Positions 1 through 64,000 of a stretch of DNA of 64,000 nucleotides are shown piece after piece. Source of the stretch: Acidobacteriota bacterium. Its GTDB lineage: Bacteria > Acidobacteriota > Blastocatellia > RBC074. Position 1 is the stretch's first letter. Each line of letters starts with the position of its first letter. The notes beneath the pieces were generated by a model. That model made no database searches, was not told the origin of the DNA, and was given only the letters and a program-made list of their open reading frames with translations. Where the stretch lies: the NCBI GenBank assembly GCA_016196035.1, contig JACPYM010000068.1, forward strand, positions 1-64,000, in the 5' to 3' direction. The position numbers were made by a program, and so were the translations under genes.

Positions 1-87
1 GCAACGCCGAAGCGCCGCTTGCTCACGCGCGCGGTACTGTCCCGCTGCGCGGCTTTTTGCCATACACCGAAGTGCAAACCGATCTAA
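1..87. repeat. MITE-like 180-bp element, right part, cut by window edge
   Basis: The sequence carries the right inner arm (CGCTTGCTCACGCGCGCGGT, then ACTGTCCC) and the right terminus (GCAAACCGATCTAA) of the element that is complete at 26492-26671 and 52971-53150. The left half lies outside the window. It has no coding capacity. The terminus is followed by TGAATTGCCAA, which recurs inverted at about 190-201 beside the next, diverged element, so the two were probably inserted in related surroundings or derive from a composite. Confidence 0.75.
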
Positions 88-201
88 GTGAATTGCCAAG
101 AGAATCAAGGCAAGAGAATGAGAGCCTTGACCAGTAGGGTGATCCCTTGGCCGCCATTCCTTTGCTCGCTGCTTTTCCTCAAAATAGTTTTGGCAACTCA
201 C

Positions 202-338
202 TTAGATTGGGTTGCAATTGCTTGTACGGTGTCCCTAGGCCGCGCCTGAGCAAGCGCAGCCTCGGAACTACACTTGTTCAAGCCATTAGGCGCTTTGCCC
301 AGACTGCGCTTGCTCAGGCGCGGCCTAGGAAGACACGG
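202..338. repeat. Diverged MITE-like hairpin element
   Basis: The left end (TTAGATTGGGTTGCA then GTACGG) matches the terminus of the 180-bp family (TTAGAGCGGGTTGCA at 52971), but the inner hairpin arms differ. The arms are 227-259 and 304-338, with cores CCTAGGCCGCGCCTGAGC and GCTCAGGCGCGGCCTAGG, separated by about 44 bp. No right terminus of the family is seen, because the transporter gene's stop codon follows at 344-346. It may be a truncated or related family member, and it would also form a stem at the 3' end of the transporter mRNA. Confidence 0.6.
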
Positions 339-343
339 CGCTT

Positions 344-1690
344 TCATTTTGTTACCCAGCGCATAGCGAACAATACACACGCGGAAACCAGCGCCGGAAT
401 GGCGGCGGCCAAAAACAAGGCGCGCGAACTCCAGTGCCACGCCATCAATTGTCCGCCGACCAGCGGGCCGGCGATGGCACCCAGGCGGCCTACACCAAGA
501 CCCGCGCCGATGCCGGTCGCGCGCAACTCGGTCGGATAAAAAGTCGCCGCCAACGCATTGATGCCGACCTGCCCACCCATCACGCCGACGCCCGCAATGA
601 AAACCACGACAAACAGCAGGGCGAGCGAAAGGCCGGACCAGCCGATAAACGCAATGTTCAGCGCGGCCAGCGCGAAACACGGCGTCAGCACGGCGACGAA
701 ACCGAAGCGTTTCACCAGCCAACCCAGCAAAATCGCGCCGAGCGTGCCGCCGATTTGCAGCGTCGTCCCCACATAAACTCCGGTCGTGTCGGCATACCCC
801 GCATCGCGCACCACGGTCGGCAACCAGCTTGAGAGGAAATAAAGATTCAGCAGATTCATGAAATTCGCCGTCCACAACAACGCCGTGCCGCGCGCGCGAC
901 CCGCGCGAAACAACTGCCACAACGGCGCGCCACCTTGGGCTTGTTCCGGCACGAAAAACTCTGCCGCCTCGGCATAACGTTGCGCGGGATTGAGGCGGCG
1001 CAACGCCTGTGCAAGCTTCGCCTGTACTCGGGCCTGGGCTTGGGCCTGGGCCTGGGCTTGGCCTTTCACGGCGAGAAATTGCAGCGACTCCGGCAGCCAG
1101 GCGAGCATCGCCAGCGCAATCACCAGCGGGATCGCGCCGCCGACATAAAACACCGCCCGCCAGCCGTAATGCGGAATCAGCCACGCCGCGATGAAGCCGC
1201 CCAGCGCCGCGCCCGCCGTGAAGCCGTTGCCGACGAGCATCATCACAAAGACGCGCGAGGATTTGGGGCTGAACTCGCCGCACAAGGCCACGGCATTGGG
1301 CATAATGCCGCCGAGTCCGAGTCCGGCGCTGAACCGCAGCCAGCGCAGTTGCTCGACCGTTTCAGCCTGCGCCGTCGCCATCGTCAACACGGCAAAGAAC
1401 AACGTCGCGCCGATCATCACGGGGCGGCGACCGAGCTTGTCGGCCAGCATCGAAAAACCCAGCGAACCTAACAACACGCCCAACAGCGTCGCGCTGAACA
1501 CCGGCGCCATCTGCGCGTTTTGCAGCTTCCAAGCCTGGATAAGCGCGGGCGCGATGTACCCCATCGCCTGCACATCGAAGCCGTCTACGATCAGGCAGAC
1601 GCCGCAGAGAATGAAGATGCCGAGTTGATAGACACCCAATTCAGCCTCGTCAAGCGCCTGTGTGATGTTGATGCGCGCGTCTGTTTGCAT
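344..1690 (-). CDS. MFS transporter, aromatic acid:H+ symporter (AAHS) type
   Basis: This is a 448-aa polytopic membrane protein of the major facilitator superfamily. The segment VDGFDVQAMGYIAPAL in TM1 is the DGFD-type signature of the AAHS subfamily (PcaK, BenK, MhpT, GalT). Motif A between TM2 and TM3 reads DKLGRRP. It probably imports a hydroxybenzoate-type acid by proton symport, which fits the ring-cleavage genes upstream on the same strand. The ATG at 1690 is chosen because an upstream in-frame start would add 16 residues with no family-like character; neither start has a strong ribosome-binding site. The cytoplasmic loop between TM6 and TM7 holds an Ala-Gln dipeptide run (near 1025-1065) that is absent from ordinary family members. 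The substrate is inferred from context only. Confidence 0.85.
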   Translation of the reverse strand: MQTDARINITQALDEAELGVYQLGIFILCGVCLIVDGFDVQAMGYIAPALIQAWKLQNAQMAPVFSATLLGVLLGSLGFSMLADKLGRRPVMIGATLFFAVLTMATAQAETVEQLRWLRFSAGLGLGGIMPNAVALCGEFSPKSSRVFVMMLVGNGFTAGAALGGFIAAWLIPHYGWRAVFYVGGAIPLVIALAMLAWLPESLQFLAVKGQAQAQAQAQARVQAKLAQALRRLNPAQRYAEAAEFFVPEQAQGGAPLWQLFRAGRARGTALLWTANFMNLLNLYFLSSWLPTVVRDAGYADTTGVYVGTTLQIGGTLGAILLGWLVKRFGFVAVLTPCFALAALNIAFIGWSGLSLALLFVVVFIAGVGVMGGQVGINALAATFYPTELRATGIGAGLGVGRLGAIAGPLVGGQLMAWHWSSRALFLAAAIPALVSACVLFAMRWVTK

Positions 1691-1745
1691 GAAAACGTAA
1701 AGCGAAAGCGACAGCCGGACTTGGAACATTGCTTGCACGGTAAGC

Positions 1746-1864
1746 CGTGGCGCAGGGGCGTTTAGAGTTCCGCCTTTAGGCGGTCGGCGGCGCGTAGCGC
1801 CGTGTTTATGCGCCTGCGGCGCGCCACCGCCTAAAGGCGGAACTCTAAACGCCCCTGCGCCACG
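1746..1864. repeat. Long perfect inverted repeat
   Basis: Arms of about 39 bp (beginning CGTGGCGCAGGGGCGTTTAG and ending CTAAACGCCCCTGCGCCACG) flank about 40 bp of GC-rich spacer that itself contains a smaller palindrome (GGCGCGTAGCGCC). Each arm also holds a self-complementary CCGCCTTTAGGCGG. It sits between the bicupin stop (1920) and the transporter start (1690), so it would fold in the polycistronic mRNA and could attenuate or stabilise it. It is not followed by a T-run. It resembles a non-autonomous intergenic repeat; no second copy is seen in this window. Confidence 0.75.
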
Positions 1865-1919
1865 CGGTACTTTTCAATCATTGCTTCAAACTCGGTGGTT
1901 CCGGCTCTGTTGTTCCGGC

Positions 1920-2984
1920 TTAGAGCGCCTGCTCGCGCCAAAGCCCCAGCGCCTTTTGCACCGGACGATCCGAGAAGCTGAACAATACGGCTTCACTCGT
2001 TGCACTATGCGCGACGGGCTGCCAGTTCGGTACAACGAAAACATCGTGTTCCTGCCACGCAAAGGTTTGCGCGCCAACGCGACTGCTGCCGGAGCCTTCC
2101 GCCACGCAATAAATCGTGGCGTCGCTCGAACGATACGCCGCGCCTGAAAAGCCTGCCGGCAGCAGTTGCAGAAACGCGCCGATGGTCGGCAGCGGCGCGC
2201 CGCCTGTCGCCGGGTTGACGTATTGCAACTTGATGCCGTGCGTCGCATCCAACGGGCCGTTTTGATAAAGCTGCTGCAAGGCCGCGCGGCTGCGCGCATA
2301 CGGATAGGCAAAGACCGGCGACGACAGACGCGGCGCGCGGTATTCGAGCGGCAACATATTCGCCGCGTAACACGCCTGCGCATCGCCTTCGGGACGCGCC
2401 AACGGTTGTTGCTCCGCCGGATAGTGTTCGGCAAAACTCCCGCTTAAGGAATTCACCAACGGAATATCCAATCCGTCCAGCCAAATGGCTGGCCCGGCGC
2501 CGTCCTCGCTAGCTGGTAGATTGCCGTGATCGTGCCACGCCCACGACGGCGTCAAAATAAAATCGCCCGCCTGCATCGCCGCCCGTTCGCCCTCCACCGC
2601 CGTAAAGCCGCCATTCGATTCCAACACAAATCGCAAGGCCGAAGCTTGATGCCGATGGCTGCGCGCGATTTCACCGGGCAGCACCAATTGCAAACCGGCG
2701 TACAAACTTTCGGTAATCCGCACGGAGCCGCGCAAGCCGGGATTTTCTAAAACGAGGACGCGGCGTTCGGCCTGCTCCGCGCTGATGCGCTGGCCCGCCT
2801 CCAGCAACAGCGGGCGCAATTCGCTATAAGACCAATGCGCGGGCTGCGTCAGCGTGACGGGTTCGGGTGTAACCAGTTGCGCCAGCGCTTCCCACAGTGG
2901 CGCAGCGTTTTTCTGAGCGAGCCGCGCATAGAATTCGCGCATCGCTGCCGAGGCATCCGGCGCGGCATAAAATGGTTTGGTCAT
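1920..2984 (-). CDS. Gentisate 1,2-dioxygenase-like bicupin
   Basis: This 354-aa protein has two cupin domains (about residues 90-160 and 260-335), the architecture and length of gentisate 1,2-dioxygenase, the Fe(II) enzyme that opens gentisate to maleylpyruvate. The first cupin has the metal-binding pair H110 and H112 in [13 protein letters not shown], followed by the WHDHGN segment (H151, H153) typical of this family. The ATG at 2984 is chosen: GGGAAGGGATTG lies just before it, while the longer ORF starts at a TTG overlapping the stop of the FAH gene. It is 17 bp downstream of the FAH-family hydrolase, which would act on the ring-opened product. Salicylate or 1-hydroxy-2-naphthoate dioxygenases share this fold, so the exact substrate is uncertain. 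Confidence 0.85.
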
Positions 2985-3001
2985 CAATCCCTTCCCTCGC
3001 C

Positions 3002-3865
3002 TCAAGCCGCGCGCACAGCAACGTTCATGGTGCCGATGCGTTCAATCGTAGCGACCAGTTGATCGCCGGGCGCGATGGGCCCGATGCCTTCGGGCGTGCC
3101 GGTGTAAAGCAGATCGCCGGGGTAGAGCGTGTAAAACGACGACGCCAGCGCAATCAATTCCGGCACATTCAGAATCAGGTGTTTCGTGTTCGAGGCTTGC
3201 CGCATTGCGCCGTTCACGGCAAGCGTCAGGTCTAAATTCCCCGGCTCGGCAATCTCATCGGCAGTCACCAGCCACGGCCCCAGCACGGCATAGGAGTCCA
3301 CCGATTTGCGGAAGCTGCGGTCTTCCGAACCGCGCAGCGTGATGTCGAGGCCAATCGCATAACCCGCGACGTAATCCAACGCTTCATGCGCGGCAACGTG
3401 GTTGGCCTGCTTGCCGATGATGGCGACCAATTCGACTTCGTGATCGTTGCGGCGGTCGAGGTGGCGCAACTGAATGCCTGCGCCCGCGCCGACGAGCGCG
3501 CTGGTGGCCTTGAGAAACAAACCCGCGCTATGAATGGTGATCGTGTGCGCCACGTTGCCATGATGCACGCCCGCGTCATCTTTCACCTCATTCAGATGCT
3601 TTTGATAATTCACGGGCGCGGCGACGATCTTGCCGGGATTGGCGACCGGGCTGAGCAGCGGCAATCCGGCCAGCGGCAATACCGGCGCAGCCGCAGCCAA
3701 TGCGCGCGCGCGCGCCACGACAGCTTCCCAATGAAGCAGCAGCGGGTCGCCTTGCGGCCAGGGATATTGATAGCTGGGCAACACCTCAAGCGCCGCGCTC
3801 ACATCACGTACCTGCGCGCCTTCGACCAAGCCGAGGCGATTTGCTCCGAAGCGACAGATTTTCAT
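3002..3865 (-). CDS. Fumarylacetoacetate hydrolase (FAH) family protein, probable fumaryl- or maleylpyruvate hydrolase
   Basis: This 287-aa protein has the FAH fold. The metal-binding acids are visible as E143 and E145 in [12 protein letters not shown], followed by GYAIGLDIT and the C-terminal [12 protein letters not shown] signature. Paired with the bicupin dioxygenase it probably hydrolyses fumarylpyruvate (or maleylpyruvate directly) to pyruvate plus fumarate or maleate. No maleylpyruvate isomerase gene is seen nearby. The start at 3865 has no clear ribosome-binding site. The family also contains 2-oxohepta-3-ene-1,7-dioate hydrolases/isomerases, so the specific role comes from the neighbour. 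A nested repeat (3889-4034) separates it from the TonB receptor upstream. Confidence 0.8.
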
Positions 3866-3888
3866 AGGGAAATGTGGTGTGCGGTTTT

Positions 3889-4034
3889 TAGCTCCGTAGG
3901 AGCGGCCTGTTTATAGAACCGTGCGCGGTCAGTCTCCCTAGCTCCGTAGGAGCGGCATCTGACACATGCCGCTCCTACGGAGCTAGGGGAAAACGGACTG
4001 CCTCAGCTATAAACCGGCCGCTCCTACGGAGCTA
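3889..4034. repeat. Nested double inverted repeat (TAGCTCCGTAGGAGCGGC type)
   Basis: Four copies of a 17-18-bp unit lie in 146 bp, two forward (TAGCTCCGTAGGAGCGGC at 3889 and about 3939) and two reversed (ending at about 3985 and 4034). The inner pair forms a 23-bp perfect stem (3936-3958 with 3966-3988) around a 7-nt loop. The outer pair includes TTTATAG/CTATAAA extensions. Each unit itself contains a short palindrome (CTCCGTAGGAG). It lies between the TonB receptor stop and the FAH start and would fold strongly in mRNA, so it could be an intergenic REP-like element or a processing/attenuation site. Confidence 0.8.
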
Positions 4035-4049
4035 GTTGACAACTCCCGC

Positions 4050-7000
4050 TTAGAACAACAGCTTCAGCGCGAACTGAATCTGGCGCGGCGCATACACGCC
4101 CGCCGTCGTCGTGATCTTGCCGAAGGCTGCGTTGCCGAACGCCGTATTCGGTTGCCCGAAGACCGGATGATTCGGCAGGTTGAACACCTCCGTGCGGAAT
4201 TGCAGGTTCCAGCCTTCATACAGCTTGAAGGTCTTGAACAGCGACGCATTGATGATGCTCTGGCGCGGGCCGACACCGACGTTGCGCGGCGCATTGCCCA
4301 GCGTGAAAGCCGCCGGCAAAGCGAAGGCCGCCACATCGAGGAACTGTCCGCCCGTGCCGACGGTCGGGTTCGACACGCGAATGTTGCTGCTGACCAGATT
4401 GGGACGTTCACCGCCGCCGCCGATGATGCCGCTGACCGCCGTTTGATCGGTGACGGTGAACGGCAAGCCGGTTTGCCAGGTCAGGCTGCCATTGGTTTGC
4501 CAACCGCCCAACACCGCGCCTGTCGCGCCTTTGAGCGATTTGCCGAAAGGCAGTTCATAGTTCGCGCCGAACGAGAAACGATGCCGCACATTGAAATCGC
4601 TGACGGCCCAGTCATATTTCCTCACGTTCTCAATCGCGCCCGCCAGCGGCCCGATCAAGTTGCCGTAACCGCCCGTGCTGGTGCCGAGGCCGGTGACGTT
4701 GTCGTGGCTGTTGCCGAAGTTATAGCCCGAAGTCAGGCTGAGCCCTTTGCCGAAACGGCGATTGAAGCTCAGTTGCAACGCGTGGTAAGTGGAAGTGCCG
4801 CTCGCCGTGAAATAGCCAATCGTCGTCACGCGCGGCGCGGTCGCCGCAAACGGACGCGGATTCGCCGTCGCCGAACCGCTCGGCAACGCACGATTGATGT
4901 CAGGCAGATTCATCGCCAGATCGTAACCGCGCGTGCCGACATAACCGACGCTCATCACGTTGTTGCCGAATTGTTTTTCGAGCACCACGTTGTATTGCAG
5001 GTTGTAACTGGTCTGGAATTTCAAATCTATGGCGGCCAGCGTCGAGGGCGGAACCGCCGCCAGATTCAACACGCCGTTGACGGTCGGGAAACCGCTCGCC
5101 GCCAACGGACGCGGTACGCCTTGCGACAACGTACCGATGCCCGCCGGGCAATTGTTATTGGCGTAATTGCCGGTCGTCGAAGTTCCACAGGTCAGCGCGC
5201 TGGTCAGCGGAATGTTCTTGAGCGCCGCCGCCGAAGTCGTATCGTTCTGGAAGAAGCTCAGTCCCAGGCCGCCGCGCAACACCATGCCGTGGCCCAACGT
5301 GGCGGCGAAACCGAAACGCGGCGCGAGACTGCCGTAATCAGTCGCAATGCCCGCCGTGTTGCCCACGCCGTTCTGACCCGCGACCAAAATCGTCGAAGTC
5401 GCCGGATCGAAATTCGACAGCCGGTTATATTGCTCGGTCTTTGCGGTGTAAATGTCATAACGCGCGCCCACATTGAGCGTCAGCCATTTGTTCAGACGCC
5501 AATCGTCCTGCACGTAAGCGCCGACTTCCCAGGCGCGATAGCCCGGCTTGTAAAGACTGGCTTGGCGAATGATGGTGACGGGTGCGCCCGCGATGAAATT
5601 CGCCAGCCCGAAATTGAGCGGCGCGGGCGCATTGCCCGCCGTTGCGTTGAAAGTGAATTCGCCGCGCGGACGCGCGCTTTGCACCAGCGAGAATTGACGG
5701 CGAATCAGACTCGCGCCGAATTTGAGGTTGTGCGCGCCTTTTGTCCACGTCAACGCGCCGTTGTATTGGTAGGTGTTGTCGAATTGCAGCAGCGGCACAA
5801 AGATCGCGTCGCCCAATTCCTGAAAGCCCTGAATGAGCACGCGCGGCAAGCCGAACGTTTGATTGTCGCCAATGTTCACGCAACTCACGGCGTTGCACGG
5901 GAAGCCCAAATCATTCGCCGTGTTCTTGCCGTCATTGATCGTCTTGGATTGAATCGCCAGCCGCAAATAACCGACCTTGCCTTCAAACAACAGGTTCGGG
6001 CGAATCGTGCGCACCAGGTTGAGTTGGATGTTTTGCGCGCGCGTTTCATTCGGTCCGGCAAAGGCGAACAGCCCGCCCGGATTGATGCCGCCCGCGTCGG
6101 GGAACCCCGTCGGTTGCACGGTCGTGATGTCGTTGAACGAATAGCGGCCAAAGAAATTGGTTTTGTCGTTGAAACGATGGTCTACGCGGCCATCAAAGGT
6201 CGTAGCGTCTTGCGGACGCACCGGCGACGAGGCGTAATTCGCCACGTTCAGTCCACCGCTGGTCGGCAGCGGATAAAGCGCCGCCAGTTTCAACGCCAGC
6301 GGATCGCGCAACGCCGCATAAGGCGCTACGTCAAGCCGATTGAACGGCACGGCGCCGAGCGGTGCCGTTCCTAACGCATTGACCAGATTGATTTGCTGCG
6401 CCGCGTTCGCGCAAATGCCTTGCGCATTGAAACCCGCCGTGCAGTTTTCTGAAAAATCGCCGATGCGTTGTTTGGCCGTCGGCACGGTGGCGACAATCGC
6501 AATGCCTTGCCGAATGCTCAACTTTTCATAATCGCCAAAGAAAAATGTGCGGTCTTTGATGATCGGGCCGCCAATGCTGCCGCCGTATTGATTCTGGCGA
6601 AACTTCTGTTTCGGCAATTGCGCAGCGGCATTGCCCGTGAAGTTGTAATTGCCGTTCGCATCGAATTTGTCGTTGCGCACGAATTCAAACAGCGAGCCGT
6701 GAAAACTATTGGTGCCCGACTTGGTCAGGATGTTCACGACGCCGCCCGACGTGCGCGAGATTTCGGCGCTATACAAGTTGGTCTGGACTTTGAATTCCTG
6801 AATCGCGTCAATCGAAGGCCGCACGCCAATCGTGCCGATGATGCGTTCGTTGTTGTCCATCCCGTCAATCATGTTGTTGTTCAGAATCGGGTCTTGCCCG
6901 TTGACGGAAAACGACGAATTCAACCGGCGCTCATCAGGCCGCGTACCCGTCGCCAAGCCATTCGGCGGCCCCGCGCTCACGCCCGGCGCGAGCAGCGCCA

Positions 7001-7496
7001 GCGCGATGTAATTGCGTCCGTTGAGCGGCAAGTCCTGCACCAGCTTGCCGGTGATGGCCGTGCCGACGGTCGAAGTATCGGTCTGCAACACCGAAGCGTC
7101 CGCCGTGACACTCACAGTTTCAGAGGTCGCGCCGACTTCCATTTTGGCGTCCACGCGCGTGCGGTCACCGGCCACCAGCGTAACGTTGGCGACCGCAAAG
7201 CTCTTGAAGCCCGCCGCCTCGACCTTGACCGAGTAAACGCCGATGGGCAGCAAGTTGAATGTATACGCGCCCGATTCATCGGTCGTGACGTTGCGCGCGC
7301 TATTCGTCCCCAGATTGGTGACGGTGACTTTGGCATTGGGCAGCACCGCGCCTGAGTTGTCGGTGACGGTGCCGACGATGTCAGCGGTCGTGACTTGCGC
7401 CGTGGCCTGGATAACGCTGAACACGCAACTGAGCAGCAAGGCGCAGACCGCCGTCCTCAGCCTGCCGGTTTGTCGTTTATCAAAGGAGTTTTTCAT
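4050..7496 (-). CDS. TonB-dependent receptor, Oar-like, with N-terminal carboxypeptidase-regulatory domain
   Basis: This is an outer-membrane protein of 1148 aa. A Sec signal peptide covers about residues 1-30, followed by a carboxypeptidase-regulatory-like beta-sandwich (VGTVTDNSGAVLPNAKVTV, about 35-115), a plug domain with the Acidobacteria-typical LPLNGRNYI segment (about 145-300), and a long beta-barrel ending in a C-terminal aromatic residue (FALKLLF). The ATG at 7496 is chosen because GGAAGAGGT precedes it and the signal peptide begins there; the ORF extends upstream to 7820 only by overlapping the dioxygenase gene. Its place inside the ring-cleavage operon suggests uptake of a phenolic polymer or ligand-bound aromatic acid. 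The ligand is unknown, and TonB dependence is assumed from the family. Confidence 0.88.
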   Translation of the reverse strand: MKNSFDKRQTGRLRTAVCALLLSCVFSVIQATAQVTTADIVGTVTDNSGAVLPNAKVTVTNLGTNSARNVTTDESGAYTFNLLPIGVYSVKVEAAGFKSFAVANVTLVAGDRTRVDAKMEVGATSETVSVTADASVLQTDTSTVGTAITGKLVQDLPLNGRNYIALALLAPGVSAGPPNGLATGTRPDERRLNSSFSVNGQDPILNNNMIDGMDNNERIIGTIGVRPSIDAIQEFKVQTNLYSAEISRTSGGVVNILTKSGTNSFHGSLFEFVRNDKFDANGNYNFTGNAAAQLPKQKFRQNQYGGSIGGPIIKDRTFFFGDYEKLSIRQGIAIVATVPTAKQRIGDFSENCTAGFNAQGICANAAQQINLVNALGTAPLGAVPFNRLDVAPYAALRDPLALKLAALYPLPTSGGLNVANYASSPVRPQDATTFDGRVDHRFNDKTNFFGRYSFNDITTVQPTGFPDAGGINPGGLFAFAGPNETRAQNIQLNLVRTIRPNLLFEGKVGYLRLAIQSKTINDGKNTANDLGFPCNAVSCVNIGDNQTFGLPRVLIQGFQELGDAIFVPLLQFDNTYQYNGALTWTKGAHNLKFGASLIRRQFSLVQSARPRGEFTFNATAGNAPAPLNFGLANFIAGAPVTIIRQASLYKPGYRAWEVGAYVQDDWRLNKWLTLNVGARYDIYTAKTEQYNRLSNFDPATSTILVAGQNGVGNTAGIATDYGSLAPRFGFAATLGHGMVLRGGLGLSFFQNDTTSAAALKNIPLTSALTCGTSTTGNYANNNCPAGIGTLSQGVPRPLAASGFPTVNGVLNLAAVPPSTLAAIDLKFQTSYNLQYNVVLEKQFGNNVMSVGYVGTRGYDLAMNLPDINRALPSGSATANPRPFAATAPRVTTIGYFTASGTSTYHALQLSFNRRFGKGLSLTSGYNFGNSHDNVTGLGTSTGGYGNLIGPLAGAIENVRKYDWAVSDFNVRHRFSFGANYELPFGKSLKGATGAVLGGWQTNGSLTWQTGLPFTVTDQTAVSGIIGGGGERPNLVSSNIRVSNPTVGTGGQFLDVAAFALPAAFTLGNAPRNVGVGPRQSIINASLFKTFKLYEGWNLQFRTEVFNLPNHPVFGQPNTAFGNAAFGKITTTAGVYAPRQIQFALKLLF

Positions 7497-7651
7497 AGTA
7501 CCTCTTCCGGTTGGAAACGCCTGCGGGGGGAAAGCAGGTGTGCAGTTGGGAACCATCACAACGACCGGCTGCCACAAGGGCCGCGCTCGTTGCAGATCAA
7601 TGCGCCTGACCTTGCAGGCACGCTTTCTTCCCAAAACAAAGCGTTGCGGTG

Positions 7652-8818
7652 TTATTGATTCGTCAATTCGCGCTGCAAGCGTTTCATCTCGCCGTGCACG
7701 GCGTGCAGCGTCATCAGCGCGTGCAAAGGGTGCGCGCCCGCCGCGACCAGGCGTCCGGCGTTGTCGCTGATCTTGGCGGTCGCGCCGACTTCGGCCAGCG
7801 CGCGGGCCGCGTCGAAGCAAGCTGCGGGCAGTTGATATTCTTGCGTGACGCTGTCGAGGTCTGTCAGCAAACGGCGGCGCAACGCGCCATCATGGCGCAT
7901 ATCGAACAGCAGTTTGTTCAAGCTGTAAGCGGCGGCGGGCGGGTGCGCGTAAAACGCAAACCCGCCTTGCTTGAATTCCAGTCCGCCATATTTCGGCAAA
8001 TGGCCCGCAACTGCCGCCTTGGCGCGCGTGGGCAAAAACCGCATCATCGCGTGGCCGTGATGCCATGTCGGCGTGTATTGCACCAACTCGCCCGGCATGT
8101 TGCCGATGGCGCCCAGCATCACCGCCCACGGCAACAACTCTGTGTTGCCTGCGGCATCAAGCTGTTCGGTCGTCAGGTCGAGTACGGCAGCGGCATTGCC
8201 TTTTTCCAGTTCTTGAATCACCCAGCGATCAAATTCAAATTCCGGCTGCGGATACTTCCAGGTGCCGGGGTAATGCGACATCCCGCCGCTGGCAATGATG
8301 GCTACGCGTTCCGAACGTGAGGCAATGATTTTGGCAAGTTCGCGCCCCAACGCCGCGCACCGTACCAGCGTTGGCAGCGGCGGCATATACACATTCGTAT
8401 GCATCGGCACGACCGGGATGGCGCGTCCGCCAATGACAAACTCAAACGGCACGGCGAACGTGTGACCCAGCACCGCGTCTTCCGAATAGGCCAGATCGAA
8501 ACCGGCCTCGACCAGTTTGTAGAGCAGGTCTTCCGCCATCTCACGGTGAATCGGCAAGTCGAATTTGCGCCCGGCGAATTCGGCGATGGCACGATTGCCC
8601 GCCACAATCGCAAAGGTCGGCACACAGTTGAGGGAAAAGGTTTCGAGGTGATCGCTGCCCAGGAAGACGATCACGTCCGGCTTGGTTTCATCCAGCAATG
8701 TGCCCAGTTCGCGCATGCCCGCGATGCTGGCGTCGAGTTGCGCCGGGTCTTCGTCCGGCGGATAGGTAAACAACTGCGGCGCGTGACAGGTCGCCATTGC
8801 GGCAACGATCTCACCCAT
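7652..8818 (-). CDS. Class III extradiol dioxygenase, LigB-LigA fusion (gallate dioxygenase-like)
   Basis: This 388-aa protein is probably cytoplasmic. Residues 1 to about 280 match the LigB catalytic fold, with iron-ligand histidines H12 (ATCHAPQLF) and H57 (GSDHLETF). The C-terminal 90 residues resemble the small LigA subunit, ending GAHPLHALMTLHAVHG. A B-A fusion in one chain is the architecture of gallate dioxygenases (GalA, DesB) rather than two-subunit protocatechuate 4,5-dioxygenase. The expected reaction is gallate plus O2 to 4-oxalomesaconate. The ATG at 8818 is preceded by GGAG; the start codon lies just upstream of the aldolase stop, so the two genes overlap by 8 bp. The next two upstream genes supply the following pathway steps. 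The substrate is inferred. Confidence 0.85.
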   Translation of the reverse strand: MGEIVAAMATCHAPQLFTYPPDEDPAQLDASIAGMRELGTLLDETKPDVIVFLGSDHLETFSLNCVPTFAIVAGNRAIAEFAGRKFDLPIHREMAEDLLYKLVEAGFDLAYSEDAVLGHTFAVPFEFVIGGRAIPVVPMHTNVYMPPLPTLVRCAALGRELAKIIASRSERVAIIASGGMSHYPGTWKYPQPEFEFDRWVIQELEKGNAAAVLDLTTEQLDAAGNTELLPWAVMLGAIGNMPGELVQYTPTWHHGHAMMRFLPTRAKAAVAGHLPKYGGLEFKQGGFAFYAHPPAAAYSLNKLLFDMRHDGALRRRLLTDLDSVTQEYQLPAACFDAARALAEVGATAKISDNAGRLVAAGAHPLHALMTLHAVHGEMKRLQRELTNQ

Positions 8819-9506
8819 TTTGAATTTCTCCTTCAATGTATTCGACGCCCAGCTCTTTCAGCTTCGCGCGCAAGCCGTAAAAATCCACCCCGAGCTCGCC
8901 GGCTTTGAGGCGCGCGCGGGATTGCGCTTCTTTTTCCAAACGCTTTTGCCCAAGTTGCGCGACAGCGGCGGCCTGTTCGCGTTTGATCACAACCACGCCG
9001 TCAACATCGCCGACAACGACATCGCCCGGATGGATGATGGCGCCCGCGCACACGACTTCGACGTTTACCGAACCCGCTGTCGCCTTGACCGTGCCTTGCG
9101 CCGAAATCGCTTTTGACCAAACCGGGAAATTTAGCGCGGTCAGGTCAGCCACATCGCGCACGCCCGCCTCGATCACCAAGCCGCGAATGCCGCGCGCCTG
9201 ACACGAAGTCGCCAGCAGTTCACCGAACATGCCGTCGGTGGATGCCGAGGTCGTGGTCACCACCAGCACATCGCCGGACCGACAAACTTCAAGCGCCGCG
9301 TGAATCATCAGGTTGTCGCCGGGCTGGCATGAAACTGTGATAGCAGAACCTGCAACACGCGCCGCGGTGTAGATGGGGCGCATGTACGGATTGAGCAAGC
9401 CTGTGCGGCCTTGCGCTTCGTGAATGGTGGCGACGCCTTGCGCGCCCAGCGTCGCGATGATTTCGGCGGCGGCGCGCTGAATGTTTTTGACGATGACGTG
9501 CTTCAT
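8811..9506 (-). CDS. 4-carboxy-4-hydroxy-2-oxoadipate aldolase / oxaloacetate decarboxylase (RraA fold)
   Basis: This 231-aa protein belongs to the LigK/GalC/HMG-aldolase group of the RraA-like fold. The active-site pair R117-D118 is seen in IEAGVRDVADL, and the phosphate/carboxylate loop is SCQPGDNLMIHAAL. It cleaves 4-carboxy-4-hydroxy-2-oxoadipate to pyruvate and oxaloacetate, the last step shared by the gallate and protocatechuate 4,5-cleavage routes. The ATG at 9506 is preceded by GGAG and overlaps the stop of the hydratase gene by four bases (ATGA), so the two are probably translationally coupled. The long upstream extension of the ORF lies inside the hydratase gene and is rejected. The function is well supported by its neighbours. 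Confidence 0.88.
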   Translation of the reverse strand: MKHVIVKNIQRAAAEIIATLGAQGVATIHEAQGRTGLLNPYMRPIYTAARVAGSAITVSCQPGDNLMIHAALEVCRSGDVLVVTTTSASTDGMFGELLATSCQARGIRGLVIEAGVRDVADLTALNFPVWSKAISAQGTVKATAGSVNVEVVCAGAIIHPGDVVVGDVDGVVVIKREQAAAVAQLGQKRLEKEAQSRARLKAGELGVDFYGLRAKLKELGVEYIEGEIQNG

Positions 9507-10231
9507 GCGAGCGGCTCCAGCGTGACTTGCGGATAAACGCGCTGAAAGGCTTCGGCATAGACAATCGCGGGATTGCCCGAATTGCGCCCGCCCTGTGTGC
9601 CGCGCCGCTTCGCCACGTCGGTGTAGTAATTCCAGAGATGCACCTGCGCATCCATGCAATGCATCGCTTTGACCTTCGTTTCAAACACGGGCGTGATGTC
9701 CAGAATCACATCGGGCTTGAACTCGCACATCTCAGTCTGATGCGGCTCGAAATAAAACACCGGCGGCGCGCCCAGGTGTTTGTGTTCGCTCGGATAGCCC
9801 ATGGCCTGGGCATAAACGCGCGCATTCAGCGTGAGTTTGGAAGTCTCGACGTGGTCGCCGTTGTACGGGTCAACCGGCGTGTGCGTCAGCACGCAGGTCG
9901 GCTGAAAGCCGCGAAATTCCTGCACCAGTTCTTCGGTCAATTGCGGCGTCACGCCCAGCGGATAATCGCCCGCATTGAAACAGCGAATCTCCGCGCCCAA
10001 CGTTTCAGCGGCGCGCACCGCTTCGGTGTGACGAATCTCTTTGACGCGCTCGAGCGTCATGCCTTCTTTCTTCCACAGCCCTTGCGACTCGCCGCGCTCG
10101 CCGTAAGACAAACACAACACGCGCACCCGCGCCCCGCGTGAGGCATACAGCGCCAGCGCGCCGCCCGCGCGCCAGACAAAATCAGCCGCGTGCGCGCTGA
10201 CCACCAGCAAACGTTCTTGCTCCCAACTCAT
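9503..10231 (-). CDS. 4-oxalomesaconate hydratase, PIG-L (LmbE) family, GalB-like
   Basis: This 242-aa protein has the PIG-L/LmbE deacetylase fold. The usual HPDD zinc motif is replaced by H14-A-A-D17 (SAHAADFVWRAGG), and the third ligand is H127 in GDHVETS. In Pseudomonas putida, GalB is a zinc-dependent PIG-L-family protein that hydrates 4-oxalomesaconate, and the HAADF form is what I recall for that branch. Here it sits directly before the aldolase that uses its product, which makes hydratase much more likely than a sugar deacetylase. It ends ATGA-overlapped with the aldolase and is 50 bp downstream of the DUF6282 gene. The start at 10231 is preceded by GGGGTAAGCG. Confidence 0.82.
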   Translation of the reverse strand: MSWEQERLLVVSAHAADFVWRAGGALALYASRGARVRVLCLSYGERGESQGLWKKEGMTLERVKEIRHTEAVRAAETLGAEIRCFNAGDYPLGVTPQLTEELVQEFRGFQPTCVLTHTPVDPYNGDHVETSKLTLNARVYAQAMGYPSEHKHLGAPPVFYFEPHQTEMCEFKPDVILDITPVFETKVKAMHCMDAQVHLWNYYTDVAKRRGTQGGRNSGNPAIVYAEAFQRVYPQVTLEPLA

Positions 10232-10281
10232 CGCTTACCCCATCTCAAATCTGAAATATCAAATTCTTCAATGAATCTTCT

Positions 10282-11208
10282 TTAGTGAATCAGGCCAGCG
10301 GGCAGCGCCGCCGCCATCAAATGAATTTCCGCTACAGTGAAACCCGCATCCAGCAACTTTTGCGCAAACATCGCAAAGCCCTCGGCCACGGGCGGATTGG
10401 TCTTCTGCCCCAAATCGGTCGCCAGCATCGAACGCTCGACGCCCGTCGCGCGAATGTTGGCGAAGACCGCCTCCCACGGCGCTTTGTTGGTGTGATATGT
10501 GGTGAAGCAGTGCTCGATGATCGCGCCCAAATCGGCGAGGTCGGACTGTTCCGCGCCGCTCAAATTTTGCGAAGGGAATTCGGCGTGCGTGACGATGATG
10601 CGCTTGACGCCAAGGGCGCGCGCTTCTTTCACTAGCGGAAAGATTTCATGCCGCCCCAGATGCCCCGTCGCCAAAATCATATCGTGCTTGGCGATCAGTT
10701 CCAGACATTGGCGGGTGTCCTCATTGATTTTGCCAGCCGCGTCCAACACAGTTATGGGCGGGCGCGTAATGCCCGCCGCCGCGATCTCGCGTTGAATCTT
10801 CGCCCAGAACGGCAGCTTGACGTTGGGGCCGTCGAGCCGTCCCGCCGTTTCGTTCGCCGCGTCCACCGTGGGAAACCAGACGATCTTGTTGCCCGAGCGT
10901 CCGGCGATTTCAACGGCCACGGGATTCAGCCCGCCAATGCTGTGGTTGAGCGCGATGGCCCCGTAGGCCTCGATGCCCGGCACGCATTTGGTCACGACCT
11001 GCGCGCGTTCGGCGGTCGGGATGTAATGCGATTTCAACACGAAGCCGTTCAGGCCGCGCGCGCGAAATTCTTTGGCCAGGTCTACGTCGTCAATGCGTCG
11101 TTCAATCACATCGGGCGCGACATGGATTTGCAAGTCATACGCGCCTTGCAAAGCTTCCCAGGCCGCCTCGGTCACCGGCGTGACTGCGTCATTCGCATGT
11201 TCGCTCAT
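10282..11208 (-). CDS. DUF6282 family protein (amidohydrolase-like), unknown step in aromatic catabolism
   Basis: This 308-aa protein is the first gene of the ring-cleavage operon. It resembles DUF6282 proteins, which have a TIM-barrel metal-hydrolase look: an N-terminal AYDLQIHVAPD segment, then KSHYIPTAERA, WFPTVDAANE, ATGHLGRHE, VTHAEFP and LATDLGQ, each rich in potential metal ligands (H, D, E). The first position of the usual HxH pair is Q27 (QIH) here. No enzyme activity is firmly established for the family to my knowledge. Because the operon lacks a visible 4-oxalomesaconate tautomerase or a 2-pyrone-4,6-dicarboxylate lactonase, it is a candidate for such a lactonase or isomerase step, but this is inference from context. 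The start at 11208 follows AAGGAAACCAG. Confidence 0.75.
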   Translation of the reverse strand: MSEHANDAVTPVTEAAWEALQGAYDLQIHVAPDVIERRIDDVDLAKEFRARGLNGFVLKSHYIPTAERAQVVTKCVPGIEAYGAIALNHSIGGLNPVAVEIAGRSGNKIVWFPTVDAANETAGRLDGPNVKLPFWAKIQREIAAAGITRPPITVLDAAGKINEDTRQCLELIAKHDMILATGHLGRHEIFPLVKEARALGVKRIIVTHAEFPSQNLSGAEQSDLADLGAIIEHCFTTYHTNKAPWEAVFANIRATGVERSMLATDLGQKTNPPVAEGFAMFAQKLLDAGFTVAEIHLMAAALPAGLIH

Positions 11209-11298
11209 CTGGTTTCCTTATTTTTATGGTGAAATGAAGGTGAAGGCTGAGCTCCATGAACAGCTTCACCCAAACAATCGCAAGCAATGAATGGACGC

Positions 11299-11327
11299 AT
11301 TATGCTGCCGCCCGGTCAGTGCGTCAA
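11299..11327 (-). promoter_or_regulatory. Sigma70-like promoter of the ring-cleavage operon
   Basis: Read on the minus strand, TTGACG (11327-11322) and CATAAT (11304-11299) are separated by exactly 17 bp, about 90 bp upstream of the DUF6282 start codon. The -35 box lies inside the left arm of the 11319-11360 palindrome, so a protein bound there would block polymerase. No transcript data are available; the call rests on the match to consensus and its placement. Confidence 0.65.
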
Positions 11328-11360
11328 GGGAATCTGATATAACAGATTCCCTTGACGCAC
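11319..11360. promoter_or_regulatory. Perfect palindromic operator between divergent GntR gene and catabolic operon
   Basis: Two perfect 18-bp arms (GTGCGTCAAGGGAATCTG and its complement) flank ATATAA. The palindrome overlaps the -35 of the minus-strand operon promoter and lies 15 bp upstream of the -35 of the GntR promoter. FCD-type GntR regulators bind dyads between divergent genes, so this is the likely binding site of the adjacent regulator. As a hairpin it is not followed by a T-run on either strand, which argues against a terminator. Confidence 0.7.
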
Positions 11361-11374
11361 GCTCCTTCAATTTC

Positions 11375-11403
11375 TTGACACGCCTTGACCCGCTCGGCAT
11401 ACT
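11375..11403 (+). promoter_or_regulatory. Sigma70-like promoter of the GntR-family regulator
   Basis: TTGACA (11375-11380) and CATACT (11398-11403) are spaced by 17 bp. The expected transcription start is about 35 bp before the ATG at 11447, with AAGGAGGGGG between them. The palindrome 11319-11360 lies just upstream, allowing autoregulation. Confidence 0.65.
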
Positions 11404-11446
11404 CCGGCACGGCAAACATAGTTCATCCCAAAGGAGGGGGGACGCC

Positions 11447-12160
11447 ATGCAGCAAACAACAACCACTGCCAGTCTATCTGCCGAAGCGTATTTGATTTTG
11501 CGCGAAAGGATTTTGCGCGGCGAGTTGCCGATCGGTCAGGTCGTCTCGCGCCGCCAGGTCGCGGCGGAACTGGGGATGAGCATGGTGCCTGTGTCAGAAG
11601 CTCTCCAGCGGCTAGAACTTGAAGGCTTGCTCGAAAGCCGCCCGCGCGCCGGTACGCGCGTGAAGATTCCGACCGAGGATGAAGTGCGCGGGCATTACGT
11701 CGTGCGCGAGGCCTTGGAAGTACAGGCCGCCAAACTTTTCGCCACGGTCGCCACGCCCTTGGAACGCGCCGAGTTGCAACGGCTGGCCGCCCGCGTGGAC
11801 GCCCTTTCGACCAAAGCGGGGAACGACCGTTTTCTCTATCTGACATGTCACGAAAAGTTGCATCGTCGCATCGCCGAGGGCGCGCATTGCCAACCGCTCT
11901 GCGCGGCGATTGAGAAAAACCAGGTACTGGCTTCGACCTGGCTCTGCGTGCCGCGCCCCAAAACGGCGGCAGAACCGCCGCGCCGCCATCAAGACCTCAT
12001 CGCAACCTTGAACAATGAAAGTCCGAAAGCCGCGGCGGAAGCGATGCGCAAGCATATTCAGAATGCGTTGAAAAATACCTTGAGCCGCCTGGAAGACTAT
12101 TTTCAAGTGCGCGAAGCCAAGGGGACAGCCTTTGCCAGAAGCCCGAAGAAGCCCGCCTAA
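11447..12160 (+). CDS. GntR-family transcriptional regulator, FadR/FCD subfamily
   Basis: This 237-aa DNA-binding protein has a winged helix-turn-helix at about residues 8-75 (LRERILRGELPIGQ, ELGMSMVPVSEALQRLELEG, SRPRAGTRV) and an alpha-helical FCD effector domain at about 85-215 with histidine and acidic positions suited to binding a metal and a small organic acid (HEKLHRRIAEG, RRHQDLIATL). The ATG at 11447 follows a near-perfect AAGGAGGGGG and is preferred over upstream in-frame starts. It is divergent from the ring-cleavage operon and separated from it by a palindrome, so it is probably a repressor that is relieved by the aromatic substrate or a pathway intermediate. The ligand is unknown. 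Confidence 0.9.
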   Translation: MQQTTTTASLSAEAYLILRERILRGELPIGQVVSRRQVAAELGMSMVPVSEALQRLELEGLLESRPRAGTRVKIPTEDEVRGHYVVREALEVQAAKLFATVATPLERAELQRLAARVDALSTKAGNDRFLYLTCHEKLHRRIAEGAHCQPLCAAIEKNQVLASTWLCVPRPKTAAEPPRRHQDLIATLNNESPKAAAEAMRKHIQNALKNTLSRLEDYFQVREAKGTAFARSPKKPA

Positions 12161-12245
12161 CCCACCAGCAATCGCAACCTCTGGCGCGCCCCGCACCAGG
12201 GCTGCGTAATTACTTTCAAGCGTTGTTAGTAGGATGTTTAGTAGA

Positions 12246-12309
12246 GTTGTTGCGACCTTTGGAAATAACAACTCAGGCAAATTGGCGACAGGGAGACTGA
12301 AATCCGGCG
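12246..12309 (+). repeat. 65-bp dispersed repeat, copy 1
   Basis: The segment starts GTTGTTGCGACCTTTGGAAA, continues through GCAAATTGGCGAC and ACTGAAA, and ends CCGGCG. It matches 59845-59909 over its whole length with scattered differences. Both copies sit just downstream of a plus-strand gene and before a convergent minus-strand gene. No coding potential is seen. Confidence 0.75.
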
Positions 12310-12313
12310 CGCG

Positions 12314-12416
12314 ACCGCCATTCTCTATTCTGCCTTCTCCATTCTCTTGCAGAGGCCGTCTTGATTGAGGCATACCGCTGCTCGGGAATGGAGAAGGCAG
12401 AATGGGGAATGGCGGT
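12314..12416. repeat. Imperfect inverted repeat in convergent intergenic region
   Basis: The 33-bp arms (12314-12346 and 12384-12416) contain CTGCCTTCTCCATTC and GAATGGAGAAGGCAG with three mismatches overall, around a 37-bp spacer. The rest of the 352-bp gap between the GntR gene and the EthD-like gene (both 3' ends) holds the 65-bp repeat and nothing else recognised. The stem could end or protect both convergent transcripts. Confidence 0.65.
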
Positions 12417-12512
12417 TAAGCAGTTGGTGGTGAGCGCCAAAACGCAAATTTCTCAATATTTCCCACCGCCACAAATCTATTGAGTGCAACATAAGCCGTC
12501 TTAGCAGATTCG

Positions 12513-13385
12513 TTAAGGGATCGCTTGCTTCCCCGTCAGGAAGTCCAGGTCTGGATTCTCGCCGATAAAGGTTGACTGAAATTTCAGGAACGGGAACTCG
12601 CCGCCCCAGGCGGGTTTTGTGAAGGCGCCGCGCGCGTCGTAAACAGCTTTTTTCCATTCGTTGCGCGAATCGAACCAGAGTTCGGCCACGCGGTTCCATT
12701 TGCCCGTGCTGCGGACGGAGCGGTAGGTGACGAAGCGTTTGACGCCGGCGCGCGCGGCCAACTCTTTCGCCAGGACTGCGTGAAACCATTGCTCGCCCAC
12801 CGTTTCGCTGACGCCGTCCGGGTAGGCATAGAAGAAAATCCAGCGGAAATACGGATTGTCTTTGGCGGGCGTCGGCTGCTCCACAAAAACCTCGTTGGGC
12901 TTCAGCGGGATCGTCACTGTCTCGTTGCGAAAGCCGCCGCGCAATTCGCCCTTGGGCAGGGTGATCTTCTTCCGCTCTTCTTCGATGTTCACCCAGCCTT
13001 TGTTGAAATCGGCGAGGCTGGCGAAGCCGATTTCGGTCAGACGCCCTTGCCACATATTCATGGCTTTGGCTTCTTCAGGCGGCAAGGCGTAGGTGCGAAA
13101 CGTCGCGTACCTGGTCTGGCGGCTCTGTGTGCGCTGGAGCGTTTCCGGCGCGTGATAAGTGATGTACCAGCGATCCAGCAGCAGCAGGTCGGCGCCGTTC
13201 AAGAGGTCAATCATGATGTAGTGCCTGATCGGGCCGGTCTTTTCGGGATCAAGCGCGGGTTGTTGCGGCGCGGGCGTTGGTTGGGTTTGCGGAGGTGTTA
13301 GCGCGGCCACTCGCCCAGGCTGGTGGCTGGTGAGCAGCAGGCAAAACAGCGCAACATAGACAAGACAATGAAGAGCCTTTCGCAT
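12513..13385 (-). CDS. Exported protein with two EthD-like ferredoxin-fold domains
   Basis: This 290-aa protein has a Sec signal peptide (hydrophobic stretch 7-20, then a Pro/Gln-rich linker to about 50). Two dimeric alpha/beta-barrel (EthD-like) repeats follow, about 52-140 (RHYIMIDLLNG, DRWYITYHAPETLQR) and 180-270 (RWIFFYAYPDGVS, GVKRFVTYRSVRS, VAELWFDSRNEWKKAV). The VAELWFDS segment is the clearest family mark. EthD-like proteins are usually small cytoplasmic proteins tied to oxidative degradation of ethers or polyketide-like rings, so an exported double-domain form is unusual. It is the last gene of the TetR-led operon, 37 bp after the PQQ dehydrogenase. The function is unknown; a role with the exported enzymes is inferred. 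Confidence 0.65.
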   Translation of the reverse strand: MRKALHCLVYVALFCLLLTSHQPGRVAALTPPQTQPTPAPQQPALDPEKTGPIRHYIMIDLLNGADLLLLDRWYITYHAPETLQRTQSRQTRYATFRTYALPPEEAKAMNMWQGRLTEIGFASLADFNKGWVNIEEERKKITLPKGELRGGFRNETVTIPLKPNEVFVEQPTPAKDNPYFRWIFFYAYPDGVSETVGEQWFHAVLAKELAARAGVKRFVTYRSVRSTGKWNRVAELWFDSRNEWKKAVYDARGAFTKPAWGGEFPFLKFQSTFIGENPDLDFLTGKQAIP

Positions 13386-13422
13386 AGTTGATTTCTCCTC
13401 TCGTTGAGACAGGCACCGCGTT

Positions 13423-15378
13423 TCAAGGCAGGCTTAACGCGATTAGTTCGTGCGGCCATTCGCGGTAACCGCAGGCGACGACAATGTATTGCTTCCCGCC
13501 CACTTGATACGTCATCGGCACGCCCATCACGTGCGCGGCCAGTTTGAATTCCCAGACCACTTTGCCAGTGGCTTTATCAAAGGCGCGGAAGAGAGGTTGC
13601 GCGCGCGGGTCGTGCGGCCCTTCGCCGACAAAGAGCAAGGTCTTGGTCAACAGCGGCCCGGCTCTGCCAACCGTGCCGAGCGGGCCGACATCCATATTCG
13701 CCACTCCCATCGCGCGCAACTTCTCGTTCACTTGTTGCCGCGCCCCATCGCCGTTGGGCGTCATCCAGATGATAGCGCCTTTGTTCAGGTTATACGCCGT
13801 GATGCGTCCATAGGGCGGTTTGACCAGCGGCAACCCGCGCGGCCCTACGAGTGGCACATCGCCGCTGGTCAGCTCATATTCGAAATCAGATTCGCGCTTT
13901 CGTTTGCCCAGCGTCAGCGGCGTCGGGTGCGTGATCGAAGGCACGTAAAGCCAGCCCGTTTCCGGGTCTACGGCTGCTCCGCCCCAATTCGCACCCCCGA
14001 CGACGCCGGGCATCATGATCGTGGGCTTGTCGGCAATCGGCGTGAAGAGTGGCCCGGACTCAAACTTCCTGAAGGTCTCCAACGCCTCGGCGCGCAATTC
14101 AGGCGTGTAGTCAATCAAATCGTCTGCGGTCGCGCCTTGTCGCTCGAAGGCTGGCAGTTTGGTTTGAAAGGGCTGGGTCGCCGCAGTCTTTTCGGTCGGC
14201 AATTTCGATTGCGGTACCGGACGCTCTTCAATCGGCCAGACGGGTTTGCCGGTGACGCGATCAAAGACGAAAAGCAAGCCGTGTTTCGTGACTTGCGCGA
14301 CGGCCTTCAGGCGGCGGCCATTAACTTTGAGGTCGAGCAAATTCGGCGCGGCAGGCAAGTCGTAATCCCAGATGCCGTGATGCACCAGTTGATAATGCCA
14401 GATGCGTTTGCCCGTTTTGGCGTCGAGGCACACCAGGCTTTCGCCAAACAACCCATTGCCCGGACGTTCGCCGCCATAAAAATTATTGGTCGGCGTGCTG
14501 ACGGGCAGATAGACATAACCGAGTTCATCATCGGCGCTCATCGGCGCCCAGACGTTGGCATTGCCCGTGTACTGCCACGAATCGTTGAGCCAGGTTTCGA
14601 CGCCGAATTCGCCCGCCTGCGGCACGGTGTGAAACGTCCAGAGCAGCTTGCCCGTGCGCGCATCGAAGCCACGCACATCGCCCGGCGGCATCGCGCGCGT
14701 CGTGCTGCGGTCTTTGATGTAGCTGCCGACGATGACGACATCGCGCACCACCAGCGGCGGCGAAGTGCAGCTATACAAATCCGCCGAACCTTTGACGGCG
14801 CGCGCCAGCCCCACCGTGCGCAGATCAACTGCGCCGTTCTCGCCAAACTGCGCGAGCGGCTTGCCGGTCTTGGCGTCAAGCGCCAGCAAGCGGCTGTCAC
14901 CAGTGGCAAAGAAAATCCGTTCGTCCTGCCCGGCGCGCCAATACGCCACGCCGCGCGTCTGAAAGCCTTTGATCGTCGGCCATTTCACGCGCCACGCTTC
15001 AGGATCATGCACCCACAGCGTCTTGCCCGTCGCTGCGTCAATGGCCGCGACCTGCGACATCGCGGTACTGGTGTAAAGCACGCCGCCGACCATCAGCGGC
15101 GTGACTTGAAATTCGCCGGGTTGCAAGGAGCTGTCGCGTTTGAGGATTGCGCCGTCGGGCGATTCCCAACGCCACGCGATGCGCAGCTTGTTGACGTTCG
15201 CGGCATTGATTTGGGCCAGCGGTGAATACTTGGCGGCACGGTTGTCGCCGCCATACGCGGGCCATTCTTCGGGCTTGGCTTGGCTGGTTTTGGATTGCGC
15301 CGCGACCAACGCCGCACCCGCTAGCATCACGCTCAGCACCATACTCAATCTGCTTCGCCAATGTTCTGAACGTTGCAT
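13423..15378 (-). CDS. PQQ-dependent dehydrogenase (quinoprotein, soluble glucose/alcohol dehydrogenase type)
   Basis: This is a periplasmic quinoprotein of 651 aa. A signal peptide (about 1-28, ending VAAQ) precedes an eight-bladed propeller with the family pattern, for example [16 protein letters not shown] at the N-terminus, [25 protein letters not shown] and [16 protein letters not shown]. It lacks the membrane helices of Gcd and any C-terminal haem c motif (no CxxCH), so electrons must pass to a separate carrier. The expected reaction is oxidation of an alcohol, polyol or aldehyde in the periplasm with PQQ. No PQQ synthesis gene is in the window. The ATG at 15378 is favoured by GAGAGGCGT upstream over a GTG two codons earlier. 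The substrate is unknown. Confidence 0.85.
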
Positions 15379-15402
15379 AAACACGCCTCTCGCTGGTCGT
15401 TG

Positions 15403-16680
15403 TTATCCCGCTTTCGGCAATTCGCGCGGCTTGCCCGGCTCGCCTTCTTTCGCCAACCCCAAATCGAAATAGATCGCATTGGCGAGGTCGAGCATCCGTT
15501 GATTATGCGGCAGCGAACCTGGCATGCCATTCAAGACATACGCCGCGACCAAGCCGTATTCAGGATCGCAGAAGCCCACCGAGGATTGCGCGCCTGCGTG
15601 GCCGAACGCGCGCGGCGAGCAATGATTGCCGTACAGAAAGGCATCCACGATGAAACCCAGCCCCCAGTCAATCACGATGTTGAAGGTTTGATCGAGCATG
15701 CCGGTGCGGTGACGCGCAGTGATGGCTTCGACCGTTTGCGGCGACAGAATGCGCTTGCCATTGAGCGTGCCGCGCTTGAGCAGCATTTCGTAAAAGCGCC
15801 CCAACTCGCGCATCGGGCCGCGTCCGCCCGCGCCGGGGCTGCAATCAGTGTTAAAGGCCTCGCCGTTGGGAACCGGCGTCGCACGCATTTCCGCACCGCG
15901 TGGCGTGGCGTGCATCCAGCCGATGCGGTTGCCATACGCTTTGAAACGTTCGACGGGCATGCCGATCCAGCAATCGTTCATGCCAAGCGGCAGAAAAATC
16001 TCTTCGCGCACGTAATCCGAAAACTTCTTGCCGCTCACGCGCTGCACCAATTCGCCCAAGATGAACCAGCCCGACGTCGGGTGGTAGCCAGCCTTTTTGC
16101 CCGGCACCCAGCCCGCTTCGAGTTCGGCCTGATAAATCTGCTTCAGGTTGTCGGCCATCGAGCGCCCCAACGATTGATTGCCGCCATCGGCCAGCCGAAA
16201 GCCACCGCGATGCGTCAGGACATGGCGAATCGTGATGGCTTCTTTGCCGCGATTGCCGAATTCGGGAATGTATTTGGCGACGGGATCATCCAACTCGAAT
16301 TTGCTGCGCTCCCATTGCTGCGCGACGGCGACGGCGGTGATGGCTTTGGTTGAAGAAAACCAGATCATCATCGTGTCCGTCGCCATCGGCACATCGGCGC
16401 GCGACTGCCCCAGCGCAAAATCGGCCAGCGGTTGGCCGTGCCGCGAGAGATAAAGCTGGCTGCCGATTTGCACTTTGTCCTGCTGCAATTTTTCGAGCAG
16501 GGCGACCGTGCGCGGCAACGTTTGTTTGGGTTCCGCTAGCTTGGGGTTCGCGGTGATAGCTGATGATGTTTGCGCCCGCAACTTAGCAGGCAACAAATGG
16601 AAGCCCAGCGCCCCGCCCGCCAGTCCGAGCAGCGCACGACGCGCTGGCTGCAAGGGATTGTCATTAACTTTGCGCTTCAT
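15403..16680 (-). CDS. Exported serine hydrolase, class C beta-lactamase / EstB-type esterase family
   Basis: This 425-aa protein starts with a twin-arginine-like signal (PARRALLGLAGGALG, residues 13-27). The nucleophile motif SxxK is S109-S-T-K112, followed by a Tyr motif (GYHPTSGW) in place of YxN and a late GHAG motif, the pattern of EstB/CubicO-type esterases rather than true AmpC beta-lactamases. It probably cleaves an ester or amide in the periplasm. The start at 16680 follows GAGGAGCAAG. It is 15 bp downstream of the sulfatase and 24 bp upstream of the PQQ dehydrogenase in a tight operon. A D-alanyl-D-alanine peptidase role is possible but fits the context less well. Confidence 0.82.
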   Translation of the reverse strand: MKRKVNDNPLQPARRALLGLAGGALGFHLLPAKLRAQTSSAITANPKLAEPKQTLPRTVALLEKLQQDKVQIGSQLYLSRHGQPLADFALGQSRADVPMATDTMMIWFSSTKAITAVAVAQQWERSKFELDDPVAKYIPEFGNRGKEAITIRHVLTHRGGFRLADGGNQSLGRSMADNLKQIYQAELEAGWVPGKKAGYHPTSGWFILGELVQRVSGKKFSDYVREEIFLPLGMNDCWIGMPVERFKAYGNRIGWMHATPRGAEMRATPVPNGEAFNTDCSPGAGGRGPMRELGRFYEMLLKRGTLNGKRILSPQTVEAITARHRTGMLDQTFNIVIDWGLGFIVDAFLYGNHCSPRAFGHAGAQSSVGFCDPEYGLVAAYVLNGMPGSLPHNQRMLDLANAIYFDLGLAKEGEPGKPRELPKAG

Positions 16681-16695
16681 TCGATCTTGCTCCTC

Positions 16696-18132
16696 TCAAA
16701 TGCAAAGCTTCAATTTGACGCCGTCCAGCACGACTTCAAATACTTCGCCGGTGGGGCGGCAGGGCCACAGCGGTTGTTTCATGCGCGCGTTCCAAGCGGC
16801 GAGTTCCTGCTTCAGTGCGGTGACGACGGCGGGGTATTTCTCAGCGACGTTTTGTTGTTCACCAACATCTTTCGACAAATCGTATAGCCAGAAATGATCG
16901 CCGCCCTTGAACAGCTTCCAGTTCCCTTTGCGCACTGCCGCGTTGTCGCCATTGCGCCAGCAGAGCACATCGTGCGGTGCGGTTTTCTTTTTGCCGGTCA
17001 AATAGGGCAACAAGTCCAAGCCGTCGTATGCGCGGTCAGCAGGCATTTTCGCGCCTGCCAGGGCCACGGCGGTGGGAAACAGATCGAGCGAACTGATCGG
17101 CTTGTCGTAAACGCTGCCCGCTTTGATTCGGCCCGGAAAGCGGATGGCAAACGGCACGCGGAAGCCGCCTTCAAAATGCGTGAGCTTGCCCAGTCGCAAC
17201 GGATCGTTCGTACAAGCGCCCGTGTACGTCGCGCAGCCGTTGTCGCTCAGAAAGACGACCAGCGTGTCTTTCTCCAAACCGGTTTCGCGCAGCTTGTTGA
17301 GGATGGCGCCGACGGCATCATCCAAGGCGCTGACCATCGCCATGTAAATGCGGCGCTTTTCGTCTTTCACGTGCGGGAAGCGGTCGAGGTATTTTTGCGT
17401 CGCCTGCAAGGGCGTGTGCGGCGCATTGAACGGCGCGTACAAAAAAAACGGTTCATTGCGATGCCGTTCGATAAAGGCGACGGATTCACGCGCAAAGGCT
17501 TCGGTCAGATATTCTTTTTCTTCGACCACCGTTTGGCCGCGCACGATGGGGTTGCGCGCGGTGCGAATTTTGACGCCGACGCCTTCTGGGTCGGCAGATT
17601 TCACGCCCGGCTGATCGGGGTCAATGTACATATTCGCGCCGAAGAGAAAGCCGAAGTATTCATCAAAGCCGCGCTTCTGTGGATGAAACTTTTCGTGCAT
17701 TCCCAGGTGCCATTTGCCGACCATCCCGGTCGCATAGCCCGCCTGCTTCAACACTTGCGCCAACGTGATTTCAGAAGTCGGCAGGCCCATCTCCGGCTCA
17801 GCCAGCGCGCGTTGCAACGGCCCGGTGTTAAACTCAAAGCCAAAGCGTTGCTGATAGCGGCCCGTCAGCAAGCCCGCGCGCGACGGGCTGCACACGGGCG
17901 AACTGACGTACCCATTCGTAAACTTCACGCCTGCCTTTGCAACCGAATCAATGTTCGGCGTCGGGATGTCGCGGCAGCCGTACATGCTCACATCGCAATA
18001 GCCCAGATCATCGCCCAGGATAAACACGATGTTCGGTTTGCGTGGCGCTGGCCTGCCCGCTTGGCGCGGCGCGACGGGCGCTGCGAGCGTGAGCGTTAAG
18101 ACAGCGAGAAAAAACAGTTTGAGCAATCGCAT
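16696..18132 (-). CDS. Exported sulfatase (type I, arylsulfatase family)
   Basis: This 478-aa protein has a Sec signal peptide at residues 1 to about 22. The formylglycine motif is intact, CSPSRAGLLTGR with C81 as the modified residue, and the metal-binding start of the fold is NIVFILGDDLGY (D41, D42). The later VVFLSDNG and GKWHLGMH segments are typical of alkaline-phosphatase-superfamily sulfatases. It would hydrolyse a sulfate ester in the periplasm; the Cys form needs an FGE or anSME maturase, which is not in this window. The start at 18132 follows GAGGTCATCCC. It lies 9 bp after the DUF1254 gene. Whether the substrate is a carbohydrate or aryl sulfate cannot be told. Confidence 0.9.
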   Translation of the reverse strand: MRLLKLFFLAVLTLTLAAPVAPRQAGRPAPRKPNIVFILGDDLGYCDVSMYGCRDIPTPNIDSVAKAGVKFTNGYVSSPVCSPSRAGLLTGRYQQRFGFEFNTGPLQRALAEPEMGLPTSEITLAQVLKQAGYATGMVGKWHLGMHEKFHPQKRGFDEYFGFLFGANMYIDPDQPGVKSADPEGVGVKIRTARNPIVRGQTVVEEKEYLTEAFARESVAFIERHRNEPFFLYAPFNAPHTPLQATQKYLDRFPHVKDEKRRIYMAMVSALDDAVGAILNKLRETGLEKDTLVVFLSDNGCATYTGACTNDPLRLGKLTHFEGGFRVPFAIRFPGRIKAGSVYDKPISSLDLFPTAVALAGAKMPADRAYDGLDLLPYLTGKKKTAPHDVLCWRNGDNAAVRKGNWKLFKGGDHFWLYDLSKDVGEQQNVAEKYPAVVTALKQELAAWNARMKQPLWPCRPTGEVFEVVLDGVKLKLCI

Positions 18133-18141
18133 GGGATGACC

Positions 18142-19542
18142 TCAGTTCACGCGCTGCACCGCAGGCGGTTGGTAACTATTGTTGAGCAACTCAGGTTTCG
18201 GCAGATAGGCGCGCAAACTCAGGTTGAAATCGCCTTTGGGCGCGGGCAGCCAATTGGTTTCGTGTCCGGCGGGCGCTTCGTTCTGCAAATAAATCGTCAG
18301 CCCGCCATCCGCGTCGTATTGCAACCCGCGCGTGCGGTCGCCAATGGCAAAACGGTTGAGGGGGTTTTCGATGAAGAAGAAATCCGCCGCATAGAGCGTC
18401 AACGACCAGAATTCGTGCGCGGGCGGCAACTGGCCTTTGGCAAAGCGCAACACGTATTCGTGCGCGCCGTTGAGCGGCTGCCCTGCGCCATCCACATCGG
18501 TCGTCAGGTAGGCGGCCTCTGCCGGGATGAGTTGCCCAATGCCTTTTTCCGTCACAAAGGCGCGGAACAGATATTCATCGCCGAAGGTGCCGCCTTTGGT
18601 CACGACCAGCCAGCCATTTACCCGCTTCAACGCTTGATCGGCGCGCGAGGCAGTGATGATTTGCCGCGCCGCTGGAATGGCCCGTTGCAAACCCGCCTTC
18701 GTCGCTTCGTCGAGTTGTGCCGGGACAAACCCGTCTTTAACGCTCAAGCCAATCAGCGCGAATTGATCGAGCAAGGCGGCATCGGTGGCGGGCGGCGGAT
18801 TGCGTTGCAGCAACGCGCCGAGCTGCTCAAAGAAGGCCAGCGGCGCGCGCGCCTGCGCGGCGGGTGCGGATGATTTTGCAGGCGGCGTCTGGCTAGGCGT
18901 TTTGCTCTGCCACTGGCTGAGTGTTTGCAGCTTGATGCCTTCCTGCAACGCGATCACGCCCGGCCAATCTTTTTCGTCGGCGATTAAGGCGCGCACGAGC
19001 AGCCAAACCGAATTGGTCGGCGCGGGAATGCGCGTGAGGCCTTTGGGAATTGTGCCTTTCCAGTTCGGCCCGGTGAGCAGGTAATCCGCTGCCGCGTCGC
19101 GCGTGTTGCGTTTGCTGAGCACGTGGAAATTGTTCGTCCAGGCGTCATAAAACGCATAGCTGCAATACCGCCCTTTGGTCACGGGCGTGTGCAACACCAG
19201 CGGTTCCTGCGCCAAGTCGAGCCAGGCGCTGGAATACACCGTGTCATTGTTGGGCGAAACGACGACGCGGTCTTGCTGCGTTTGCAAGCGGCGGCGATGA
19301 CGAAACTCATTCGGACTGACATTCGATTGCTGCATGGATTGCTGGCGCACCTGCTCCATTTTGACCAGTGGAAACCCGTAAATGTACGCCAACACGCCCA
19401 GCGCATACGCCAATTGCTCGCGCGCCTTAAATTGTTCGCTGCCGGTGTCGCTGTTTTTTGCTTGTTGCGCCCGCACGCCAAAGGGCGCGCCGCACAACAA
19501 CAAGCTGCAAAACAAAAGCAAGTTTCTCATTGTGTTTTTCAT
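18142..19542 (-). CDS. Exported DUF1254/DUF1214 protein
   Basis: This 466-aa protein has a signal peptide (MRNLLLFCSLLLCGAPFG region). An N-terminal DUF1254 domain (YIYGFPLVKMEQVR, VVVSPNNDTVYSSAWLDL, YCSYAFYDAWTNNF) precedes a C-terminal DUF1214 domain (EFWSLTLYAADFFFIENPLNRFAIGDRT, GGLTIYLQNEAP). The biochemical role of this common exported pair is unknown to me. The ATG at 19542 overlaps the stop of the MmgE/PrpD gene by four bases (ATGA), so it is translationally coupled; a second ATG follows four codons later. It belongs to the TetR-led operon of exported enzymes. Confidence 0.85.
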   Translation of the reverse strand: MKNTMRNLLLFCSLLLCGAPFGVRAQQAKNSDTGSEQFKAREQLAYALGVLAYIYGFPLVKMEQVRQQSMQQSNVSPNEFRHRRRLQTQQDRVVVSPNNDTVYSSAWLDLAQEPLVLHTPVTKGRYCSYAFYDAWTNNFHVLSKRNTRDAAADYLLTGPNWKGTIPKGLTRIPAPTNSVWLLVRALIADEKDWPGVIALQEGIKLQTLSQWQSKTPSQTPPAKSSAPAAQARAPLAFFEQLGALLQRNPPPATDAALLDQFALIGLSVKDGFVPAQLDEATKAGLQRAIPAARQIITASRADQALKRVNGWLVVTKGGTFGDEYLFRAFVTEKGIGQLIPAEAAYLTTDVDGAGQPLNGAHEYVLRFAKGQLPPAHEFWSLTLYAADFFFIENPLNRFAIGDRTRGLQYDADGGLTIYLQNEAPAGHETNWLPAPKGDFNLSLRAYLPKPELLNNSYQPPAVQRVN

Positions 19543-21080
19543 TGTGTTTTACGGGGCAAAGGCTGAAGCAATTTGTGCAGAGCGGCTGTCCACTCCGCCA
19601 CGTTCTTGACGGTATCCAACCGCTCAACCATCTCGATGACTTGTTGGCGCGTGCTCACCGTCAGCCGCTCGCGCGTCAGCGCCGCAAATTTCGCCATCCG
19701 CATTTCCTGCATCACCGGTTCCGGCTTCTCGCCGTGGCTATATTTGAAGGGCGCGCTAAGGGTGCGACCAGCGCGCAGCACCAGCTTGACGGCGAAGTCA
19801 TCGGTGGGCGCGACCAATTCGTAGCCAGTTTTAGCCGCCAACGCCAAAACCGCCTTGTCCTGTAGAGCGGCGGGCGTGAAGTCGTAAACCGAGGCCGAGC
19901 CGCGTTGCAGAAACAGCGCAATCGAATAGTTCATATTCAACTGCGCGCCGACGATGGTGGGCGGCGGCTCGAAATGCAGAATCTTTTGCACGAACGGCGA
20001 ATCCAGCGGCCATTCGCGGACAATCACGAAGCGTTCGATGTCGGCGGGTTGGAGTTTTTCGCGTTGGTAAACGGGCGCGAGCGCATCCAGAAACGGGCCA
20101 ATCGAAGACGACGTCGAAGTGAATTTCGGATAGACGTAAAGCGGCCCTTCAAATTGCCGCAGGTCGCGTTTCAGCGCGGCGTAATCAGGCTTGCGCCCCG
20201 TCTCGCGCAGATAACTCGGCAACAACCCGCTCGCGCCTTCGACAATGTGGCGCGGCCCTTCATAGCCTTTGGCGGCCAGTTGCGCCGACTCGACGCCCAT
20301 GCGCACGGTGCGCGCAACGTGCAGTTTCTTCTCTTCGGTCTGATCGAAGTAATACTGAAACAGTCCGCCGCCACCTGCGATGCCCAAACCCAGCGCCCAC
20401 AGCGTCTGTTGCGCATTCAGTTTCATCAGCTTCGCCGTGGCGGCTGCCGTCCCGCCGCCGCCCACCACCGACGAAGGCATAAAACCCAGCCCCTGCAACC
20501 GATCAAGCTGCGCGGCCAGGCGGCCATTGACCGTGTAGGCAAGCGCCGTCGCCAGCAACAAATCGCGGCCCGTGGCTTGGGTGTATTCGGCCACACTCAA
20601 CGGCGCGGGCAACGACACGCACGAAGGGCGATAGTTGCTGCGAAAATCGCTGTCATCAATCTCGTTGCCGTGAATCAAAAAAGCGTTGCAGGCGGCGGCA
20701 GTTTCCAGCGGCAACTTACGCCCATAGCCCCACACGGTCGCTTCCGCCGGGCCTGCGTTGCGGAATTGGCGGTCGAGGTAGCTGCGCAGTTCCGGCAAGG
20801 TGGAGGTGTGCACGATGACGCCCAGGTTATCGAGGATGCAAAGTTTCGTTCGTTGAAGGACTTCGGCGGAAAGGTCTTCGTAACGCGCGTTGGCGATCGC
20901 GTCGGCCCACACGGTGGTCACGCTTGATGCGTTCTGTGTCTGTGCCCAAGCTGTCTTTGCTACACCTGCGCCGAGCACGGCGGCGTGGGCGGCTTTGAGC
21001 CAAGCACGACGCGAAAGGCGTTCGCCCCTGGTTGCGTGTTGTTGCGTTTGCGCGAGGGAGAATCCGTCTTCTTTGTGCAT
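19539..21080 (-). CDS. MmgE/PrpD family protein with twin-arginine signal
   Basis: This 513-aa protein resembles the MmgE/PrpD (2-methylcitrate dehydratase, cis-aconitate decarboxylase) superfamily in its core (DNLGVIVHTS, NAFLIHGNEIDDSD, ALGLGIAGGGG, EGASGLL, YPKFTSTSSSIGPFLDAL). Unlike classical cytoplasmic members it begins with a clear Tat signal, SRRAWLKAAHAAVLGAG at about residues 23-39, ending before AWAQ. It should therefore fold in the cytoplasm and be exported. The expected chemistry is dehydration, decarboxylation or isomerisation of a carboxylic acid, but the substrate is unknown. It lies 15 bp after the esterase stop and overlaps the DUF1254 gene. Confidence 0.85.
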   Translation of the reverse strand: MHKEDGFSLAQTQQHATRGERLSRRAWLKAAHAAVLGAGVAKTAWAQTQNASSVTTVWADAIANARYEDLSAEVLQRTKLCILDNLGVIVHTSTLPELRSYLDRQFRNAGPAEATVWGYGRKLPLETAAACNAFLIHGNEIDDSDFRSNYRPSCVSLPAPLSVAEYTQATGRDLLLATALAYTVNGRLAAQLDRLQGLGFMPSSVVGGGGTAAATAKLMKLNAQQTLWALGLGIAGGGGLFQYYFDQTEEKKLHVARTVRMGVESAQLAAKGYEGPRHIVEGASGLLPSYLRETGRKPDYAALKRDLRQFEGPLYVYPKFTSTSSSIGPFLDALAPVYQREKLQPADIERFVIVREWPLDSPFVQKILHFEPPPTIVGAQLNMNYSIALFLQRGSASVYDFTPAALQDKAVLALAAKTGYELVAPTDDFAVKLVLRAGRTLSAPFKYSHGEKPEPVMQEMRMAKFAALTRERLTVSTRQQVIEMVERLDTVKNVAEWTAALHKLLQPLPRKTQ

Positions 21081-21095
21081 CAGGCTTTGTTCCGT

Positions 21096-22058
21096 TTAGC
21101 GTTCGGGCACGCCCCATTGTTTCTTGAGCGGCGCGATGCGTTGCTTCAAATTTTCCACTTCAGGATCGGGCGGCGGCGGATTGAGCGTGCGCGACAGAAA
21201 CTCCAGCCCTTCCATAATGCGGCCCCGCATCGTGCGCCCGACGTGATCGGCCCCGCGCACGAGATGATATTCGTGTTTGAGCTGCTGATCCCACAAAACG
21301 CGATGCAAAAACTCCGCCGCTTCGTGCAGGTTTAAGCTGTCTTCATCGCCGACCTCCAGATAAATTCCGAGGTTGGCGGCGCGCAGCTTGTCCGCTTTGG
21401 CGCTGACAATCGAAGCTGGATTGTTCGCCTCCCACCAAGCTTCGTCGAACGGTTTGCCGAAAATCATCTCCATCAAATCCTGTCCGCGATAGAAACGGTT
21501 GCGCGGTTTGACGTCTTTCCACTTCAGCGCCGGATCAATGCCCGGTTCAAGCGCCGCCAACGCCGCGAATTTCTCCGGGTACTTGAAGCCAAAGCGCAAC
21601 GCGCCCATCCCGCCCATCGAAATGCCCATTACCAGTGTGCCTTGTCGCGCCTTGGTGACTTTGAATTTCTCGCGCAGATGATTGAGGAAGTCCGTGACGA
21701 CAAAGGTTTCCCAGCGCTGCGAGCCGTCCTTGTAATCCATATAAAACGACCGCCCCGCGCTGGGCGTCACGACAACCATTGGCGGCAACGTGCCTGCTTT
21801 CCAGAGTTCGTCAAAAATGGAGCGGGAGCGCGTCAGAAAGTTGCGGTCGCCACCACCACCGTGCAAAAACAACAGCAGCGGCAACGGCTCTTTGGCTGCG
21901 TCGTAACCATCTGGCAACAGCACGTTGTATTCGACTGGCTGCGGCAGCAGCTTGCTTTCCAGTTTGCCTTCGACCAATTGACTGGCCATTACGGCAGGCG
22001 CAAGCCAGCCACAGAACAACAGATAAACGCTTAAGCGCACGAATAGACGTTGTTGCAT
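21096..22058 (-). CDS. Exported alpha/beta-hydrolase esterase (esterase D/feruloyl-esterase-like)
   Basis: This 320-aa protein has a Sec signal (about residues 1-25). The hydrolase fold shows an oxyanion segment (LLLFLHGGGGDRNF), the nucleophile elbow GISMGG with S147, an acid region (EVGDEDSLN) and the catalytic His in GADHVG. Esterase D-type folds include feruloyl esterases, S-formylglutathione hydrolases and mycolyltransferases; secretion favours an ester-cleaving role on an external substrate. The ATG at 22058 follows GAGAGGAACCG and gives a proper signal peptide, while the longer ORF does not. It is the first enzyme gene after the TonB receptor (48 bp) in the operon. Confidence 0.82.
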   Translation of the reverse strand: MQQRLFVRLSVYLLFCGWLAPAVMASQLVEGKLESKLLPQPVEYNVLLPDGYDAAKEPLPLLLFLHGGGGDRNFLTRSRSIFDELWKAGTLPPMVVVTPSAGRSFYMDYKDGSQRWETFVVTDFLNHLREKFKVTKARQGTLVMGISMGGMGALRFGFKYPEKFAALAALEPGIDPALKWKDVKPRNRFYRGQDLMEMIFGKPFDEAWWEANNPASIVSAKADKLRAANLGIYLEVGDEDSLNLHEAAEFLHRVLWDQQLKHEYHLVRGADHVGRTMRGRIMEGLEFLSRTLNPPPPDPEVENLKQRIAPLKKQWGVPER

Positions 22059-22106
22059 CGGTTCCTCTCTGGCGTTCGTGCGTTGGCACGGACGCATTGC
22101 TCGCTT

Positions 22107-25100
22107 TCAAAAATAGAGCTTCAAGGCGAACTGCATTTGCCGCGCATCTTCCGCCGCCAGCAGCCGCCCAAAGTTCGCCGCGCCCAGAATGGTCACCGGG
22201 GCCGTGAAATTCGCCCGGTTGAAAAGGTTGAACGCCTCGACGCGGAATTGCAGCCGCATGGTTTCGGCGAATTTGAAATTACGCTGCAACGACAGATTCG
22301 TGCTGAGATAACCCGGTCCGCGCAGATTCGCGAAGGTGCGCGGCGCATTGCCGAAGGTGTATTGCGGCGGGGTCTGAAAGGCGGCGGCGTTGAACCACTG
22401 CAACGTTTCCTTGCGTTGCGCCGCGTCGGCAATCACCGGGTCAGCCACCAGATTCGGACGCAAGCCAATGAAAGACAGCCCTTGCAGGCCGGCGTTGACC
22501 GCCGAGATGCTCAGCGGCAGTCCCGTCTGTGCCTGTACGATGCCATTGACGCCCCAACCACCAACAAGCTGACCGACAACGCCGTTTTTCAGCACGCGCC
22601 CGTCATAGCCAAACGGCAGCTTCCAGGTCACGTTGCCGATCAAGCGCTGCCGCACATCGAAGGTCGAAAGCGCCTTGTTCGCGCGGCGGTTGTAGTAATC
22701 CTGATAGTTCGGCACCTGAATCGTCGCGCCGGCGGAAACGCCGGAGATGTCGTCAATCGTCTTCGCAAAGGTGTAGCCCGCCGTGAAAAGCAGCCCATCG
22801 CTGAAACGCCGCTCCAGCCGCAATTGCAAAGCGTGGTAGGTCGCATGCGCTTCATTCATGTTGTAGGACACGACGTTGCCGAACTGCGGATAAGGCCGCA
22901 GCAATTGCCCCACCGTCACCGTCGCGCGGCCCAAAATCGAAGTTGCCGCCGGGCGTTGTTCGACCGGCAAAGTCAGGAAGGGATTGGCAACCGTCGTGTT
23001 GAGAATGGTCGCGCCCAGCGCCTGCACTTCGGGCGTCAATTGATTGATGTCCGTCGGGCCGGAGAGCAGGCCGATGCTGGCGCTGCCCGCGTAAGCGGCT
23101 TGCGCTTTCAAATGCCAGGGCAGTTCGCGTTGCAGGCTCAAATTCCATTGCCCGATTTTCGGCTGATAGATGTTGCGCACCTTCACCGGCAACGTCTGCT
23201 GGCCGTAGCCGTACAACGCGCCCGGAAACGCCGCCGGAACCTGCACGATACCGTTCGGGAAAGGATTGCTCAGACTGGTGCCGGGCGTGGGCGTCACATT
23301 GTCGAGCGTCGCAATGAAGGGCGTTTCGGCAATGTCGGAAAGCGCGTAGGTTTGCGTCGCAAAGCCGCCGCCTGAATTGGACGAATAGAAAATGCCGCCA
23401 CCCGCCCGCAACACGGTTCGGTCATCCAGTTTGAAGGCCAGCCCCACGCGCGGCCCCCAGTTGTTCAAATCGCGGTCATATTGTTCGCGGTCGCTGACGC
23501 CGTTGCGTCCGACCGGCGTCACGATGCCGCGCAGTGGTAGCGTCCGCGTGCCCAAATTGGTCGTCGCCGGGAAATTGACCATCAGATTGCTGACCGGAAA
23601 TTGTCCGCTCAGATCAAGGTTGGTCAGCCGGTTAAAACGTTCGGTGTTGCCCAGGTCAACTTCCCAGCGCAGCCCCAGATTGAGCGTCAAACGGCTGTTG
23701 ACCTTCCAATCGTCTTGCGCAAAGAACGCGTAATAGAGGCTCTGCACCGCCGGTTGCGGCACAATCGCCAGCCGCCCGACGTTCGGATTGCCCAGCAGCA
23801 ACGACGCCACGGCATCGCCCGATTGCGTATCGTTCGCCGTGCGCGCCGTGAACGCGCGCGTGAACGTGAAGTTGCCCGCCGGATCGTCAGGCCGCGTGTT
23901 GTAAATGCGATAGGCGCGTTGATTCGCGCCGAACTTCCAGGCATGCGCGCCCAGCAACAGGCTGACATCCTGGTTCAAACTGAAGGTGTCTTGAATGTTG
24001 CGCGTGTTGCCGAAATTGCGCGTCGGGCCGAGCGCGCTATACCCATTGACCGTGAACGACGGAAAGACATGGGCATCGCCCGAGGCGTTGGCCAGATAAG
24101 CCGGGAAGCCCAGCGAGGCCGGATCGAAACCATCGGAATAGGTGGTGCTGGTCGCCACCGATTCGGTCACGCCCGCATTGCTATGCACCACGACGCGCGG
24201 CGAAACCGTCCAGACATAATCCACCACGGCGGAACTCGGCCTCGATCTGAGCACGGGACTGGCCTGCGTGCCCGCCAGACTGCCGGGAAACGGCCCGGCG
24301 TTGAAGGAAGAAGACATGTCTTTGATGACGCGCACATAAACCAGATGATTCTGTGAGAGGTTGTAATCCAGCCGCGCGACGACCTGATTTTCATTGCTCG
24401 TGACCGGCGAATTGACGACATAGTTGCTGGTGAAGCCGGCCCGGTTCGGCAACGGATAAGCGGCGATCACGTTGCGTCCGACGCTGTTCTGACGCGCCGC
24501 TGGAATCACATTATTGGCAAAGACGATGCGTGAACCAGCGCCCGGCTGCCCGGCGGCCACCAGCGCGCCCGGCACATAAATCATGCCCACCCGCGCCGGC
24601 AGTAACACACCCGCGGTGTCGCGCACCGTCACATTCGGAATGGCCGCGCCCAGCAATTCAGAGAAATCACCTTCGCGTTGTTTCAAGGTCGCCACATTCG
24701 ACTGGCGCAACCGCGCTTGCCGCACGCGCAACCCTTCGTAGTTGAAAAAGAAAAACAACTTGTCGAGCTTCTTCACCGACGGCCCGCCCGTGCCGAAACG
24801 CGGCAGGTACACCGGCCCGCCCAGGTTGCCGCCGAACTGGTTGAAGCGGAACTTCTCTTTTTGCGAACCCGTCTGATTGACGAAGAAGTTGGCCGCATCC
24901 AGCGCGTCGTTGCGCAAAAATTCAAACAACGTCCCGCGCAGCTTCGTGCTGCCGGAGCGCACGGAGAAGTTGAGCGAACCGCCGCCTGTGCGCCCGTATT
25001 CCGCCGCGTATGAGTTGGTGATGATGCGGAATTCCTGAATCGCTTCGGGCGACGGGCGGAACGAGGGCAGATTGTCGGCTTTGTTGGTGATGGGCACGCC

Positions 25101-25706
25101 ATCCACCACGATCTCGTTGGTCAGGGTGCGCCCGCCATTGATGGAAAGTTCGCCCACGCCGCCCGCGCTCAAGGCGGGCGTGGCACTGCGCGAGCCGGGC
25201 GAACTGCTGACGCCGGCTTCGAGTTGCGCCAGTTGAAAGACGTTGCGGCCATTGAGCGGCAAATCGTCAATTTGGGTGCGCCCCACGACGCCGCCCAGTG
25301 AACCGCTGGCCGTGTCGAGTTGCAGCAGGTTTTGGCTGGCCGCGACGGTGATGGTTTCGCTGATGTTGCCGGGTTCCAGCGCGATGTTGAGTTCGGCGTT
25401 TTGCGCGACGGCCAGCTCCAGGCGTTCCAGCTTGTAGCCTTTGAAGCCCTGCGCCTGCGCCTCCAGCGAATAGGCGCCGGGTTCGAGGAAGGTGAAGGTA
25501 TATTGCCCATCACCTCTGACCGCGAAGGTTCGTTTCAGCCCGGTCGCCGCCTGTGTCAACGTCACGGTCGCGCCCGGCGTGACGTTCCCGCCGCCGTCCA
25601 CCACCGTCCCCCGCAGCGTGGCCGTGGCAGTTTGCGCCAGCGCCGCGCCGCTCAAGACCATCAGCCAGAATGCCGTAAGGCGGGCCAATCTATTCAGTTT
25701 AGGCAT
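22107..25706 (-). CDS. TonB-dependent receptor, Oar-like, of the TetR-led operon
   Basis: This 1199-aa outer-membrane protein has a signal peptide of about residues 1-24 (ending ALAQ), a carboxypeptidase-regulatory-like domain (about 28-110, LRGTVVDGGGNVTPGATVTL), a plug with DLPLNGRNVFQL (about 150-165), and a large barrel ending FALKLYF. It shares the architecture, but not close sequence identity, of the receptor at 4050-7496. The ATG at 25706 follows AGGAGGTTT. Only 21 bp separate it from the TetR gene stop, so it is probably co-transcribed with the regulator. It should bring the operon's substrate, or a product released by extracellular attack, into the periplasm where the exported enzymes act. 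The ligand is unknown. Confidence 0.88.
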   Translation of the reverse strand: MPKLNRLARLTAFWLMVLSGAALAQTATATLRGTVVDGGGNVTPGATVTLTQAATGLKRTFAVRGDGQYTFTFLEPGAYSLEAQAQGFKGYKLERLELAVAQNAELNIALEPGNISETITVAASQNLLQLDTASGSLGGVVGRTQIDDLPLNGRNVFQLAQLEAGVSSSPGSRSATPALSAGGVGELSINGGRTLTNEIVVDGVPITNKADNLPSFRPSPEAIQEFRIITNSYAAEYGRTGGGSLNFSVRSGSTKLRGTLFEFLRNDALDAANFFVNQTGSQKEKFRFNQFGGNLGGPVYLPRFGTGGPSVKKLDKLFFFFNYEGLRVRQARLRQSNVATLKQREGDFSELLGAAIPNVTVRDTAGVLLPARVGMIYVPGALVAAGQPGAGSRIVFANNVIPAARQNSVGRNVIAAYPLPNRAGFTSNYVVNSPVTSNENQVVARLDYNLSQNHLVYVRVIKDMSSSFNAGPFPGSLAGTQASPVLRSRPSSAVVDYVWTVSPRVVVHSNAGVTESVATSTTYSDGFDPASLGFPAYLANASGDAHVFPSFTVNGYSALGPTRNFGNTRNIQDTFSLNQDVSLLLGAHAWKFGANQRAYRIYNTRPDDPAGNFTFTRAFTARTANDTQSGDAVASLLLGNPNVGRLAIVPQPAVQSLYYAFFAQDDWKVNSRLTLNLGLRWEVDLGNTERFNRLTNLDLSGQFPVSNLMVNFPATTNLGTRTLPLRGIVTPVGRNGVSDREQYDRDLNNWGPRVGLAFKLDDRTVLRAGGGIFYSSNSGGGFATQTYALSDIAETPFIATLDNVTPTPGTSLSNPFPNGIVQVPAAFPGALYGYGQQTLPVKVRNIYQPKIGQWNLSLQRELPWHLKAQAAYAGSASIGLLSGPTDINQLTPEVQALGATILNTTVANPFLTLPVEQRPAATSILGRATVTVGQLLRPYPQFGNVVSYNMNEAHATYHALQLRLERRFSDGLLFTAGYTFAKTIDDISGVSAGATIQVPNYQDYYNRRANKALSTFDVRQRLIGNVTWKLPFGYDGRVLKNGVVGQLVGGWGVNGIVQAQTGLPLSISAVNAGLQGLSFIGLRPNLVADPVIADAAQRKETLQWFNAAAFQTPPQYTFGNAPRTFANLRGPGYLSTNLSLQRNFKFAETMRLQFRVEAFNLFNRANFTAPVTILGAANFGRLLAAEDARQMQFALKLYF

Positions 25707-25727
25707 GTTGATGAAACCTCCTGAAAG

Positions 25728-26453
25728 CTATTTCCGGCTGCGTTGCGCAGCTTTCACCGGATGACTGTTGCCGCGCCGCGCCGTGGTTGCGGGTGGCGCG
25801 ACGGTGCGCAAGGGCGCGCGCGTCTTGGGGCGCAAAAGCCCCGTCAGCGCGGCTTTGGTGAATTCTTCGATCACTTGTGCGCGCGTCAAACGGCCCGCCG
25901 AACTGTACCAGCGGGCCAGCCATTGCAATTGCCCGATCAGATTGTGCGTGGCGACGGTGACATCCAAATCGTGCAGCTTGCCCTCGTGCTTGAGCCGTTC
26001 GACGATGGCCCGCACGAATTTGTAATAGCGCGTGCGGCGGGCGGCGATGAGCTGGCGATCAGCCACGGTCAGCCCGGCGCTTTCATCCAGCAGAATCGTC
26101 ATCTCGATGCCTTTATCAATGATGAGCTGGGTGTGCAGCTTGAGCACCGCGCGCAACTGCTGCTCCGCATCCGCCAAGGACTCTGCCGGTTGCTGCACTT
26201 CCAGTTCCAGCATATCCAGCGCATAGCTCATGACTTTGAAGAGCAAACTCTTTTTGCCGTCAATGTAGTGATACAAGCCGCCTTTGGTAATGCCGACAGC
26301 ATCCGCAATTTCGTTCAGCGAGGTCGCGTCATACCCCTTTTCATGAATCACCCGCGCCGCCGTTCGATAGATCAACAGCAAACGCTCATCTTCTCCCAGC
26401 CGGGATAGTTTGATGGGCACTTTTGCGTCTATGGCTAATTTGGTTCCTTGCAA
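25728..26453 (-). CDS. TetR-family transcriptional regulator
   Basis: This 241-aa protein has an N-terminal TetR helix-turn-helix (AARVIHEKGYDATSLNEIADA, then GITKGGLYHYIDGKKSLLF, about residues 32-78) and an all-helical ligand domain, then a basic Ala/Arg/Pro-rich C-terminal tail of about 35 residues. The start is a TTG at 26453 with GAGGT 7 bp before it; no ATG gives the full HTH. It is the first gene of a nine-gene minus-strand operon. A palindrome with TetR-operator character lies at 26679-26720 in the putative promoter, so autorepression is likely, released by a substrate-derived ligand. A 180-bp MITE-like repeat sits between promoter and gene. Confidence 0.88.
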   Translation of the reverse strand: MQGTKLAIDAKVPIKLSRLGEDERLLLIYRTAARVIHEKGYDATSLNEIADAVGITKGGLYHYIDGKKSLLFKVMSYALDMLELEVQQPAESLADAEQQLRAVLKLHTQLIIDKGIEMTILLDESAGLTVADRQLIAARRTRYYKFVRAIVERLKHEGKLHDLDVTVATHNLIGQLQWLARWYSSAGRLTRAQVIEEFTKAALTGLLRPKTRAPLRTVAPPATTARRGNSHPVKAAQRSRK

Positions 26454-26491
26454 GTTTTACCTCATTGCGCCGGAGATTTTTGGTAAGGCGG

Positions 26492-26671
26492 TTTAGACCG
26501 GATTGCAGATCGGTGTACGGGGAAAAGCGTGCGGCGGGACAGTACCGCGCGCGTCAGCAAGCGGTGCATCAGCGTTGGCGGGATGAGCTACAGATCAAGC
26601 CTCCGCTTGCTGACGCGCGCGGTACTGTCCCCACCGACGCCGCCCATACATTCATTTGCAAACCGATCTAA
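26492..26671. repeat. MITE-like 180-bp element, full copy
   Basis: It has terminal inverted repeats (TTAGACCGGATTGCAGATCG on the left, GCAAACCGATCTAA on the right) and subterminal arms of about 27 bp (GGGACAGTACCGCGCGCGTC then AGCAAGCGG, and the reverse CCGCTTGCTGACGCGCGCGG then TACTGTCCC). It is exactly the same length as the copy at 52971-53150. It has no open frame and looks like a non-autonomous transposable element. It lies in the predicted leader of the TetR operon. Confidence 0.8.
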
Positions 26672-26678
26672 GTTTTCG

Positions 26679-26720
26679 TTTCTACCGGACGGTCGAAACA
26701 TCCCGACCGGTCGGTAGAAA
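26679..26720. promoter_or_regulatory. Probable TetR operator
   Basis: The arms TTTCTACCGGACGGTCG (26679-26695) and CGACCGGTCGGTAGAAA (26704-26720) are complementary at 15 of 17 positions around 8 bp. The right arm contains the self-complementary ACCGACCGGT type of site common for TetR-family repressors. It lies immediately downstream of a possible minus-strand promoter and about 230 bp before the TetR start codon. Confidence 0.65.
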
Positions 26721-26745
26721 TAAACCTAAACACGGATTTCGTCAA
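26718..26745 (-). promoter_or_regulatory. Possible promoter of the TetR-led operon
   Basis: On the minus strand TTGACG (26745-26740) and TTATTT (26723-26718) are 16 bp apart; the -10 box is weak. It abuts the palindromic operator, which would then cover the transcription start. This implies a leader of over 200 nt containing the MITE-like hairpin. Confidence 0.4.
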
Positions 26746-26828
26746 GCTGGCGCAGACGCACCTGGGCTCTTGCAAGGTCGTCAGCAAGAGCATTTGAATG
26801 GATTGGCTGGATTCTGATTCCTGATTCC

Positions 26829-26880
26829 TGACTCCTGGTAGCTCGAAAATCCTGGCTGATTTTCGAGCTACCAGGAGTCA
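26829..26880 (-). terminator. Perfect 23-bp hairpin after acyl-CoA dehydrogenase gene
   Basis: The arms 26829-26851 and 26858-26880 (TGACTCCTGGTAGCTCGAAA and its complement) are perfect around CTGGCT. The hairpin lies 25 bp beyond the stop of the acyl-CoA dehydrogenase gene and before the TetR operon promoter. There is no clear U-tract, so Rho-independent termination is uncertain; it would at least separate the two units. Confidence 0.55.
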
Positions 26881-26904
26881 GGGGTCAGCGGAGCGTCCGC
26901 CGCG

Positions 26905-28659
26905 CTACCAACGATAACGCCCTGACGCTAACAAAGACGCGGCCACACGCCGCCGGGCGGCAATCGTATTGAGCGGACGTACCGCCGCCAGGCGCGCCAA
27001 CACCTCAGACAATTCGACCGCGCCTTCCAATGTGGCTGCCAAGCTCCGCGCATTCAGCGCGATGCGTTCGGCGGCGTCATTGGCGTAAATGCACGTCAAC
27101 TCCAACGGGAACTCCCGCCGGTCTTCGGCAAATTTCTGCGTGCGCAGGCAGGCGCTTTCCAGCGCGTAGGTCTCGGCCACGATGTCCGCCACCAAGCCCA
27201 GCACTTCCTGCTCTTCAGCTAATTGATCGCCAAAGGCGCGCGCCACCGCGTCCAGCACCAACAGCGATGTGCGCTTGGCCTGCGTCAGCACTTGTTGCAC
27301 ATACACCAAGCCCGCACAGGCGGCGGCTGGTTCAGTCGCGCCCGCCAGGATTTGGCCAGTCAGGATTTGGGCGGCCCGCTCGCGCAACGGCCACTGGCCG
27401 CGGGCTTTCAACAGCCGCGTGGCAATGATGACGCGGTTGATCTCGTTGGTGCCTTCATAGATGCGCGTGATGCGGGCATCACGGTACGCGCGCTCGGCGG
27501 GGTAGTCTTTGGAATAACCATAGCCGCCAAACACCTGCACCGTTTCGTCAACGACGTAACCCAACGCCTCGCTCGTCCAGATTTTGTTGATCGAACATTC
27601 GACCGCGTATTGTTCGATGGCCTTGAGTGCCTGCAAGGGATCGTTGGCATCCACCGTTTCCAGCGCCTGATCCACCATGCCCAGGGTGCGCCAGACCAGC
27701 GCATCGCCGACATAACAGCGCACGGCCATTTCAGCCAGCTTGCGTTTGATCAAGCCAAAGCTCGCAATCGGTCTGCCGAATTGTTCGCGTTCTTTGCTGT
27801 AGGCAAGCGCGTTGTTCAAGGCCAATTTCGACTGGCCCAGATTGCGACCACCCAGTTTCAAGCGGCCCAGGTTCAGGATATTGAAGGCGACGACGTGCCC
27901 CTTCCCGATTTCGCTCAGCACGTTTTCGACGGGCACGCGGCAATCTTCCAGCATCAACGCCGTGGTTGAACTGCCATCCAGGCCCAGCTTTTTTTCTTCG
28001 TGACCGCTGACGACGCCGTGACCGCGTTCGACAATGAAGGCGGTGAATTTGTCGCCATCCACTTTGGCAAAAACGATGAACACATCGGCAAAGCCCCCGT
28101 TGGTGATCCACATCTTCTGCCCATTGAGAATGTAGTGCGTGCCGTCGGCGCTGAGCGTTGCTTTGGTTTTGGCCGAGAGCGCGTCTGAACCGGCGGAGGG
28201 TTCGGTCAGACAATACGCCGCGATCAATTCACCGGTCGCCAGCTTCGGCAGATATTTCTCGCGCTGGGCCGCCGTGCCGAAATAAACAATCGGCAGCGTG
28301 CCAATCGTCGTATGCGCGCCCAGGCTTGCGCCGAATGAGGGCAGCAGCGCGATGGCCTCGCCGACATAGGCCGAGCTGACTTTGTCCAAACCGAGGCCCC
28401 CATACGCTTCGGGAATGTCTATGCGCAACAGATCGAGTTCGCCGGCTTTGAGCAACAACGCGCGCGTGACGGCCCAGTCTTTGGCATAGATCTGCTCGGC
28501 GCGCGTAAGCACTTCCTTGCGCATGAATTCTTCGGCCACCCCCGCGAACATTTGCTGCTCTTCGCTGATGTCTTCGCGGGTGAAAACTTCGGCAGGTGTG
28601 CGATCTTCGTAAAGAAAGCTGCCACCTCGGATAACGGATGGGGTTGTACTTGTTTGCAT
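26905..28659 (-). CDS. Acyl-CoA dehydrogenase, long FadE/VLCAD-like form
   Basis: This FAD enzyme of 584 aa catalyses the first step of beta-oxidation. The catalytic core has AYCLTEPSAGSDA (flavin and substrate loop), KMWITNGGFADVFIVFAK, and the late YEGTNEINRVI motif with the usual catalytic-Glu region. A C-terminal extension of about 180 residues, as in VLCAD/ACAD9-like enzymes, follows and makes it longer than the common 380-aa family. The ATG at 28659 (MQTST) is chosen over an upstream ORF start in the leader; AAAGG lies 11 bp before it. The gene appears to be a separate unit, upstream of the TetR operon on the same strand. The acyl chain length preferred is not known. Confidence 0.9.
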   Translation of the reverse strand: MQTSTTPSVIRGGSFLYEDRTPAEVFTREDISEEQQMFAGVAEEFMRKEVLTRAEQIYAKDWAVTRALLLKAGELDLLRIDIPEAYGGLGLDKVSSAYVGEAIALLPSFGASLGAHTTIGTLPIVYFGTAAQREKYLPKLATGELIAAYCLTEPSAGSDALSAKTKATLSADGTHYILNGQKMWITNGGFADVFIVFAKVDGDKFTAFIVERGHGVVSGHEEKKLGLDGSSTTALMLEDCRVPVENVLSEIGKGHVVAFNILNLGRLKLGGRNLGQSKLALNNALAYSKEREQFGRPIASFGLIKRKLAEMAVRCYVGDALVWRTLGMVDQALETVDANDPLQALKAIEQYAVECSINKIWTSEALGYVVDETVQVFGGYGYSKDYPAERAYRDARITRIYEGTNEINRVIIATRLLKARGQWPLRERAAQILTGQILAGATEPAAACAGLVYVQQVLTQAKRTSLLVLDAVARAFGDQLAEEQEVLGLVADIVAETYALESACLRTQKFAEDRREFPLELTCIYANDAAERIALNARSLAATLEGAVELSEVLARLAAVRPLNTIAARRRVAASLLASGRYRW

Positions 28660-28758
28660 TGAAATTGTGCCTTTCGAAAAGAGAGGATGGCAGTCACTGA
28701 ACAATCGCAGGTAGTGGCGAAATCCGGTAGTGTCCTAAAGTTGTGTTGCCAGCGAGTG

Positions 28759-28852
28759 CAAGATGTTTTCCCACGAAGCCACACGAAGAAAACACGAAGA
28801 TGCTTGGCGTTCTTCGTGTTTTCTTCGTGTGGCTTCGTGGGAAAACATCTTG
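28759..28852. repeat. Perfect 42-bp inverted repeat (CACGAAG-rich hairpin)
   Basis: The arms 28759-28800 and 28811-28852 are perfectly complementary around a 10-nt loop. They are built of CCACGAAGCCACACGAAG and AAAACACGAAGA. The element is AT-richer than its surroundings. Short CACGAAG-type units of this kind occur between genes in many environmental bacteria; the role is unknown. It lies about 100 bp upstream of the acyl-CoA dehydrogenase start. Confidence 0.8.
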
Positions 28853-29103
28853 TTTTAGGCAGCAGCACAGGCATAGGACACAACTCGAAATCCGGTGGGG
28901 TGCGACAGAAACCCGCGCGTCAGCTAGGGCTTCTGTCACGGAACCAACCCCGCATCCCACTCGATATGCAACGCTCCGGCCAACGAAAAATGTGGCGGCA
29001 ACTGTCAGGTAATTGTTCTTCTGAACTGCGGAATGTCGCGGCCAGTATACGGGTCACCGCTCGTTGAAAGCCATACGGGCAACAACAAATTGCGATGCAT
29101 AGT

Positions 29104-29147
29104 TTATCCGGGGTGGGTTCCCTGCTTATCCGGGGTGGGTTCCCTGC
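29104..29147. repeat. Exact 22-bp tandem duplication
   Basis: The unit TTATCCGGGGTGGGTTCCCT plus GC occurs twice back to back with no mismatch. It lies in a non-coding stretch between the acyl-CoA dehydrogenase and the stress cluster. It could be a slippage product or a pair of protein-binding sites. Confidence 0.8.
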
Positions 29148-29386
29148 TGCACATTTAGTCGGCAAGAACACACAATCAGTAGATCGGTTATCAGACGCCT
29201 GTCTCGACGAAGTATGCACAGTTATTCCAACTCTGCGCCATGTGTTTTCATTCCCTTCGCATCATCGAATGGCTACTCAAAATGACACTGAGCGGTGTAT
29301 GGGAAACGGGAGGGACAATTTGGCAAATCGTCCCACACGCGCAGCGCGCCCGACCGGCTACCTCGTATACTCAAGGGCCAACCGCT

Positions 29387-29497
29387 CTAATAAACGTGCA
29401 GGTGATAGGCAAAGAAAAGCGCGATGCCGAAAAGCACGGCGCCCAAAATAATCCACCAATGAACCGCTCTGGTTTTGCCGAGTACCTGGGTTTTCAT
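29387..29497 (-). CDS. Small single-pass membrane protein (36 aa)
   Basis: A 36-codon open frame with a strong ribosome-binding site (GGGAGGAAGTT then ATG at 29497) encodes a positively charged N-terminus (MKTQVLGKTRAV), one transmembrane helix (about residues 14-31, WWIILGAVLFGIALFFAY) and a short LHVY end. It is about 45 bp downstream of the metallothionein-like gene on the same strand. I do not recognise the family; small proteins of this form often regulate or stabilise membrane complexes. The clean SD, ATG and hydrophobic profile argue that it is real. Confidence 0.6.
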   Translation of the reverse strand: MKTQVLGKTRAVHWWIILGAVLFGIALFFAYHLHVY

Positions 29498-29543
29498 AAC
29501 TTCCTCCCTTGCCGGTTGCCTTCAATCCCATTGCTGACCGGCC

Positions 29544-29717
29544 TCATTGCTGACTGGCTTGCCAAGCTGTGCCCTCGGCGCACTCCGGATGCCCGCAATG
29601 ACAGCCTCGCTCAGGGTTAGGCTCGGCCATTTCGCAAGCTTCAGAACAGAAGCCGGTGCTCAAATCCGCCGGGCAGTGACAAGTTGGATTTCCGCATTTA
29701 TCGGTTGGTTCAATCAT
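29544..29717 (-). CDS. Metallothionein-like Cys-rich protein
   Basis: This protein of about 57 aa has eight cysteines and several histidines in the pattern KCGNPTCHCPAD, GFCSEACE, GCHCGHPEC, the spacing of bacterial metallothionein-like (SmtA/BmtA-type) zinc-binding proteins. It would bind Zn, Cd or Cu in the cytoplasm. The ATG at 29717 gives MIEPTDKC; a GTG at 29729 adds four residues and directly abuts the stop of the BCAM0308-family gene. No strong SD is visible, so translational coupling is likely. Its setting beside universal stress genes supports a metal or redox stress role. Confidence 0.75.
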   Translation of the reverse strand: MIEPTDKCGNPTCHCPADLSTGFCSEACEMAEPNPERGCHCGHPECAEGTAWQASQQ

Positions 29718-29729
29718 TTTGTTCTGCAC

Positions 29730-30251
29730 TTAGTCACGTTGCCACCAAACGTGCGCCAGCTTGTTTTCGTGCGAAAAGTCATAGCGCACGTCGCCGTCAT
29801 AGGCCTTCTCTAACGCGTGCCCTAAGCGTTGTGCCAGATGCTCGGTCGTAGTCTTGACGGTTAGCTTACCGGCTTCACTTTCATCCCAACCCATAATCCG
29901 CGCCAGTGGATTGTCTTCGGCGGCGCGCTCTGCCTCGCGGGTCAACAAGGTCTCCAGTTCCTGGCGATGCGCACTCAAAAAATGACCGGCCAAATGTACG
30001 TAGCCGCTCGGCAGTTCCGCTTGAATCACTTTGCAGGCCGGGCAGAGCGTGGTTTGCGCGGGCCGCACCTTTGGATGTTTGGCGCTGTCACGTTCCGGGT
30101 CGGGTTTGCTCCAACGCCGGTCGGCATAAACGTTGCCGCATACGCCGCAAACTGCCGGCTCTTGCGGCGCGCGGGGCGTCTGGTGTTGACCTGCCTCGTG
30201 GTCAACACGTTTGGTAAAGGTCTGATTGGTGTATGGTTTATTGCTTCGCAT
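29730..30251 (-). CDS. BCAM0308-family zinc-ribbon protein
   Basis: This 173-aa protein has two CxxC pairs (CGVCG at about 35 and CPAC at about 70) forming a likely zinc ribbon. The conserved C-terminal part reads KLTVKTTTEHLAQRLGHALEKAY and YDFSHENKLAHVWW, which I recognise as the BCAM0308 family, conserved in stress and low-oxygen gene clusters. The biochemical function is unknown. The start at 30251 follows GAGGTACTT. It is divergent from the phosphoribosyltransferase gene across about 250 bp that should hold both promoters. Confidence 0.75.
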   Translation of the reverse strand: MRSNKPYTNQTFTKRVDHEAGQHQTPRAPQEPAVCGVCGNVYADRRWSKPDPERDSAKHPKVRPAQTTLCPACKVIQAELPSGYVHLAGHFLSAHRQELETLLTREAERAAEDNPLARIMGWDESEAGKLTVKTTTEHLAQRLGHALEKAYDGDVRYDFSHENKLAHVWWQRD

Positions 30252-30501
30252 AAGTACCTCGCTTTCTCAACAGCCTCTGTGGCAATCATCGTGCCGCCAA
30301 CGCCGGTGAAAAAGAGCTTGCGGTATGGGCCATTTCGCCCAACGCGGTACGCAACTACGCTTGCAGTAGCGACTAGCGCCTGCGCCTGCCCAGCGTATTC
30401 ACTGCGCGAAAAACCGCGCACCCTGCCAATCAAACCAAATGGCACAGCACCTGCTATGTAAGCTATGGGTCGCCGCGCGCATTGGAGAGGGGGAGAAGAC
30501 A

Positions 30502-31191
30502 ATGAACTTGCGTTTTCGCGATCGCTCGGAAGCCGGGCGCCTGTTAGCCGAAAAACTCAAGGCTTATGCGCAACGCGACGATGTGCTGGTCTTGGCATTG
30601 CCGCGCGGTGGTGTGCCGGTGGGGTTTGAAATTGCGCGCGCGCTCGACGCTCCGCTGGATGTATTGATCGTGCGCGAATTGGGGCTGCCGCAGCAACCGG
30701 AATTCGCCATCGGGGCGCTGGCCAGCGGCGGCGCCTGTGTGTTCAACCAAAGTTTATTGGCCGGGAGTTCGCTCGCCACACCAGAGATCAAGGCGCTCAT
30801 TGCGCGCGAACAGTCGGAACTGGAACGTCGCGAGCGCGCGTATCGCGGCCAGCGCCCATTCCCCGAACTGCGCGGCCGCACCGTCATTCTGGTGGATGAC
30901 GGGATGGCCACTGGCGCAACTATGCACGCGGCGGTCAAAGCGCTGCAAACGCAGCAGCCTGCTCACCTGGTTATCGCCGTCCCCGTCGCGGCGGCTGAGA
31001 CTTGCGCGGAGTTTGCGCAAATGCAGAATCACACCAGCTTTCTCTGCCTGCTCGCGCCTGTATCTTTTCATGCCGTGGGCCTCTGGTATGAATCTTTTCC
31101 ACAAATGACCGATGATGAAGTGCGTTCCCTGTTAGAACGTGCGGCCCAATTGCCAGCCCCCAGCACTGCCCACACTTCTCCAAATTCCTGA
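30502..31191 (+). CDS. Phosphoribosyltransferase-domain protein
   Basis: This 229-aa protein has the type I phosphoribosyltransferase signature VILVDDGMATGATM (about residues 128-141) and the upstream LALPRGGVPVGFEIA loop. It belongs to the stand-alone PRTase group often found beside universal stress proteins and dienelactone-hydrolase-like genes; the true substrate is not established. The ATG at 30502 follows GGAGAGGGGGAG. The gene is followed after 235 bp by a universal stress protein gene on the same strand. Confidence 0.87.
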   Translation: MNLRFRDRSEAGRLLAEKLKAYAQRDDVLVLALPRGGVPVGFEIARALDAPLDVLIVRELGLPQQPEFAIGALASGGACVFNQSLLAGSSLATPEIKALIAREQSELERRERAYRGQRPFPELRGRTVILVDDGMATGATMHAAVKALQTQQPAHLVIAVPVAAAETCAEFAQMQNHTSFLCLLAPVSFHAVGLWYESFPQMTDDEVRSLLERAAQLPAPSTAHTSPNS

Positions 31192-31426
31192 TCATCAGGC
31201 AGCGCCGCCATGCGGCATCGCCACCACTTGGCTTGGCCTGCGCAAATAGCCCCGCCTGATACGGAGAAACCCCCACCGCCAGCCGCCAACCATCCGGCAT
31301 AGCGGTTGCACTTTGCAGCAAGGTAGAAGTGTTGCCGGTACATCTATAGACTTTGCTCTGTATGTAGCAATCCTGCTTTGTTGTGACGATGTAATTTGTC
31401 AGAGCAGCTAATCTTATCGAGGGGGC

Positions 31427-32296
31427 ATGATGAAAATTCTGATTGCGTATGATGGTTCGCGTTGTGCGGAAGCCGCGCTACAGGATTTACAGCGGGCTGG
31501 TTTGCCGCATCAGGCTGAAGTGTTGGTACTGTCCATCGAAGAGTTCGAGCCGCGCTTACCACCCCCCGGCGTACTGGCCGTAGCGCCGGCGCCGCTGGCG
31601 GCGGGGTTTGTAAAGGAGCGGTTGAATTTGGCCCAAGCCGCTGCCAAGCGCTTGCAACAGGATTTTCCTGCGTGGCAAGTCAGTGCTGAAGCGGAAATGG
31701 GCGCAGTCGCTCCGGCCCTGTTAAAGCGCGCCGCAGAATGGCCTGCCGATTTGCTCGTCGTGGGTTCGCACGGCCGTTCGGCGCTGGGACGTTTCGTTTT
31801 GGGCAGCGTCTCGCAAAAGCTGGTCACGAACGCTCCCTGCGCAGTGCGTGTGGCGCGCGGACGCAGCGTTGATCCGGCCCTGCCCCTGCGCCTGCTCATC
31901 GGCCTGGATGGTTCGCCTGGCGCTGAGGCTGCGGTGCGCGCGGTGGCCGCACGCACTTGGCTGGCAGGCACCGAGGTGCGCCTGGTGGCTGCGATCAACG
32001 AAGTCATCGAAGAAGTCATTGATTACTTGGACGCCGTACAACACCAAGGCTGGTCGTGGTTGCAGGACACGTTACAAGCGGCTGAGCAAACCTTGTTGGC
32101 GGCTGGCCTGGACGTCTCGCCGCACTTGGTCAAAGGCGACCCTAAACACGTGCTGCTCACCGAAGCTGAGAAGTGGGATGCCGATTGTATCTTTGTCGGC
32201 GCCCGCAGCCTGGGCCGGTTGGAACGCTTGCGGCTCGGCAGCGTTTCAGCCGCCGTGACAGCGCGCGCGCATTGTTCGGTGGAAGTCGTGCGCTGA
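31427..32296 (+). CDS. Tandem universal stress protein (two UspA domains)
   Basis: This 289-aa protein has two UspA folds, residues 1 to about 143 and 147-289. Domain 1 opens MKILIAYDGSRCAEAAL and has the ATP-binding signature VGSHGRSALGRFVLGSVS. Domain 2 opens LLIGLDGSPGAEAAV and has the weaker VGARSLGRLERLRLGSVS. A GAGGGGGC box lies before two adjacent ATGs (31427 and 31430), the second being better spaced. It is cytoplasmic, probably ATP-binding and stress-induced. A clear terminator follows at 32317-32351. Confidence 0.9.
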   Translation: MMKILIAYDGSRCAEAALQDLQRAGLPHQAEVLVLSIEEFEPRLPPPGVLAVAPAPLAAGFVKERLNLAQAAAKRLQQDFPAWQVSAEAEMGAVAPALLKRAAEWPADLLVVGSHGRSALGRFVLGSVSQKLVTNAPCAVRVARGRSVDPALPLRLLIGLDGSPGAEAAVRAVAARTWLAGTEVRLVAAINEVIEEVIDYLDAVQHQGWSWLQDTLQAAEQTLLAAGLDVSPHLVKGDPKHVLLTEAEKWDADCIFVGARSLGRLERLRLGSVSAAVTARAHCSVEVVR

Positions 32297-32316
32297 AAAT
32301 CTGGCACTTATGTATT

Positions 32317-32351
32317 GGGTGGCGCGCGTTATTCACGCGCGCCACCCTTTT
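32317..32351 (+). terminator. Rho-independent terminator after universal stress gene
   Basis: A GC-rich stem GGGTGGCGCGCGT / ACGCGCGCCACCC around TATTC is followed directly by TTTT, 20 bp after the stop codon. Confidence 0.85.
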
Positions 32352-32508
32352 AGCGAATCGCCAGCGTTGTCGAGTTACTCGTCATCCCGCCGCGTGTCAC
32401 CGTCATCGGATGCAAGCCCGATGTGACACTCACGGGCAGCCTCACGTTGTGCTGAGAGGCAGCGCCGCAAAACTTCAGTTCAGCGCCCTGGGTATGTGCC
32501 GCTGCCCA
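32350..32508 (-). pseudogene. Possible remnant of a TIGR03437- or Ig-like protein C-terminus
   Basis: A minus-strand open stretch of about 52 codons ends in TAA and encodes AELKFCGAASQHNVRL, PVSVTSGLHPMTVTRG and GMTSNSTTLAIR. The last part resembles the final beta-strands of the C-terminal domains of the giant proteins nearby (VxVTVxGxxSNxVTxxV pattern). It is preceded by an in-frame stop and has no start or ribosome-binding site, so it looks like a decayed gene end. The match is weak and judged by eye. Confidence 0.3.
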
Positions 32509-32579
32509 TCATCGTTTACGCGATCCGGTAAACATCAACGTGATTCATGCGTGCTGGACGTTTCATTGCTCAACGCGAT

Positions 32580-33905
32580 TCAACGGTACCAGCGGCGCGG
32601 GTGAATCGTCACCGGAAAATCCGGACGTGGCGGTTCATAGCCCCGCAAGAAGCCTTGCTCAAGGGGGAAATCGTCTTCGACCGGCGACACCCCATTGCTA
32701 AGCCAACGTTCCACCGTTTGAAGCGCTGTCAGCACTTGCGCCTGGCTAAAATTGCAATGGCCGCTGGGATTGTCCGTCCAGGCCGACGCCAGGTTGTAAT
32801 TCTTCCCCATTGCGTTCACGGTCTCGCGCAACACCCATTCATTGCTAGGTGCGACCGCATCGCGGACAGATTTCAACGTGAGTACCGGACGCAACAGCAC
32901 GCCATCCGGCTCGAAGTTCCGTTCCAGATACTGGCGCGGCGCGCCGGTCGCAGCGTAAGTGCGGCAACTGGTGTTCATGGTTTCGAGCCAGACGTCAGCA
33001 TCTACTCCCATCGTGCTCAGATACGCTTTTTCCGGATCCATCAACATGTAGTTGTGATCCAGGTTGTAACCGGTCGGGCCGCCCGCGCGGCGTTCGATCT
33101 CGGCTCGTCCGGCGGTGGCGTAATAAGCCAGATTGAATAAAGTGCCGCTATCATAGAATCCCTCTAGCGGCATGTGGTTGACCAACCGCACGAATTCCCA
33201 ACGGCCCAGATTCGACGGGTCTTGCAATTGCGCCAGCAGCACGGGCATGACCTCGGTCTCGAAATTCAGATCATCGCGAACGTCGCCGACGCGACCCCAC
33301 GCTTCGGGCCAACCAAAGGCCATGTCATACGCGACGGCAAAATTCAGCAAGACATCGCCTAGCCGCGTGGCGCCTGCCGTCGGGCCGCACATGCAAAGCG
33401 CGGCGTCATAGGCGTCCGGGTGATGCTCTGCGCCTTCGAGCGCAATCAGCGAACCCATCGAAGCGCCCATCAGAATCGTGCGTTGCGGCACGCCAACTTG
33501 TTCACGGAAGAAATTGGTCAGCGCCAACGTATCTTCCATGCCCTGTTCGACCGCCCAGCCGTTCTCACGAAAGGCCGAGCCAGCCAGCGCGTAGCCGCGT
33601 TCCAACAAGTAAGTCTCCAGCTCCGGCACGCCCACGCCATCGCGTTCGGTCAGCGTCGCGTTCGCGGCGCGGTTTTCGGGCTGGCCCATGAAATCGCCTT
33701 TGATGCGATAGATGTGGGCATAAACCACCAACGTGCCATTCCAATTCTCAGGCACACGGATGGCGTATGGTGCGCCATTCAACTCACCCTCGAGTTGCAG
33801 CGGCCCGGTCTGACTTTGGGCGAACGCAGCGCGCTGCCCAAGTGAGGCGGGTAACAACACCAGGGAAAGTGTGACGAAGCTCAGCAGCATAATCATGCGT
33901 TTCAT
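32580..33905 (-). CDS. Exported alpha/beta hydrolase
   Basis: This 441-aa protein has a Sec signal peptide (about 1-29, ending AFAQ). The alpha/beta-hydrolase fold shows LVVYAHIYRI, the nucleophile elbow GASMGS (ILMGASMGSLIALEG) and a late His-containing DNPSGHCNFSQAQV segment as the probable catalytic histidine. It is probably a secreted esterase or lipase-like enzyme; the substrate is unknown. The start at 33905 has a strong AGGAAGGAGGAATT, and the same GGAG-TTATGAAACG leader type recurs at the giant genes downstream. It is monocistronic, or first before the giant genes' own region; the upstream 416 bp to the next gene hold its promoter. Confidence 0.8.
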   Translation of the reverse strand: MKRMIMLLSFVTLSLVLLPASLGQRAAFAQSQTGPLQLEGELNGAPYAIRVPENWNGTLVVYAHIYRIKGDFMGQPENRAANATLTERDGVGVPELETYLLERGYALAGSAFRENGWAVEQGMEDTLALTNFFREQVGVPQRTILMGASMGSLIALEGAEHHPDAYDAALCMCGPTAGATRLGDVLLNFAVAYDMAFGWPEAWGRVGDVRDDLNFETEVMPVLLAQLQDPSNLGRWEFVRLVNHMPLEGFYDSGTLFNLAYYATAGRAEIERRAGGPTGYNLDHNYMLMDPEKAYLSTMGVDADVWLETMNTSCRTYAATGAPRQYLERNFEPDGVLLRPVLTLKSVRDAVAPSNEWVLRETVNAMGKNYNLASAWTDNPSGHCNFSQAQVLTALQTVERWLSNGVSPVEDDFPLEQGFLRGYEPPRPDFPVTIHPRRWYR

Positions 33906-34321
33906 AATTCCTCCTTCCTAACAGGAATGCGGCAAAAAACTGCGCTATCTGAGGCTGGCTGAGCGGGTATCCAGCTTGCGGGAGCTTTTTGCCTATGTGG
34001 GAAAGCCTAGTTCATATCTCGCGCTTGAACAGCACCGTGGAAAGCACCATTCGAGTTTGCGCGCGTGCGTTACTCATTCCCGGCCAAGTGCGAGTTCTCC
34101 GATAAATCCAGCAATGGGCGTGCCGCACGTTAATCGGTGAATTTTACGTCAGGAAGAACCGTAATGCGGATTTTCAACAAGTTCGCGGGGAAGAATCTCT
34201 CAAGCAGAGCAAGGTCATGCAGCGCTGCCGGTGTTTACACTTGCTTCAACATCGCTTCGACTGTACTCGCTACAAACAGCGATCCTGCGTTGCTTTGACT
34301 GGATCACCTGCACGCGGCGCG
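33906..34321. other. 416-bp intergenic stretch
   Basis: It lies between the hydrolase start and the stop of the first giant gene, all on the minus strand. It should contain the hydrolase promoter, but no convincing -35/-10 pair, hairpin or small gene was found. Short open frames have no ribosome-binding sites. Confidence 0.5.
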
Positions 34322-37300
34322 CTAGCGCATAGCCACTGTCACCACATTCGCCGCCTGCCCTTCCACTTGCACCGTGAGATTCACTTCGCCACGTCCGGCT
34401 AGGCTGCGCGGCAACGGCCCAACATTAAGTTGATCCAGTCCGACCAAACCTTCGACTGGCCCAACAAAGACGACTGGCGCCTCGGTGCCACCGACTTTGG
34501 CTGACACCGCAGACAGCCCGCTGACATTGCGCACCCCCGTGCCGAACAAGACCAAATAAAGCGCCTCGCCTTCCGGTCCCAATGAGAGCGGTAGCGGCAC
34601 AAAACGTTGCTGTGCCGTGTCGTAACTCGCCACTTGTTCATAGACTTGCGAACCATCGTTTCTGACACGCAAGGCAACTGCCGCCGCAACGCCTTGCCCA
34701 TTGGCGTTGGCGGTGAAAAGGCCCGGGGCGACGGTAGCAATCTGAATGGCGCCAGTCGCGCTTATGCCATCGCCGCCGGTCAGCGTGACAGTCGCCGCAC
34801 CGGTCGCCGTGCCGGCGGGGATTAGATAATTGACCTGTTGGGATGAAACGAAAAAGAGCGGCGCGAACCGTTCCGCGCTCAGGCGGTCACTTACGCGCAC
34901 GTTTGTGCCTGCCAGTGTGAACGGCAGCGGCACGCTCGCGGCGGCTTGCGTGGCGACGGCCATACCTGTTCCAAAGGCGGCGACGATGGTTTCGGCAGCG
35001 AGCGGGTCGCCGCGATAGTTGGCGGCAGAGACTGTCGCGAGAGCGCGCGTTGCCAGAGTGTCCAGGCGCTGCGGCGTAAGCGCTGCCAACATCTGGCCCG
35101 AAAGCGCGCCGAAAGCGGCATCAGCAGCAAGGGGCACGTCTGAACTGATTGTAAAGCTGCCGCCGAATTGCCCGCCCGAGGCCGCGACGATCTCATCCAC
35201 ATAAGCGAGCAAGGTGTTGTTCGCCGGAATCCTTTCGCGCCCGCTACCACGCAAAGTGCCATCGGGCTGATAAATCTTGATTTCGACCTGCGCGGTTTGG
35301 GCGTTAGGGTTGAAGAGCGCGAATTGCGTAAACGATTCGAGGCGATTGTCCACGTGGCCCACGACGAAGTTAGTGCCGAGTTCGCTCGTCAGCGGGAACG
35401 CGGCGCGGAAGCTCTGCGCGTTGGTGGGATCGCTCAAACTGATTTCGCCGTACACGCCACTGAGGTTGCTCTCGATGACCAGCGCTCCAAAAAAGAAAGC
35501 ATTCGGCCCAAGGTTGAAAAGCTGGCGCAAGGTGCGCTGGTATTGTTGCCCCGGCGTGAGCGTCAGATTGACTGGCGCGCCGAAACTCGCGCCCTCTTCT
35601 TCGATCAGGCGTAACCGGAGTGTAGCAGCGCTGGCCGTGGGATTGACCAAATTCACGGTCGTAGCGATTTCGCCAGGCAATTCCACGGCTGAAGGCGCAT
35701 AGAGTTTTGTGGGCGTGGGATCGCCTGGCAACAACGGCCGGGCGTTGAATGCGAGCAACTCATTGCTGGATTCATGCAGCACCGTCGCGCACATCTCGTG
35801 ATCGCCGCGGATGACCAGATAGCCATTGAACGGCGCGCTGATGTCTAGGAAGAGGTCTTGCAATCTGCCCGTCAAAACAGCTTTCGGCGCAAGCGTCGTT
35901 TCGCGCACGCCCACTTGCGCACCGGCGGTGTTGCGCAGTTCGAGCGTCAGGTTGTTGTAAAACTTCGTCGTGTTCGCCAGATAAATTTCCGTCGTCCACG
36001 TCGCGTCGTAAACCAGATTGGTCAACAACTGCGAACCTGAAGCCGCGCCCTCCAAGCGGAAAGCATCCAGCCGATTGCCCTGGCCGGGCATTTGCCAAAC
36101 GGCGACAGCTTTCTGATTCGACCAGATTTGCACCCAGCCGCTGCTGACAGGTTGCATCAGCCGGAAGAGTTCCGTGGGTGTGCGCGTCAACGTTTGCCCT
36201 GCCGCCAGCGTGATGGTGGCCGTATTGCCGAGCGGCTGCCCTTGCTCGTCAAAGGCGCGCAGTGTCAGCGACGCCAACGCGGTTCCTTGATTGTTCAGAT
36301 ACAGCGGCGCGCTGAAGTTGGCCTCGTCGCGCAGCAACGGCGCGTTGAGCACTTTGTTGGCGAAGGGGCCAAACGCGCCCAGCGTATACCTTGGCGCGAG
36401 CGACGTGACGCGCGCCGTCGCGGTCTTTTGCGCCGTGTTGAGCGTGGTCGGATATGCTTCGAGTTGGCCGGTCGCGGGGTCGAAGGCGATAACTTTGAGA
36501 TTGGCTTCAATCAGGTTTGGGTCGTCCGGCAAATCGGCGGCGCTATATTGGAAGGTGAGGTCGGCGACAAAACTGCCGTCGTTGGGGATGGCCGGAGCGA
36601 ATAGCCAGACCGTGTTGACGCCCGTGAAATCGCGGAAGAGCGCGGCAGTGTCCGGCGCGGTTTGGGTTTGCCGCCGAACCTCGCTGGGATTTTGTTCCAA
36701 GGTAATGAACTCAATTGATTCCGCAATATCGCGGGCCGCGCGTGCGCCGTTAATCACGCGTGGCGCGGTGTTGCGCTGCGTTTGAATCGTCACGCCGAGG
36801 TCATTGACGACCTGTTGTGTAATTCCGGGCGGTATGGGTATGGGTTCGGCCAGTTTGAATAAGTTGAACTCTACTTCCTCGGAAAAGGTCTCAGCGGGCA
36901 CGTGCGCATCATTCACCAAATAAAACCTCAGCCGTAAATTTGTCGTTAAGTAGGGGATGTCAACCGGAAATTCAAAAGTTTCCAGCCCGGAAACTTGCAA
37001 TTGGCGCAGAACCCCGAGCGGCTTTTCACCGCCATAGGCTCCCAGTACTTTGAACGACACCCGGGCTTCGATGCGGTTCGTGCCAGAGCGCGCGGCGTTG
37101 TAGGCCAGTTTGAAGCGAAACCTTTCGCTCCTCCCAACCAGCAGGTAGTAAGTCTGTTTGGGAAATTGGTTGGCATCGGGCACGATCCGCACCAAATCAA
37201 CTGGAATGACAATAGGAGGAACCAGCACTTTCCTTCCATTGGGGAATTCGATCATCAGCGTCAGTAAAATTTGATCGTTACGGCTCACCAACAACGGCAT

Positions 37301-40300
37301 TACTGCGCTGAAAATGTCCGGGATCAGCAATTTGCCTGGGGTCGTGCTGATTTCACCCGTCACCAGTGATCTGCTGGCCCCAACAAGTTGGCCGTTTTTC
37401 TGGGCCAATTGCAAAAACAAGCCGACTGTAGCGCCCTTGTATTCATCGCCTAACTCCTGCCTGGTTCTGATGGCTAAGGTTTCCGAACTCTCCAACGCAA
37501 CTTGATCGCGCAGCGGATACCCTGCCAAAAACACGGGGATGGCGCCGAAGGGCGTAAACACGCCCGGGCTGCGATTGTGTTTGCCGAACTCAAGGCTGAG
37601 CGTTCCCACCGGATAGGTCAGCGCCTCTTGATCGAGCACGGCGTCTTTGGAATCGAGCAGTTTCGTTTCGAGCTTCAACCCGCTGGCATTGCCTGGCACA
37701 TTGATGGTCAAGCTCAAATTGGTTTTGGTTTGCGGCCCTGAGGTGGTTTGCGCGACCGCCGTGCGGGTGGGATTGCCCAACGATGTTTGGCCGTTGTCAG
37801 CCAGGCTGAAGGCCTGCAACGTGAGGTTACCGCCATGTGAATCGCTGATGAGTTGATAGCGCAGGTCGCACTCAAACTTGATCGTCGTGTTCGGCTTCAA
37901 CTGCGCTTGATCGGCGGGGACGCCGTCAATGCGCGGATTGAGAAATTCAACCGAGTTACTACAGTTCGCGCTATTGACCGGATAAACAATCTCCTGGCTG
38001 CGTTTGAAGACATTGCGGCTTTCGTCAATCAGCAGGGCCTGCAGCTTCAACGCGCAAGAGTCGGAACGCAGCGCAAGACTCGCGCCGGGAATGCGCGATT
38101 CAATGCTGGGCGGCGTAGTCGGCAACGGCAAGACTCGACCCAAGGGCACGAATTCTGACGAACCCATGAGATTGCCGTTTTGATCAAAGAGCCGTAAGAC
38201 CAGTTCCGCATTTTTCTTTGATTGCAGCAGGTAAGTCACGTTCGCTTTGAACAACTTGGCCTTCAGTTCATCAGGCGAGTAAGCGGCAATGGGCGGCTCG
38301 TAGCTGGTGATCGTCAGCACGTCGGAGCAACTTGGCGCCGCCACTTCGGCAGAAAAACTGTTTTCCAATGGGCAGCCGACCGTCAGCTTCACACTGACCT
38401 GCGCGGGGCTGCTGCCGGGCGTAGTGGTCGAAAGCGTGAGCGTGCCGTCATACACATCCGACCATAAGGCGCTGATGTCCACTGCCGCCGCAAGCGTGGC
38501 GCTCTGACCGGCATTCAACGAACCGGACGGCGGATTGACGCTCAACCAATTGCCACCAGCGGCGGTGCTGGCTGTCGCTTGCCAATTGACGGTGCTGCTG
38601 CCGATGTTGCTCAACGTGAAGGTCTGGGCCGCCGGATTCGCTTGACCCACCGTGCCGCTGAAGCTCAGCGACTCCAGGTTCACGCTCAATTGCTTGCCCG
38701 CCGCGACTGACAGGCAGGCGGAAAACTCCGAGGTATTGCCCGCCGGATCGGTGGCGGTCGCGGTGACATTCTGCCCGGCAGGCACCGTGAACGTGGCTTT
38801 GCCTTGTCCATCGGTGGTGACTGAGATGGCCTGTAAAAACCGCTCGCCTTCGCCATAACCGGTGAGATCGCAAGCGGTGTTCGCGAAAAATTCGATGGTG
38901 TAGGTCGTGTTCGGTTTGCTATCGAGCGTGCCTGTGGCTGATCCGTTTGGATTGGCGCTCAAGACCGGATAGTTCTGTAACTCGTTTGCACCGGTATCGG
39001 TGTCCCCCGCATCATTCGGCGTGACGCTCAAAGGCATCAGATCAATGCCCAAATCGTAATTCGAGAAAATCGAATTGCGGAGTATTTTGTTACCGATGCC
39101 TGTATCAATTTCTACCCCGATACCATATTTACCGCTTACCGATGCGCTTGTAATCAAATTCCCAGCCCCGTCCGCCGTTCCGCCGATTGTGTTATTACTC
39201 GTCTCGAGCAAGACAGCTCGGTTTCCGCTCCAGAATAGCTTGGCGCTAGTTACGTCGGTATTAACATAGTTGCCTTGAATCTGATTCCCATTGCCAGCCG
39301 AAACCCAGACGGCCAGCCCTTTCATCGAGAGAAGATTACAAGGGCCTGCACAGCGTCCGGCGATAGTTCCATTGATCCCGCCAATGACATTGTTCGCGGA
39401 ATATATCTTGATGGCATTGCGATAGCCCTGTTCTGGAATCTGATTTTGACCATTGCTGTCTGTGCCGAAGTAATTGCCGAGCACTTTGTTTTCACCACCG
39501 CCAAGTTCAATCGCCTGTCCTGAGTCGGTATCAGGATTATTGCCGGCGGCAAAATAATTCCGCGCCGCCGCCGTCATCCCACCGATAGTCAGGTTCTTGC
39601 CCGCCACACGGATGTATTTGCCGCCGCGCGTGAGTTTGGCTTGCGTGCCTGTTATATCCAGTCCGAAAAAATTCCCTTCAATGGTGTGCCCATTGCCGAG
39701 CACATTGATTACTCCATCAAGACTCTGAATGTCGTGATAGCCGTAAAAAGCAAACCCGCGCACGAGGCAATTGGTTGCCGAAGACCCCAGCGCGATAACT
39801 CCTGAGCCAGCCGTGCCACCACCATCCAGCGTTACGCCGCCTGACGCCGCCGCATCAATGGTCACGGTCTCAGTCACTGTTTTCAGCTTGAATTTATCGA
39901 GTTGCCTGATGCTGCTGCTGAAATTGATGAGGTCTGCCCCCGCGCTGGCATTGGCTTCCTCAATCGCAGCGGGCAAGGTGCAACCGCCGCCGCTGCTGGC
40001 GGCAATGGCGCAAACGCCATCGCCAGGATTGGCGTCAGATGAAAGCAAGGTTGAGTTCACGGTGAAGGTGCGCAGCGGCGCTGAAGTAGCAAACACGAGC
40101 GCATTCGGCCCGCCTTGCGTGAGCAGCACCAAATCACTCAGTCCATCGGCATTGAGCCGCATGGGCAACGCCGCGACGGGTTGACCAGCGGTTTCCAACG
40201 CAATGGGAGTCTGGGGAATAGCTGGGACAACGCTCTCCACTCTCTTTTGCGCTTCACCACTCAGCGCCTCGCCCAGCACGATTTCAAGCGGCTGTTGCGG

Positions 40301-41479
40301 ACGCAACACCAACAAGTCATCCACCTGACGGCTCGACACGTGCGCGCGTATGAGTTGCGTTTTGGCGAACCCGAACGCAGCAGCAGCCTCACGAGCGCTG
40401 CCGGCTTGTATTTGCCCCGTCAACCTTCCCCACTGTTGGTTGTCTGCCTGGTCTTGCGGCGTGACCAAAGAGACGGTTCCCGCCGCATCCAGCAAGGCAA
40501 TGTCTTGCGCCCCGCCGCCCGCAAAATCGCCCAGCGCCAGCGCCTCGATGTTGTAGTGGAAGCGTTGGTGTTGAATCCGGGCAGGCGGCGCAACAGAATC
40601 CTTTCCGCCGTCGAGTGGTAATTGCCGGTCGCGTCCGTGAACAATCAGCAATTCATTCCCAGCGGCGATGGCTAAGTCATAGGGATAATCTTCATCCAAT
40701 TGGCCGAGACCGAACGCAGTGGCGGGCGCGGGCAACACGAGCGCTTCGGGCTGGCGTTGCAACGCGCCTTGCGGGCCTTCAAAAATCAGCGCGCGCGCAC
40801 CAGTCTCACTTGTGACGCCCACCACCACGTCAGCCAAGCCATCCGCCCGGTTGATTTCGCCCGCGAGCAAGGCTGTCACCGCGCCAGACAGCTTCACGCT
40901 TTGCACCTCGGCAAACTCACCAGCGCCATTACCCGCCAGCCAATGCAACTCCTGGCTGCCAAGCGCGGCCACGACAACATCCTGATGCCCATCGGCATTG
41001 AAATCGCCCGCGCCGATGAAATCCGGCTGTTCCGGTAATTCAAAAACCCGCCCGGGCGCCAGAAAAGGCGCAGCGGTGAAGGTGCCAGCCGCCTTGCGTT
41101 GCGCGGCTTCGGGCGTATGCGGCCAAAGCGCATCCACATTGCCGCGTTGCAAACTGAGCAAGCCATGACCCGCCACCGCGTAACCGCTGACCAAATCAGG
41201 CACGCCGTCTTCATCAAAATCGCCAGCGGCCAACGCCAGCGGGCGAGCCGCGTCAGCCGCCAAGCGCGCCTGCCAAGCGGAATCGTCCGGCCCGTCGCGC
41301 GCCACTTGCAGATTGATCCAGGGGTAGCCTGGGCTGCGCGGGTTCGCTGGTTGATTCAAATGCGTAGTAGATGCGCTGACAGGTTGACTGGCAGCCATGA
41401 AACCGCGTTTGAAATTTGCAGCTTGTAAGAAGAAACAAAAGCCGATCGTAGTAATGATAAAGATCGTGATGCGTTTCAT
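34322..41479 (-). CDS. Giant exported FG-GAP / beta-helix / BACON protein with TIGR03437-like C-terminus
   Basis: This exported protein is about 2385 aa, with the start at 41479 (GGGGAGTT before ATG). A signal peptide (1-22) precedes FG-GAP/VCBS-like repeats at about 50-460 (AAGDFDEDGVPDLV, GAGDFNADGHQDVV). A CSLREA-like entry segment (GDGVCAIAASSGGGCTLPAA, about 480-520) leads into a right-handed parallel beta-helix (about 520-850, with ENKVLGNYFGTD-type rungs). A BACON-like domain (about 960-1060), a long unassigned middle, and three to four approximately 100-aa repeats (about 1760-2150) follow. It ends in a TIGR03437-like domain (about 2165-2385). It is probably a cell-surface or secreted adhesion/recognition protein. 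No catalytic motif was recognised. Domain borders are estimates. Confidence 0.8.
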   Translation of the reverse strand: MKRITIFIITTIGFCFFLQAANFKRGFMAASQPVSASTTHLNQPANPRSPGYPWINLQVARDGPDDSAWQARLAADAARPLALAAGDFDEDGVPDLVSGYAVAGHGLLSLQRGNVDALWPHTPEAAQRKAAGTFTAAPFLAPGRVFELPEQPDFIGAGDFNADGHQDVVVAALGSQELHWLAGNGAGEFAEVQSVKLSGAVTALLAGEINRADGLADVVVGVTSETGARALIFEGPQGALQRQPEALVLPAPATAFGLGQLDEDYPYDLAIAAGNELLIVHGRDRQLPLDGGKDSVAPPARIQHQRFHYNIEALALGDFAGGGAQDIALLDAAGTVSLVTPQDQADNQQWGRLTGQIQAGSAREAAAAFGFAKTQLIRAHVSSRQVDDLLVLRPQQPLEIVLGEALSGEAQKRVESVVPAIPQTPIALETAGQPVAALPMRLNADGLSDLVLLTQGGPNALVFATSAPLRTFTVNSTLLSSDANPGDGVCAIAASSGGGCTLPAAIEEANASAGADLINFSSSIRQLDKFKLKTVTETVTIDAAASGGVTLDGGGTAGSGVIALGSSATNCLVRGFAFYGYHDIQSLDGVINVLGNGHTIEGNFFGLDITGTQAKLTRGGKYIRVAGKNLTIGGMTAAARNYFAAGNNPDTDSGQAIELGGGENKVLGNYFGTDSNGQNQIPEQGYRNAIKIYSANNVIGGINGTIAGRCAGPCNLLSMKGLAVWVSAGNGNQIQGNYVNTDVTSAKLFWSGNRAVLLETSNNTIGGTADGAGNLITSASVSGKYGIGVEIDTGIGNKILRNSIFSNYDLGIDLMPLSVTPNDAGDTDTGANELQNYPVLSANPNGSATGTLDSKPNTTYTIEFFANTACDLTGYGEGERFLQAISVTTDGQGKATFTVPAGQNVTATATDPAGNTSEFSACLSVAAGKQLSVNLESLSFSGTVGQANPAAQTFTLSNIGSSTVNWQATASTAAGGNWLSVNPPSGSLNAGQSATLAAAVDISALWSDVYDGTLTLSTTTPGSSPAQVSVKLTVGCPLENSFSAEVAAPSCSDVLTITSYEPPIAAYSPDELKAKLFKANVTYLLQSKKNAELVLRLFDQNGNLMGSSEFVPLGRVLPLPTTPPSIESRIPGASLALRSDSCALKLQALLIDESRNVFKRSQEIVYPVNSANCSNSVEFLNPRIDGVPADQAQLKPNTTIKFECDLRYQLISDSHGGNLTLQAFSLADNGQTSLGNPTRTAVAQTTSGPQTKTNLSLTINVPGNASGLKLETKLLDSKDAVLDQEALTYPVGTLSLEFGKHNRSPGVFTPFGAIPVFLAGYPLRDQVALESSETLAIRTRQELGDEYKGATVGLFLQLAQKNGQLVGASRSLVTGEISTTPGKLLIPDIFSAVMPLLVSRNDQILLTLMIEFPNGRKVLVPPIVIPVDLVRIVPDANQFPKQTYYLLVGRSERFRFKLAYNAARSGTNRIEARVSFKVLGAYGGEKPLGVLRQLQVSGLETFEFPVDIPYLTTNLRLRFYLVNDAHVPAETFSEEVEFNLFKLAEPIPIPPGITQQVVNDLGVTIQTQRNTAPRVINGARAARDIAESIEFITLEQNPSEVRRQTQTAPDTAALFRDFTGVNTVWLFAPAIPNDGSFVADLTFQYSAADLPDDPNLIEANLKVIAFDPATGQLEAYPTTLNTAQKTATARVTSLAPRYTLGAFGPFANKVLNAPLLRDEANFSAPLYLNNQGTALASLTLRAFDEQGQPLGNTATITLAAGQTLTRTPTELFRLMQPVSSGWVQIWSNQKAVAVWQMPGQGNRLDAFRLEGAASGSQLLTNLVYDATWTTEIYLANTTKFYNNLTLELRNTAGAQVGVRETTLAPKAVLTGRLQDLFLDISAPFNGYLVIRGDHEMCATVLHESSNELLAFNARPLLPGDPTPTKLYAPSAVELPGEIATTVNLVNPTASAATLRLRLIEEEGASFGAPVNLTLTPGQQYQRTLRQLFNLGPNAFFFGALVIESNLSGVYGEISLSDPTNAQSFRAAFPLTSELGTNFVVGHVDNRLESFTQFALFNPNAQTAQVEIKIYQPDGTLRGSGRERIPANNTLLAYVDEIVAASGGQFGGSFTISSDVPLAADAAFGALSGQMLAALTPQRLDTLATRALATVSAANYRGDPLAAETIVAAFGTGMAVATQAAASVPLPFTLAGTNVRVSDRLSAERFAPLFFVSSQQVNYLIPAGTATGAATVTLTGGDGISATGAIQIATVAPGLFTANANGQGVAAAVALRVRNDGSQVYEQVASYDTAQQRFVPLPLSLGPEGEALYLVLFGTGVRNVSGLSAVSAKVGGTEAPVVFVGPVEGLVGLDQLNVGPLPRSLAGRGEVNLTVQVEGQAANVVTVAMR

Positions 41480-41598
41480 AACTCCCCTGCTTTCTGAGAA
41501 AGAACGATTTGATTGAAACCTGAAGGGTGTTTGCCAACGGCCCGTCAACGACAGGGAGTCAGACAAGCGCGCCTGCTAGCCTGACTCCCTTGCCTGAG

Positions 41599-44500
41599 TC
41601 AGCGCATACTCACCGTCACGACGTTGGCCGCTTGCCCATCCACCTGCAACGAAATGTTTACCTCGCCGCGTCCAGCCAGCGTGCGCGGCAACGGCCCGAC
41701 GTTGAGTTGATCCAAACCGACCAGTCCTTCGACCGCGCCGATAAACGCCACTTGCGTATCTGTGCCGCCGACTTTTGCCGACGCAGCGGACAGGCTGCTG
41801 AAATTGCGCGCGCCGGTGCCGAACAGGATCAAGTAAAGCTGTTCGCCTGCCGGCCCTAACGTGAGCGGCAGCGGCACGTAACGCTGTAATGCTGTGTCAT
41901 AGCTCGACACGAGTTCGTAGACTTGCGAACCATCGGTTTTGACGCGCAAAGCCAGCGCCGCCGCAACGCCTTGTCCGTTGGCATTGGCGGCGAAGAGGCC
42001 CGGCACGATGCGCGCGATTTGCATCGTACCCGTCGAGACCGTGCCGTCGCCGCTGGCGATGGTGAGCGTTGCCGCGCCGACCGCAGTGCCCTGCGGCAGT
42101 TGATAATTGATTTGATTCGCCGAGACAAAGAACAGCGGCGCGAGGCGTTCCACGCCCACACTATCGCGGACTCTGACCGTCGTGCCCGCCAGCGTAGTCG
42201 GCAACGGCACACTGGACGCAGATTGCGTCGTCGTCGCCATCCCCGTGCCGAACGCGGCGATGATGGATTCGCTCGCCAGTCGCTCCGCCGCAAAACTGGC
42301 CGCCGAAACGCAGGCCACCGCATTCGCCAGGTTGATCGTTCCATTCGTGTACGTGCCGGTCAGCGAATTGGCATTCACATCGGCCATCTGGCGGCGAATG
42401 GGCTGATCGCCAAAGCTGATGGCCGTGCTCGCGGTTATCCCTGTACTGGCCGCATTGAAACGCACCGTCACCAGCGCGCGGGTTCCGGCGGCAAAGCGTT
42501 CGCCCGCTGACAGCGCCAGCGCGATGCCCAACCGCCCAGCCGCCGTCTGGCTGGTATTGAGAATCAACAGCGCGTTGCTCGCGCTGCTGCCGGTTTCCGC
42601 CGAAACGTAACTCAACACGTTCGGGTCGAATTGCAGGCTGAAGCCGGCCGCGTTCTCATCGCCTTGGGCTAGCAACTCGACGCTCAAGGCATTGAGTTGT
42701 CCACGCACAAAGGTGGTATTGACGACGCGCAGAGTGCGCTGTTGTTGCTGTATCGCGCGGGCCAGCGGCCCAGACACAGGCAGGCGCGCCCTAATCACTG
42801 ACCACTGACCACTGGCCGTTGACGTTGGCGCGCTCGGCCCACCGACGGTTTGCACGGCATCCAGTGCCGCGTAATAACGACCGGCCTGCACCCAATCATC
42901 TACGGCGACGACGCCGTCGCCTTTGACATTGCGCGGCGCACAGTCAGCGCGTTGGAATTCGCTGCCCGCCGCCGGTGTGTCGAGCGCCGCCGCAAAGCGT
43001 CCGACCATCACCCAATCGTTGATCGAAACCGTGCCGTCGTTTTTGCCGCTGGGACGCGGCGTCACATCGGCTTCGTAACCGCGCAAGATCGCGATGGTCG
43101 CGCAGGTGTCGGATTGATATGTCGCCGTCAGGATTTGCGCGTTGGCATCGGAAACGCGCCGCAAGATCGGCGTATCGGTGAAGCCAATCGTCGTCGAAGT
43201 CGCCGAGGTCGTCGCCGAGACGGTGAAGGTAACAACAGCAATTTGACGCACACCTGCCGCAAAGCTCTGGCTCGTCGGCAAGGCGAGCGCGATGCCATAA
43301 CGGCCTTGTGCGACTTGATTGGAGTTGGTATTGAGCACACTGCTCGCGGCATCGCTGCCTTTCGCCGCTTGCGGATTGCCAAGCACCGCCGGATCGAAGG
43401 TCAGCGAAAAACCGAGCGCGTTTTCATTGCCTTGCGCAACCAGCTCGACCGGCACAGTCAATGTGCCGCCTAGCGAGGCCGAACCGCACACGACGCGCAC
43501 GATGCGGCCAGACGGTTGTGTCACAGTGAAAGTCGCAGTGCGCACTTCGTTGCAACCGGACTTGATGATGGTGATCGGCCCTGTCACCGCGCTATTGGGC
43601 ACAGTCGCGGTGATTTGCGTGTCGCTGTTCACCGTGAACGTAGCGACAGCCTCATTGGCAAATACGACCAGGTTAGTGCCGCTGAAATTCGTGCCGGTAA
43701 TCGTGACGGTCGAGCCAGCCGCGCCGCTGGTGGGGTTGATGCCAGTGACTGTTGGACAAGCAATACCGCCTGTTACGGTGAATGTCGGCGTATTCACGTC
43801 CGCACAATTGGGTTTGCTGAGCGTGATCGGGCCGGTCACAGCGCCATTCGGGACGGTGGCGATGATGAAGGTATCGCTCATCGGAACAAACGAGGCAGCG
43901 ACATTGTTGGCGAATTTCACGCCGCTCAACCCACTCAGGTTCGTGCCGTTAATCATGACATTGGCGCCGACGCCACCGCTGGTCGGACTGATGCTGCTGA
44001 CGGTCGGACAATTGCCGCCGCCTTGGGTAATGGTGAAATTCTCAGTCAGCACCTGCGTGCCTTTGATGAAGACGCGCACCAGCCAATTACCGGGCAGGGT
44101 CGCCGCTTGCTGCCCGGCGATTTGGATTGCATCCCAGAAACAGGCTTGCCCCTGGGCCGCTTGTGCCAGCGTGTAGTTGAACGTGCGATAGATCGTGCCG
44201 TTGGGATGCACCCATTCCCAGCGAATCGCATCGTTGACCGCCACGCCGGAGGCGAACGTCCACTGAATGGCTTCGGTGTCGGTCGTCGTGAAGCTGGTTT
44301 TGACGGTTGGTTTGACGCACGCGCCGGGCACCGGCCCGCCAGTCATCGTATGATCGAGAATCATCACAGTGCCGCCCGTGCTGACGCCATTGCCCGCCAG
44401 CGCCACGGTGACGGTGGGGCGTGCGGGATCGCTGCTGTTCATGGTGAGCGTGCCGCGTTGTTGCCCCGTAGCCGTGGGTGAGAAACGTACCGTAATCATC

Positions 44501-46269
44501 TGCGTCGCGCCTGCATTGATGGTAATTGGTGTGGTCGTGCCAGGCGTGCTGAAGCGCGCATTGTCAATTGCCAGCGAATTAATGGTCAGTTGCACGCCGC
44601 CGATGTTGCGCACCGTCAAGGGCAGGTCTTTGCTCTGATTGACAGTGACATCGCCGAATTCCAGCAGCGTGGGTGCGACATCAATCAGCGGCGTTTGTTC
44701 GGTGAGGGTCAGCGATTCGGCATCAATCGCGGTGGCGTGCCGTTTGTTGTCGCCGGTCTTGGTCTCGGCCAGATAGCGCACCACGCGCGGGCCTGGCGGC
44801 GTGTTGTTCCCTCGATCCCTGACGTTGCTGTTGGAATAGACATCGCCGCCCATCGGCAACAGCACGGGTTTCGCCGGGCCTACGTCACCGATCAAATATT
44901 CATCCAGACCATTGCGCAGGATGGCGGCAGAGACGCGGTTGATGCCCGTGCTGGCGGTCGCTTTGACTGTCAGCGTGGCGGTCGAACGGCCATTCGTGAG
45001 CAGGAACGGCGGGTCAATCGTGGGATTGCTCAAGTTCGGCGCGCTGCCCAACGCCGTGGTGATCTCGCACGCCGCCAGTTGCTCAAAGTTGTTCGCATCC
45101 TTTACGAGATAGCTAAAGCGTGTCGCGGCGGCATTCATCGAAGGAATATACAGGCCGTCGTAAACCACGTGCGGCGGATCGCCGCTCAAGGCTCCGAGGC
45201 CGACGCCCAATTGCAGCACGCGCCGCGTCGGCGTGTCATACAAATAGCTGGTGGCACCGAGCAGCAGCGTCGAGCCATCGCGATTCAGAAAGATGCGATA
45301 GGAAGCGTGTCCGGTGTTGGGGAAGTCCTGCGGCGGAGTGATCTGATTGCTGGTGACGATGACCTGTTTCCCCTGGCCGTTGACGTTGTCGAAATTGATC
45401 ACGCCCACTTCATAATTACCGCCGGTGGGCTGCGTAATGTCGTAGCCCACCTTCGAGCCGTCGGCGCTGATGGTGACGTATTGCACGCCATAGTTGCCGA
45501 TCGTTTCCAGAATCTGGTGCAACCCTTGCAGCGCGCCGCCCGCATACTGGCCCGCCATCACCCGTAACATTCCTTGCGCCCGCACGACGAAGACGACGCG
45601 CGCGCCGTCCAGCGAAACGTCCAGCCCCGGCGTGCCCGACGTGAAGAACTCAACGTCGCCAGCGGGGAGGCCGATCACACCCGCGACTTGCTCCGGCGAA
45701 GCGATGCGCTGTGGCGTGCCGCCGGTGGCGTCCACCACATAGAGGCCCTGCCGGAATTCGCCGACGTCGCCACGCAATTGAAAGAAGACCCGGTTGCCAT
45801 CGGGTGCCAGGCGTATGTTGGGGTATTCAATACCGGCCTTATCCCACACCGTCACCGGCCCGCTGCCCGTTTTATACACACGCACATCGCTGCCGAAATT
45901 GGTACCGCCGCCGCGCACCGTCAGCACGCTTGCGCCGTCATAACTGATGTCCGTTTTCTCCGGCCTGTCAGGGAACGACGCAATCTCGCGCGTATTCGTG
46001 CCGTCAAAGCTGGTGACGTAAACGCGCGCCGGATCGCCAATCGTCAGGTAAAGGATTGAATTGCCGTCGCCGCTGATGAGCGGGTATTCGCGCACCACGC
46101 CTCGCTGAGTGGTGGTGAGTTCGTGATAAACCAACGTGCGAAGGATCGTGCCCGCCACTTGCGGGCTGTCTGGCGCATTGCTTTGCTGCGCCCGTGAAAT
46201 TGGCAGCTTCGCCAGCCACAGCACTGCGGCGAGGCTGAAGAACAAACTGAAAAATACTCGGCGTTTCAT
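41599..46269 (-). CDS. Giant exported beta-propeller / IPT / cohesin-dockerin protein with TIGR03437-like C-terminus
   Basis: This is a 1556-aa exported protein. A signal peptide (1-27) precedes a TolB-like propeller (about 40-420, ISGDGNSILYLTIGD, ISYDGASVLTV), a HYDIN/ASPM-type Ig domain (about 540-640, FGDVTVNQSKDLPLTVRNIG), an unassigned domain (645-755), and two IPT/TIG domains (CPTVSSISPTSGGVGA and CPTVTGINPTSGAAGS, about 760-925). A cohesin-like domain (about 930-1060), a dockerin-like segment (DGTVSINDWVMVGRFAAALD, then DGVVAVDDWVQAGRYYAALD), a second cohesin-like domain, and a TIGR03437-like end follow. The start at 46269 follows GAGGAGGGAGTT. It is probably surface-exposed and protein-binding; no enzyme motif was seen. 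Borders are estimates. Confidence 0.8.
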   Translation of the reverse strand: MKRRVFFSLFFSLAAVLWLAKLPISRAQQSNAPDSPQVAGTILRTLVYHELTTTQRGVVREYPLISGDGNSILYLTIGDPARVYVTSFDGTNTREIASFPDRPEKTDISYDGASVLTVRGGGTNFGSDVRVYKTGSGPVTVWDKAGIEYPNIRLAPDGNRVFFQLRGDVGEFRQGLYVVDATGGTPQRIASPEQVAGVIGLPAGDVEFFTSGTPGLDVSLDGARVVFVVRAQGMLRVMAGQYAGGALQGLHQILETIGNYGVQYVTISADGSKVGYDITQPTGGNYEVGVINFDNVNGQGKQVIVTSNQITPPQDFPNTGHASYRIFLNRDGSTLLLGATSYLYDTPTRRVLQLGVGLGALSGDPPHVVYDGLYIPSMNAAATRFSYLVKDANNFEQLAACEITTALGSAPNLSNPTIDPPFLLTNGRSTATLTVKATASTGINRVSAAILRNGLDEYLIGDVGPAKPVLLPMGGDVYSNSNVRDRGNNTPPGPRVVRYLAETKTGDNKRHATAIDAESLTLTEQTPLIDVAPTLLEFGDVTVNQSKDLPLTVRNIGGVQLTINSLAIDNARFSTPGTTTPITINAGATQMITVRFSPTATGQQRGTLTMNSSDPARPTVTVALAGNGVSTGGTVMILDHTMTGGPVPGACVKPTVKTSFTTTDTEAIQWTFASGVAVNDAIRWEWVHPNGTIYRTFNYTLAQAAQGQACFWDAIQIAGQQAATLPGNWLVRVFIKGTQVLTENFTITQGGGNCPTVSSISPTSGGVGANVMINGTNLSGLSGVKFANNVAASFVPMSDTFIIATVPNGAVTGPITLSKPNCADVNTPTFTVTGGIACPTVTGINPTSGAAGSTVTITGTNFSGTNLVVFANEAVATFTVNSDTQITATVPNSAVTGPITIIKSGCNEVRTATFTVTQPSGRIVRVVCGSASLGGTLTVPVELVAQGNENALGFSLTFDPAVLGNPQAAKGSDAASSVLNTNSNQVAQGRYGIALALPTSQSFAAGVRQIAVVTFTVSATTSATSTTIGFTDTPILRRVSDANAQILTATYQSDTCATIAILRGYEADVTPRPSGKNDGTVSINDWVMVGRFAAALDTPAAGSEFQRADCAPRNVKGDGVVAVDDWVQAGRYYAALDAVQTVGGPSAPTSTASGQWSVIRARLPVSGPLARAIQQQQRTLRVVNTTFVRGQLNALSVELLAQGDENAAGFSLQFDPNVLSYVSAETGSSASNALLILNTSQTAAGRLGIALALSAGERFAAGTRALVTVRFNAASTGITASTAISFGDQPIRRQMADVNANSLTGTYTNGTINLANAVACVSAASFAAERLASESIIAAFGTGMATTTQSASSVPLPTTLAGTTVRVRDSVGVERLAPLFFVSANQINYQLPQGTAVGAATLTIASGDGTVSTGTMQIARIVPGLFAANANGQGVAAALALRVKTDGSQVYELVSSYDTALQRYVPLPLTLGPAGEQLYLILFGTGARNFSSLSAASAKVGGTDTQVAFIGAVEGLVGLDQLNVGPLPRTLAGRGEVNISLQVDGQAANVVTVSMR

Positions 46270-46346
46270 AACTCCCTCCTCTTAAACAAACCGGAGGAGC
46301 ATTGGGCAAACGCAACGGCTTGCCACAGCACTCCCCCTCAATCTTT

Positions 46347-49300
46347 TTAGCGCACACTGACCGTCACAACGTTGGCTGTCTGCCCATCCACTTGCACCGC
46401 AATGCTCACCTCGCCACGCCCAGCCAGACTGCGCGGCAACGGCCCGACGTTGAGTTGATCCAACCCAATCAAGCCTTCGACCGGCCCGATATAACCGACC
46501 TCGGCGGTGGTGCCGCCCACGCGCGCTTGCACATTCGCCAAGCCGCTGTAATTGCGCGCACCCGTGCCAAACAGAATCAGGTAAAGCTGCTCGCCTGCCG
46601 GCCCCAACGACAGCGGCAGCGGCACGAAACGTTGTTGCGCAGCGTCATACGTCGCCACCAATTCGTAAACCTGCGAGCCATCGGCTTTGACGCGCAAGAC
46701 CAGCGCCGCCGCGACGCCCATGCCGTTGGAATTGGCGGCGAACAAGCCAGGCATCACGCGCGCGATTTGCATCGTGCCCGTCGAGACCGCGCCGTCACCG
46801 CTGTTGATGATGAGCGTCGCCGCGCCCGCCGCCGTGCCGGGCGGCACCTGGTAATTTACTTGGCCTGACGAAACGAAGAAGAGTGGCGCGAGACGCTCAA
46901 TCCCGGCGCTGTCACGCACGCGCACGGTCGTGCCCGCCAAACTTGTCGGCAACGGCACCGTCGCCGCCGCTTCCGTTCTGATCGCCAGACCTTGGCCGAA
47001 TCCCGCCACGATGGATTCGCCGGCCAAGGCCGTGCCGACGAAGCTGGCCGCTGAAACACACGCGACGGCATAGCCGACATTCACGCGCCCATTGGTTAGA
47101 TTGGTTTGCACCGTCTCGTTGAGCAGGCAGCGTTGCCAGGTCAGCGCCGTGCTCGTGCCGCCCGCGCCGGTCACGTTGAATTTCAAATTGAGCAGCGTGC
47201 CCGCACCCGTCAGTGGTTGTGTGCCAAAAGCCGAGACGCGCAAGCGCCCCGGTTGCGGATTGGCGGTGATCGTCAACGTACTGCTCAGCGTATTGGCCGC
47301 ATCGTAAGGCGTGCTTTGCGCCTGCAACACGTTTTGATCGAAGACCAAATCGAAGTCGTAAGCGATCACGCCCTTGCCGCTCAGGTCGCCCACGGTGATC
47401 GGGATGGTCACGCTCGTGCCGGTCGTCGCGTTGAGGTTTGGCAATGCAATGCTGACTTGTTGCGCCGGACTGCTGGTGCGCGCCAGTTCGTCAAAAGCCG
47501 TCGCCCCGGCTGCCCAGTTGCCCGACACATCGCCGACCAGCACGGCATCGAAATTCTGGTTCGTCTGGTTGCTGCTCAGATTGGTGTAGCCGCGCGTCGG
47601 CGGCACGAACTTCCAGGTGCCCGCAATGCTGGCCGCGTTGTTGATGCCGACGACGTATTGCGCAATCAGCGCGGCGTCGAACGAAGACAGTTCGCCGTTG
47701 TTGCTGGTGTCACCGGCGAGTTGCTGGCACGTGTTGAGCGTGTTGATACCGACGACGTGTTGCGCCACGAGCGCCGCATCAAACGAGGCGAGGCCATTCA
47801 CATCGCCCGATTTGGCGGGCGTCAGCGTGTAATTGCCGCTGTTCAGATTGGGCAGCGTGTAACTGCCGCTGGTGTTGGTGGTGGCCGAAGTCGTCGCCGA
47901 ACCTGTGACATTGACGGCGACGCCGGGCACGGGTTTGGGCGTGATGCAATAACTGACCGCGCCGCTGAGCGTGCCGCCGCCGGTCACACAGGCGCGCCCA
48001 TTCGTCGTGGTCGAACAGGGCGTACCTTCGTTAAAGCGGAAACTGGTGAAGCTCAGATTGCTGCACGCATTGGCCGCCCCCAGCACATCGAATTTGACGT
48101 TGAGTAGCACCCCCGCACCGGTGAGCGCCGTCGAGCCGAAGCCCGAAATGCGCAATTGCCCGGCGGCAGGGATGTTGGTCGTGATGGTGAAATTACTGCT
48201 CAGTGTGCCTGTCTTGTCGGTCGGCGGATTCTGCAAGCGTAAGACCGCCGGGTCATAGGTGAGCGTCGCGTCATAGGCGATGACGCTTTTGCCGGTCGTA
48301 TCGGAAGCCGCAATCGGCGCGGTCAGCGTCGTGCCCGCGCCTGCGGTGAGATTGGAGGCAATGACAACATCAATGCAGGGGCCTGCCGTCGTCACGGTGA
48401 ACGGAGATGTTTGCACATCGGCGCAACCGGTCTTGCTGAGCGTAATAACGCCGGTCACCGCGCCGCTGGGCACGGTCGCGGTGATTTGTGTATTGCTGTT
48501 GACGGTGAATTGCGCGCTGACATTGTTGGCGAAACGCACTGCCGTCACACCCGTGAAGTTGTTGCCTGTGATCGTCACCGTGCTGCCTACCGCGCCGCTG
48601 GACGGCGTTAAGCCGCTCACCGTCGGACACGACGGCGTGACGGAAGGCACGTTGAGGTTCAGTGTGTAATTGCCCGGCGTCCCCGCGTTGGCTTCGATCA
48701 GATAAGTGCCGGTGTAAGGCAGCACGTAAAAGCCCGTGCCCGGCGGGATGCGCTGCGTGCCGTTCCCTTCATATCCCACCACGAACGAGCCGGTCGGCCC
48801 ATATAGGTACAAGCCAGTCGTGGTAGTTTGGGTGACGGTTTCAATGGACACCTGCTGCCCGGCTTGGCCGCTGAAGGAATACAAGTCGCTGAAGCCGCCC
48901 GCGCCCGAGGCGCAATCGCCCACGGCCCACGCGGCATTCGTTGTCGAAGGCACGCCCACCGGCGTAATTGGGCAATTGCCGCCCGTGCCGCCTTGCACGA
49001 CGGTGACAAACTTACCACCGATGACGAGTCTGCCGAGGCGGAAGCCCTGGCTAGTGTTGCCGCTCACGGTGTAATTGACCGTCCCGTTGCCGCTGCTGCT
49101 CGCGCCGCTATTGACCCTGATCCATGAAGAAAGAGAATTGGCTGTCCATTCACAACCGGTTGCCGCAGTCAGCGTCACATTGCCATCCCCGCCCACCGCA
49201 TTGAACGCGGCTAGCGTGGGCGCAACGTCATAGCTACACGCCGGGCCGCCACTCGCGGCGGTCAGGCTCAACACATAGCTGCCGGTTTCATTGGCGTTAA

Positions 49301-51452
49301 AGGAACTGGCTTCGATGATGTACGTGCCCGTATACGGCAACACGTAATAGCCGCTGCCCGCCGGAATGCGCGAACTGGTCGTGCTGCTATCGCTGTCATC
49401 ATTGGAACCAATGATCGAACCGTTTTCGGCGATTAACACCAGATAAGCGTCAAAGGCCGTCGTGGTATGTGCGATGGCGATGCGTTGGCCGGCCTGGCCA
49501 CTGAAGGAATACAAATCGGCATAGGCGTTCTCGTCAATAACCGAACGGCAATCCGTCGTGCTGAGCGTGGCGTTGACGGTTTGTGGAATAGTCAGCGGCG
49601 TCACCGGACAATTGCCCAGTGAACCTGCTTGGGTAATCAAGACGTAATGACCCGCGACCAGCAAACCGCCAACGCGGCTGCTGGGGCTGGTGTTCGCTTG
49701 CACAGTGTATGTGACCGTCCCGCTGCCCGTGCCGCTGTTGCCCGCCGTCACGCTCATCCAGGCCACACTGCGCGTCGCCGTCCAGCCGCATTCGGCGCTG
49801 GTGGCGACGCTGATCGTGCCTGTGCCTCCCGCCACACTGAAGGCTTGTGTCGTTGGCGTTACGGCGTAAGTGCACGTGCCGCCACCGCCACCGCCGGGCG
49901 AAACGGTCAGGTCGTATAACACAGGCGAGGTCTCACCCGTCGTGAGTTGCAACGTGACTTCGATCTGCAAGTAACGATTGGCCGGAATCGCGTTGAAGGC
50001 CGCGCCGTTGGTGACTTGTTCCCAATTCGACCAGCTTTGTTGATTGGCTGAACTGCGCACACGCGCCTTGATGGAAGTCCCGGCGGGTTCGCTGCCGTTC
50101 CAGCGCAACGTGCCCCACGTCGTGCTGGCCGCGCCCGCATCGTAAACGACCGTCCACGTGCCGGTGCGCGAGGTGACGGTGCGCGCGACCTTGCCGGTCA
50201 TGTCGCTGTAACCGTAATGGCCGCTCGTGCCGTTCAGCGTCTTCGACAGATCAACCGTGTTGGTGGCCGGGTCAATGCGCCGGATGGTCGCGTCGCTGCG
50301 ATTGACGACCCAAATCTTGCCGTTCTGATCTATCGCCACGCCAGAGCTTTCGCCGGAGCCGGTATTGATCGCGGTTTTCGGCGTGCCGTCGTTCGCCCAG
50401 CGATGCACGCGATTGGAATTGCTGTTGGCAATCCAAATGTCGTTGTCGTCTGATACCACCACGCCGCGCGAACGGTATTCCAGGTCTTTCGTCCATTCGA
50501 CCTGATTGTTCACGACGTTGATGCGCGAGATTTTTGAGCTTTCCCAGCCGGTGGCGAAGAGGTGATCGAGCTTGTCAATGCCCAGCCCGTAAACCTGATG
50601 GTTGGTGGCAATCTTGGTGAGCGCGCCCGTGGCCGGATTGATTCTGAGCACGAACCCCGTGGCGACATCCGCCGACCAGAGCGTGCCATAACGATCAATC
50701 GCCGCGCCGTATGGGTAGTGCGATTGCGGCGCGACATCAATCGTGCGCACAATCGCGCCATTCGCGCTGGCGATGTTGAAATACTTGCGGTCGCGATAAA
50801 CACCCGCCCAAATGTTGCCGTTGGCATCAATCGCCATGGCCCGCGTACCTTCATCGCCATACGCCGAATAGTTAGTGAACGCGCCCGGCGTAAACGTGCC
50901 TTCCTTGCCTGCCGCCACGATGACTTCGCGCAAGACGCATTCATCCTTGCCCCAATCGAGCAATTCCGCGCCCGTGATGTCGCCGTCGCCGTTGGTGTCG
51001 CGCGAAGTCTCGATCACGCTATTGCCATTGCGGTCTACGCAATCGGCCTCGGCCAGCGCCACTTCGACCACGCTGGCGTAATTGCGATTGCCGACCCAGC
51101 AATTGCCCTGCAAATCCACCGTCGTGCGCGAGGGATTGGAACTCGTGCCGCCGCCGGTGCGATAGCGGCCCGCCTCGCGGCCCGTGCGCGTGTCCACTTT
51201 TGAAATCGAACCTTCGTTTTGATTGGGCACCCAAATGTAAGGTGGGATGCCGCCTTCGCGCGAAAGCTGCAATTGATTGGGCACGGTGGCGGATTCGACA
51301 CCGACCAGCACGCCCTCCGCGAAATCTGCGTTGGTTGAATACGTGCGCCCTTGCTGTAGCGCATCGGCCCGACTAGCCTCGGGCCAAATAACCAGCCAAG
51401 CGGCGATCCCGACTAACAATGAACTTATCAATGCAAAGACCATGCGTTTCAT
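46347..51452 (-). CDS. Giant exported NHL/Vgb-propeller, BACON, PPC, cohesin-dockerin protein with TIGR03437-like C-terminus
   Basis: This exported protein is about 1701 aa; the start at 51452 follows AGGGAGACGTGT. A signal peptide is followed by a virginiamycin-B-lyase-like propeller (about 35-430, [24 protein letters not shown]), a BACON domain, a PPC domain ([20 protein letters not shown]), a second BACON and PPC pair, an IPT domain, and a cohesin-like domain. A carboxypeptidase-regulatory-like turn leads into a true type I dockerin pair ([20 protein letters not shown] and [20 protein letters not shown]). A second cohesin-like domain and the TIGR03437-like end follow. It is paralogous in its C-terminal half to the 41599-46269 protein. 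It is probably a surface scaffold or binding protein; the ligand is unknown. Confidence 0.8.
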
Positions 51453-51749
51453 ACACGTCTCCCTGCGGGCCATTGGCCCACTTCTCCTAAAGTGTTTTTT
51501 TGAAACCCTCGTGTTATTTGCGCACCCAACAGATGCGTTTATTGTTATGGCAAAGAGGCAATGCATGTGCCGCGGTAGAATTGGTGTTTTTGAGCAGTTG
51601 GGCAGGCTGAAGTGCGGATTCTCAACAGGGTTGCGTTGCTGCTGAAGATTGTATTGGTGAAACCCGGATCGGCTTGCACTGGCGGCTACGGTAAGGCGCG
51701 CGGCTTGTCATTACCCACATTTGCTCTCTTATGCGCCGGAGGCGCGGCG
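51453..51749. other. Upstream region of the giant propeller gene
   Basis: This is about 300 bp of non-coding sequence upstream of the start at 51452. It should hold that gene's promoter, but no clear -35/-10 pair stands out. Short frames here lack ribosome-binding sites. Confidence 0.5.
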
Positions 51750-51929
51750 GATATTAGCCGGTGGTGAAACCACCGGAGGCCTGTGGTTATTGCCTTTGCG
51801 CCCCGGCAGGGGCGCGGGACGAGACATGACCGGCAGTGGATTTTGTGACCTGACGCTACGTCCGGCACCCCTGCTGGGGTGCAATGTTATGCCACTCGTT
51901 CCCAGTGGTTTCACCACCGGCTAATATCC
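51750..51929. repeat. 180-bp inverted-repeat element (GGTGGTGAAACCACC type)
   Basis: The terminal arms of about 28 bp, GGATATTAGCCGGTGGTGAA then ACCACCGG (51750-51777) and their complement (51902-51929), differ by one base. The interior has GC-rich short palindromes (GCGCCCCGGCAGGGGCGC, ACCCCTGCTGGGGT). Each arm contains the self-complementary GGTGGTGAAACCACC. It has no coding potential and is likely a non-autonomous intergenic element, unrelated in sequence to the TTAGA-ended family although the length is the same. Confidence 0.75.
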
Positions 51930-51994
51930 ACGGCCCTTTCAGGGCCAAAAACAAAGACCGCTAAATCCGGAAAATGTGGGTGATGACAAGGCGC

Positions 51995-52378
51995 TCAAGT
52001 TTCCATACCTTGCGCCGCTCGTTCTTCAGCCAATTGGGTCTCGAATTGTTCCAAGGCTTCCAACGCCTCGCAGCCATAAATTGCCGCCGGGCCGCCGCCC
52101 ATCATCAGCGCTACGCCGATGGTTTCGAGAATTTCGGGACGGGCGGCCCCAGCGCGCAAAGCATCGTGGACGTGCCAGGCGATGCAGCCATCGCAGTTCG
52201 TAGAAATTGCAATGCCCAGCGCAATCAATTCTTTCGTTTGCTTACTCAAAGCGCCAGCGGACATGGCACCTTTGTGCAACTGCGTAAATCCGGCCAGTGG
52301 CGCGGGCAGTTCTTTGGTCAATTTATGCAGCAGCATCCCCAAATGCTGACGCGCGCGCGGATGATTTTGTTCAGACAT
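51995..52378 (-). CDS. Carboxymuconolactone decarboxylase / AhpD-like protein
   Basis: This 127-aa all-helical protein has the CxxC-xxxH motif of AhpD-type peroxidase reductases: C62-DG-C65 and H69 in NCDGCIAWHVHDAL. It probably acts as a small thiol-disulfide or peroxidase partner in the cytoplasm. Lactone decarboxylase activity is less likely given the CxxC. The start at 52378 follows AAAGGAGTAGGCT. It is 3 bp downstream of the universal stress protein gene, so the two are probably co-transcribed, which supports a stress role. Confidence 0.85.
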   Translation of the reverse strand: MSEQNHPRARQHLGMLLHKLTKELPAPLAGFTQLHKGAMSAGALSKQTKELIALGIAISTNCDGCIAWHVHDALRAGAARPEILETIGVALMMGGGPAAIYGCEALEALEQFETQLAEERAAQGMET

Positions 52379-52381
52379 AGC

Positions 52382-52879
52382 CTACTCCTTTCGCTCTTCT
52401 TCCTTTTGGGGTGCTGGCTTTTGGGATGCTGGCCGGTTCCGCACAATCAGTACTGAACATGACGCGTGCGCGGCCACAGCTTGCGAAACGGCGCCGAGCA
52501 ACAGCCGCCCCAACGCTCCATAGCCATGCGAGCCAAGCACAATTAAATCCGCACCCCAGCGTTTGGCCTCATCCACAATCATGCGGCGCGGCGCGCCTTC
52601 GATCTCTGCCGCAGTAATGGCCAATGATTTCTCCGCGAGGTTCGCGCGCAAGACACCAGCCGCACGCTCAACGATCAGATGCGCACGCCGCTGCTCATAC
52701 TCGACCGCCGCTTGGCGCTCAGAGAGCACAGCAAACATAGGCTCAGCCGCCACCGGGAAACGCGCCGAGTAGGCAGAGATGATGCGCACTTCGCTGCCTG
52801 CGGGCCAAAGGCGTTGCGCAACAGCTTGCACGGCGGCTTCGCTGCACGGCGAGCCGTCAATTGCCAATAAGACCTTCAT
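52382..52879 (-). CDS. Universal stress protein (single UspA domain)
   Basis: This 165-aa protein opens MKVLLAIDGSPCSEAAVQAV and has the nucleotide-binding signature VLGSHGYGALGRLLLGAVS, ending with VLIVRNR and a charged Glu/Lys tail. The ATG at 52879 follows GAGGTGTACGG; the longer ORF lacks family similarity in its first 26 residues. It is cytoplasmic and probably ATP-binding. The downstream AhpD-like gene begins 3 bp after its stop. A MITE-like repeat lies about 90 bp upstream of the start. Confidence 0.9.
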   Translation of the reverse strand: MKVLLAIDGSPCSEAAVQAVAQRLWPAGSEVRIISAYSARFPVAAEPMFAVLSERQAAVEYEQRRAHLIVERAAGVLRANLAEKSLAITAAEIEGAPRRMIVDEAKRWGADLIVLGSHGYGALGRLLLGAVSQAVAAHASCSVLIVRNRPASQKPAPQKEEERKE

Positions 52880-52970
52880 CCGTACACCTCTAAAGAATGT
52901 GGGAGACAAGAAGAACCATCTCATTGGCCGAACTGCCTCCCAACATGCCAGCGACAATTACCTTAGTCGC

Positions 52971-53150
52971 TTAGAGCGGGTTGCACTTTGGTGTACGGGA
53001 AAAAAGCGCGGCTTGGGACAGTACCGCGCGCGTCAGCAAGCGGCACATCCAGTCAGGCCCAGCGGCATAAACACGTCGTCTCCGCTTGCTGACGCGCGCG
53101 GTACTGTCCCGGCGCAACCATCCCGTATATGCAATTGCAACCCGCTCTAA
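52971..53150. repeat. MITE-like 180-bp element, full copy
   Basis: It has perfect 15-bp terminal inverted repeats, TTAGAGCGGGTTGCA and TGCAACCCGCTCTAA. The subterminal arms match the other copies (GGGACAGTACCGCGCGCGTC then AGCAAGCGG, and the reverse). It is identical in length to 26492-26671. The rest of the 52880-53368 gap (489 bp) shows a short inverted repeat AGGAGTG/CACTCCT near 53154-53183 and no gene. Confidence 0.82.
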
Positions 53151-53368
53151 TACAGGAGTGCTCCCCCCGGTAACACTCCTGAAAACGAAATCCAACTCAC
53201 TCTGTTATCAAATTCAGCCAGCAGGAGGGGCAATCCCGATGCCGCGAATGTTTTCGTGGATTCGCCCGGAAACTCGAGCGGCAAGGCAAGCTGTCAGCGG
53301 ATTCTCGCCCGCAGTTGGGGGAAAAGTCCCAGCCAGCATAAACGTCGGCAGTATGCGGTAAGGCTAAA

Positions 53369-54553
53369 TCAAATTACGTGGCCAGTTTGAAAGGCTTCAA
53401 TCTCCGCCTCGCTAAAATTCAATTCGCGCAATACCTCGTGCGTGTGTTCGCCCAGCAACGGCGCACGGCGGCGTATTTCGCCGGGCGTCGCCGAGAGTCG
53501 CACGGGCGTATTGGCCAACGGGACGGCAGCGGGGCTGCCCGGATAATCAACGTATTGCAACAACTCGCGCGCCTGCACCTGCGGATCGTTGAGCACCTCC
53601 TGCAAGGCATAAACCGGCCCGGCGGGCAGCCGCACGGCTTCGAGTTGTTGCAAGGCTTCGGCGGTCGTGCGCGCCGCCGTCCAGGCGGCCATCACGGCGG
53701 TAATCAAGTGATAGTTGTCGCCACGCGCCAGATCATCGGCACAGCGCGGATCGGCAATCAAATCGGCGCGGCCCACCAACCTGGCCCAGCGTTCAAACAT
53801 CGGTTGGCCAATCGCCTGCACCACGATCCAGCCATCGCGCGTGCGGTAGGTGTCGGTGGGCGCGGCGTGCAAACCCGCGTTGCCGCGTTGCTCGCGCACG
53901 ATGCCGGTGACGTGGCGTTCGGCCAGCAAGGATTGCATCAGCATGACGCCCGTTGCGAGCAGCGCGCCCTCGACGACTTGCCCCTGGCCGGTGCGTTGCC
54001 GTTCAAACAGCGCGACCATCGTGCCGAAGGCGGCGTGCAAGGCGGTGCCGAAATCTTCAAACGCGACGACGCTGCGCACGGGCGCGCCGGGAAAACCCGT
54101 CAAACTCATCGCGCCCGACATCGCCTGGGCAATCGTGTCGAAGCCCGCCCGCCTGGCATAAGGCCCGGTCGAACCGAACGTCGAGATCATCGTCAGGATG
54201 ATGTCCGGCTTGCTCGCCGTGAGTGACTCGTAATCAAGGCCGAGCTTTTGCAACACGTCCACCGGCAAATTGGCGACGACGACATCGGCGCTGGCCAGCA
54301 GGCGGCGTTTGATTTCGCCGCTGTGCGGATGGGCCGGATCGAGCGTCAGACCGCGTTTGTTGCGGTTCATATTCATAAACAATGCGCCATCGCCCGTTTC
54401 GCTGAGCGGCGCGAGCTGGCGGTCTTCGCCTCCGTCGCGGCGCTCGATGCGAATGACATCCGCGCCCATATCCGCCAGCAAGGCGGCGCAATACGGCCCG
54501 GCGATGTAGCGGCCAAAATCGAGCACGCGAATTCCTGCGAGTGGTTTGGTCAT
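53369..54553 (-). CDS. CoA-transferase family III (CaiB/BaiF) protein
   Basis: This 394-aa protein transfers CoA between carboxylic acids. It has the N-terminal [33 protein letters not shown] signature (given as [12 protein letters not shown] in short), and the catalytic Asp is likely the D of [17 protein letters not shown]. The ATG at 54553 (MTKPLAG) follows GAGGAAACAG. It is divergent from an AMP-forming ligase gene; both would activate carboxylic acids with CoA, so the pair probably feeds a CoA-dependent degradation route. The substrate is unknown (candidates include carnitine-like, formyl, succinyl or aromatic acids). Confidence 0.88.
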
Positions 54554-54573
54554 CTGTTTCCTCAGCAAGTTCT

Positions 54574-54630
54574 CGCCGCAGATTAACGCAGGTGTTTGCG
54601 GATCAGCGAAAAGCGCGTTGATCTGCGGCG
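54574..54630. repeat. Inverted repeat in divergent promoter region
   Basis: The 16-bp arms CGCCGCAGATTAACGC (54574-54589) and GCGTTGATCTGCGGCG (54615-54630) differ at one base. It lies just upstream of the CoA-transferase start, within the 285-bp gap to the divergent ligase gene. A related CCGCAGAT hairpin lies at 62571-62626, so it may be a dispersed element rather than an operator. Confidence 0.6.
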
Positions 54631-54838
54631 GGGCTTTTTATTGTTTCAGTGCGTCGCAGCGCGACAGGCAAAACTCCTTTGCAAAATCCAGCTTGTGTAT
54701 CAAGAATGCAGGGGCAGCGGCGCACACTGTACCGTAGGCTGCCAGCCTGCGGCGAGCCTTTACGCCAAGCTTGCTGGCCGAAATCACAACGTTCAAGCGC
54801 CCGCAGGCTGCGGCACATTTTTTTGAGGAACACCGCCA

Positions 54839-56341
54839 ATGATTCGTCCCTTTGACTACACCGGCATTACCCGCGATGAGCAAGGCATCCTGCGTTACGA
54901 CAACCTGCCGGATTCGCTGGTCGCAATGTTTCGCCGCAGCGTTGACCGCGCGCCCAACGCCGAAGCCATCGTCGAAGCCGGCGGCCCGCGCATGACCTAC
55001 GCCCAGGTTTGGGACGCCGCCGCGCACATCGCAGGCGGTTTGCGCGCTCATGGCATCGCACCCGGCGACCGCGTGGCGATTCAACTCGGCAACGGCTTGC
55101 AGTGGTGTCTGGCTTTTATCGGCATTCAAATGGCGGGCGCGCTGGCGGTGCCGGTCAACACGCGCTTTACCGCAGCCGAGGCCGCCTACGTTATCGCCGA
55201 TTCCGGCGCGCGTTTCTCATTCCTGCCCGGCGCGGCATTGCCCGACGGTGCGCCCTTTGTGATCGAAGGATTAAAGCGTGATGGCGTAGCCGCGATCTTT
55301 TACACCAGTGGCACGACCGGCTTTCCCAAAGGCGCGCTGACCACGCACGAGAACTTTCTTTCGATTGTCGAATCGCGTTTCCGTATCGTGCCGCTGCCGC
55401 GCGATGGCAGCATCCGCACGCTCATCAGCATCCCGCTCTTTCACGTCACGGCCTGCAACGCGCAGTTTCTGCCTACGCTCGGTACGGGCGGCGCGGTCGT
55501 CATCCTGCCCGCGTTCGATGTCCAAGCCTTCCTGCGCGCCATCGGCGACGAGCACATCAACCAACTCACGACCGTGCCCGCGATTTATTGGCTCGCGCTC
55601 AATCAACCCAACTTTGCCGAATTTGATACGACAGCCATCCGCTGGCTGTCGTATGGCGGCGCGCCGATGGCCCCTGAACTGGTGGGCCGCATCATCGAAG
55701 CCTTTCCCAACGCCCGCGTCGGCAACGGCTTCGGCTTGACCGAAACGTCTTCGGTGGCGACCTTCTTGCCGCACGATTTTGCGCGTGAGCGACCCGAATC
55801 GGTCGGTTTCCCAATTCCCATCACGGAGGTAGACCTGTTTGAGCCGGATGCCGAAACGGGCATCGGTGAACTACTCATTCGTGGCGCGAACGTCGTCAAA
55901 GGCTATTGGAACAAGCCGGAAGCGACGGCGGAGACATTTGTGGATAGCTGGTTACATACGGGCGACATGGCGCGCATCAGCCCGGAAGGCTTCATCCAAA
56001 TCGTAGACCGCAAGAAAGACATGATCTGTCGCGGCGGCGAAAACGTTTATTGCGTCGAAGTCGAAAACGCCTTGGCCGCGCATCCCGCCGTGTTTGAAGT
56101 CGCGGTCATCGGCGTCCCCGACGTCGTGATGGGCGAAAAAGTCGGCGCGGTCATCTCGCTGCGGCCCGGCATGCAAGCCGAACCGGAAGACATCATCACG
56201 TTCGCCCGCACGCGGCTGGCCGATTTCAAAGTCCCGCAATACCTCAAGATTTACAGTGATTCGCTGCCGCGCAATCCCAATGGCAAAATCGTGAAGCCGC
56301 GACTGCGCAAAGAAGTCGTGTGGGATAAACCCATTCGCTAA
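54839..56341 (+). CDS. AMP-dependent acyl-CoA synthetase/ligase
   Basis: This 500-aa protein is of the ANL (adenylate-forming) superfamily. It has the P-loop IFYTSGTTGFPKGA, the aromatic A5-type GNGFGLTET, the A7/A8 region WLHTGDMARISPEGF then DRKKDMICRGGENVYC, and the C-terminal lysine motif LPRNPNGKIVKP. It makes an acyl-AMP then the CoA thioester. The segment before the P-loop is short (SFLPGAALPDGAPFVIEG), so the protein is slightly below the common 510-560 residues, but all core motifs are present. The start at 54839 follows GAGGAACACC. It is divergent from the CoA-transferase. The substrate acid cannot be told; medium-chain or aromatic acids are possible. Confidence 0.9.
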   Translation: MIRPFDYTGITRDEQGILRYDNLPDSLVAMFRRSVDRAPNAEAIVEAGGPRMTYAQVWDAAAHIAGGLRAHGIAPGDRVAIQLGNGLQWCLAFIGIQMAGALAVPVNTRFTAAEAAYVIADSGARFSFLPGAALPDGAPFVIEGLKRDGVAAIFYTSGTTGFPKGALTTHENFLSIVESRFRIVPLPRDGSIRTLISIPLFHVTACNAQFLPTLGTGGAVVILPAFDVQAFLRAIGDEHINQLTTVPAIYWLALNQPNFAEFDTTAIRWLSYGGAPMAPELVGRIIEAFPNARVGNGFGLTETSSVATFLPHDFARERPESVGFPIPITEVDLFEPDAETGIGELLIRGANVVKGYWNKPEATAETFVDSWLHTGDMARISPEGFIQIVDRKKDMICRGGENVYCVEVENALAAHPAVFEVAVIGVPDVVMGEKVGAVISLRPGMQAEPEDIITFARTRLADFKVPQYLKIYSDSLPRNPNGKIVKPRLRKEVVWDKPIR

Positions 56342-56345
56342 GGCA

Positions 56346-56435
56346 TTGGCCACAGAGGCACGGAGCCACAGAGAGAAATCACACCAGAGCAAACTGTCCG
56401 GACTTACCTCTGTGGTTCCGTGCCTCTGTGGCTAA
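56346..56435. repeat. CACAGAG-type inverted repeat
   Basis: The 28-bp arms (56346-56373 and 56408-56435), cores CCACAGAGGCACGGAGCC and its reverse, have two mismatches around a 34-bp spacer. It lies at the 3' end of the ligase gene, starting at about its stop codon. It is similar in style to the CACGAAG hairpin at 28759-28852, but the sequence is different. Confidence 0.7.
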
Positions 56436-56468
56436 TCCTCTTCCAAAAACACTGCTCAATAAAAGCCA

Positions 56469-56514
56469 CAGGCCGACAGAGTCTTTCGTCTTCACGAAAA
56501 TCCCTGTCGGCCTG
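56469..56514 (-). terminator. Probable terminator of the RRM gene
   Basis: The arms CAGGCCGACAG (56469-56479) and CTGTCGGCCTG (56504-56514) are perfect, with an inner TTTCGT/ACGAAA stem. On the minus strand the hairpin is followed by TGGCTTTTATT. It starts 31 bp after the stop codon of the RRM gene. Confidence 0.65.
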
Positions 56515-56544
56515 GGTTGTCTTAGCGATTATCTCTGGTTGCGC

Positions 56545-56880
56545 TTAGTAACGGCGACCACCACCGCCGCCGCCAAAGCCACCGCCACCGCGTCCGCCGC
56601 CACCACCACGTCCGCCGCCGCCGCCACGATCTTCGCGGGGCTTGGCTTCGTTGACGGTGAGGGCGCGGCCGCCGACTTCCTTGCCATTCAGACCTTGGAT
56701 CGCCGCTTGCGCGGCTTCTTTGGAATCCAGTTCGACAAAGGCGAAGCCGCGTGAACGGCCCGTGTCACGATCGGTGACGAGGCTCGCGGAGCTGACTTGG
56801 CCGTATTGGCTGAATTCATCTTGCAGATCCTGCTCCGTCGTATTGAAGGCCAGGTTCCCGACATATAATTTCACTGACAT
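56545..56880 (-). CDS. RRM RNA-binding protein with glycine-rich tail
   Basis: This 111-aa protein has one RNA recognition motif (about 3-80), RNP2 as LYVGNL and RNP1 as RGFAFVEL, followed by a Gly/Arg-rich tail to the C-terminal RRY. Such proteins resemble cyanobacterial and other cold-inducible RNA-binding proteins and probably act as RNA chaperones. The start at 56880 follows GAGAGGAAAATCAA. A 5' region of over 400 bp precedes the next gene; it may hold a long untranslated leader. Confidence 0.9.
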   Translation of the reverse strand: MSVKLYVGNLAFNTTEQDLQDEFSQYGQVSSASLVTDRDTGRSRGFAFVELDSKEAAQAAIQGLNGKEVGGRALTVNEAKPREDRGGGGGRGGGGGRGGGGFGGGGGGRRY

Positions 56881-57316
56881 TTGATTTTCCTCTCAATGTA
56901 ATCGAAGCGGCCGAATGCGCGGCGGAAACGGTTCCTATTCACGACATTCGACACTCGCATCAACGAGTGGCTTCTTACCGTTACTACTCGCCAACCCTCT
57001 GGGCCTAATAACGCCAGTCACGCTTGACGACGCATCACCGTTGAAGCCCAGCAGAGCAAGCTCGCGTTGAAGAATTGACCAAACTTTGAGATTGAAGGAA
57101 AAGCTCGTGGCGGTCTGTTAAGGAAGGCACGGACTGATTTACGCAACCAAAGAGGTTATATTTCAACTGCGGACACCATAGCACAGAAGCGACCCGCAAT
57201 GTTGCACCATCTGCGGCACTGGCCGAAAAACTCCGGCGCGCCAAATTTATGAACCTTTCCCGCTTCTGCCACGCTTCTGTTCCACTCTCGTTGGGTTTGT
57301 TTGTTATACTCAAACA
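56881..57316. other. 436-bp divergent intergenic region
   Basis: It lies between the RRM gene (minus) and the small ORF at 57317 (plus). It contains a short stem CACTCG/CGAGTG at about 56955-56970 near the RRM start, and an extended -10 element next to the plus-strand ORF. No other gene or repeat was recognised. Confidence 0.5.
57302..57310 (+). promoter_or_regulatory. Extended -10 promoter just upstream of a start codon
   Basis: The TGTTATACT sequence (TGn then TATACT, about 57302-57310) lies 6 bp before the ATG at 57317. Transcription would start at or within a base or two of the A of ATG, giving a leaderless mRNA. No ribosome-binding site is seen, which fits. No convincing -35 box at the usual spacing. 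Confidence 0.45.
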
Positions 57317-57571
57317 ATGATGAACCAACCAAACAATGGAGCAACCTCGCAGGTAATCTTGATTCTGGCCGGCACGAGCACGCAATACACCGAAGCGCGT
57401 AGGCGTTTGGAGCTATTGCCCAAGGAAGCCAGTTGGCTGACCCGGCCTTCGGGCTTAAAGGAATTGCAGCGGCCCAAGGTCTATCGCTTTGGCACCTGGC
57501 GTGAATTGGCGCAAATCGAAGCGGTGGAATTGGCGCTGACCGAGATCAAAGCCGAGATTGTTGATCTATAG
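57317..57571 (+). CDS. Small hypothetical protein (84 aa)
   Basis: This 84-aa protein starts with two adjacent ATG codons and has mixed composition (LILAGTSTQYTEARRRLELL, WLTRPSGLKELQR, then an acidic C-terminal helix ELAQIEAVELALTEIKAEIVDL). No family, signal peptide or membrane segment is recognised. A promoter-like element directly in front and the absence of a competing frame support it being a gene. It precedes the membrane protein gene by 85 bp on the same strand. Confidence 0.5.
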   Translation: MMNQPNNGATSQVILILAGTSTQYTEARRRLELLPKEASWLTRPSGLKELQRPKVYRFGTWRELAQIEAVELALTEIKAEIVDL

Positions 57572-57656
57572 CCTGCAATGTTCCCGCATGTAACCCCACG
57601 GAGCGCGCCTTGCGAGTTTACGATTCTTATGCCCCAACTCGCGCCCAAACTCGCGT

Positions 57657-59843
57657 ATGCAAGAACCTCCTTCGCCTTTCGCGCCACAAAAGCAACAGCA
57701 GCGTTGGCGCGAAGCCGCCCTTTATCTGACGGCCCTGCTCGGCTGTGGCTGTTTGCTGGAACTCCTCTTCAAGCTGCATCAGGCTGATCTAAACGTGCCC
57801 TTGCTTTACTCTGGCGACGGGGTTTTCCATCAAATGCTGGTCAAAGCCATCCTGACGAAGGACTGGTATTTGCAGAATGACGCGCTGGGGATGCCCAAAG
57901 GGCTGGAACTGTATGACTTCCCTTTGGTGGACAATGTTCATTTTCTGCTGCTTAAATTGCTCGGCTGTTTCAGCACCGATCACGCAAGAGTGCTGAACAT
58001 TTTCTTTTTATTTACTTTTCCGCTCACGACACTGACCGCGTTGTTAGTGCTGCGCCATTTCAACATCTCAGCGGCGCCCGCATTGGGCTGCAGCCTGCTT
58101 TACACCTTTACCCTGTACCATCTGCGGCGCGGCGAAAATCACCTATTGCTTTCCGCTTACTATCCCGTGCCGCTCATGATCATGGTGCTGCTGTGGCTCT
58201 GCCAGGGAGCCTTGCCAGTAACCGGGAACGGCTGGTATCGCAAGCGCCGCTGGTGGAGCGCCAGTTTGATTTGCGCGCTCATTGCCTCGACTGGCAGCGG
58301 CTATTACGGCGCGTTTGCGCTGGGGTTATTGCTGAGCGTTGGCGTATGGCGCGTAGTGGAAACCAACTCGCTAAAAGCGTGCTGGCCTCCGCTGCTTTGC
58401 GCGGCGCTCATCGTCACCTGTACCGCCGCCAATCTGTTGCCCCATTTACTTCACCGCTTGCAACACGGCGCGGTTCCGGTGGGGCAACGCGCGCCTGGCG
58501 AAGCGGAAACGTATGGATTGAAACTGGCCACGCTGCTTTTACCTGCCCCTGGCCATCGGATAGCGCCGCTCGCGAACTTGCGGGCGCGCTACGATCAAGG
58601 GCCGCTGAATAACGAAAATGCCGATGCCTCATTGGGCTTGGTCGGAAGCCTTGGCTTCTTGTTTCTACTCGCTTGGCAGGTGTATGGCAGGCTCACTGCT
58701 AAGCACAATCTCAACCAAGAGCGGCGGCAGTTATGGCAACACCTGAGCCTCTTGAATATCTCGGCCTTGCTGTTGGGTACGGTGGGTGGAGCGGGCGCGC
58801 TGATCGCGCTACTCGTTTCGCCCCAAATTCGCAGTTACAACCGGGTCAGCGTTTACTTGAGCTTTCTCGCGTTGCTGGCGGTGGCCTCGCTCTTGGATCA
58901 ATTGGCCGAGCGGTACGCGCGTTCGGCCCGGCGATACGCGGTCTTCAGCGGCGGGGTTTTGCTGCTGACTGTTTTGGGCGTGCTCGATCAAACCCCGGCG
59001 CAGCCCCTGCCTGATTACGCGGCGGTCAAAGCTGAATACCGCAATGACGCGGAGTTTTACCAACGTGTCGAGGCCAATGCGCCAGCGCATGGGATGATCT
59101 TTCAGTTGCCCGCCCACCTTTTTCCCGAAGGCCCGGGCTACGAACATTTCAAAGCCTATCTGCACACGCGGCAGTTGCGGTGGAGTTTCGGGGCCATGCG
59201 CGAACGTCCAGCCTCACAGTGGCAACTCGACGCAGCCGCGCAACCGGCGCCGCGTTTGATTGAACTGCTGGCCACCGCCGGATTCAGCGGACTGAACATT
59301 GACCGTTGGTTTTATCAGGATGGCGGCGCGGCGCTCGAAACCGAGCTGACGAATTTGCTGGGCCGCCCGCCGCTGGTGAGCCGGAACAATCATTTCAGCT
59401 ACTTTGATCTGACGGCCTATCAACGAACTTTGCAGGCAGGTGTTTCAGCCGAAGACTGGCGCGCGCGCCAGGAAAAAGTCTTGTACCCGCTGCTGCAAAC
59501 TTGGGGCGGCGAATTTTCAGGTCTTGAGGGCACGCCCGCAGATAACTGGCGCTGGTGCGGTTCTGAGGGAGAATTGCTGCTTGAAAATAGCTCATCGCAG
59601 CCGCGTGACGTGCAGCTTGAAATGTCGCTTTCGTCTCCCCAGCCCGGCAAGCTGGTGCTAAAGAGTGCCCCCTTCACCGCAGAGCTAGCGCTCAGCAATC
59701 AGGCAACCGCTTTCCGTAAAAGTTTCGCGCTGCCGCCAGGCTCTCACAAATTCCTCTTTTATTGCGACGCGCCGCCGGGCCAATCAGCGACTGACCCGCG
59801 CGAGTTGGTCTTCTGTGTTCATAATTTCAAACTGACAGAATAG
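57657..59843 (+). CDS. Polytopic membrane protein, GT-C glycosyltransferase-like
   Basis: This 728-aa protein has about ten predicted transmembrane helices in residues 20-460 (e.g. LTALLGCGCLLELLF, TTLTALLVLRHF, SLICALIASTGSGYY, LLALLAVASLL) and then a soluble periplasmic part of about 260 residues. The early acidic loop (YSGDGVFHQMLVKAI) between TM1 and TM2 resembles the GT-C fold's first extracytoplasmic loop, where a catalytic Asp is expected. It may transfer a sugar from a lipid-linked donor, as in sugar translocases and YfhO/ArnT-like proteins, but I cannot assign a subfamily. The ATG at 57657 lacks a clear ribosome-binding site, so the true start may differ slightly. Confidence 0.6.
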   Translation: MQEPPSPFAPQKQQQRWREAALYLTALLGCGCLLELLFKLHQADLNVPLLYSGDGVFHQMLVKAILTKDWYLQNDALGMPKGLELYDFPLVDNVHFLLLKLLGCFSTDHARVLNIFFLFTFPLTTLTALLVLRHFNISAAPALGCSLLYTFTLYHLRRGENHLLLSAYYPVPLMIMVLLWLCQGALPVTGNGWYRKRRWWSASLICALIASTGSGYYGAFALGLLLSVGVWRVVETNSLKACWPPLLCAALIVTCTAANLLPHLLHRLQHGAVPVGQRAPGEAETYGLKLATLLLPAPGHRIAPLANLRARYDQGPLNNENADASLGLVGSLGFLFLLAWQVYGRLTAKHNLNQERRQLWQHLSLLNISALLLGTVGGAGALIALLVSPQIRSYNRVSVYLSFLALLAVASLLDQLAERYARSARRYAVFSGGVLLLTVLGVLDQTPAQPLPDYAAVKAEYRNDAEFYQRVEANAPAHGMIFQLPAHLFPEGPGYEHFKAYLHTRQLRWSFGAMRERPASQWQLDAAAQPAPRLIELLATAGFSGLNIDRWFYQDGGAALETELTNLLGRPPLVSRNNHFSYFDLTAYQRTLQAGVSAEDWRARQEKVLYPLLQTWGGEFSGLEGTPADNWRWCGSEGELLLENSSSQPRDVQLEMSLSSPQPGKLVLKSAPFTAELALSNQATAFRKSFALPPGSHKFLFYCDAPPGQSATDPRELVFCVHNFKLTE

Positions 59844-59844
59844 C

Positions 59845-59909
59845 GTTGTTGCGACCTTTGGAAACAACTGCGTAAGCAAATTGGCGACGGGGACACTGAA
59901 ACCCCGGCG
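59845..59909 (+). repeat. 65-bp dispersed repeat, copy 2
   Basis: It begins immediately after the stop codon of the membrane protein gene and ends 9 bp before the stop of the convergent M14 peptidase gene, so it fills the whole gap. The sequence matches 12246-12309 (GTTGTTGCGACCTTTGGAAA, GCAAATTGGCGAC, ACTGAAA, CCGGCG). Confidence 0.75.
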
Positions 59910-59917
59910 GGCATCCG

Positions 59918-62545
59918 CTAATACGCCGTCCCCAACACCACCGCATTCATGAACAAAAACATCGTCGCTTCGGCATAGGCCCGGTAATTCGGGTCTTCGG
60001 CAAAGGCGATAAGATGGCCCTGGCCGTAGGGCTGGTGAATCAGAAAGGCCTTTTGCGGCAATTGCGCCAGTGATTCGGGCCAGATCAAACCACTCGCAAG
60101 CAGGCGGTCTTTGGGGGCGTAGATGCCCACGTTGACGCCTTTGTCCAGTTTGATCGGCGTGAAAACGCGCGTGCTCTCGACCTGCACTTGCACCTCGTTA
60201 TCGGTTCCGGCGGAAAGCCAGTGGTTGTCGTTGAGCGTGACGCGCAATAACGCGCCGGGCACGAGTTCGGGCAATTCGCGCGCGGGTTGGATGGCTTGAT
60301 CGAAGTCGGCGGGTTTGCGTGCAGCATCAGTACGAGCGGGGGGCGCGTCGGTTTCGGGGCTGCCGTCGCGCCATTCGGTGCGCGTGTCGAGCAAGGCCGT
60401 GCTTTCGCGCGCGGCCCAGCGCGAGGCTTCACCGAGCGTGATCAGTGTGCCGCCCGCATTCAGCCAATCTTTCAAACGCCGCAACGTATCGCCACTCAAG
60501 GCCGCTGCGTAATTGCCCGACGGCAAGACCAGTACGTCGTAACGCCGCCAGTCTACGCGCGCAAGCGAACTGGCGCGCACGGCGGTGACGGGCTGTTGAT
60601 AGCGCCGCTCCAACACATAGCGCGTCCAGCCCGCAGACAAACTGCTGGCAGGTTGATCCCAAGCGAGCAACACGCGCGGCGCGCGCAAGGCCACGACCTG
60701 ATTGCTGCCGAGCGAAGTTCCCTCTTCGACAAACGCCGAATCAAGTTTGACCACCTCCGCCCCATGCTTCGCAACAATCGCCGCGAGCTTCGCTTTGAAC
60801 GTGGCTAAGTCAGGGCCGTTATCAGATGCTCGAAAAAACGCCGTGCCTTTGCTGAACTTGCGCCCGGCCAGCGTGAACGTGGCGTTGAGAAAGCGCGCGC
60901 GCAAGCCTGTTTGCAAGGCTTCGAGCGTGACAGCGGCGGCAGTTGCATTCCACGGCAAGGCGTAGCCGACAATAGCGTCAGGCAATGTCGCGGGTGCAGC
61001 CGTTGTTTCAACCGGCGTTGTTTTCGCCGTCACGGCACGGTCGGTGGCGAGGCATTCGACATCGTAAAGCAGCGGCAGATTCCAGGCCGTGATGTCGTAA
61101 ATCTGATCGGGCAAGCGGTTCTTGCGACGCTCTTCCTGCACTTTCAAGAACTCGGCGCTCATCGGCACTTGGGAGTCGAGCAGATTGCGCACGAGCGCGC
61201 CAGCGGGTTGCGGCAACGGCACGATGAACGTACCAACGGGCAGCGTGCGGCTTTCGTGCTGAATGGGTTCAGCAGCGCGTTGTACGTTGACGCCGTTGGC
61301 TTGGAGCGTGCGCACCAGTCGGAGCGTCTGTCCGGCGTCCTGTCCGGGCGGCAACAAATACGCCTGCGTAGTTCCCTTGCCCGCGTTGCGGCGAAATTCA
61401 TAGAAATCGCGCAGCAGCTTTTCGCGGTTGCGCGCCGCCGTCAGCGCCGTCGTCATGGCGCTGGTGAAATGCCGCACCGCGCCATCCAGATAACTCAGCA
61501 CGGTGTCATCGCGCCGCCGATAGGCAAGGCCGCGTGCCGAGGCCATCTCGAACGTCATGCCCAACGCGCCCTGCGCCGACGGCCACGAGACGCCATAGCC
61601 GGGATAGAAAGCGTCATAAACCTCGCGGTTGAAATAGGCGAAGCCGCGTTCATCGAAGCGCGCGGCATTGGCGCGGCCAAAGACGTCGTACCAATCCAAC
61701 TGCGCTTTGCTCAGGTGCGGGTTGTAAGGCGTCGCGGCGGGCGGAAAGTAATAGGTCGCATCGCCGCCCTGCTCGTGCAAATCCACCGCGACTTGCGCGG
61801 GCCAGTCCAGCAGCAGGCGCGCGCGGCCTTTGGTTTCGGGTTGTGTTTGCGCGAACCAATCGCGGTTCAAATCGAAGAGGTAATGATTGCTGCGCCCGCC
61901 CGGCCAGGGTTCGTCGTGTTCGGCGGCTGCCGGTTCAGGGTCGGGCTGCGCGGCTCGTCCGAACAGGTTTTGAAAGACAAAGCGCGCGCGGCCATCGGGG
62001 TTTTGCATCGGATCAATCAGGACGAGGCATTCGCGCAGGATGGTGTCAACATTGGCGTCACCGCGCGCGGCCAACAGATGATAAGCCTCGGCCAGCGCGG
62101 CTTCGCCCGATGAAATCTCATTGCCGTGGACGCCGTGCATCAGCACGACGACAGCGGGCAATTCTTTGACCAAGCGTTCGGCTTCGCTGTTCGACAACGC
62201 GCCCGGATTGGCCAGCCGTTGCAGCCCGGCCTTAATTTCATCGAGGCGGCGCATGCGTTCGGGCGTGGCGATAATCAGCGCGTGCAACGGGCGGCCTTCA
62301 AATGTATCGGCGTATTTGAGCAAGCGCGTGCGATCAGGCGCGGCGTCGGCCAATGCTTTCAGATAGGCCGTGATCTGTTCGGGCGTAGTCACGCTTTCGC
62401 CAAGGTCATAACCTGTGGTTTGTTTCAGCGTGGGGATGTGCGTGTCGTAGCGCGTGCCGGGGGCGAATTCCAACTTTTGCGCATGCGCGCCGCTGCTAAA
62501 CAATGAACAAACCAAAACCAACAAACTGATTCGATAAACTTTCAT
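59918..62545 (-). CDS. Exported M14-family zinc metallopeptidase
   Basis: This 875-aa protein has a Sec signal (about residues 1-22, ending HAQ). The zinc site reads H140-G-N-E143 in [16 protein letters not shown], the third His is likely in [11 protein letters not shown], and the proton-shuttling Glu in [11 protein letters not shown]. After the peptidase domain (to about 390) a long C-terminal region follows with a GATase-like stretch ([29 protein letters not shown]). It probably cleaves peptides from the C-terminus in the periplasm or outside. The ATG at 62545 gives the signal peptide and follows GAGAGAATCC; the longer ORF does not. The C-terminal domain is of unknown function. Confidence 0.85.
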
Positions 62546-62570
62546 TGGATTCTCTCTCAAAAAAGGTACA

Positions 62571-62626
62571 GCCGCAGATACTCGCAGACAAACGCAGATC
62601 AGCGTCTTTCTGCGTTCATCTGCGGC
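62571..62626. repeat. CCGCAGAT-type inverted repeat
   Basis: GCCGCAGATACTCGCAGACA and the reverse-complementary TCTGCGTTCATCTGCGGC form an imperfect stem between the M14 peptidase start and the stop of the upstream gene. It shares the CCGCAGAT ends with 54574-54630. Confidence 0.55.
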
Positions 62627-62632
62627 CAAACT

Positions 62633-63316
62633 TTAATCGCGTTTCCACTCGGTCAACACATACTCCAAATCAAAATCGTTCCAATCGTAGCGCAGCAAAA
62701 TGCGGTCTTGCCCCGTCACCCACAGATGCGAGGTCGGCACTTTGATCAGGTCAGAATCCATCGTGAAATGCATCGCCTTGAAAGTCCCGGCGGGCACGGT
62801 GAGCTCCTCTTCGCCGAGCATCTCGATGCGGTAAACTTCCAGCCGCCCCAAAGGCCCATCCGTCCCGTTCCACTTGGTCGAAGTGTTGTAAAACGTCCGC
62901 GTCTGTTCACCGCCTTTGCTGTGGTCGTAGTTGAACCAAATCCAGCCGTCCAGCATCACCGCGTGCGTCGTGATCGAAAAGAAATCGGTCGGCACCTTGA
63001 CCGTTTGCGCCGTATGGCCCGTCTCGCGGCCTTCGGCCAGCACGCCCAACCGGTCGCCTTGCACACGAAACATGCCGTGCCCGATCAACTGTTCGGCGAC
63101 TTGCAACCGGATGAAGGCATCGGTGGGCCGCCCGTCCTTGCCGCGCGTGTAAGTCACATCGCGCACGAATTTGGAATCATCCGTCATCGAGAGTGTACGC
63201 ATGGTGACCGAACCATCGCGATTGCGCGTCAGCCACCAATCTTCGCGCCCGCGTTCGACGCCAGTGGATGTTTTGCGATAAGAAAGGCGACCGTGTTGGT
63301 AATGCAATTCAGACAT
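62633..63316 (-). CDS. Hypothetical protein, possible lipocalin-like (DUF3108-type) fold
   Basis: This 227-aa protein lacks a signal peptide. It is beta-rich throughout (HYQHGRLSYRKTSTGVERG, GSVTMRTLSMTDDSKFVRDV, RLEVYRIEMLGEEELTVPAG, FKAMHFTM) and has the pattern VPAGTFKAMHF followed by a C-terminal ILLRYDW, which loosely recalls DUF3108-type proteins. Confidence in any family is low. The start at 63316 lies 18 bp after the stop of the GH109-like gene, so the two may be one transcript. Confidence 0.55.
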   Translation of the reverse strand: MSELHYQHGRLSYRKTSTGVERGREDWWLTRNRDGSVTMRTLSMTDDSKFVRDVTYTRGKDGRPTDAFIRLQVAEQLIGHGMFRVQGDRLGVLAEGRETGHTAQTVKVPTDFFSITTHAVMLDGWIWFNYDHSKGGEQTRTFYNTSTKWNGTDGPLGRLEVYRIEMLGEEELTVPAGTFKAMHFTMDSDLIKVPTSHLWVTGQDRILLRYDWNDFDLEYVLTEWKRD

Positions 63317-63334
63317 AGCCGTTTGCTTTTGCGG

Positions 63335-64000
63335 TTACGACATCACAGTGCGTTTCTGTTGCCAGCGCCCACGCGTAAAGTCTGGAAACTTCACCGGCGC
63401 GCTGCCCTGCGCTACCGACTGATCGCTCAAGGGGCCGGGCACGCTCCAGGCGGCGGCGTCATAAACATCAATGTCGGGCACGAGGCCTTGGCGCATGCAT
63501 TCGACGATGCGATAGAGCTGGATGTAATCCATGCCGCCGTGGCCGCCATTCTTGCGCGCCAGTTCGCCGACCGTCTTCCACAACGTGTGCTCGAATTCGG
63601 CTTTGTATTTGTCCGGATTGGTGAAACGCTCGCCGCCGGGTTGGCCTTCGATATAGATGCGTTCGGGGTAATCGCGGAAGATGCCTTTGGTGCCTTGAAT
63701 CAGGTTGATGCGGTCGTAAGGGCGCGGTGTGGTGATGTTGTGTTGCAGCATGATCGTGCGGCCCTGCACCGTGCGCACCAGGCTGGTGTTGACGTCACCG
63801 CAAACGTATTTCTCTTTCCACTTTGGGCTGTCTTTCGGCACGGTCTTCGCGCGGTATTCATCCAGGCCGAGCGCAGGCGAACTCATGGAAACCATGTAAT
63901 CCAAGCGGTCGCCGCGATTGATGCCGAAGTAATTCGACACCGGGCCGAAGCCGTGCGTCGGATACAAATTGCCATTGCGTTGGGTGTGCGGGGTGCGCCG
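63335..64000 (-). CDS. GH109-like Gfo/Idh/MocA family protein, C-terminal part
   Basis: The open frame continues beyond the window edge (the codons at 63968-64000 read RTPHTQRNGNL with no stop), so only the C-terminal 221 residues are visible. The NLYPTHGFGPVSNYF segment, then NRGDRLDYMVSMSSPALGL, matches GH109 alpha-N-acetylgalactosaminidase-type proteins, which use an NAD-dependent oxidoreductase-like fold. The N-terminal NAD-binding domain and any signal (many are Tat-exported) lie outside. A plain oxidoreductase of the same fold is the alternative. Confidence 0.75.
   Translation of the reverse strand, partial: RRTPHTQRNGNLYPTHGFGPVSNYFGINRGDRLDYMVSMSSPALGLDEYRAKTVPKDSPKWKEKYVCGDVNTSLVRTVQGRTIMLQHNITTPRPYDRINLIQGTKGIFRDYPERIYIEGQPGGERFTNPDKYKAEFEHTLWKTVGELARKNGGHGGMDYIQLYRIVECMRQGLVPDIDVYDAAAWSVPGPLSDQSVAQGSAPVKFPDFTRGRWQQKRTVMS

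Follow-up and report, generated by a model that had tools for sequence, protein, structure and literature searches.

The described systems closest to the locus considered here are the TonB-dependent-receptor utilisation loci (CUT and PUL-like loci) of Gram-negative bacteria, which unite one receptor with a local regulator and with degradative enzymes that are exported. In the window, i.e., the whole stretch of 64,000 nucleotides that was analysed (positions 1 to 64,000 of contig JACPYM010000068.1 of an Acidobacteriota bacterium with a genome of 9.6 Mb), nine minus-strand open reading frames at 12513–26453 have this make-up, with the receptor co-located with a regulator and with exported catabolic enzymes. 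The operon differs from the CUT and PUL-like loci in that it also holds a PQQ dehydrogenase, a chalcone isomerase relative, an exported MmgE/PrpD protein and a DUF1254 protein; moreover, domain annotation revealed no SusD-like protein and no glycoside hydrolase or lyase among the nine operon proteins, so that the operon is not to be counted as a PUL. No paper describing this gene set was found in the literature. As discussed below, the operon is real, partly conserved and unusual in composition, and we propose, tentatively and at somewhat less than even confidence, that it is a TonB-receptor-centred utilisation operon under its own TetR regulator, the substrate of which would be esterified, possibly sulfated and probably phenolic (plant polyphenol-like).

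In the order of transcription, the operon consists of the genes for a TetR regulator (25728–26453, domains TetR_N and TetR_C_24, TTG start), a TonB-dependent outer-membrane receptor (TBDT, 22107–25706, domains CarboxypepD_reg, Plug and OMP_b-brl_4), an exported esterase of PF00756 (21096–22097), a Tat-type MmgE/PrpD protein with a non-canonical active site (19539–21080), an exported DUF1254/DUF1214 protein (18142–19542), an exported S1 formylglycine sulfatase (16696–18132), a Tat-type esterase of the EstB/class C beta-lactamase fold (15403–16680), an exported soluble PQQ dehydrogenase (13423–15384) and an exported two-domain 'EthD' protein (12513–13385), with successive gaps of 21, 9, 15, −4, 9, 15, 18 and 37 bp. 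The families, order, place and tight spacing of the nine genes agree with the original prediction, while the several overlaps that it described come down to one, that of the MmgE/PrpD and DUF1254 genes (4 bp), the positive gaps being 9–37 bp. Inside the operon, sites resembling promoters or terminators are no more frequent than is expected from shuffled sequences. As judged by eye and by hydropathy, Sec-like signals are present in the TBDT, the PF00756 esterase, the DUF1254 protein, the sulfatase, the PQQ enzyme and the EthD protein and Tat-like signals in the MmgE/PrpD protein (SRRAWLKAA) and EstB (ARRALLGLAGG), with no export signal in TetR; with signals in eight of the nine, the claim that all products except the regulator are exported or reside in the outer membrane is upheld.

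The operon is headed by a predicted TetR-type operator at 26679–26720, a palindrome of the form TTTCTACCGGACGGTCG-n8-CGACCGGTCGGTAGAAA, the 17-nt arms of which are complementary at 15 of the 17 positions around a spacer of 8 nt, with a perfect core CCGACCGGTCGG at 26703–26714. When both genomes were scanned, the exact 17-nt half-site was found once in the window's own genome, where every other place carries at least two mismatches, and once in G003, a metagenome-assembled genome of the same family but a different genus. The uniqueness of the half-site in its own genome suggests a local regulator. In G003 (contig C104) the half-site directly precedes a TetR gene (64–67% identity), with a TBDT gene (74%) next to it and oriented alike, so that the single palindromic operator proposed earlier is supported by a relative. 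The operon is probably autoregulated. The nearest named models of the TetR protein include the FadR/FasR type, with scores far under the cut-off. At 5 of the 15 loci examined, a paralogous TetR has an acyl-CoA dehydrogenase or ligase gene nearby, which would point to a ligand of the acyl-CoA type. Just upstream of the operon lies a FadE-like acyl-CoA dehydrogenase gene (26905–28704). Note also that the operon leader between the operator and the TetR gene contains a dispersed inverted-repeat element (26525–26642), REPIN/MITE-like, roughly 100 nt in length and occurring at about 40 places in the genome, and that a perfect hairpin with 25-bp arms and a 6-nt loop (26827–26882), possibly a terminator or a repeat element, is present just downstream of the acyl-CoA dehydrogenase gene.

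The conservation of the operon is partial. At the edge of another G003 contig (C103) the DUF1254, sulfatase and EstB genes are found in the same order (70, 79 and 84%, respectively, with the range for DUF1254 being 70–72%). The contig C104 ends soon after the TBDT gene, with a 257-aa membrane-protein-like product and then the start of an alpha/beta hydrolase, and the sequences are compatible with, without proving, the ends of C103 and C104 belonging to one operon. No strong MmgE match is present in G003, and the PQQ and EthD genes are absent from the retrieved part of its operator-TetR-TBDT operon; an EthD homologue, a 55% PQQ homologue, a TBDT and a TetR (40%) occur within 13.6 kb at a second G003 locus (C168). 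It is noted that at this second EthD/PQQ-type locus (L006, 1082–9425) a PQQ-cytochrome c fusion protein is also present and the 55% PQQ homologue is divergent and broken by a run of N. A 65% homologue of the MmgE/PrpD protein is found in genome G011 without the rest of the operon, its surroundings (T6SS/FHA genes and an FGE-domain gene) being judged uninformative. A genome-wide DUF1254 scan matched G003 and a 36% Pseudomonas homologue and no more, and the DUF1254 neighbourhoods elsewhere in the phylum are without the operon, two of them holding weakly similar sulfatases. In searches of 396 genomes of the phylum each for DUF1254, EthD and MmgE, which are samples that may miss rare relatives, and among the best DUF1254 neighbourhoods, the full nine-gene set was not found elsewhere.

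A related cluster is present in another phylum, at about 36–48 kb of the plasmid NZ_CP039697.1 of Novosphingobium sp. EMRT-2. There, TetR, TBDT and PQQ (57%) genes, an EthD gene (44%) right after the PQQ gene, a DUF1254 gene (34%) and, nearby, an exported PHB-depolymerase-type esterase are found, with Tat-like signals in the EthD and DUF1254 proteins. By contrast with the window, this cluster carries an acyl-CoA ligase, its TetR is divergent and only weakly similar, and no sulfatase, EstB or MmgE is present in the flanks searched. Further PQQ homologues on plasmids reach at most 41%, and the clusters in which they lie are unrelated. The adjacency of PQQ and EthD is thus common to the Acidobacteriota window and Novosphingobium. 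Since ordered blocks recur in G003, and since PQQ-EthD recurs beside TBDT, TetR and DUF1254 in another phylum, the arrangement is, as judged from sequence, beyond chance. The original prediction had proposed that gene order be compared among the Acidobacteriota and had named conservation in no relative as the outcome that would count against it; a part of the order is kept in G003, over two contigs, while the nine-gene set is complete only here. As the complete set was found nowhere else, the gene comparison presents it as a composite of two recurring modules and lineage-specific genes.

The 'EthD' protein, for which no match was found in Pfam or NCBIfam, matches the chalcone isomerase (CHI) of Eubacterium ramulus (PDB 3zph and 4d06) with E 3e-12, and its homologue in G003 matches the same enzyme independently. 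In that enzyme His33 is catalytic and Tyr48 stabilises the carbonyl (PMC8361940, PMC9694015). In the alignment, for which a CHI-type protein of 278 aa from another acidobacterial genome (L060) was used as the yardstick, with about 28% identity to the window protein, His33 and Tyr48 are kept as H78 and Y93, Thr71 is aligned and conserved, and Asp36 is replaced by Glu. The two-domain architecture is likewise shared with the E. ramulus enzyme. The window protein differs from the E. ramulus enzyme in that it is exported, in that neither of the A-ring-binding residues Gln69 and Gln101 is present, with Gln69 replaced by Arg (a change shared by the Novosphingobium and G003 proteins and by two more) and Gln101 lost, in that His73 is replaced by Ile, and in that the lid (residues 106–130) is shorter. 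We thus regard it as, by its sequence, a distant chalcone isomerase relative with the predicted catalytic base intact and, with Gln69 and Gln101 missing and the lid short, do not class it as a chalcone isomerase proper; the earlier description of it as a double EthD captured the two domains and missed the kinship. Proteins of lower similarity, called 'branch B', in which the helices of the catalytic domain are restructured, were reported to have no CHI activity, and it is mostly anaerobes or facultative anaerobes from which the known bacterial chalcone isomerases come (PMC8361940). For the window protein, structure prediction from the single sequence gave a poor model (pLDDT 37). It is also noted that the yardstick gene itself (10208–11044, genome G428) is a CHI-type candidate having His33, Tyr48, Gln69, Thr71 and Gln101, and that in genome G392 two chalcone-isomerase-like genes (L059, 9459–12163) lie near genes for an esterase, a carboxylesterase and LVIVD and UGSC-family proteins, possibly another catabolic cluster.

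Of the hydrolases, the PF00756 esterase has ferulic acid esterases as its closest solved relatives, and EstB, with an SSTK (SxxK) motif, most closely resembles Esterase A and related carboxylesterases. The sulfatase (PF00884, E 2e-68) contains the C-x-P-S-R maturation motif as CSPSR with Cys81, and among solved structures it comes closest to S1_19 carrageenan sulfatases (E 2.5e-109). The PQQ enzyme has the PF01011 propeller at full length, lacks the N-terminal membrane domain and scores 443 bits against TIGR03074, the glucose/quinate/shikimate family, which is under the cut-off of 833 bits; it has a WDYD/TKHG region conserved among homologues, which may be the active-site region of PQQ dehydrogenases. 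No pqqC match was found in the genome, nor in the control genomes, and for pqqE the genome gave radical-SAM matches only, under the cut-off. Gram-negative bacteria commonly scavenge PQQ (PMC12124388), and as no PQQ biosynthesis gene was found, the cofactor is probably scavenged by this bacterium as well.

The MmgE/PrpD protein shares with cis-aconitate decarboxylase (ACOD1), IDS epimerase and PrpD the fold family and the equivalent of Lys207 (hIRG1 numbering), and is unlike them in having a Tat-type signal and in having both general-base histidines replaced, His103 by R151 and His159 by Met; the Arg and Met recur in the 65% homologue from G011. In ACOD1 the two histidines are both regarded as working bases, and IDS epimerase uses the counterpart of His103 as its base (PMC7347537). 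Without both of them, dehydration or isomerisation by the window protein cannot be assumed. The DUF1254/DUF1214 protein has VPA0106 and VPA0735 as solved relatives, and no assignment of a DUF1254 function was found in the literature. These results bear on the scheme of the original prediction, in which the compound is de-esterified, desulfated, oxidised with PQQ and then dehydrated or isomerised in a single line. One regulated operon, with a receptor and wholly exported enzymes, is retained from that scheme. The linear order is not, given the lost MmgE/PrpD histidines and the failure to find PQQ biosynthesis, and the absence of sulfatase and EstB from Novosphingobium and of PQQ and EthD from the G003 part argues for a modular set rather than an obligatory line.

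Downstream of the operon, past a GntR gene on the opposite strand, lies a separate minus-strand cluster for aromatic ring cleavage (344–11208), of which the original prediction made no use. It encodes a PcaK-like MFS protein, a gentisate 1,2-dioxygenase, an FAA hydrolase, a TBDT, a LigB-type dioxygenase, a LigK/PcmE aldolase, a PIG-L protein, which, we presume, may be a GalB-like hydratase, and a DUF6282 protein; the gentisate 1,2-dioxygenase and the LigK/PcmE aldolase are both above the curated cut-offs of their equivalog models. The cluster likely has a regulator of its own and does not lie beside the related loci in G003 and Novosphingobium, so that its link to the operon is suggestive only. 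Elsewhere in the window, at 34322–51566, three adjacent giant minus-strand open reading frames of 2414, 1556 and 1739 aa carry FG-GAP, BACON, HYDIN-like and cohesin-like domains and probably encode surface or secreted proteins.

Based on the proposed reading, the receptor would bring an esterified, possibly sulfated and probably phenolic compound into the periplasm, where the PF00756 esterase and EstB would cleave ester bonds, the sulfatase would remove sulfate, the PQQ enzyme would oxidise an exposed alcohol with scavenged PQQ, and the chalcone-isomerase-like protein may act on the carbonyl product, either isomerising it by acid-base catalysis or opening a ring. The aromatic products could then feed the adjoining gentisate/LigB-type ring-cleavage genes, and the ligand to which TetR responds is probably an acyl- or aryl-CoA that arises in the cytoplasm and would signal consumption of the substrate. 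A phenolic ester is favoured here, rather than established, because of the ferulic acid esterases nearest to the esterase, the chalcone isomerase kinship and the adjoining aromatic cluster; the substrate may, less probably, be a lipid ester or a sugar that carries sulfate. Counted against the proposal are the carrageenan sugars on which the enzymes nearest to the sulfatase act, the absence of the aromatic cluster beside the G003 and Novosphingobium loci, and the loss of Gln69 and Gln101 with the short lid, together with the reported inactivity of the 'branch B' proteins as CHI, and also the failure to find pqqC, or pqqE above the cut-off, and the finding of the full nine-gene set in this genome only.

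The carrageenan sulfatases, together with the sugar/quinate/shikimate family of the PQQ enzyme and the TonB receptor, would fit a sulfated carbohydrate (e.g., a sulfated galactoside or an acylated sugar) that is deacylated, desulfated and oxidised by PQQ, which we consider rather unlikely, because no glycoside hydrolase or lyase is among the annotated open reading frames of the operon and its flanks, the Novosphingobium PQQ/EthD/TBDT set has no sulfatase in the flanks searched, and the chalcone-isomerase-like enzyme would have no obvious role. That enzyme would be equally unexplained if the substrate were a lipid, a terpenoid or another long-chain alcohol or ester, cleaved in the periplasm and oxidised with PQQ to an acid for beta-oxidation; this is doubtful also since the acyl-CoA dehydrogenase gene is not part of the operon, its place being on the upstream side of the operator, and no such gene is seen at the G003 operator-TetR-TBDT locus, while the FadR/FasR-type models, the TetR paralogues near acyl-CoA dehydrogenases, the FadE-like gene upstream and the acyl-CoA ligase in Novosphingobium speak for it. 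Finally, there may be no single pathway but a kit of exported hydrolases and oxidases, promiscuous and under common regulation, that shuffling has put together. The presence of PQQ and EthD on another G003 contig, the solitary MmgE in G011 and the different genes after the TBDT in G003 are consistent with such a kit, but G003 keeps the operator, the regulator, the receptor and the DUF1254-sulfatase-EstB order, and the PQQ-EthD adjacency is maintained across phyla, which makes it quite improbable.

Taking the phenolic reading further, the operon may represent an aerobic route, hitherto undescribed, by which conjugated polyphenols are processed outside the cytoplasm through the joint action of a TonB receptor, removal of ester and sulfate groups, oxidation with PQQ and a chalcone-isomerase-like enzyme that is exported, the PQQ/isomerase pair being common to Acidobacteriota and sphingomonads; we regard this as a speculative and unlikely extension. 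If it is true, a chalcone-isomerase-type step and PQQ chemistry would take place in the periplasm of soil bacteria, and the operon would provide the first pathway context for DUF1254/DUF1214 and for a subfamily of exported MmgE/PrpD proteins without the standard catalytic histidines.
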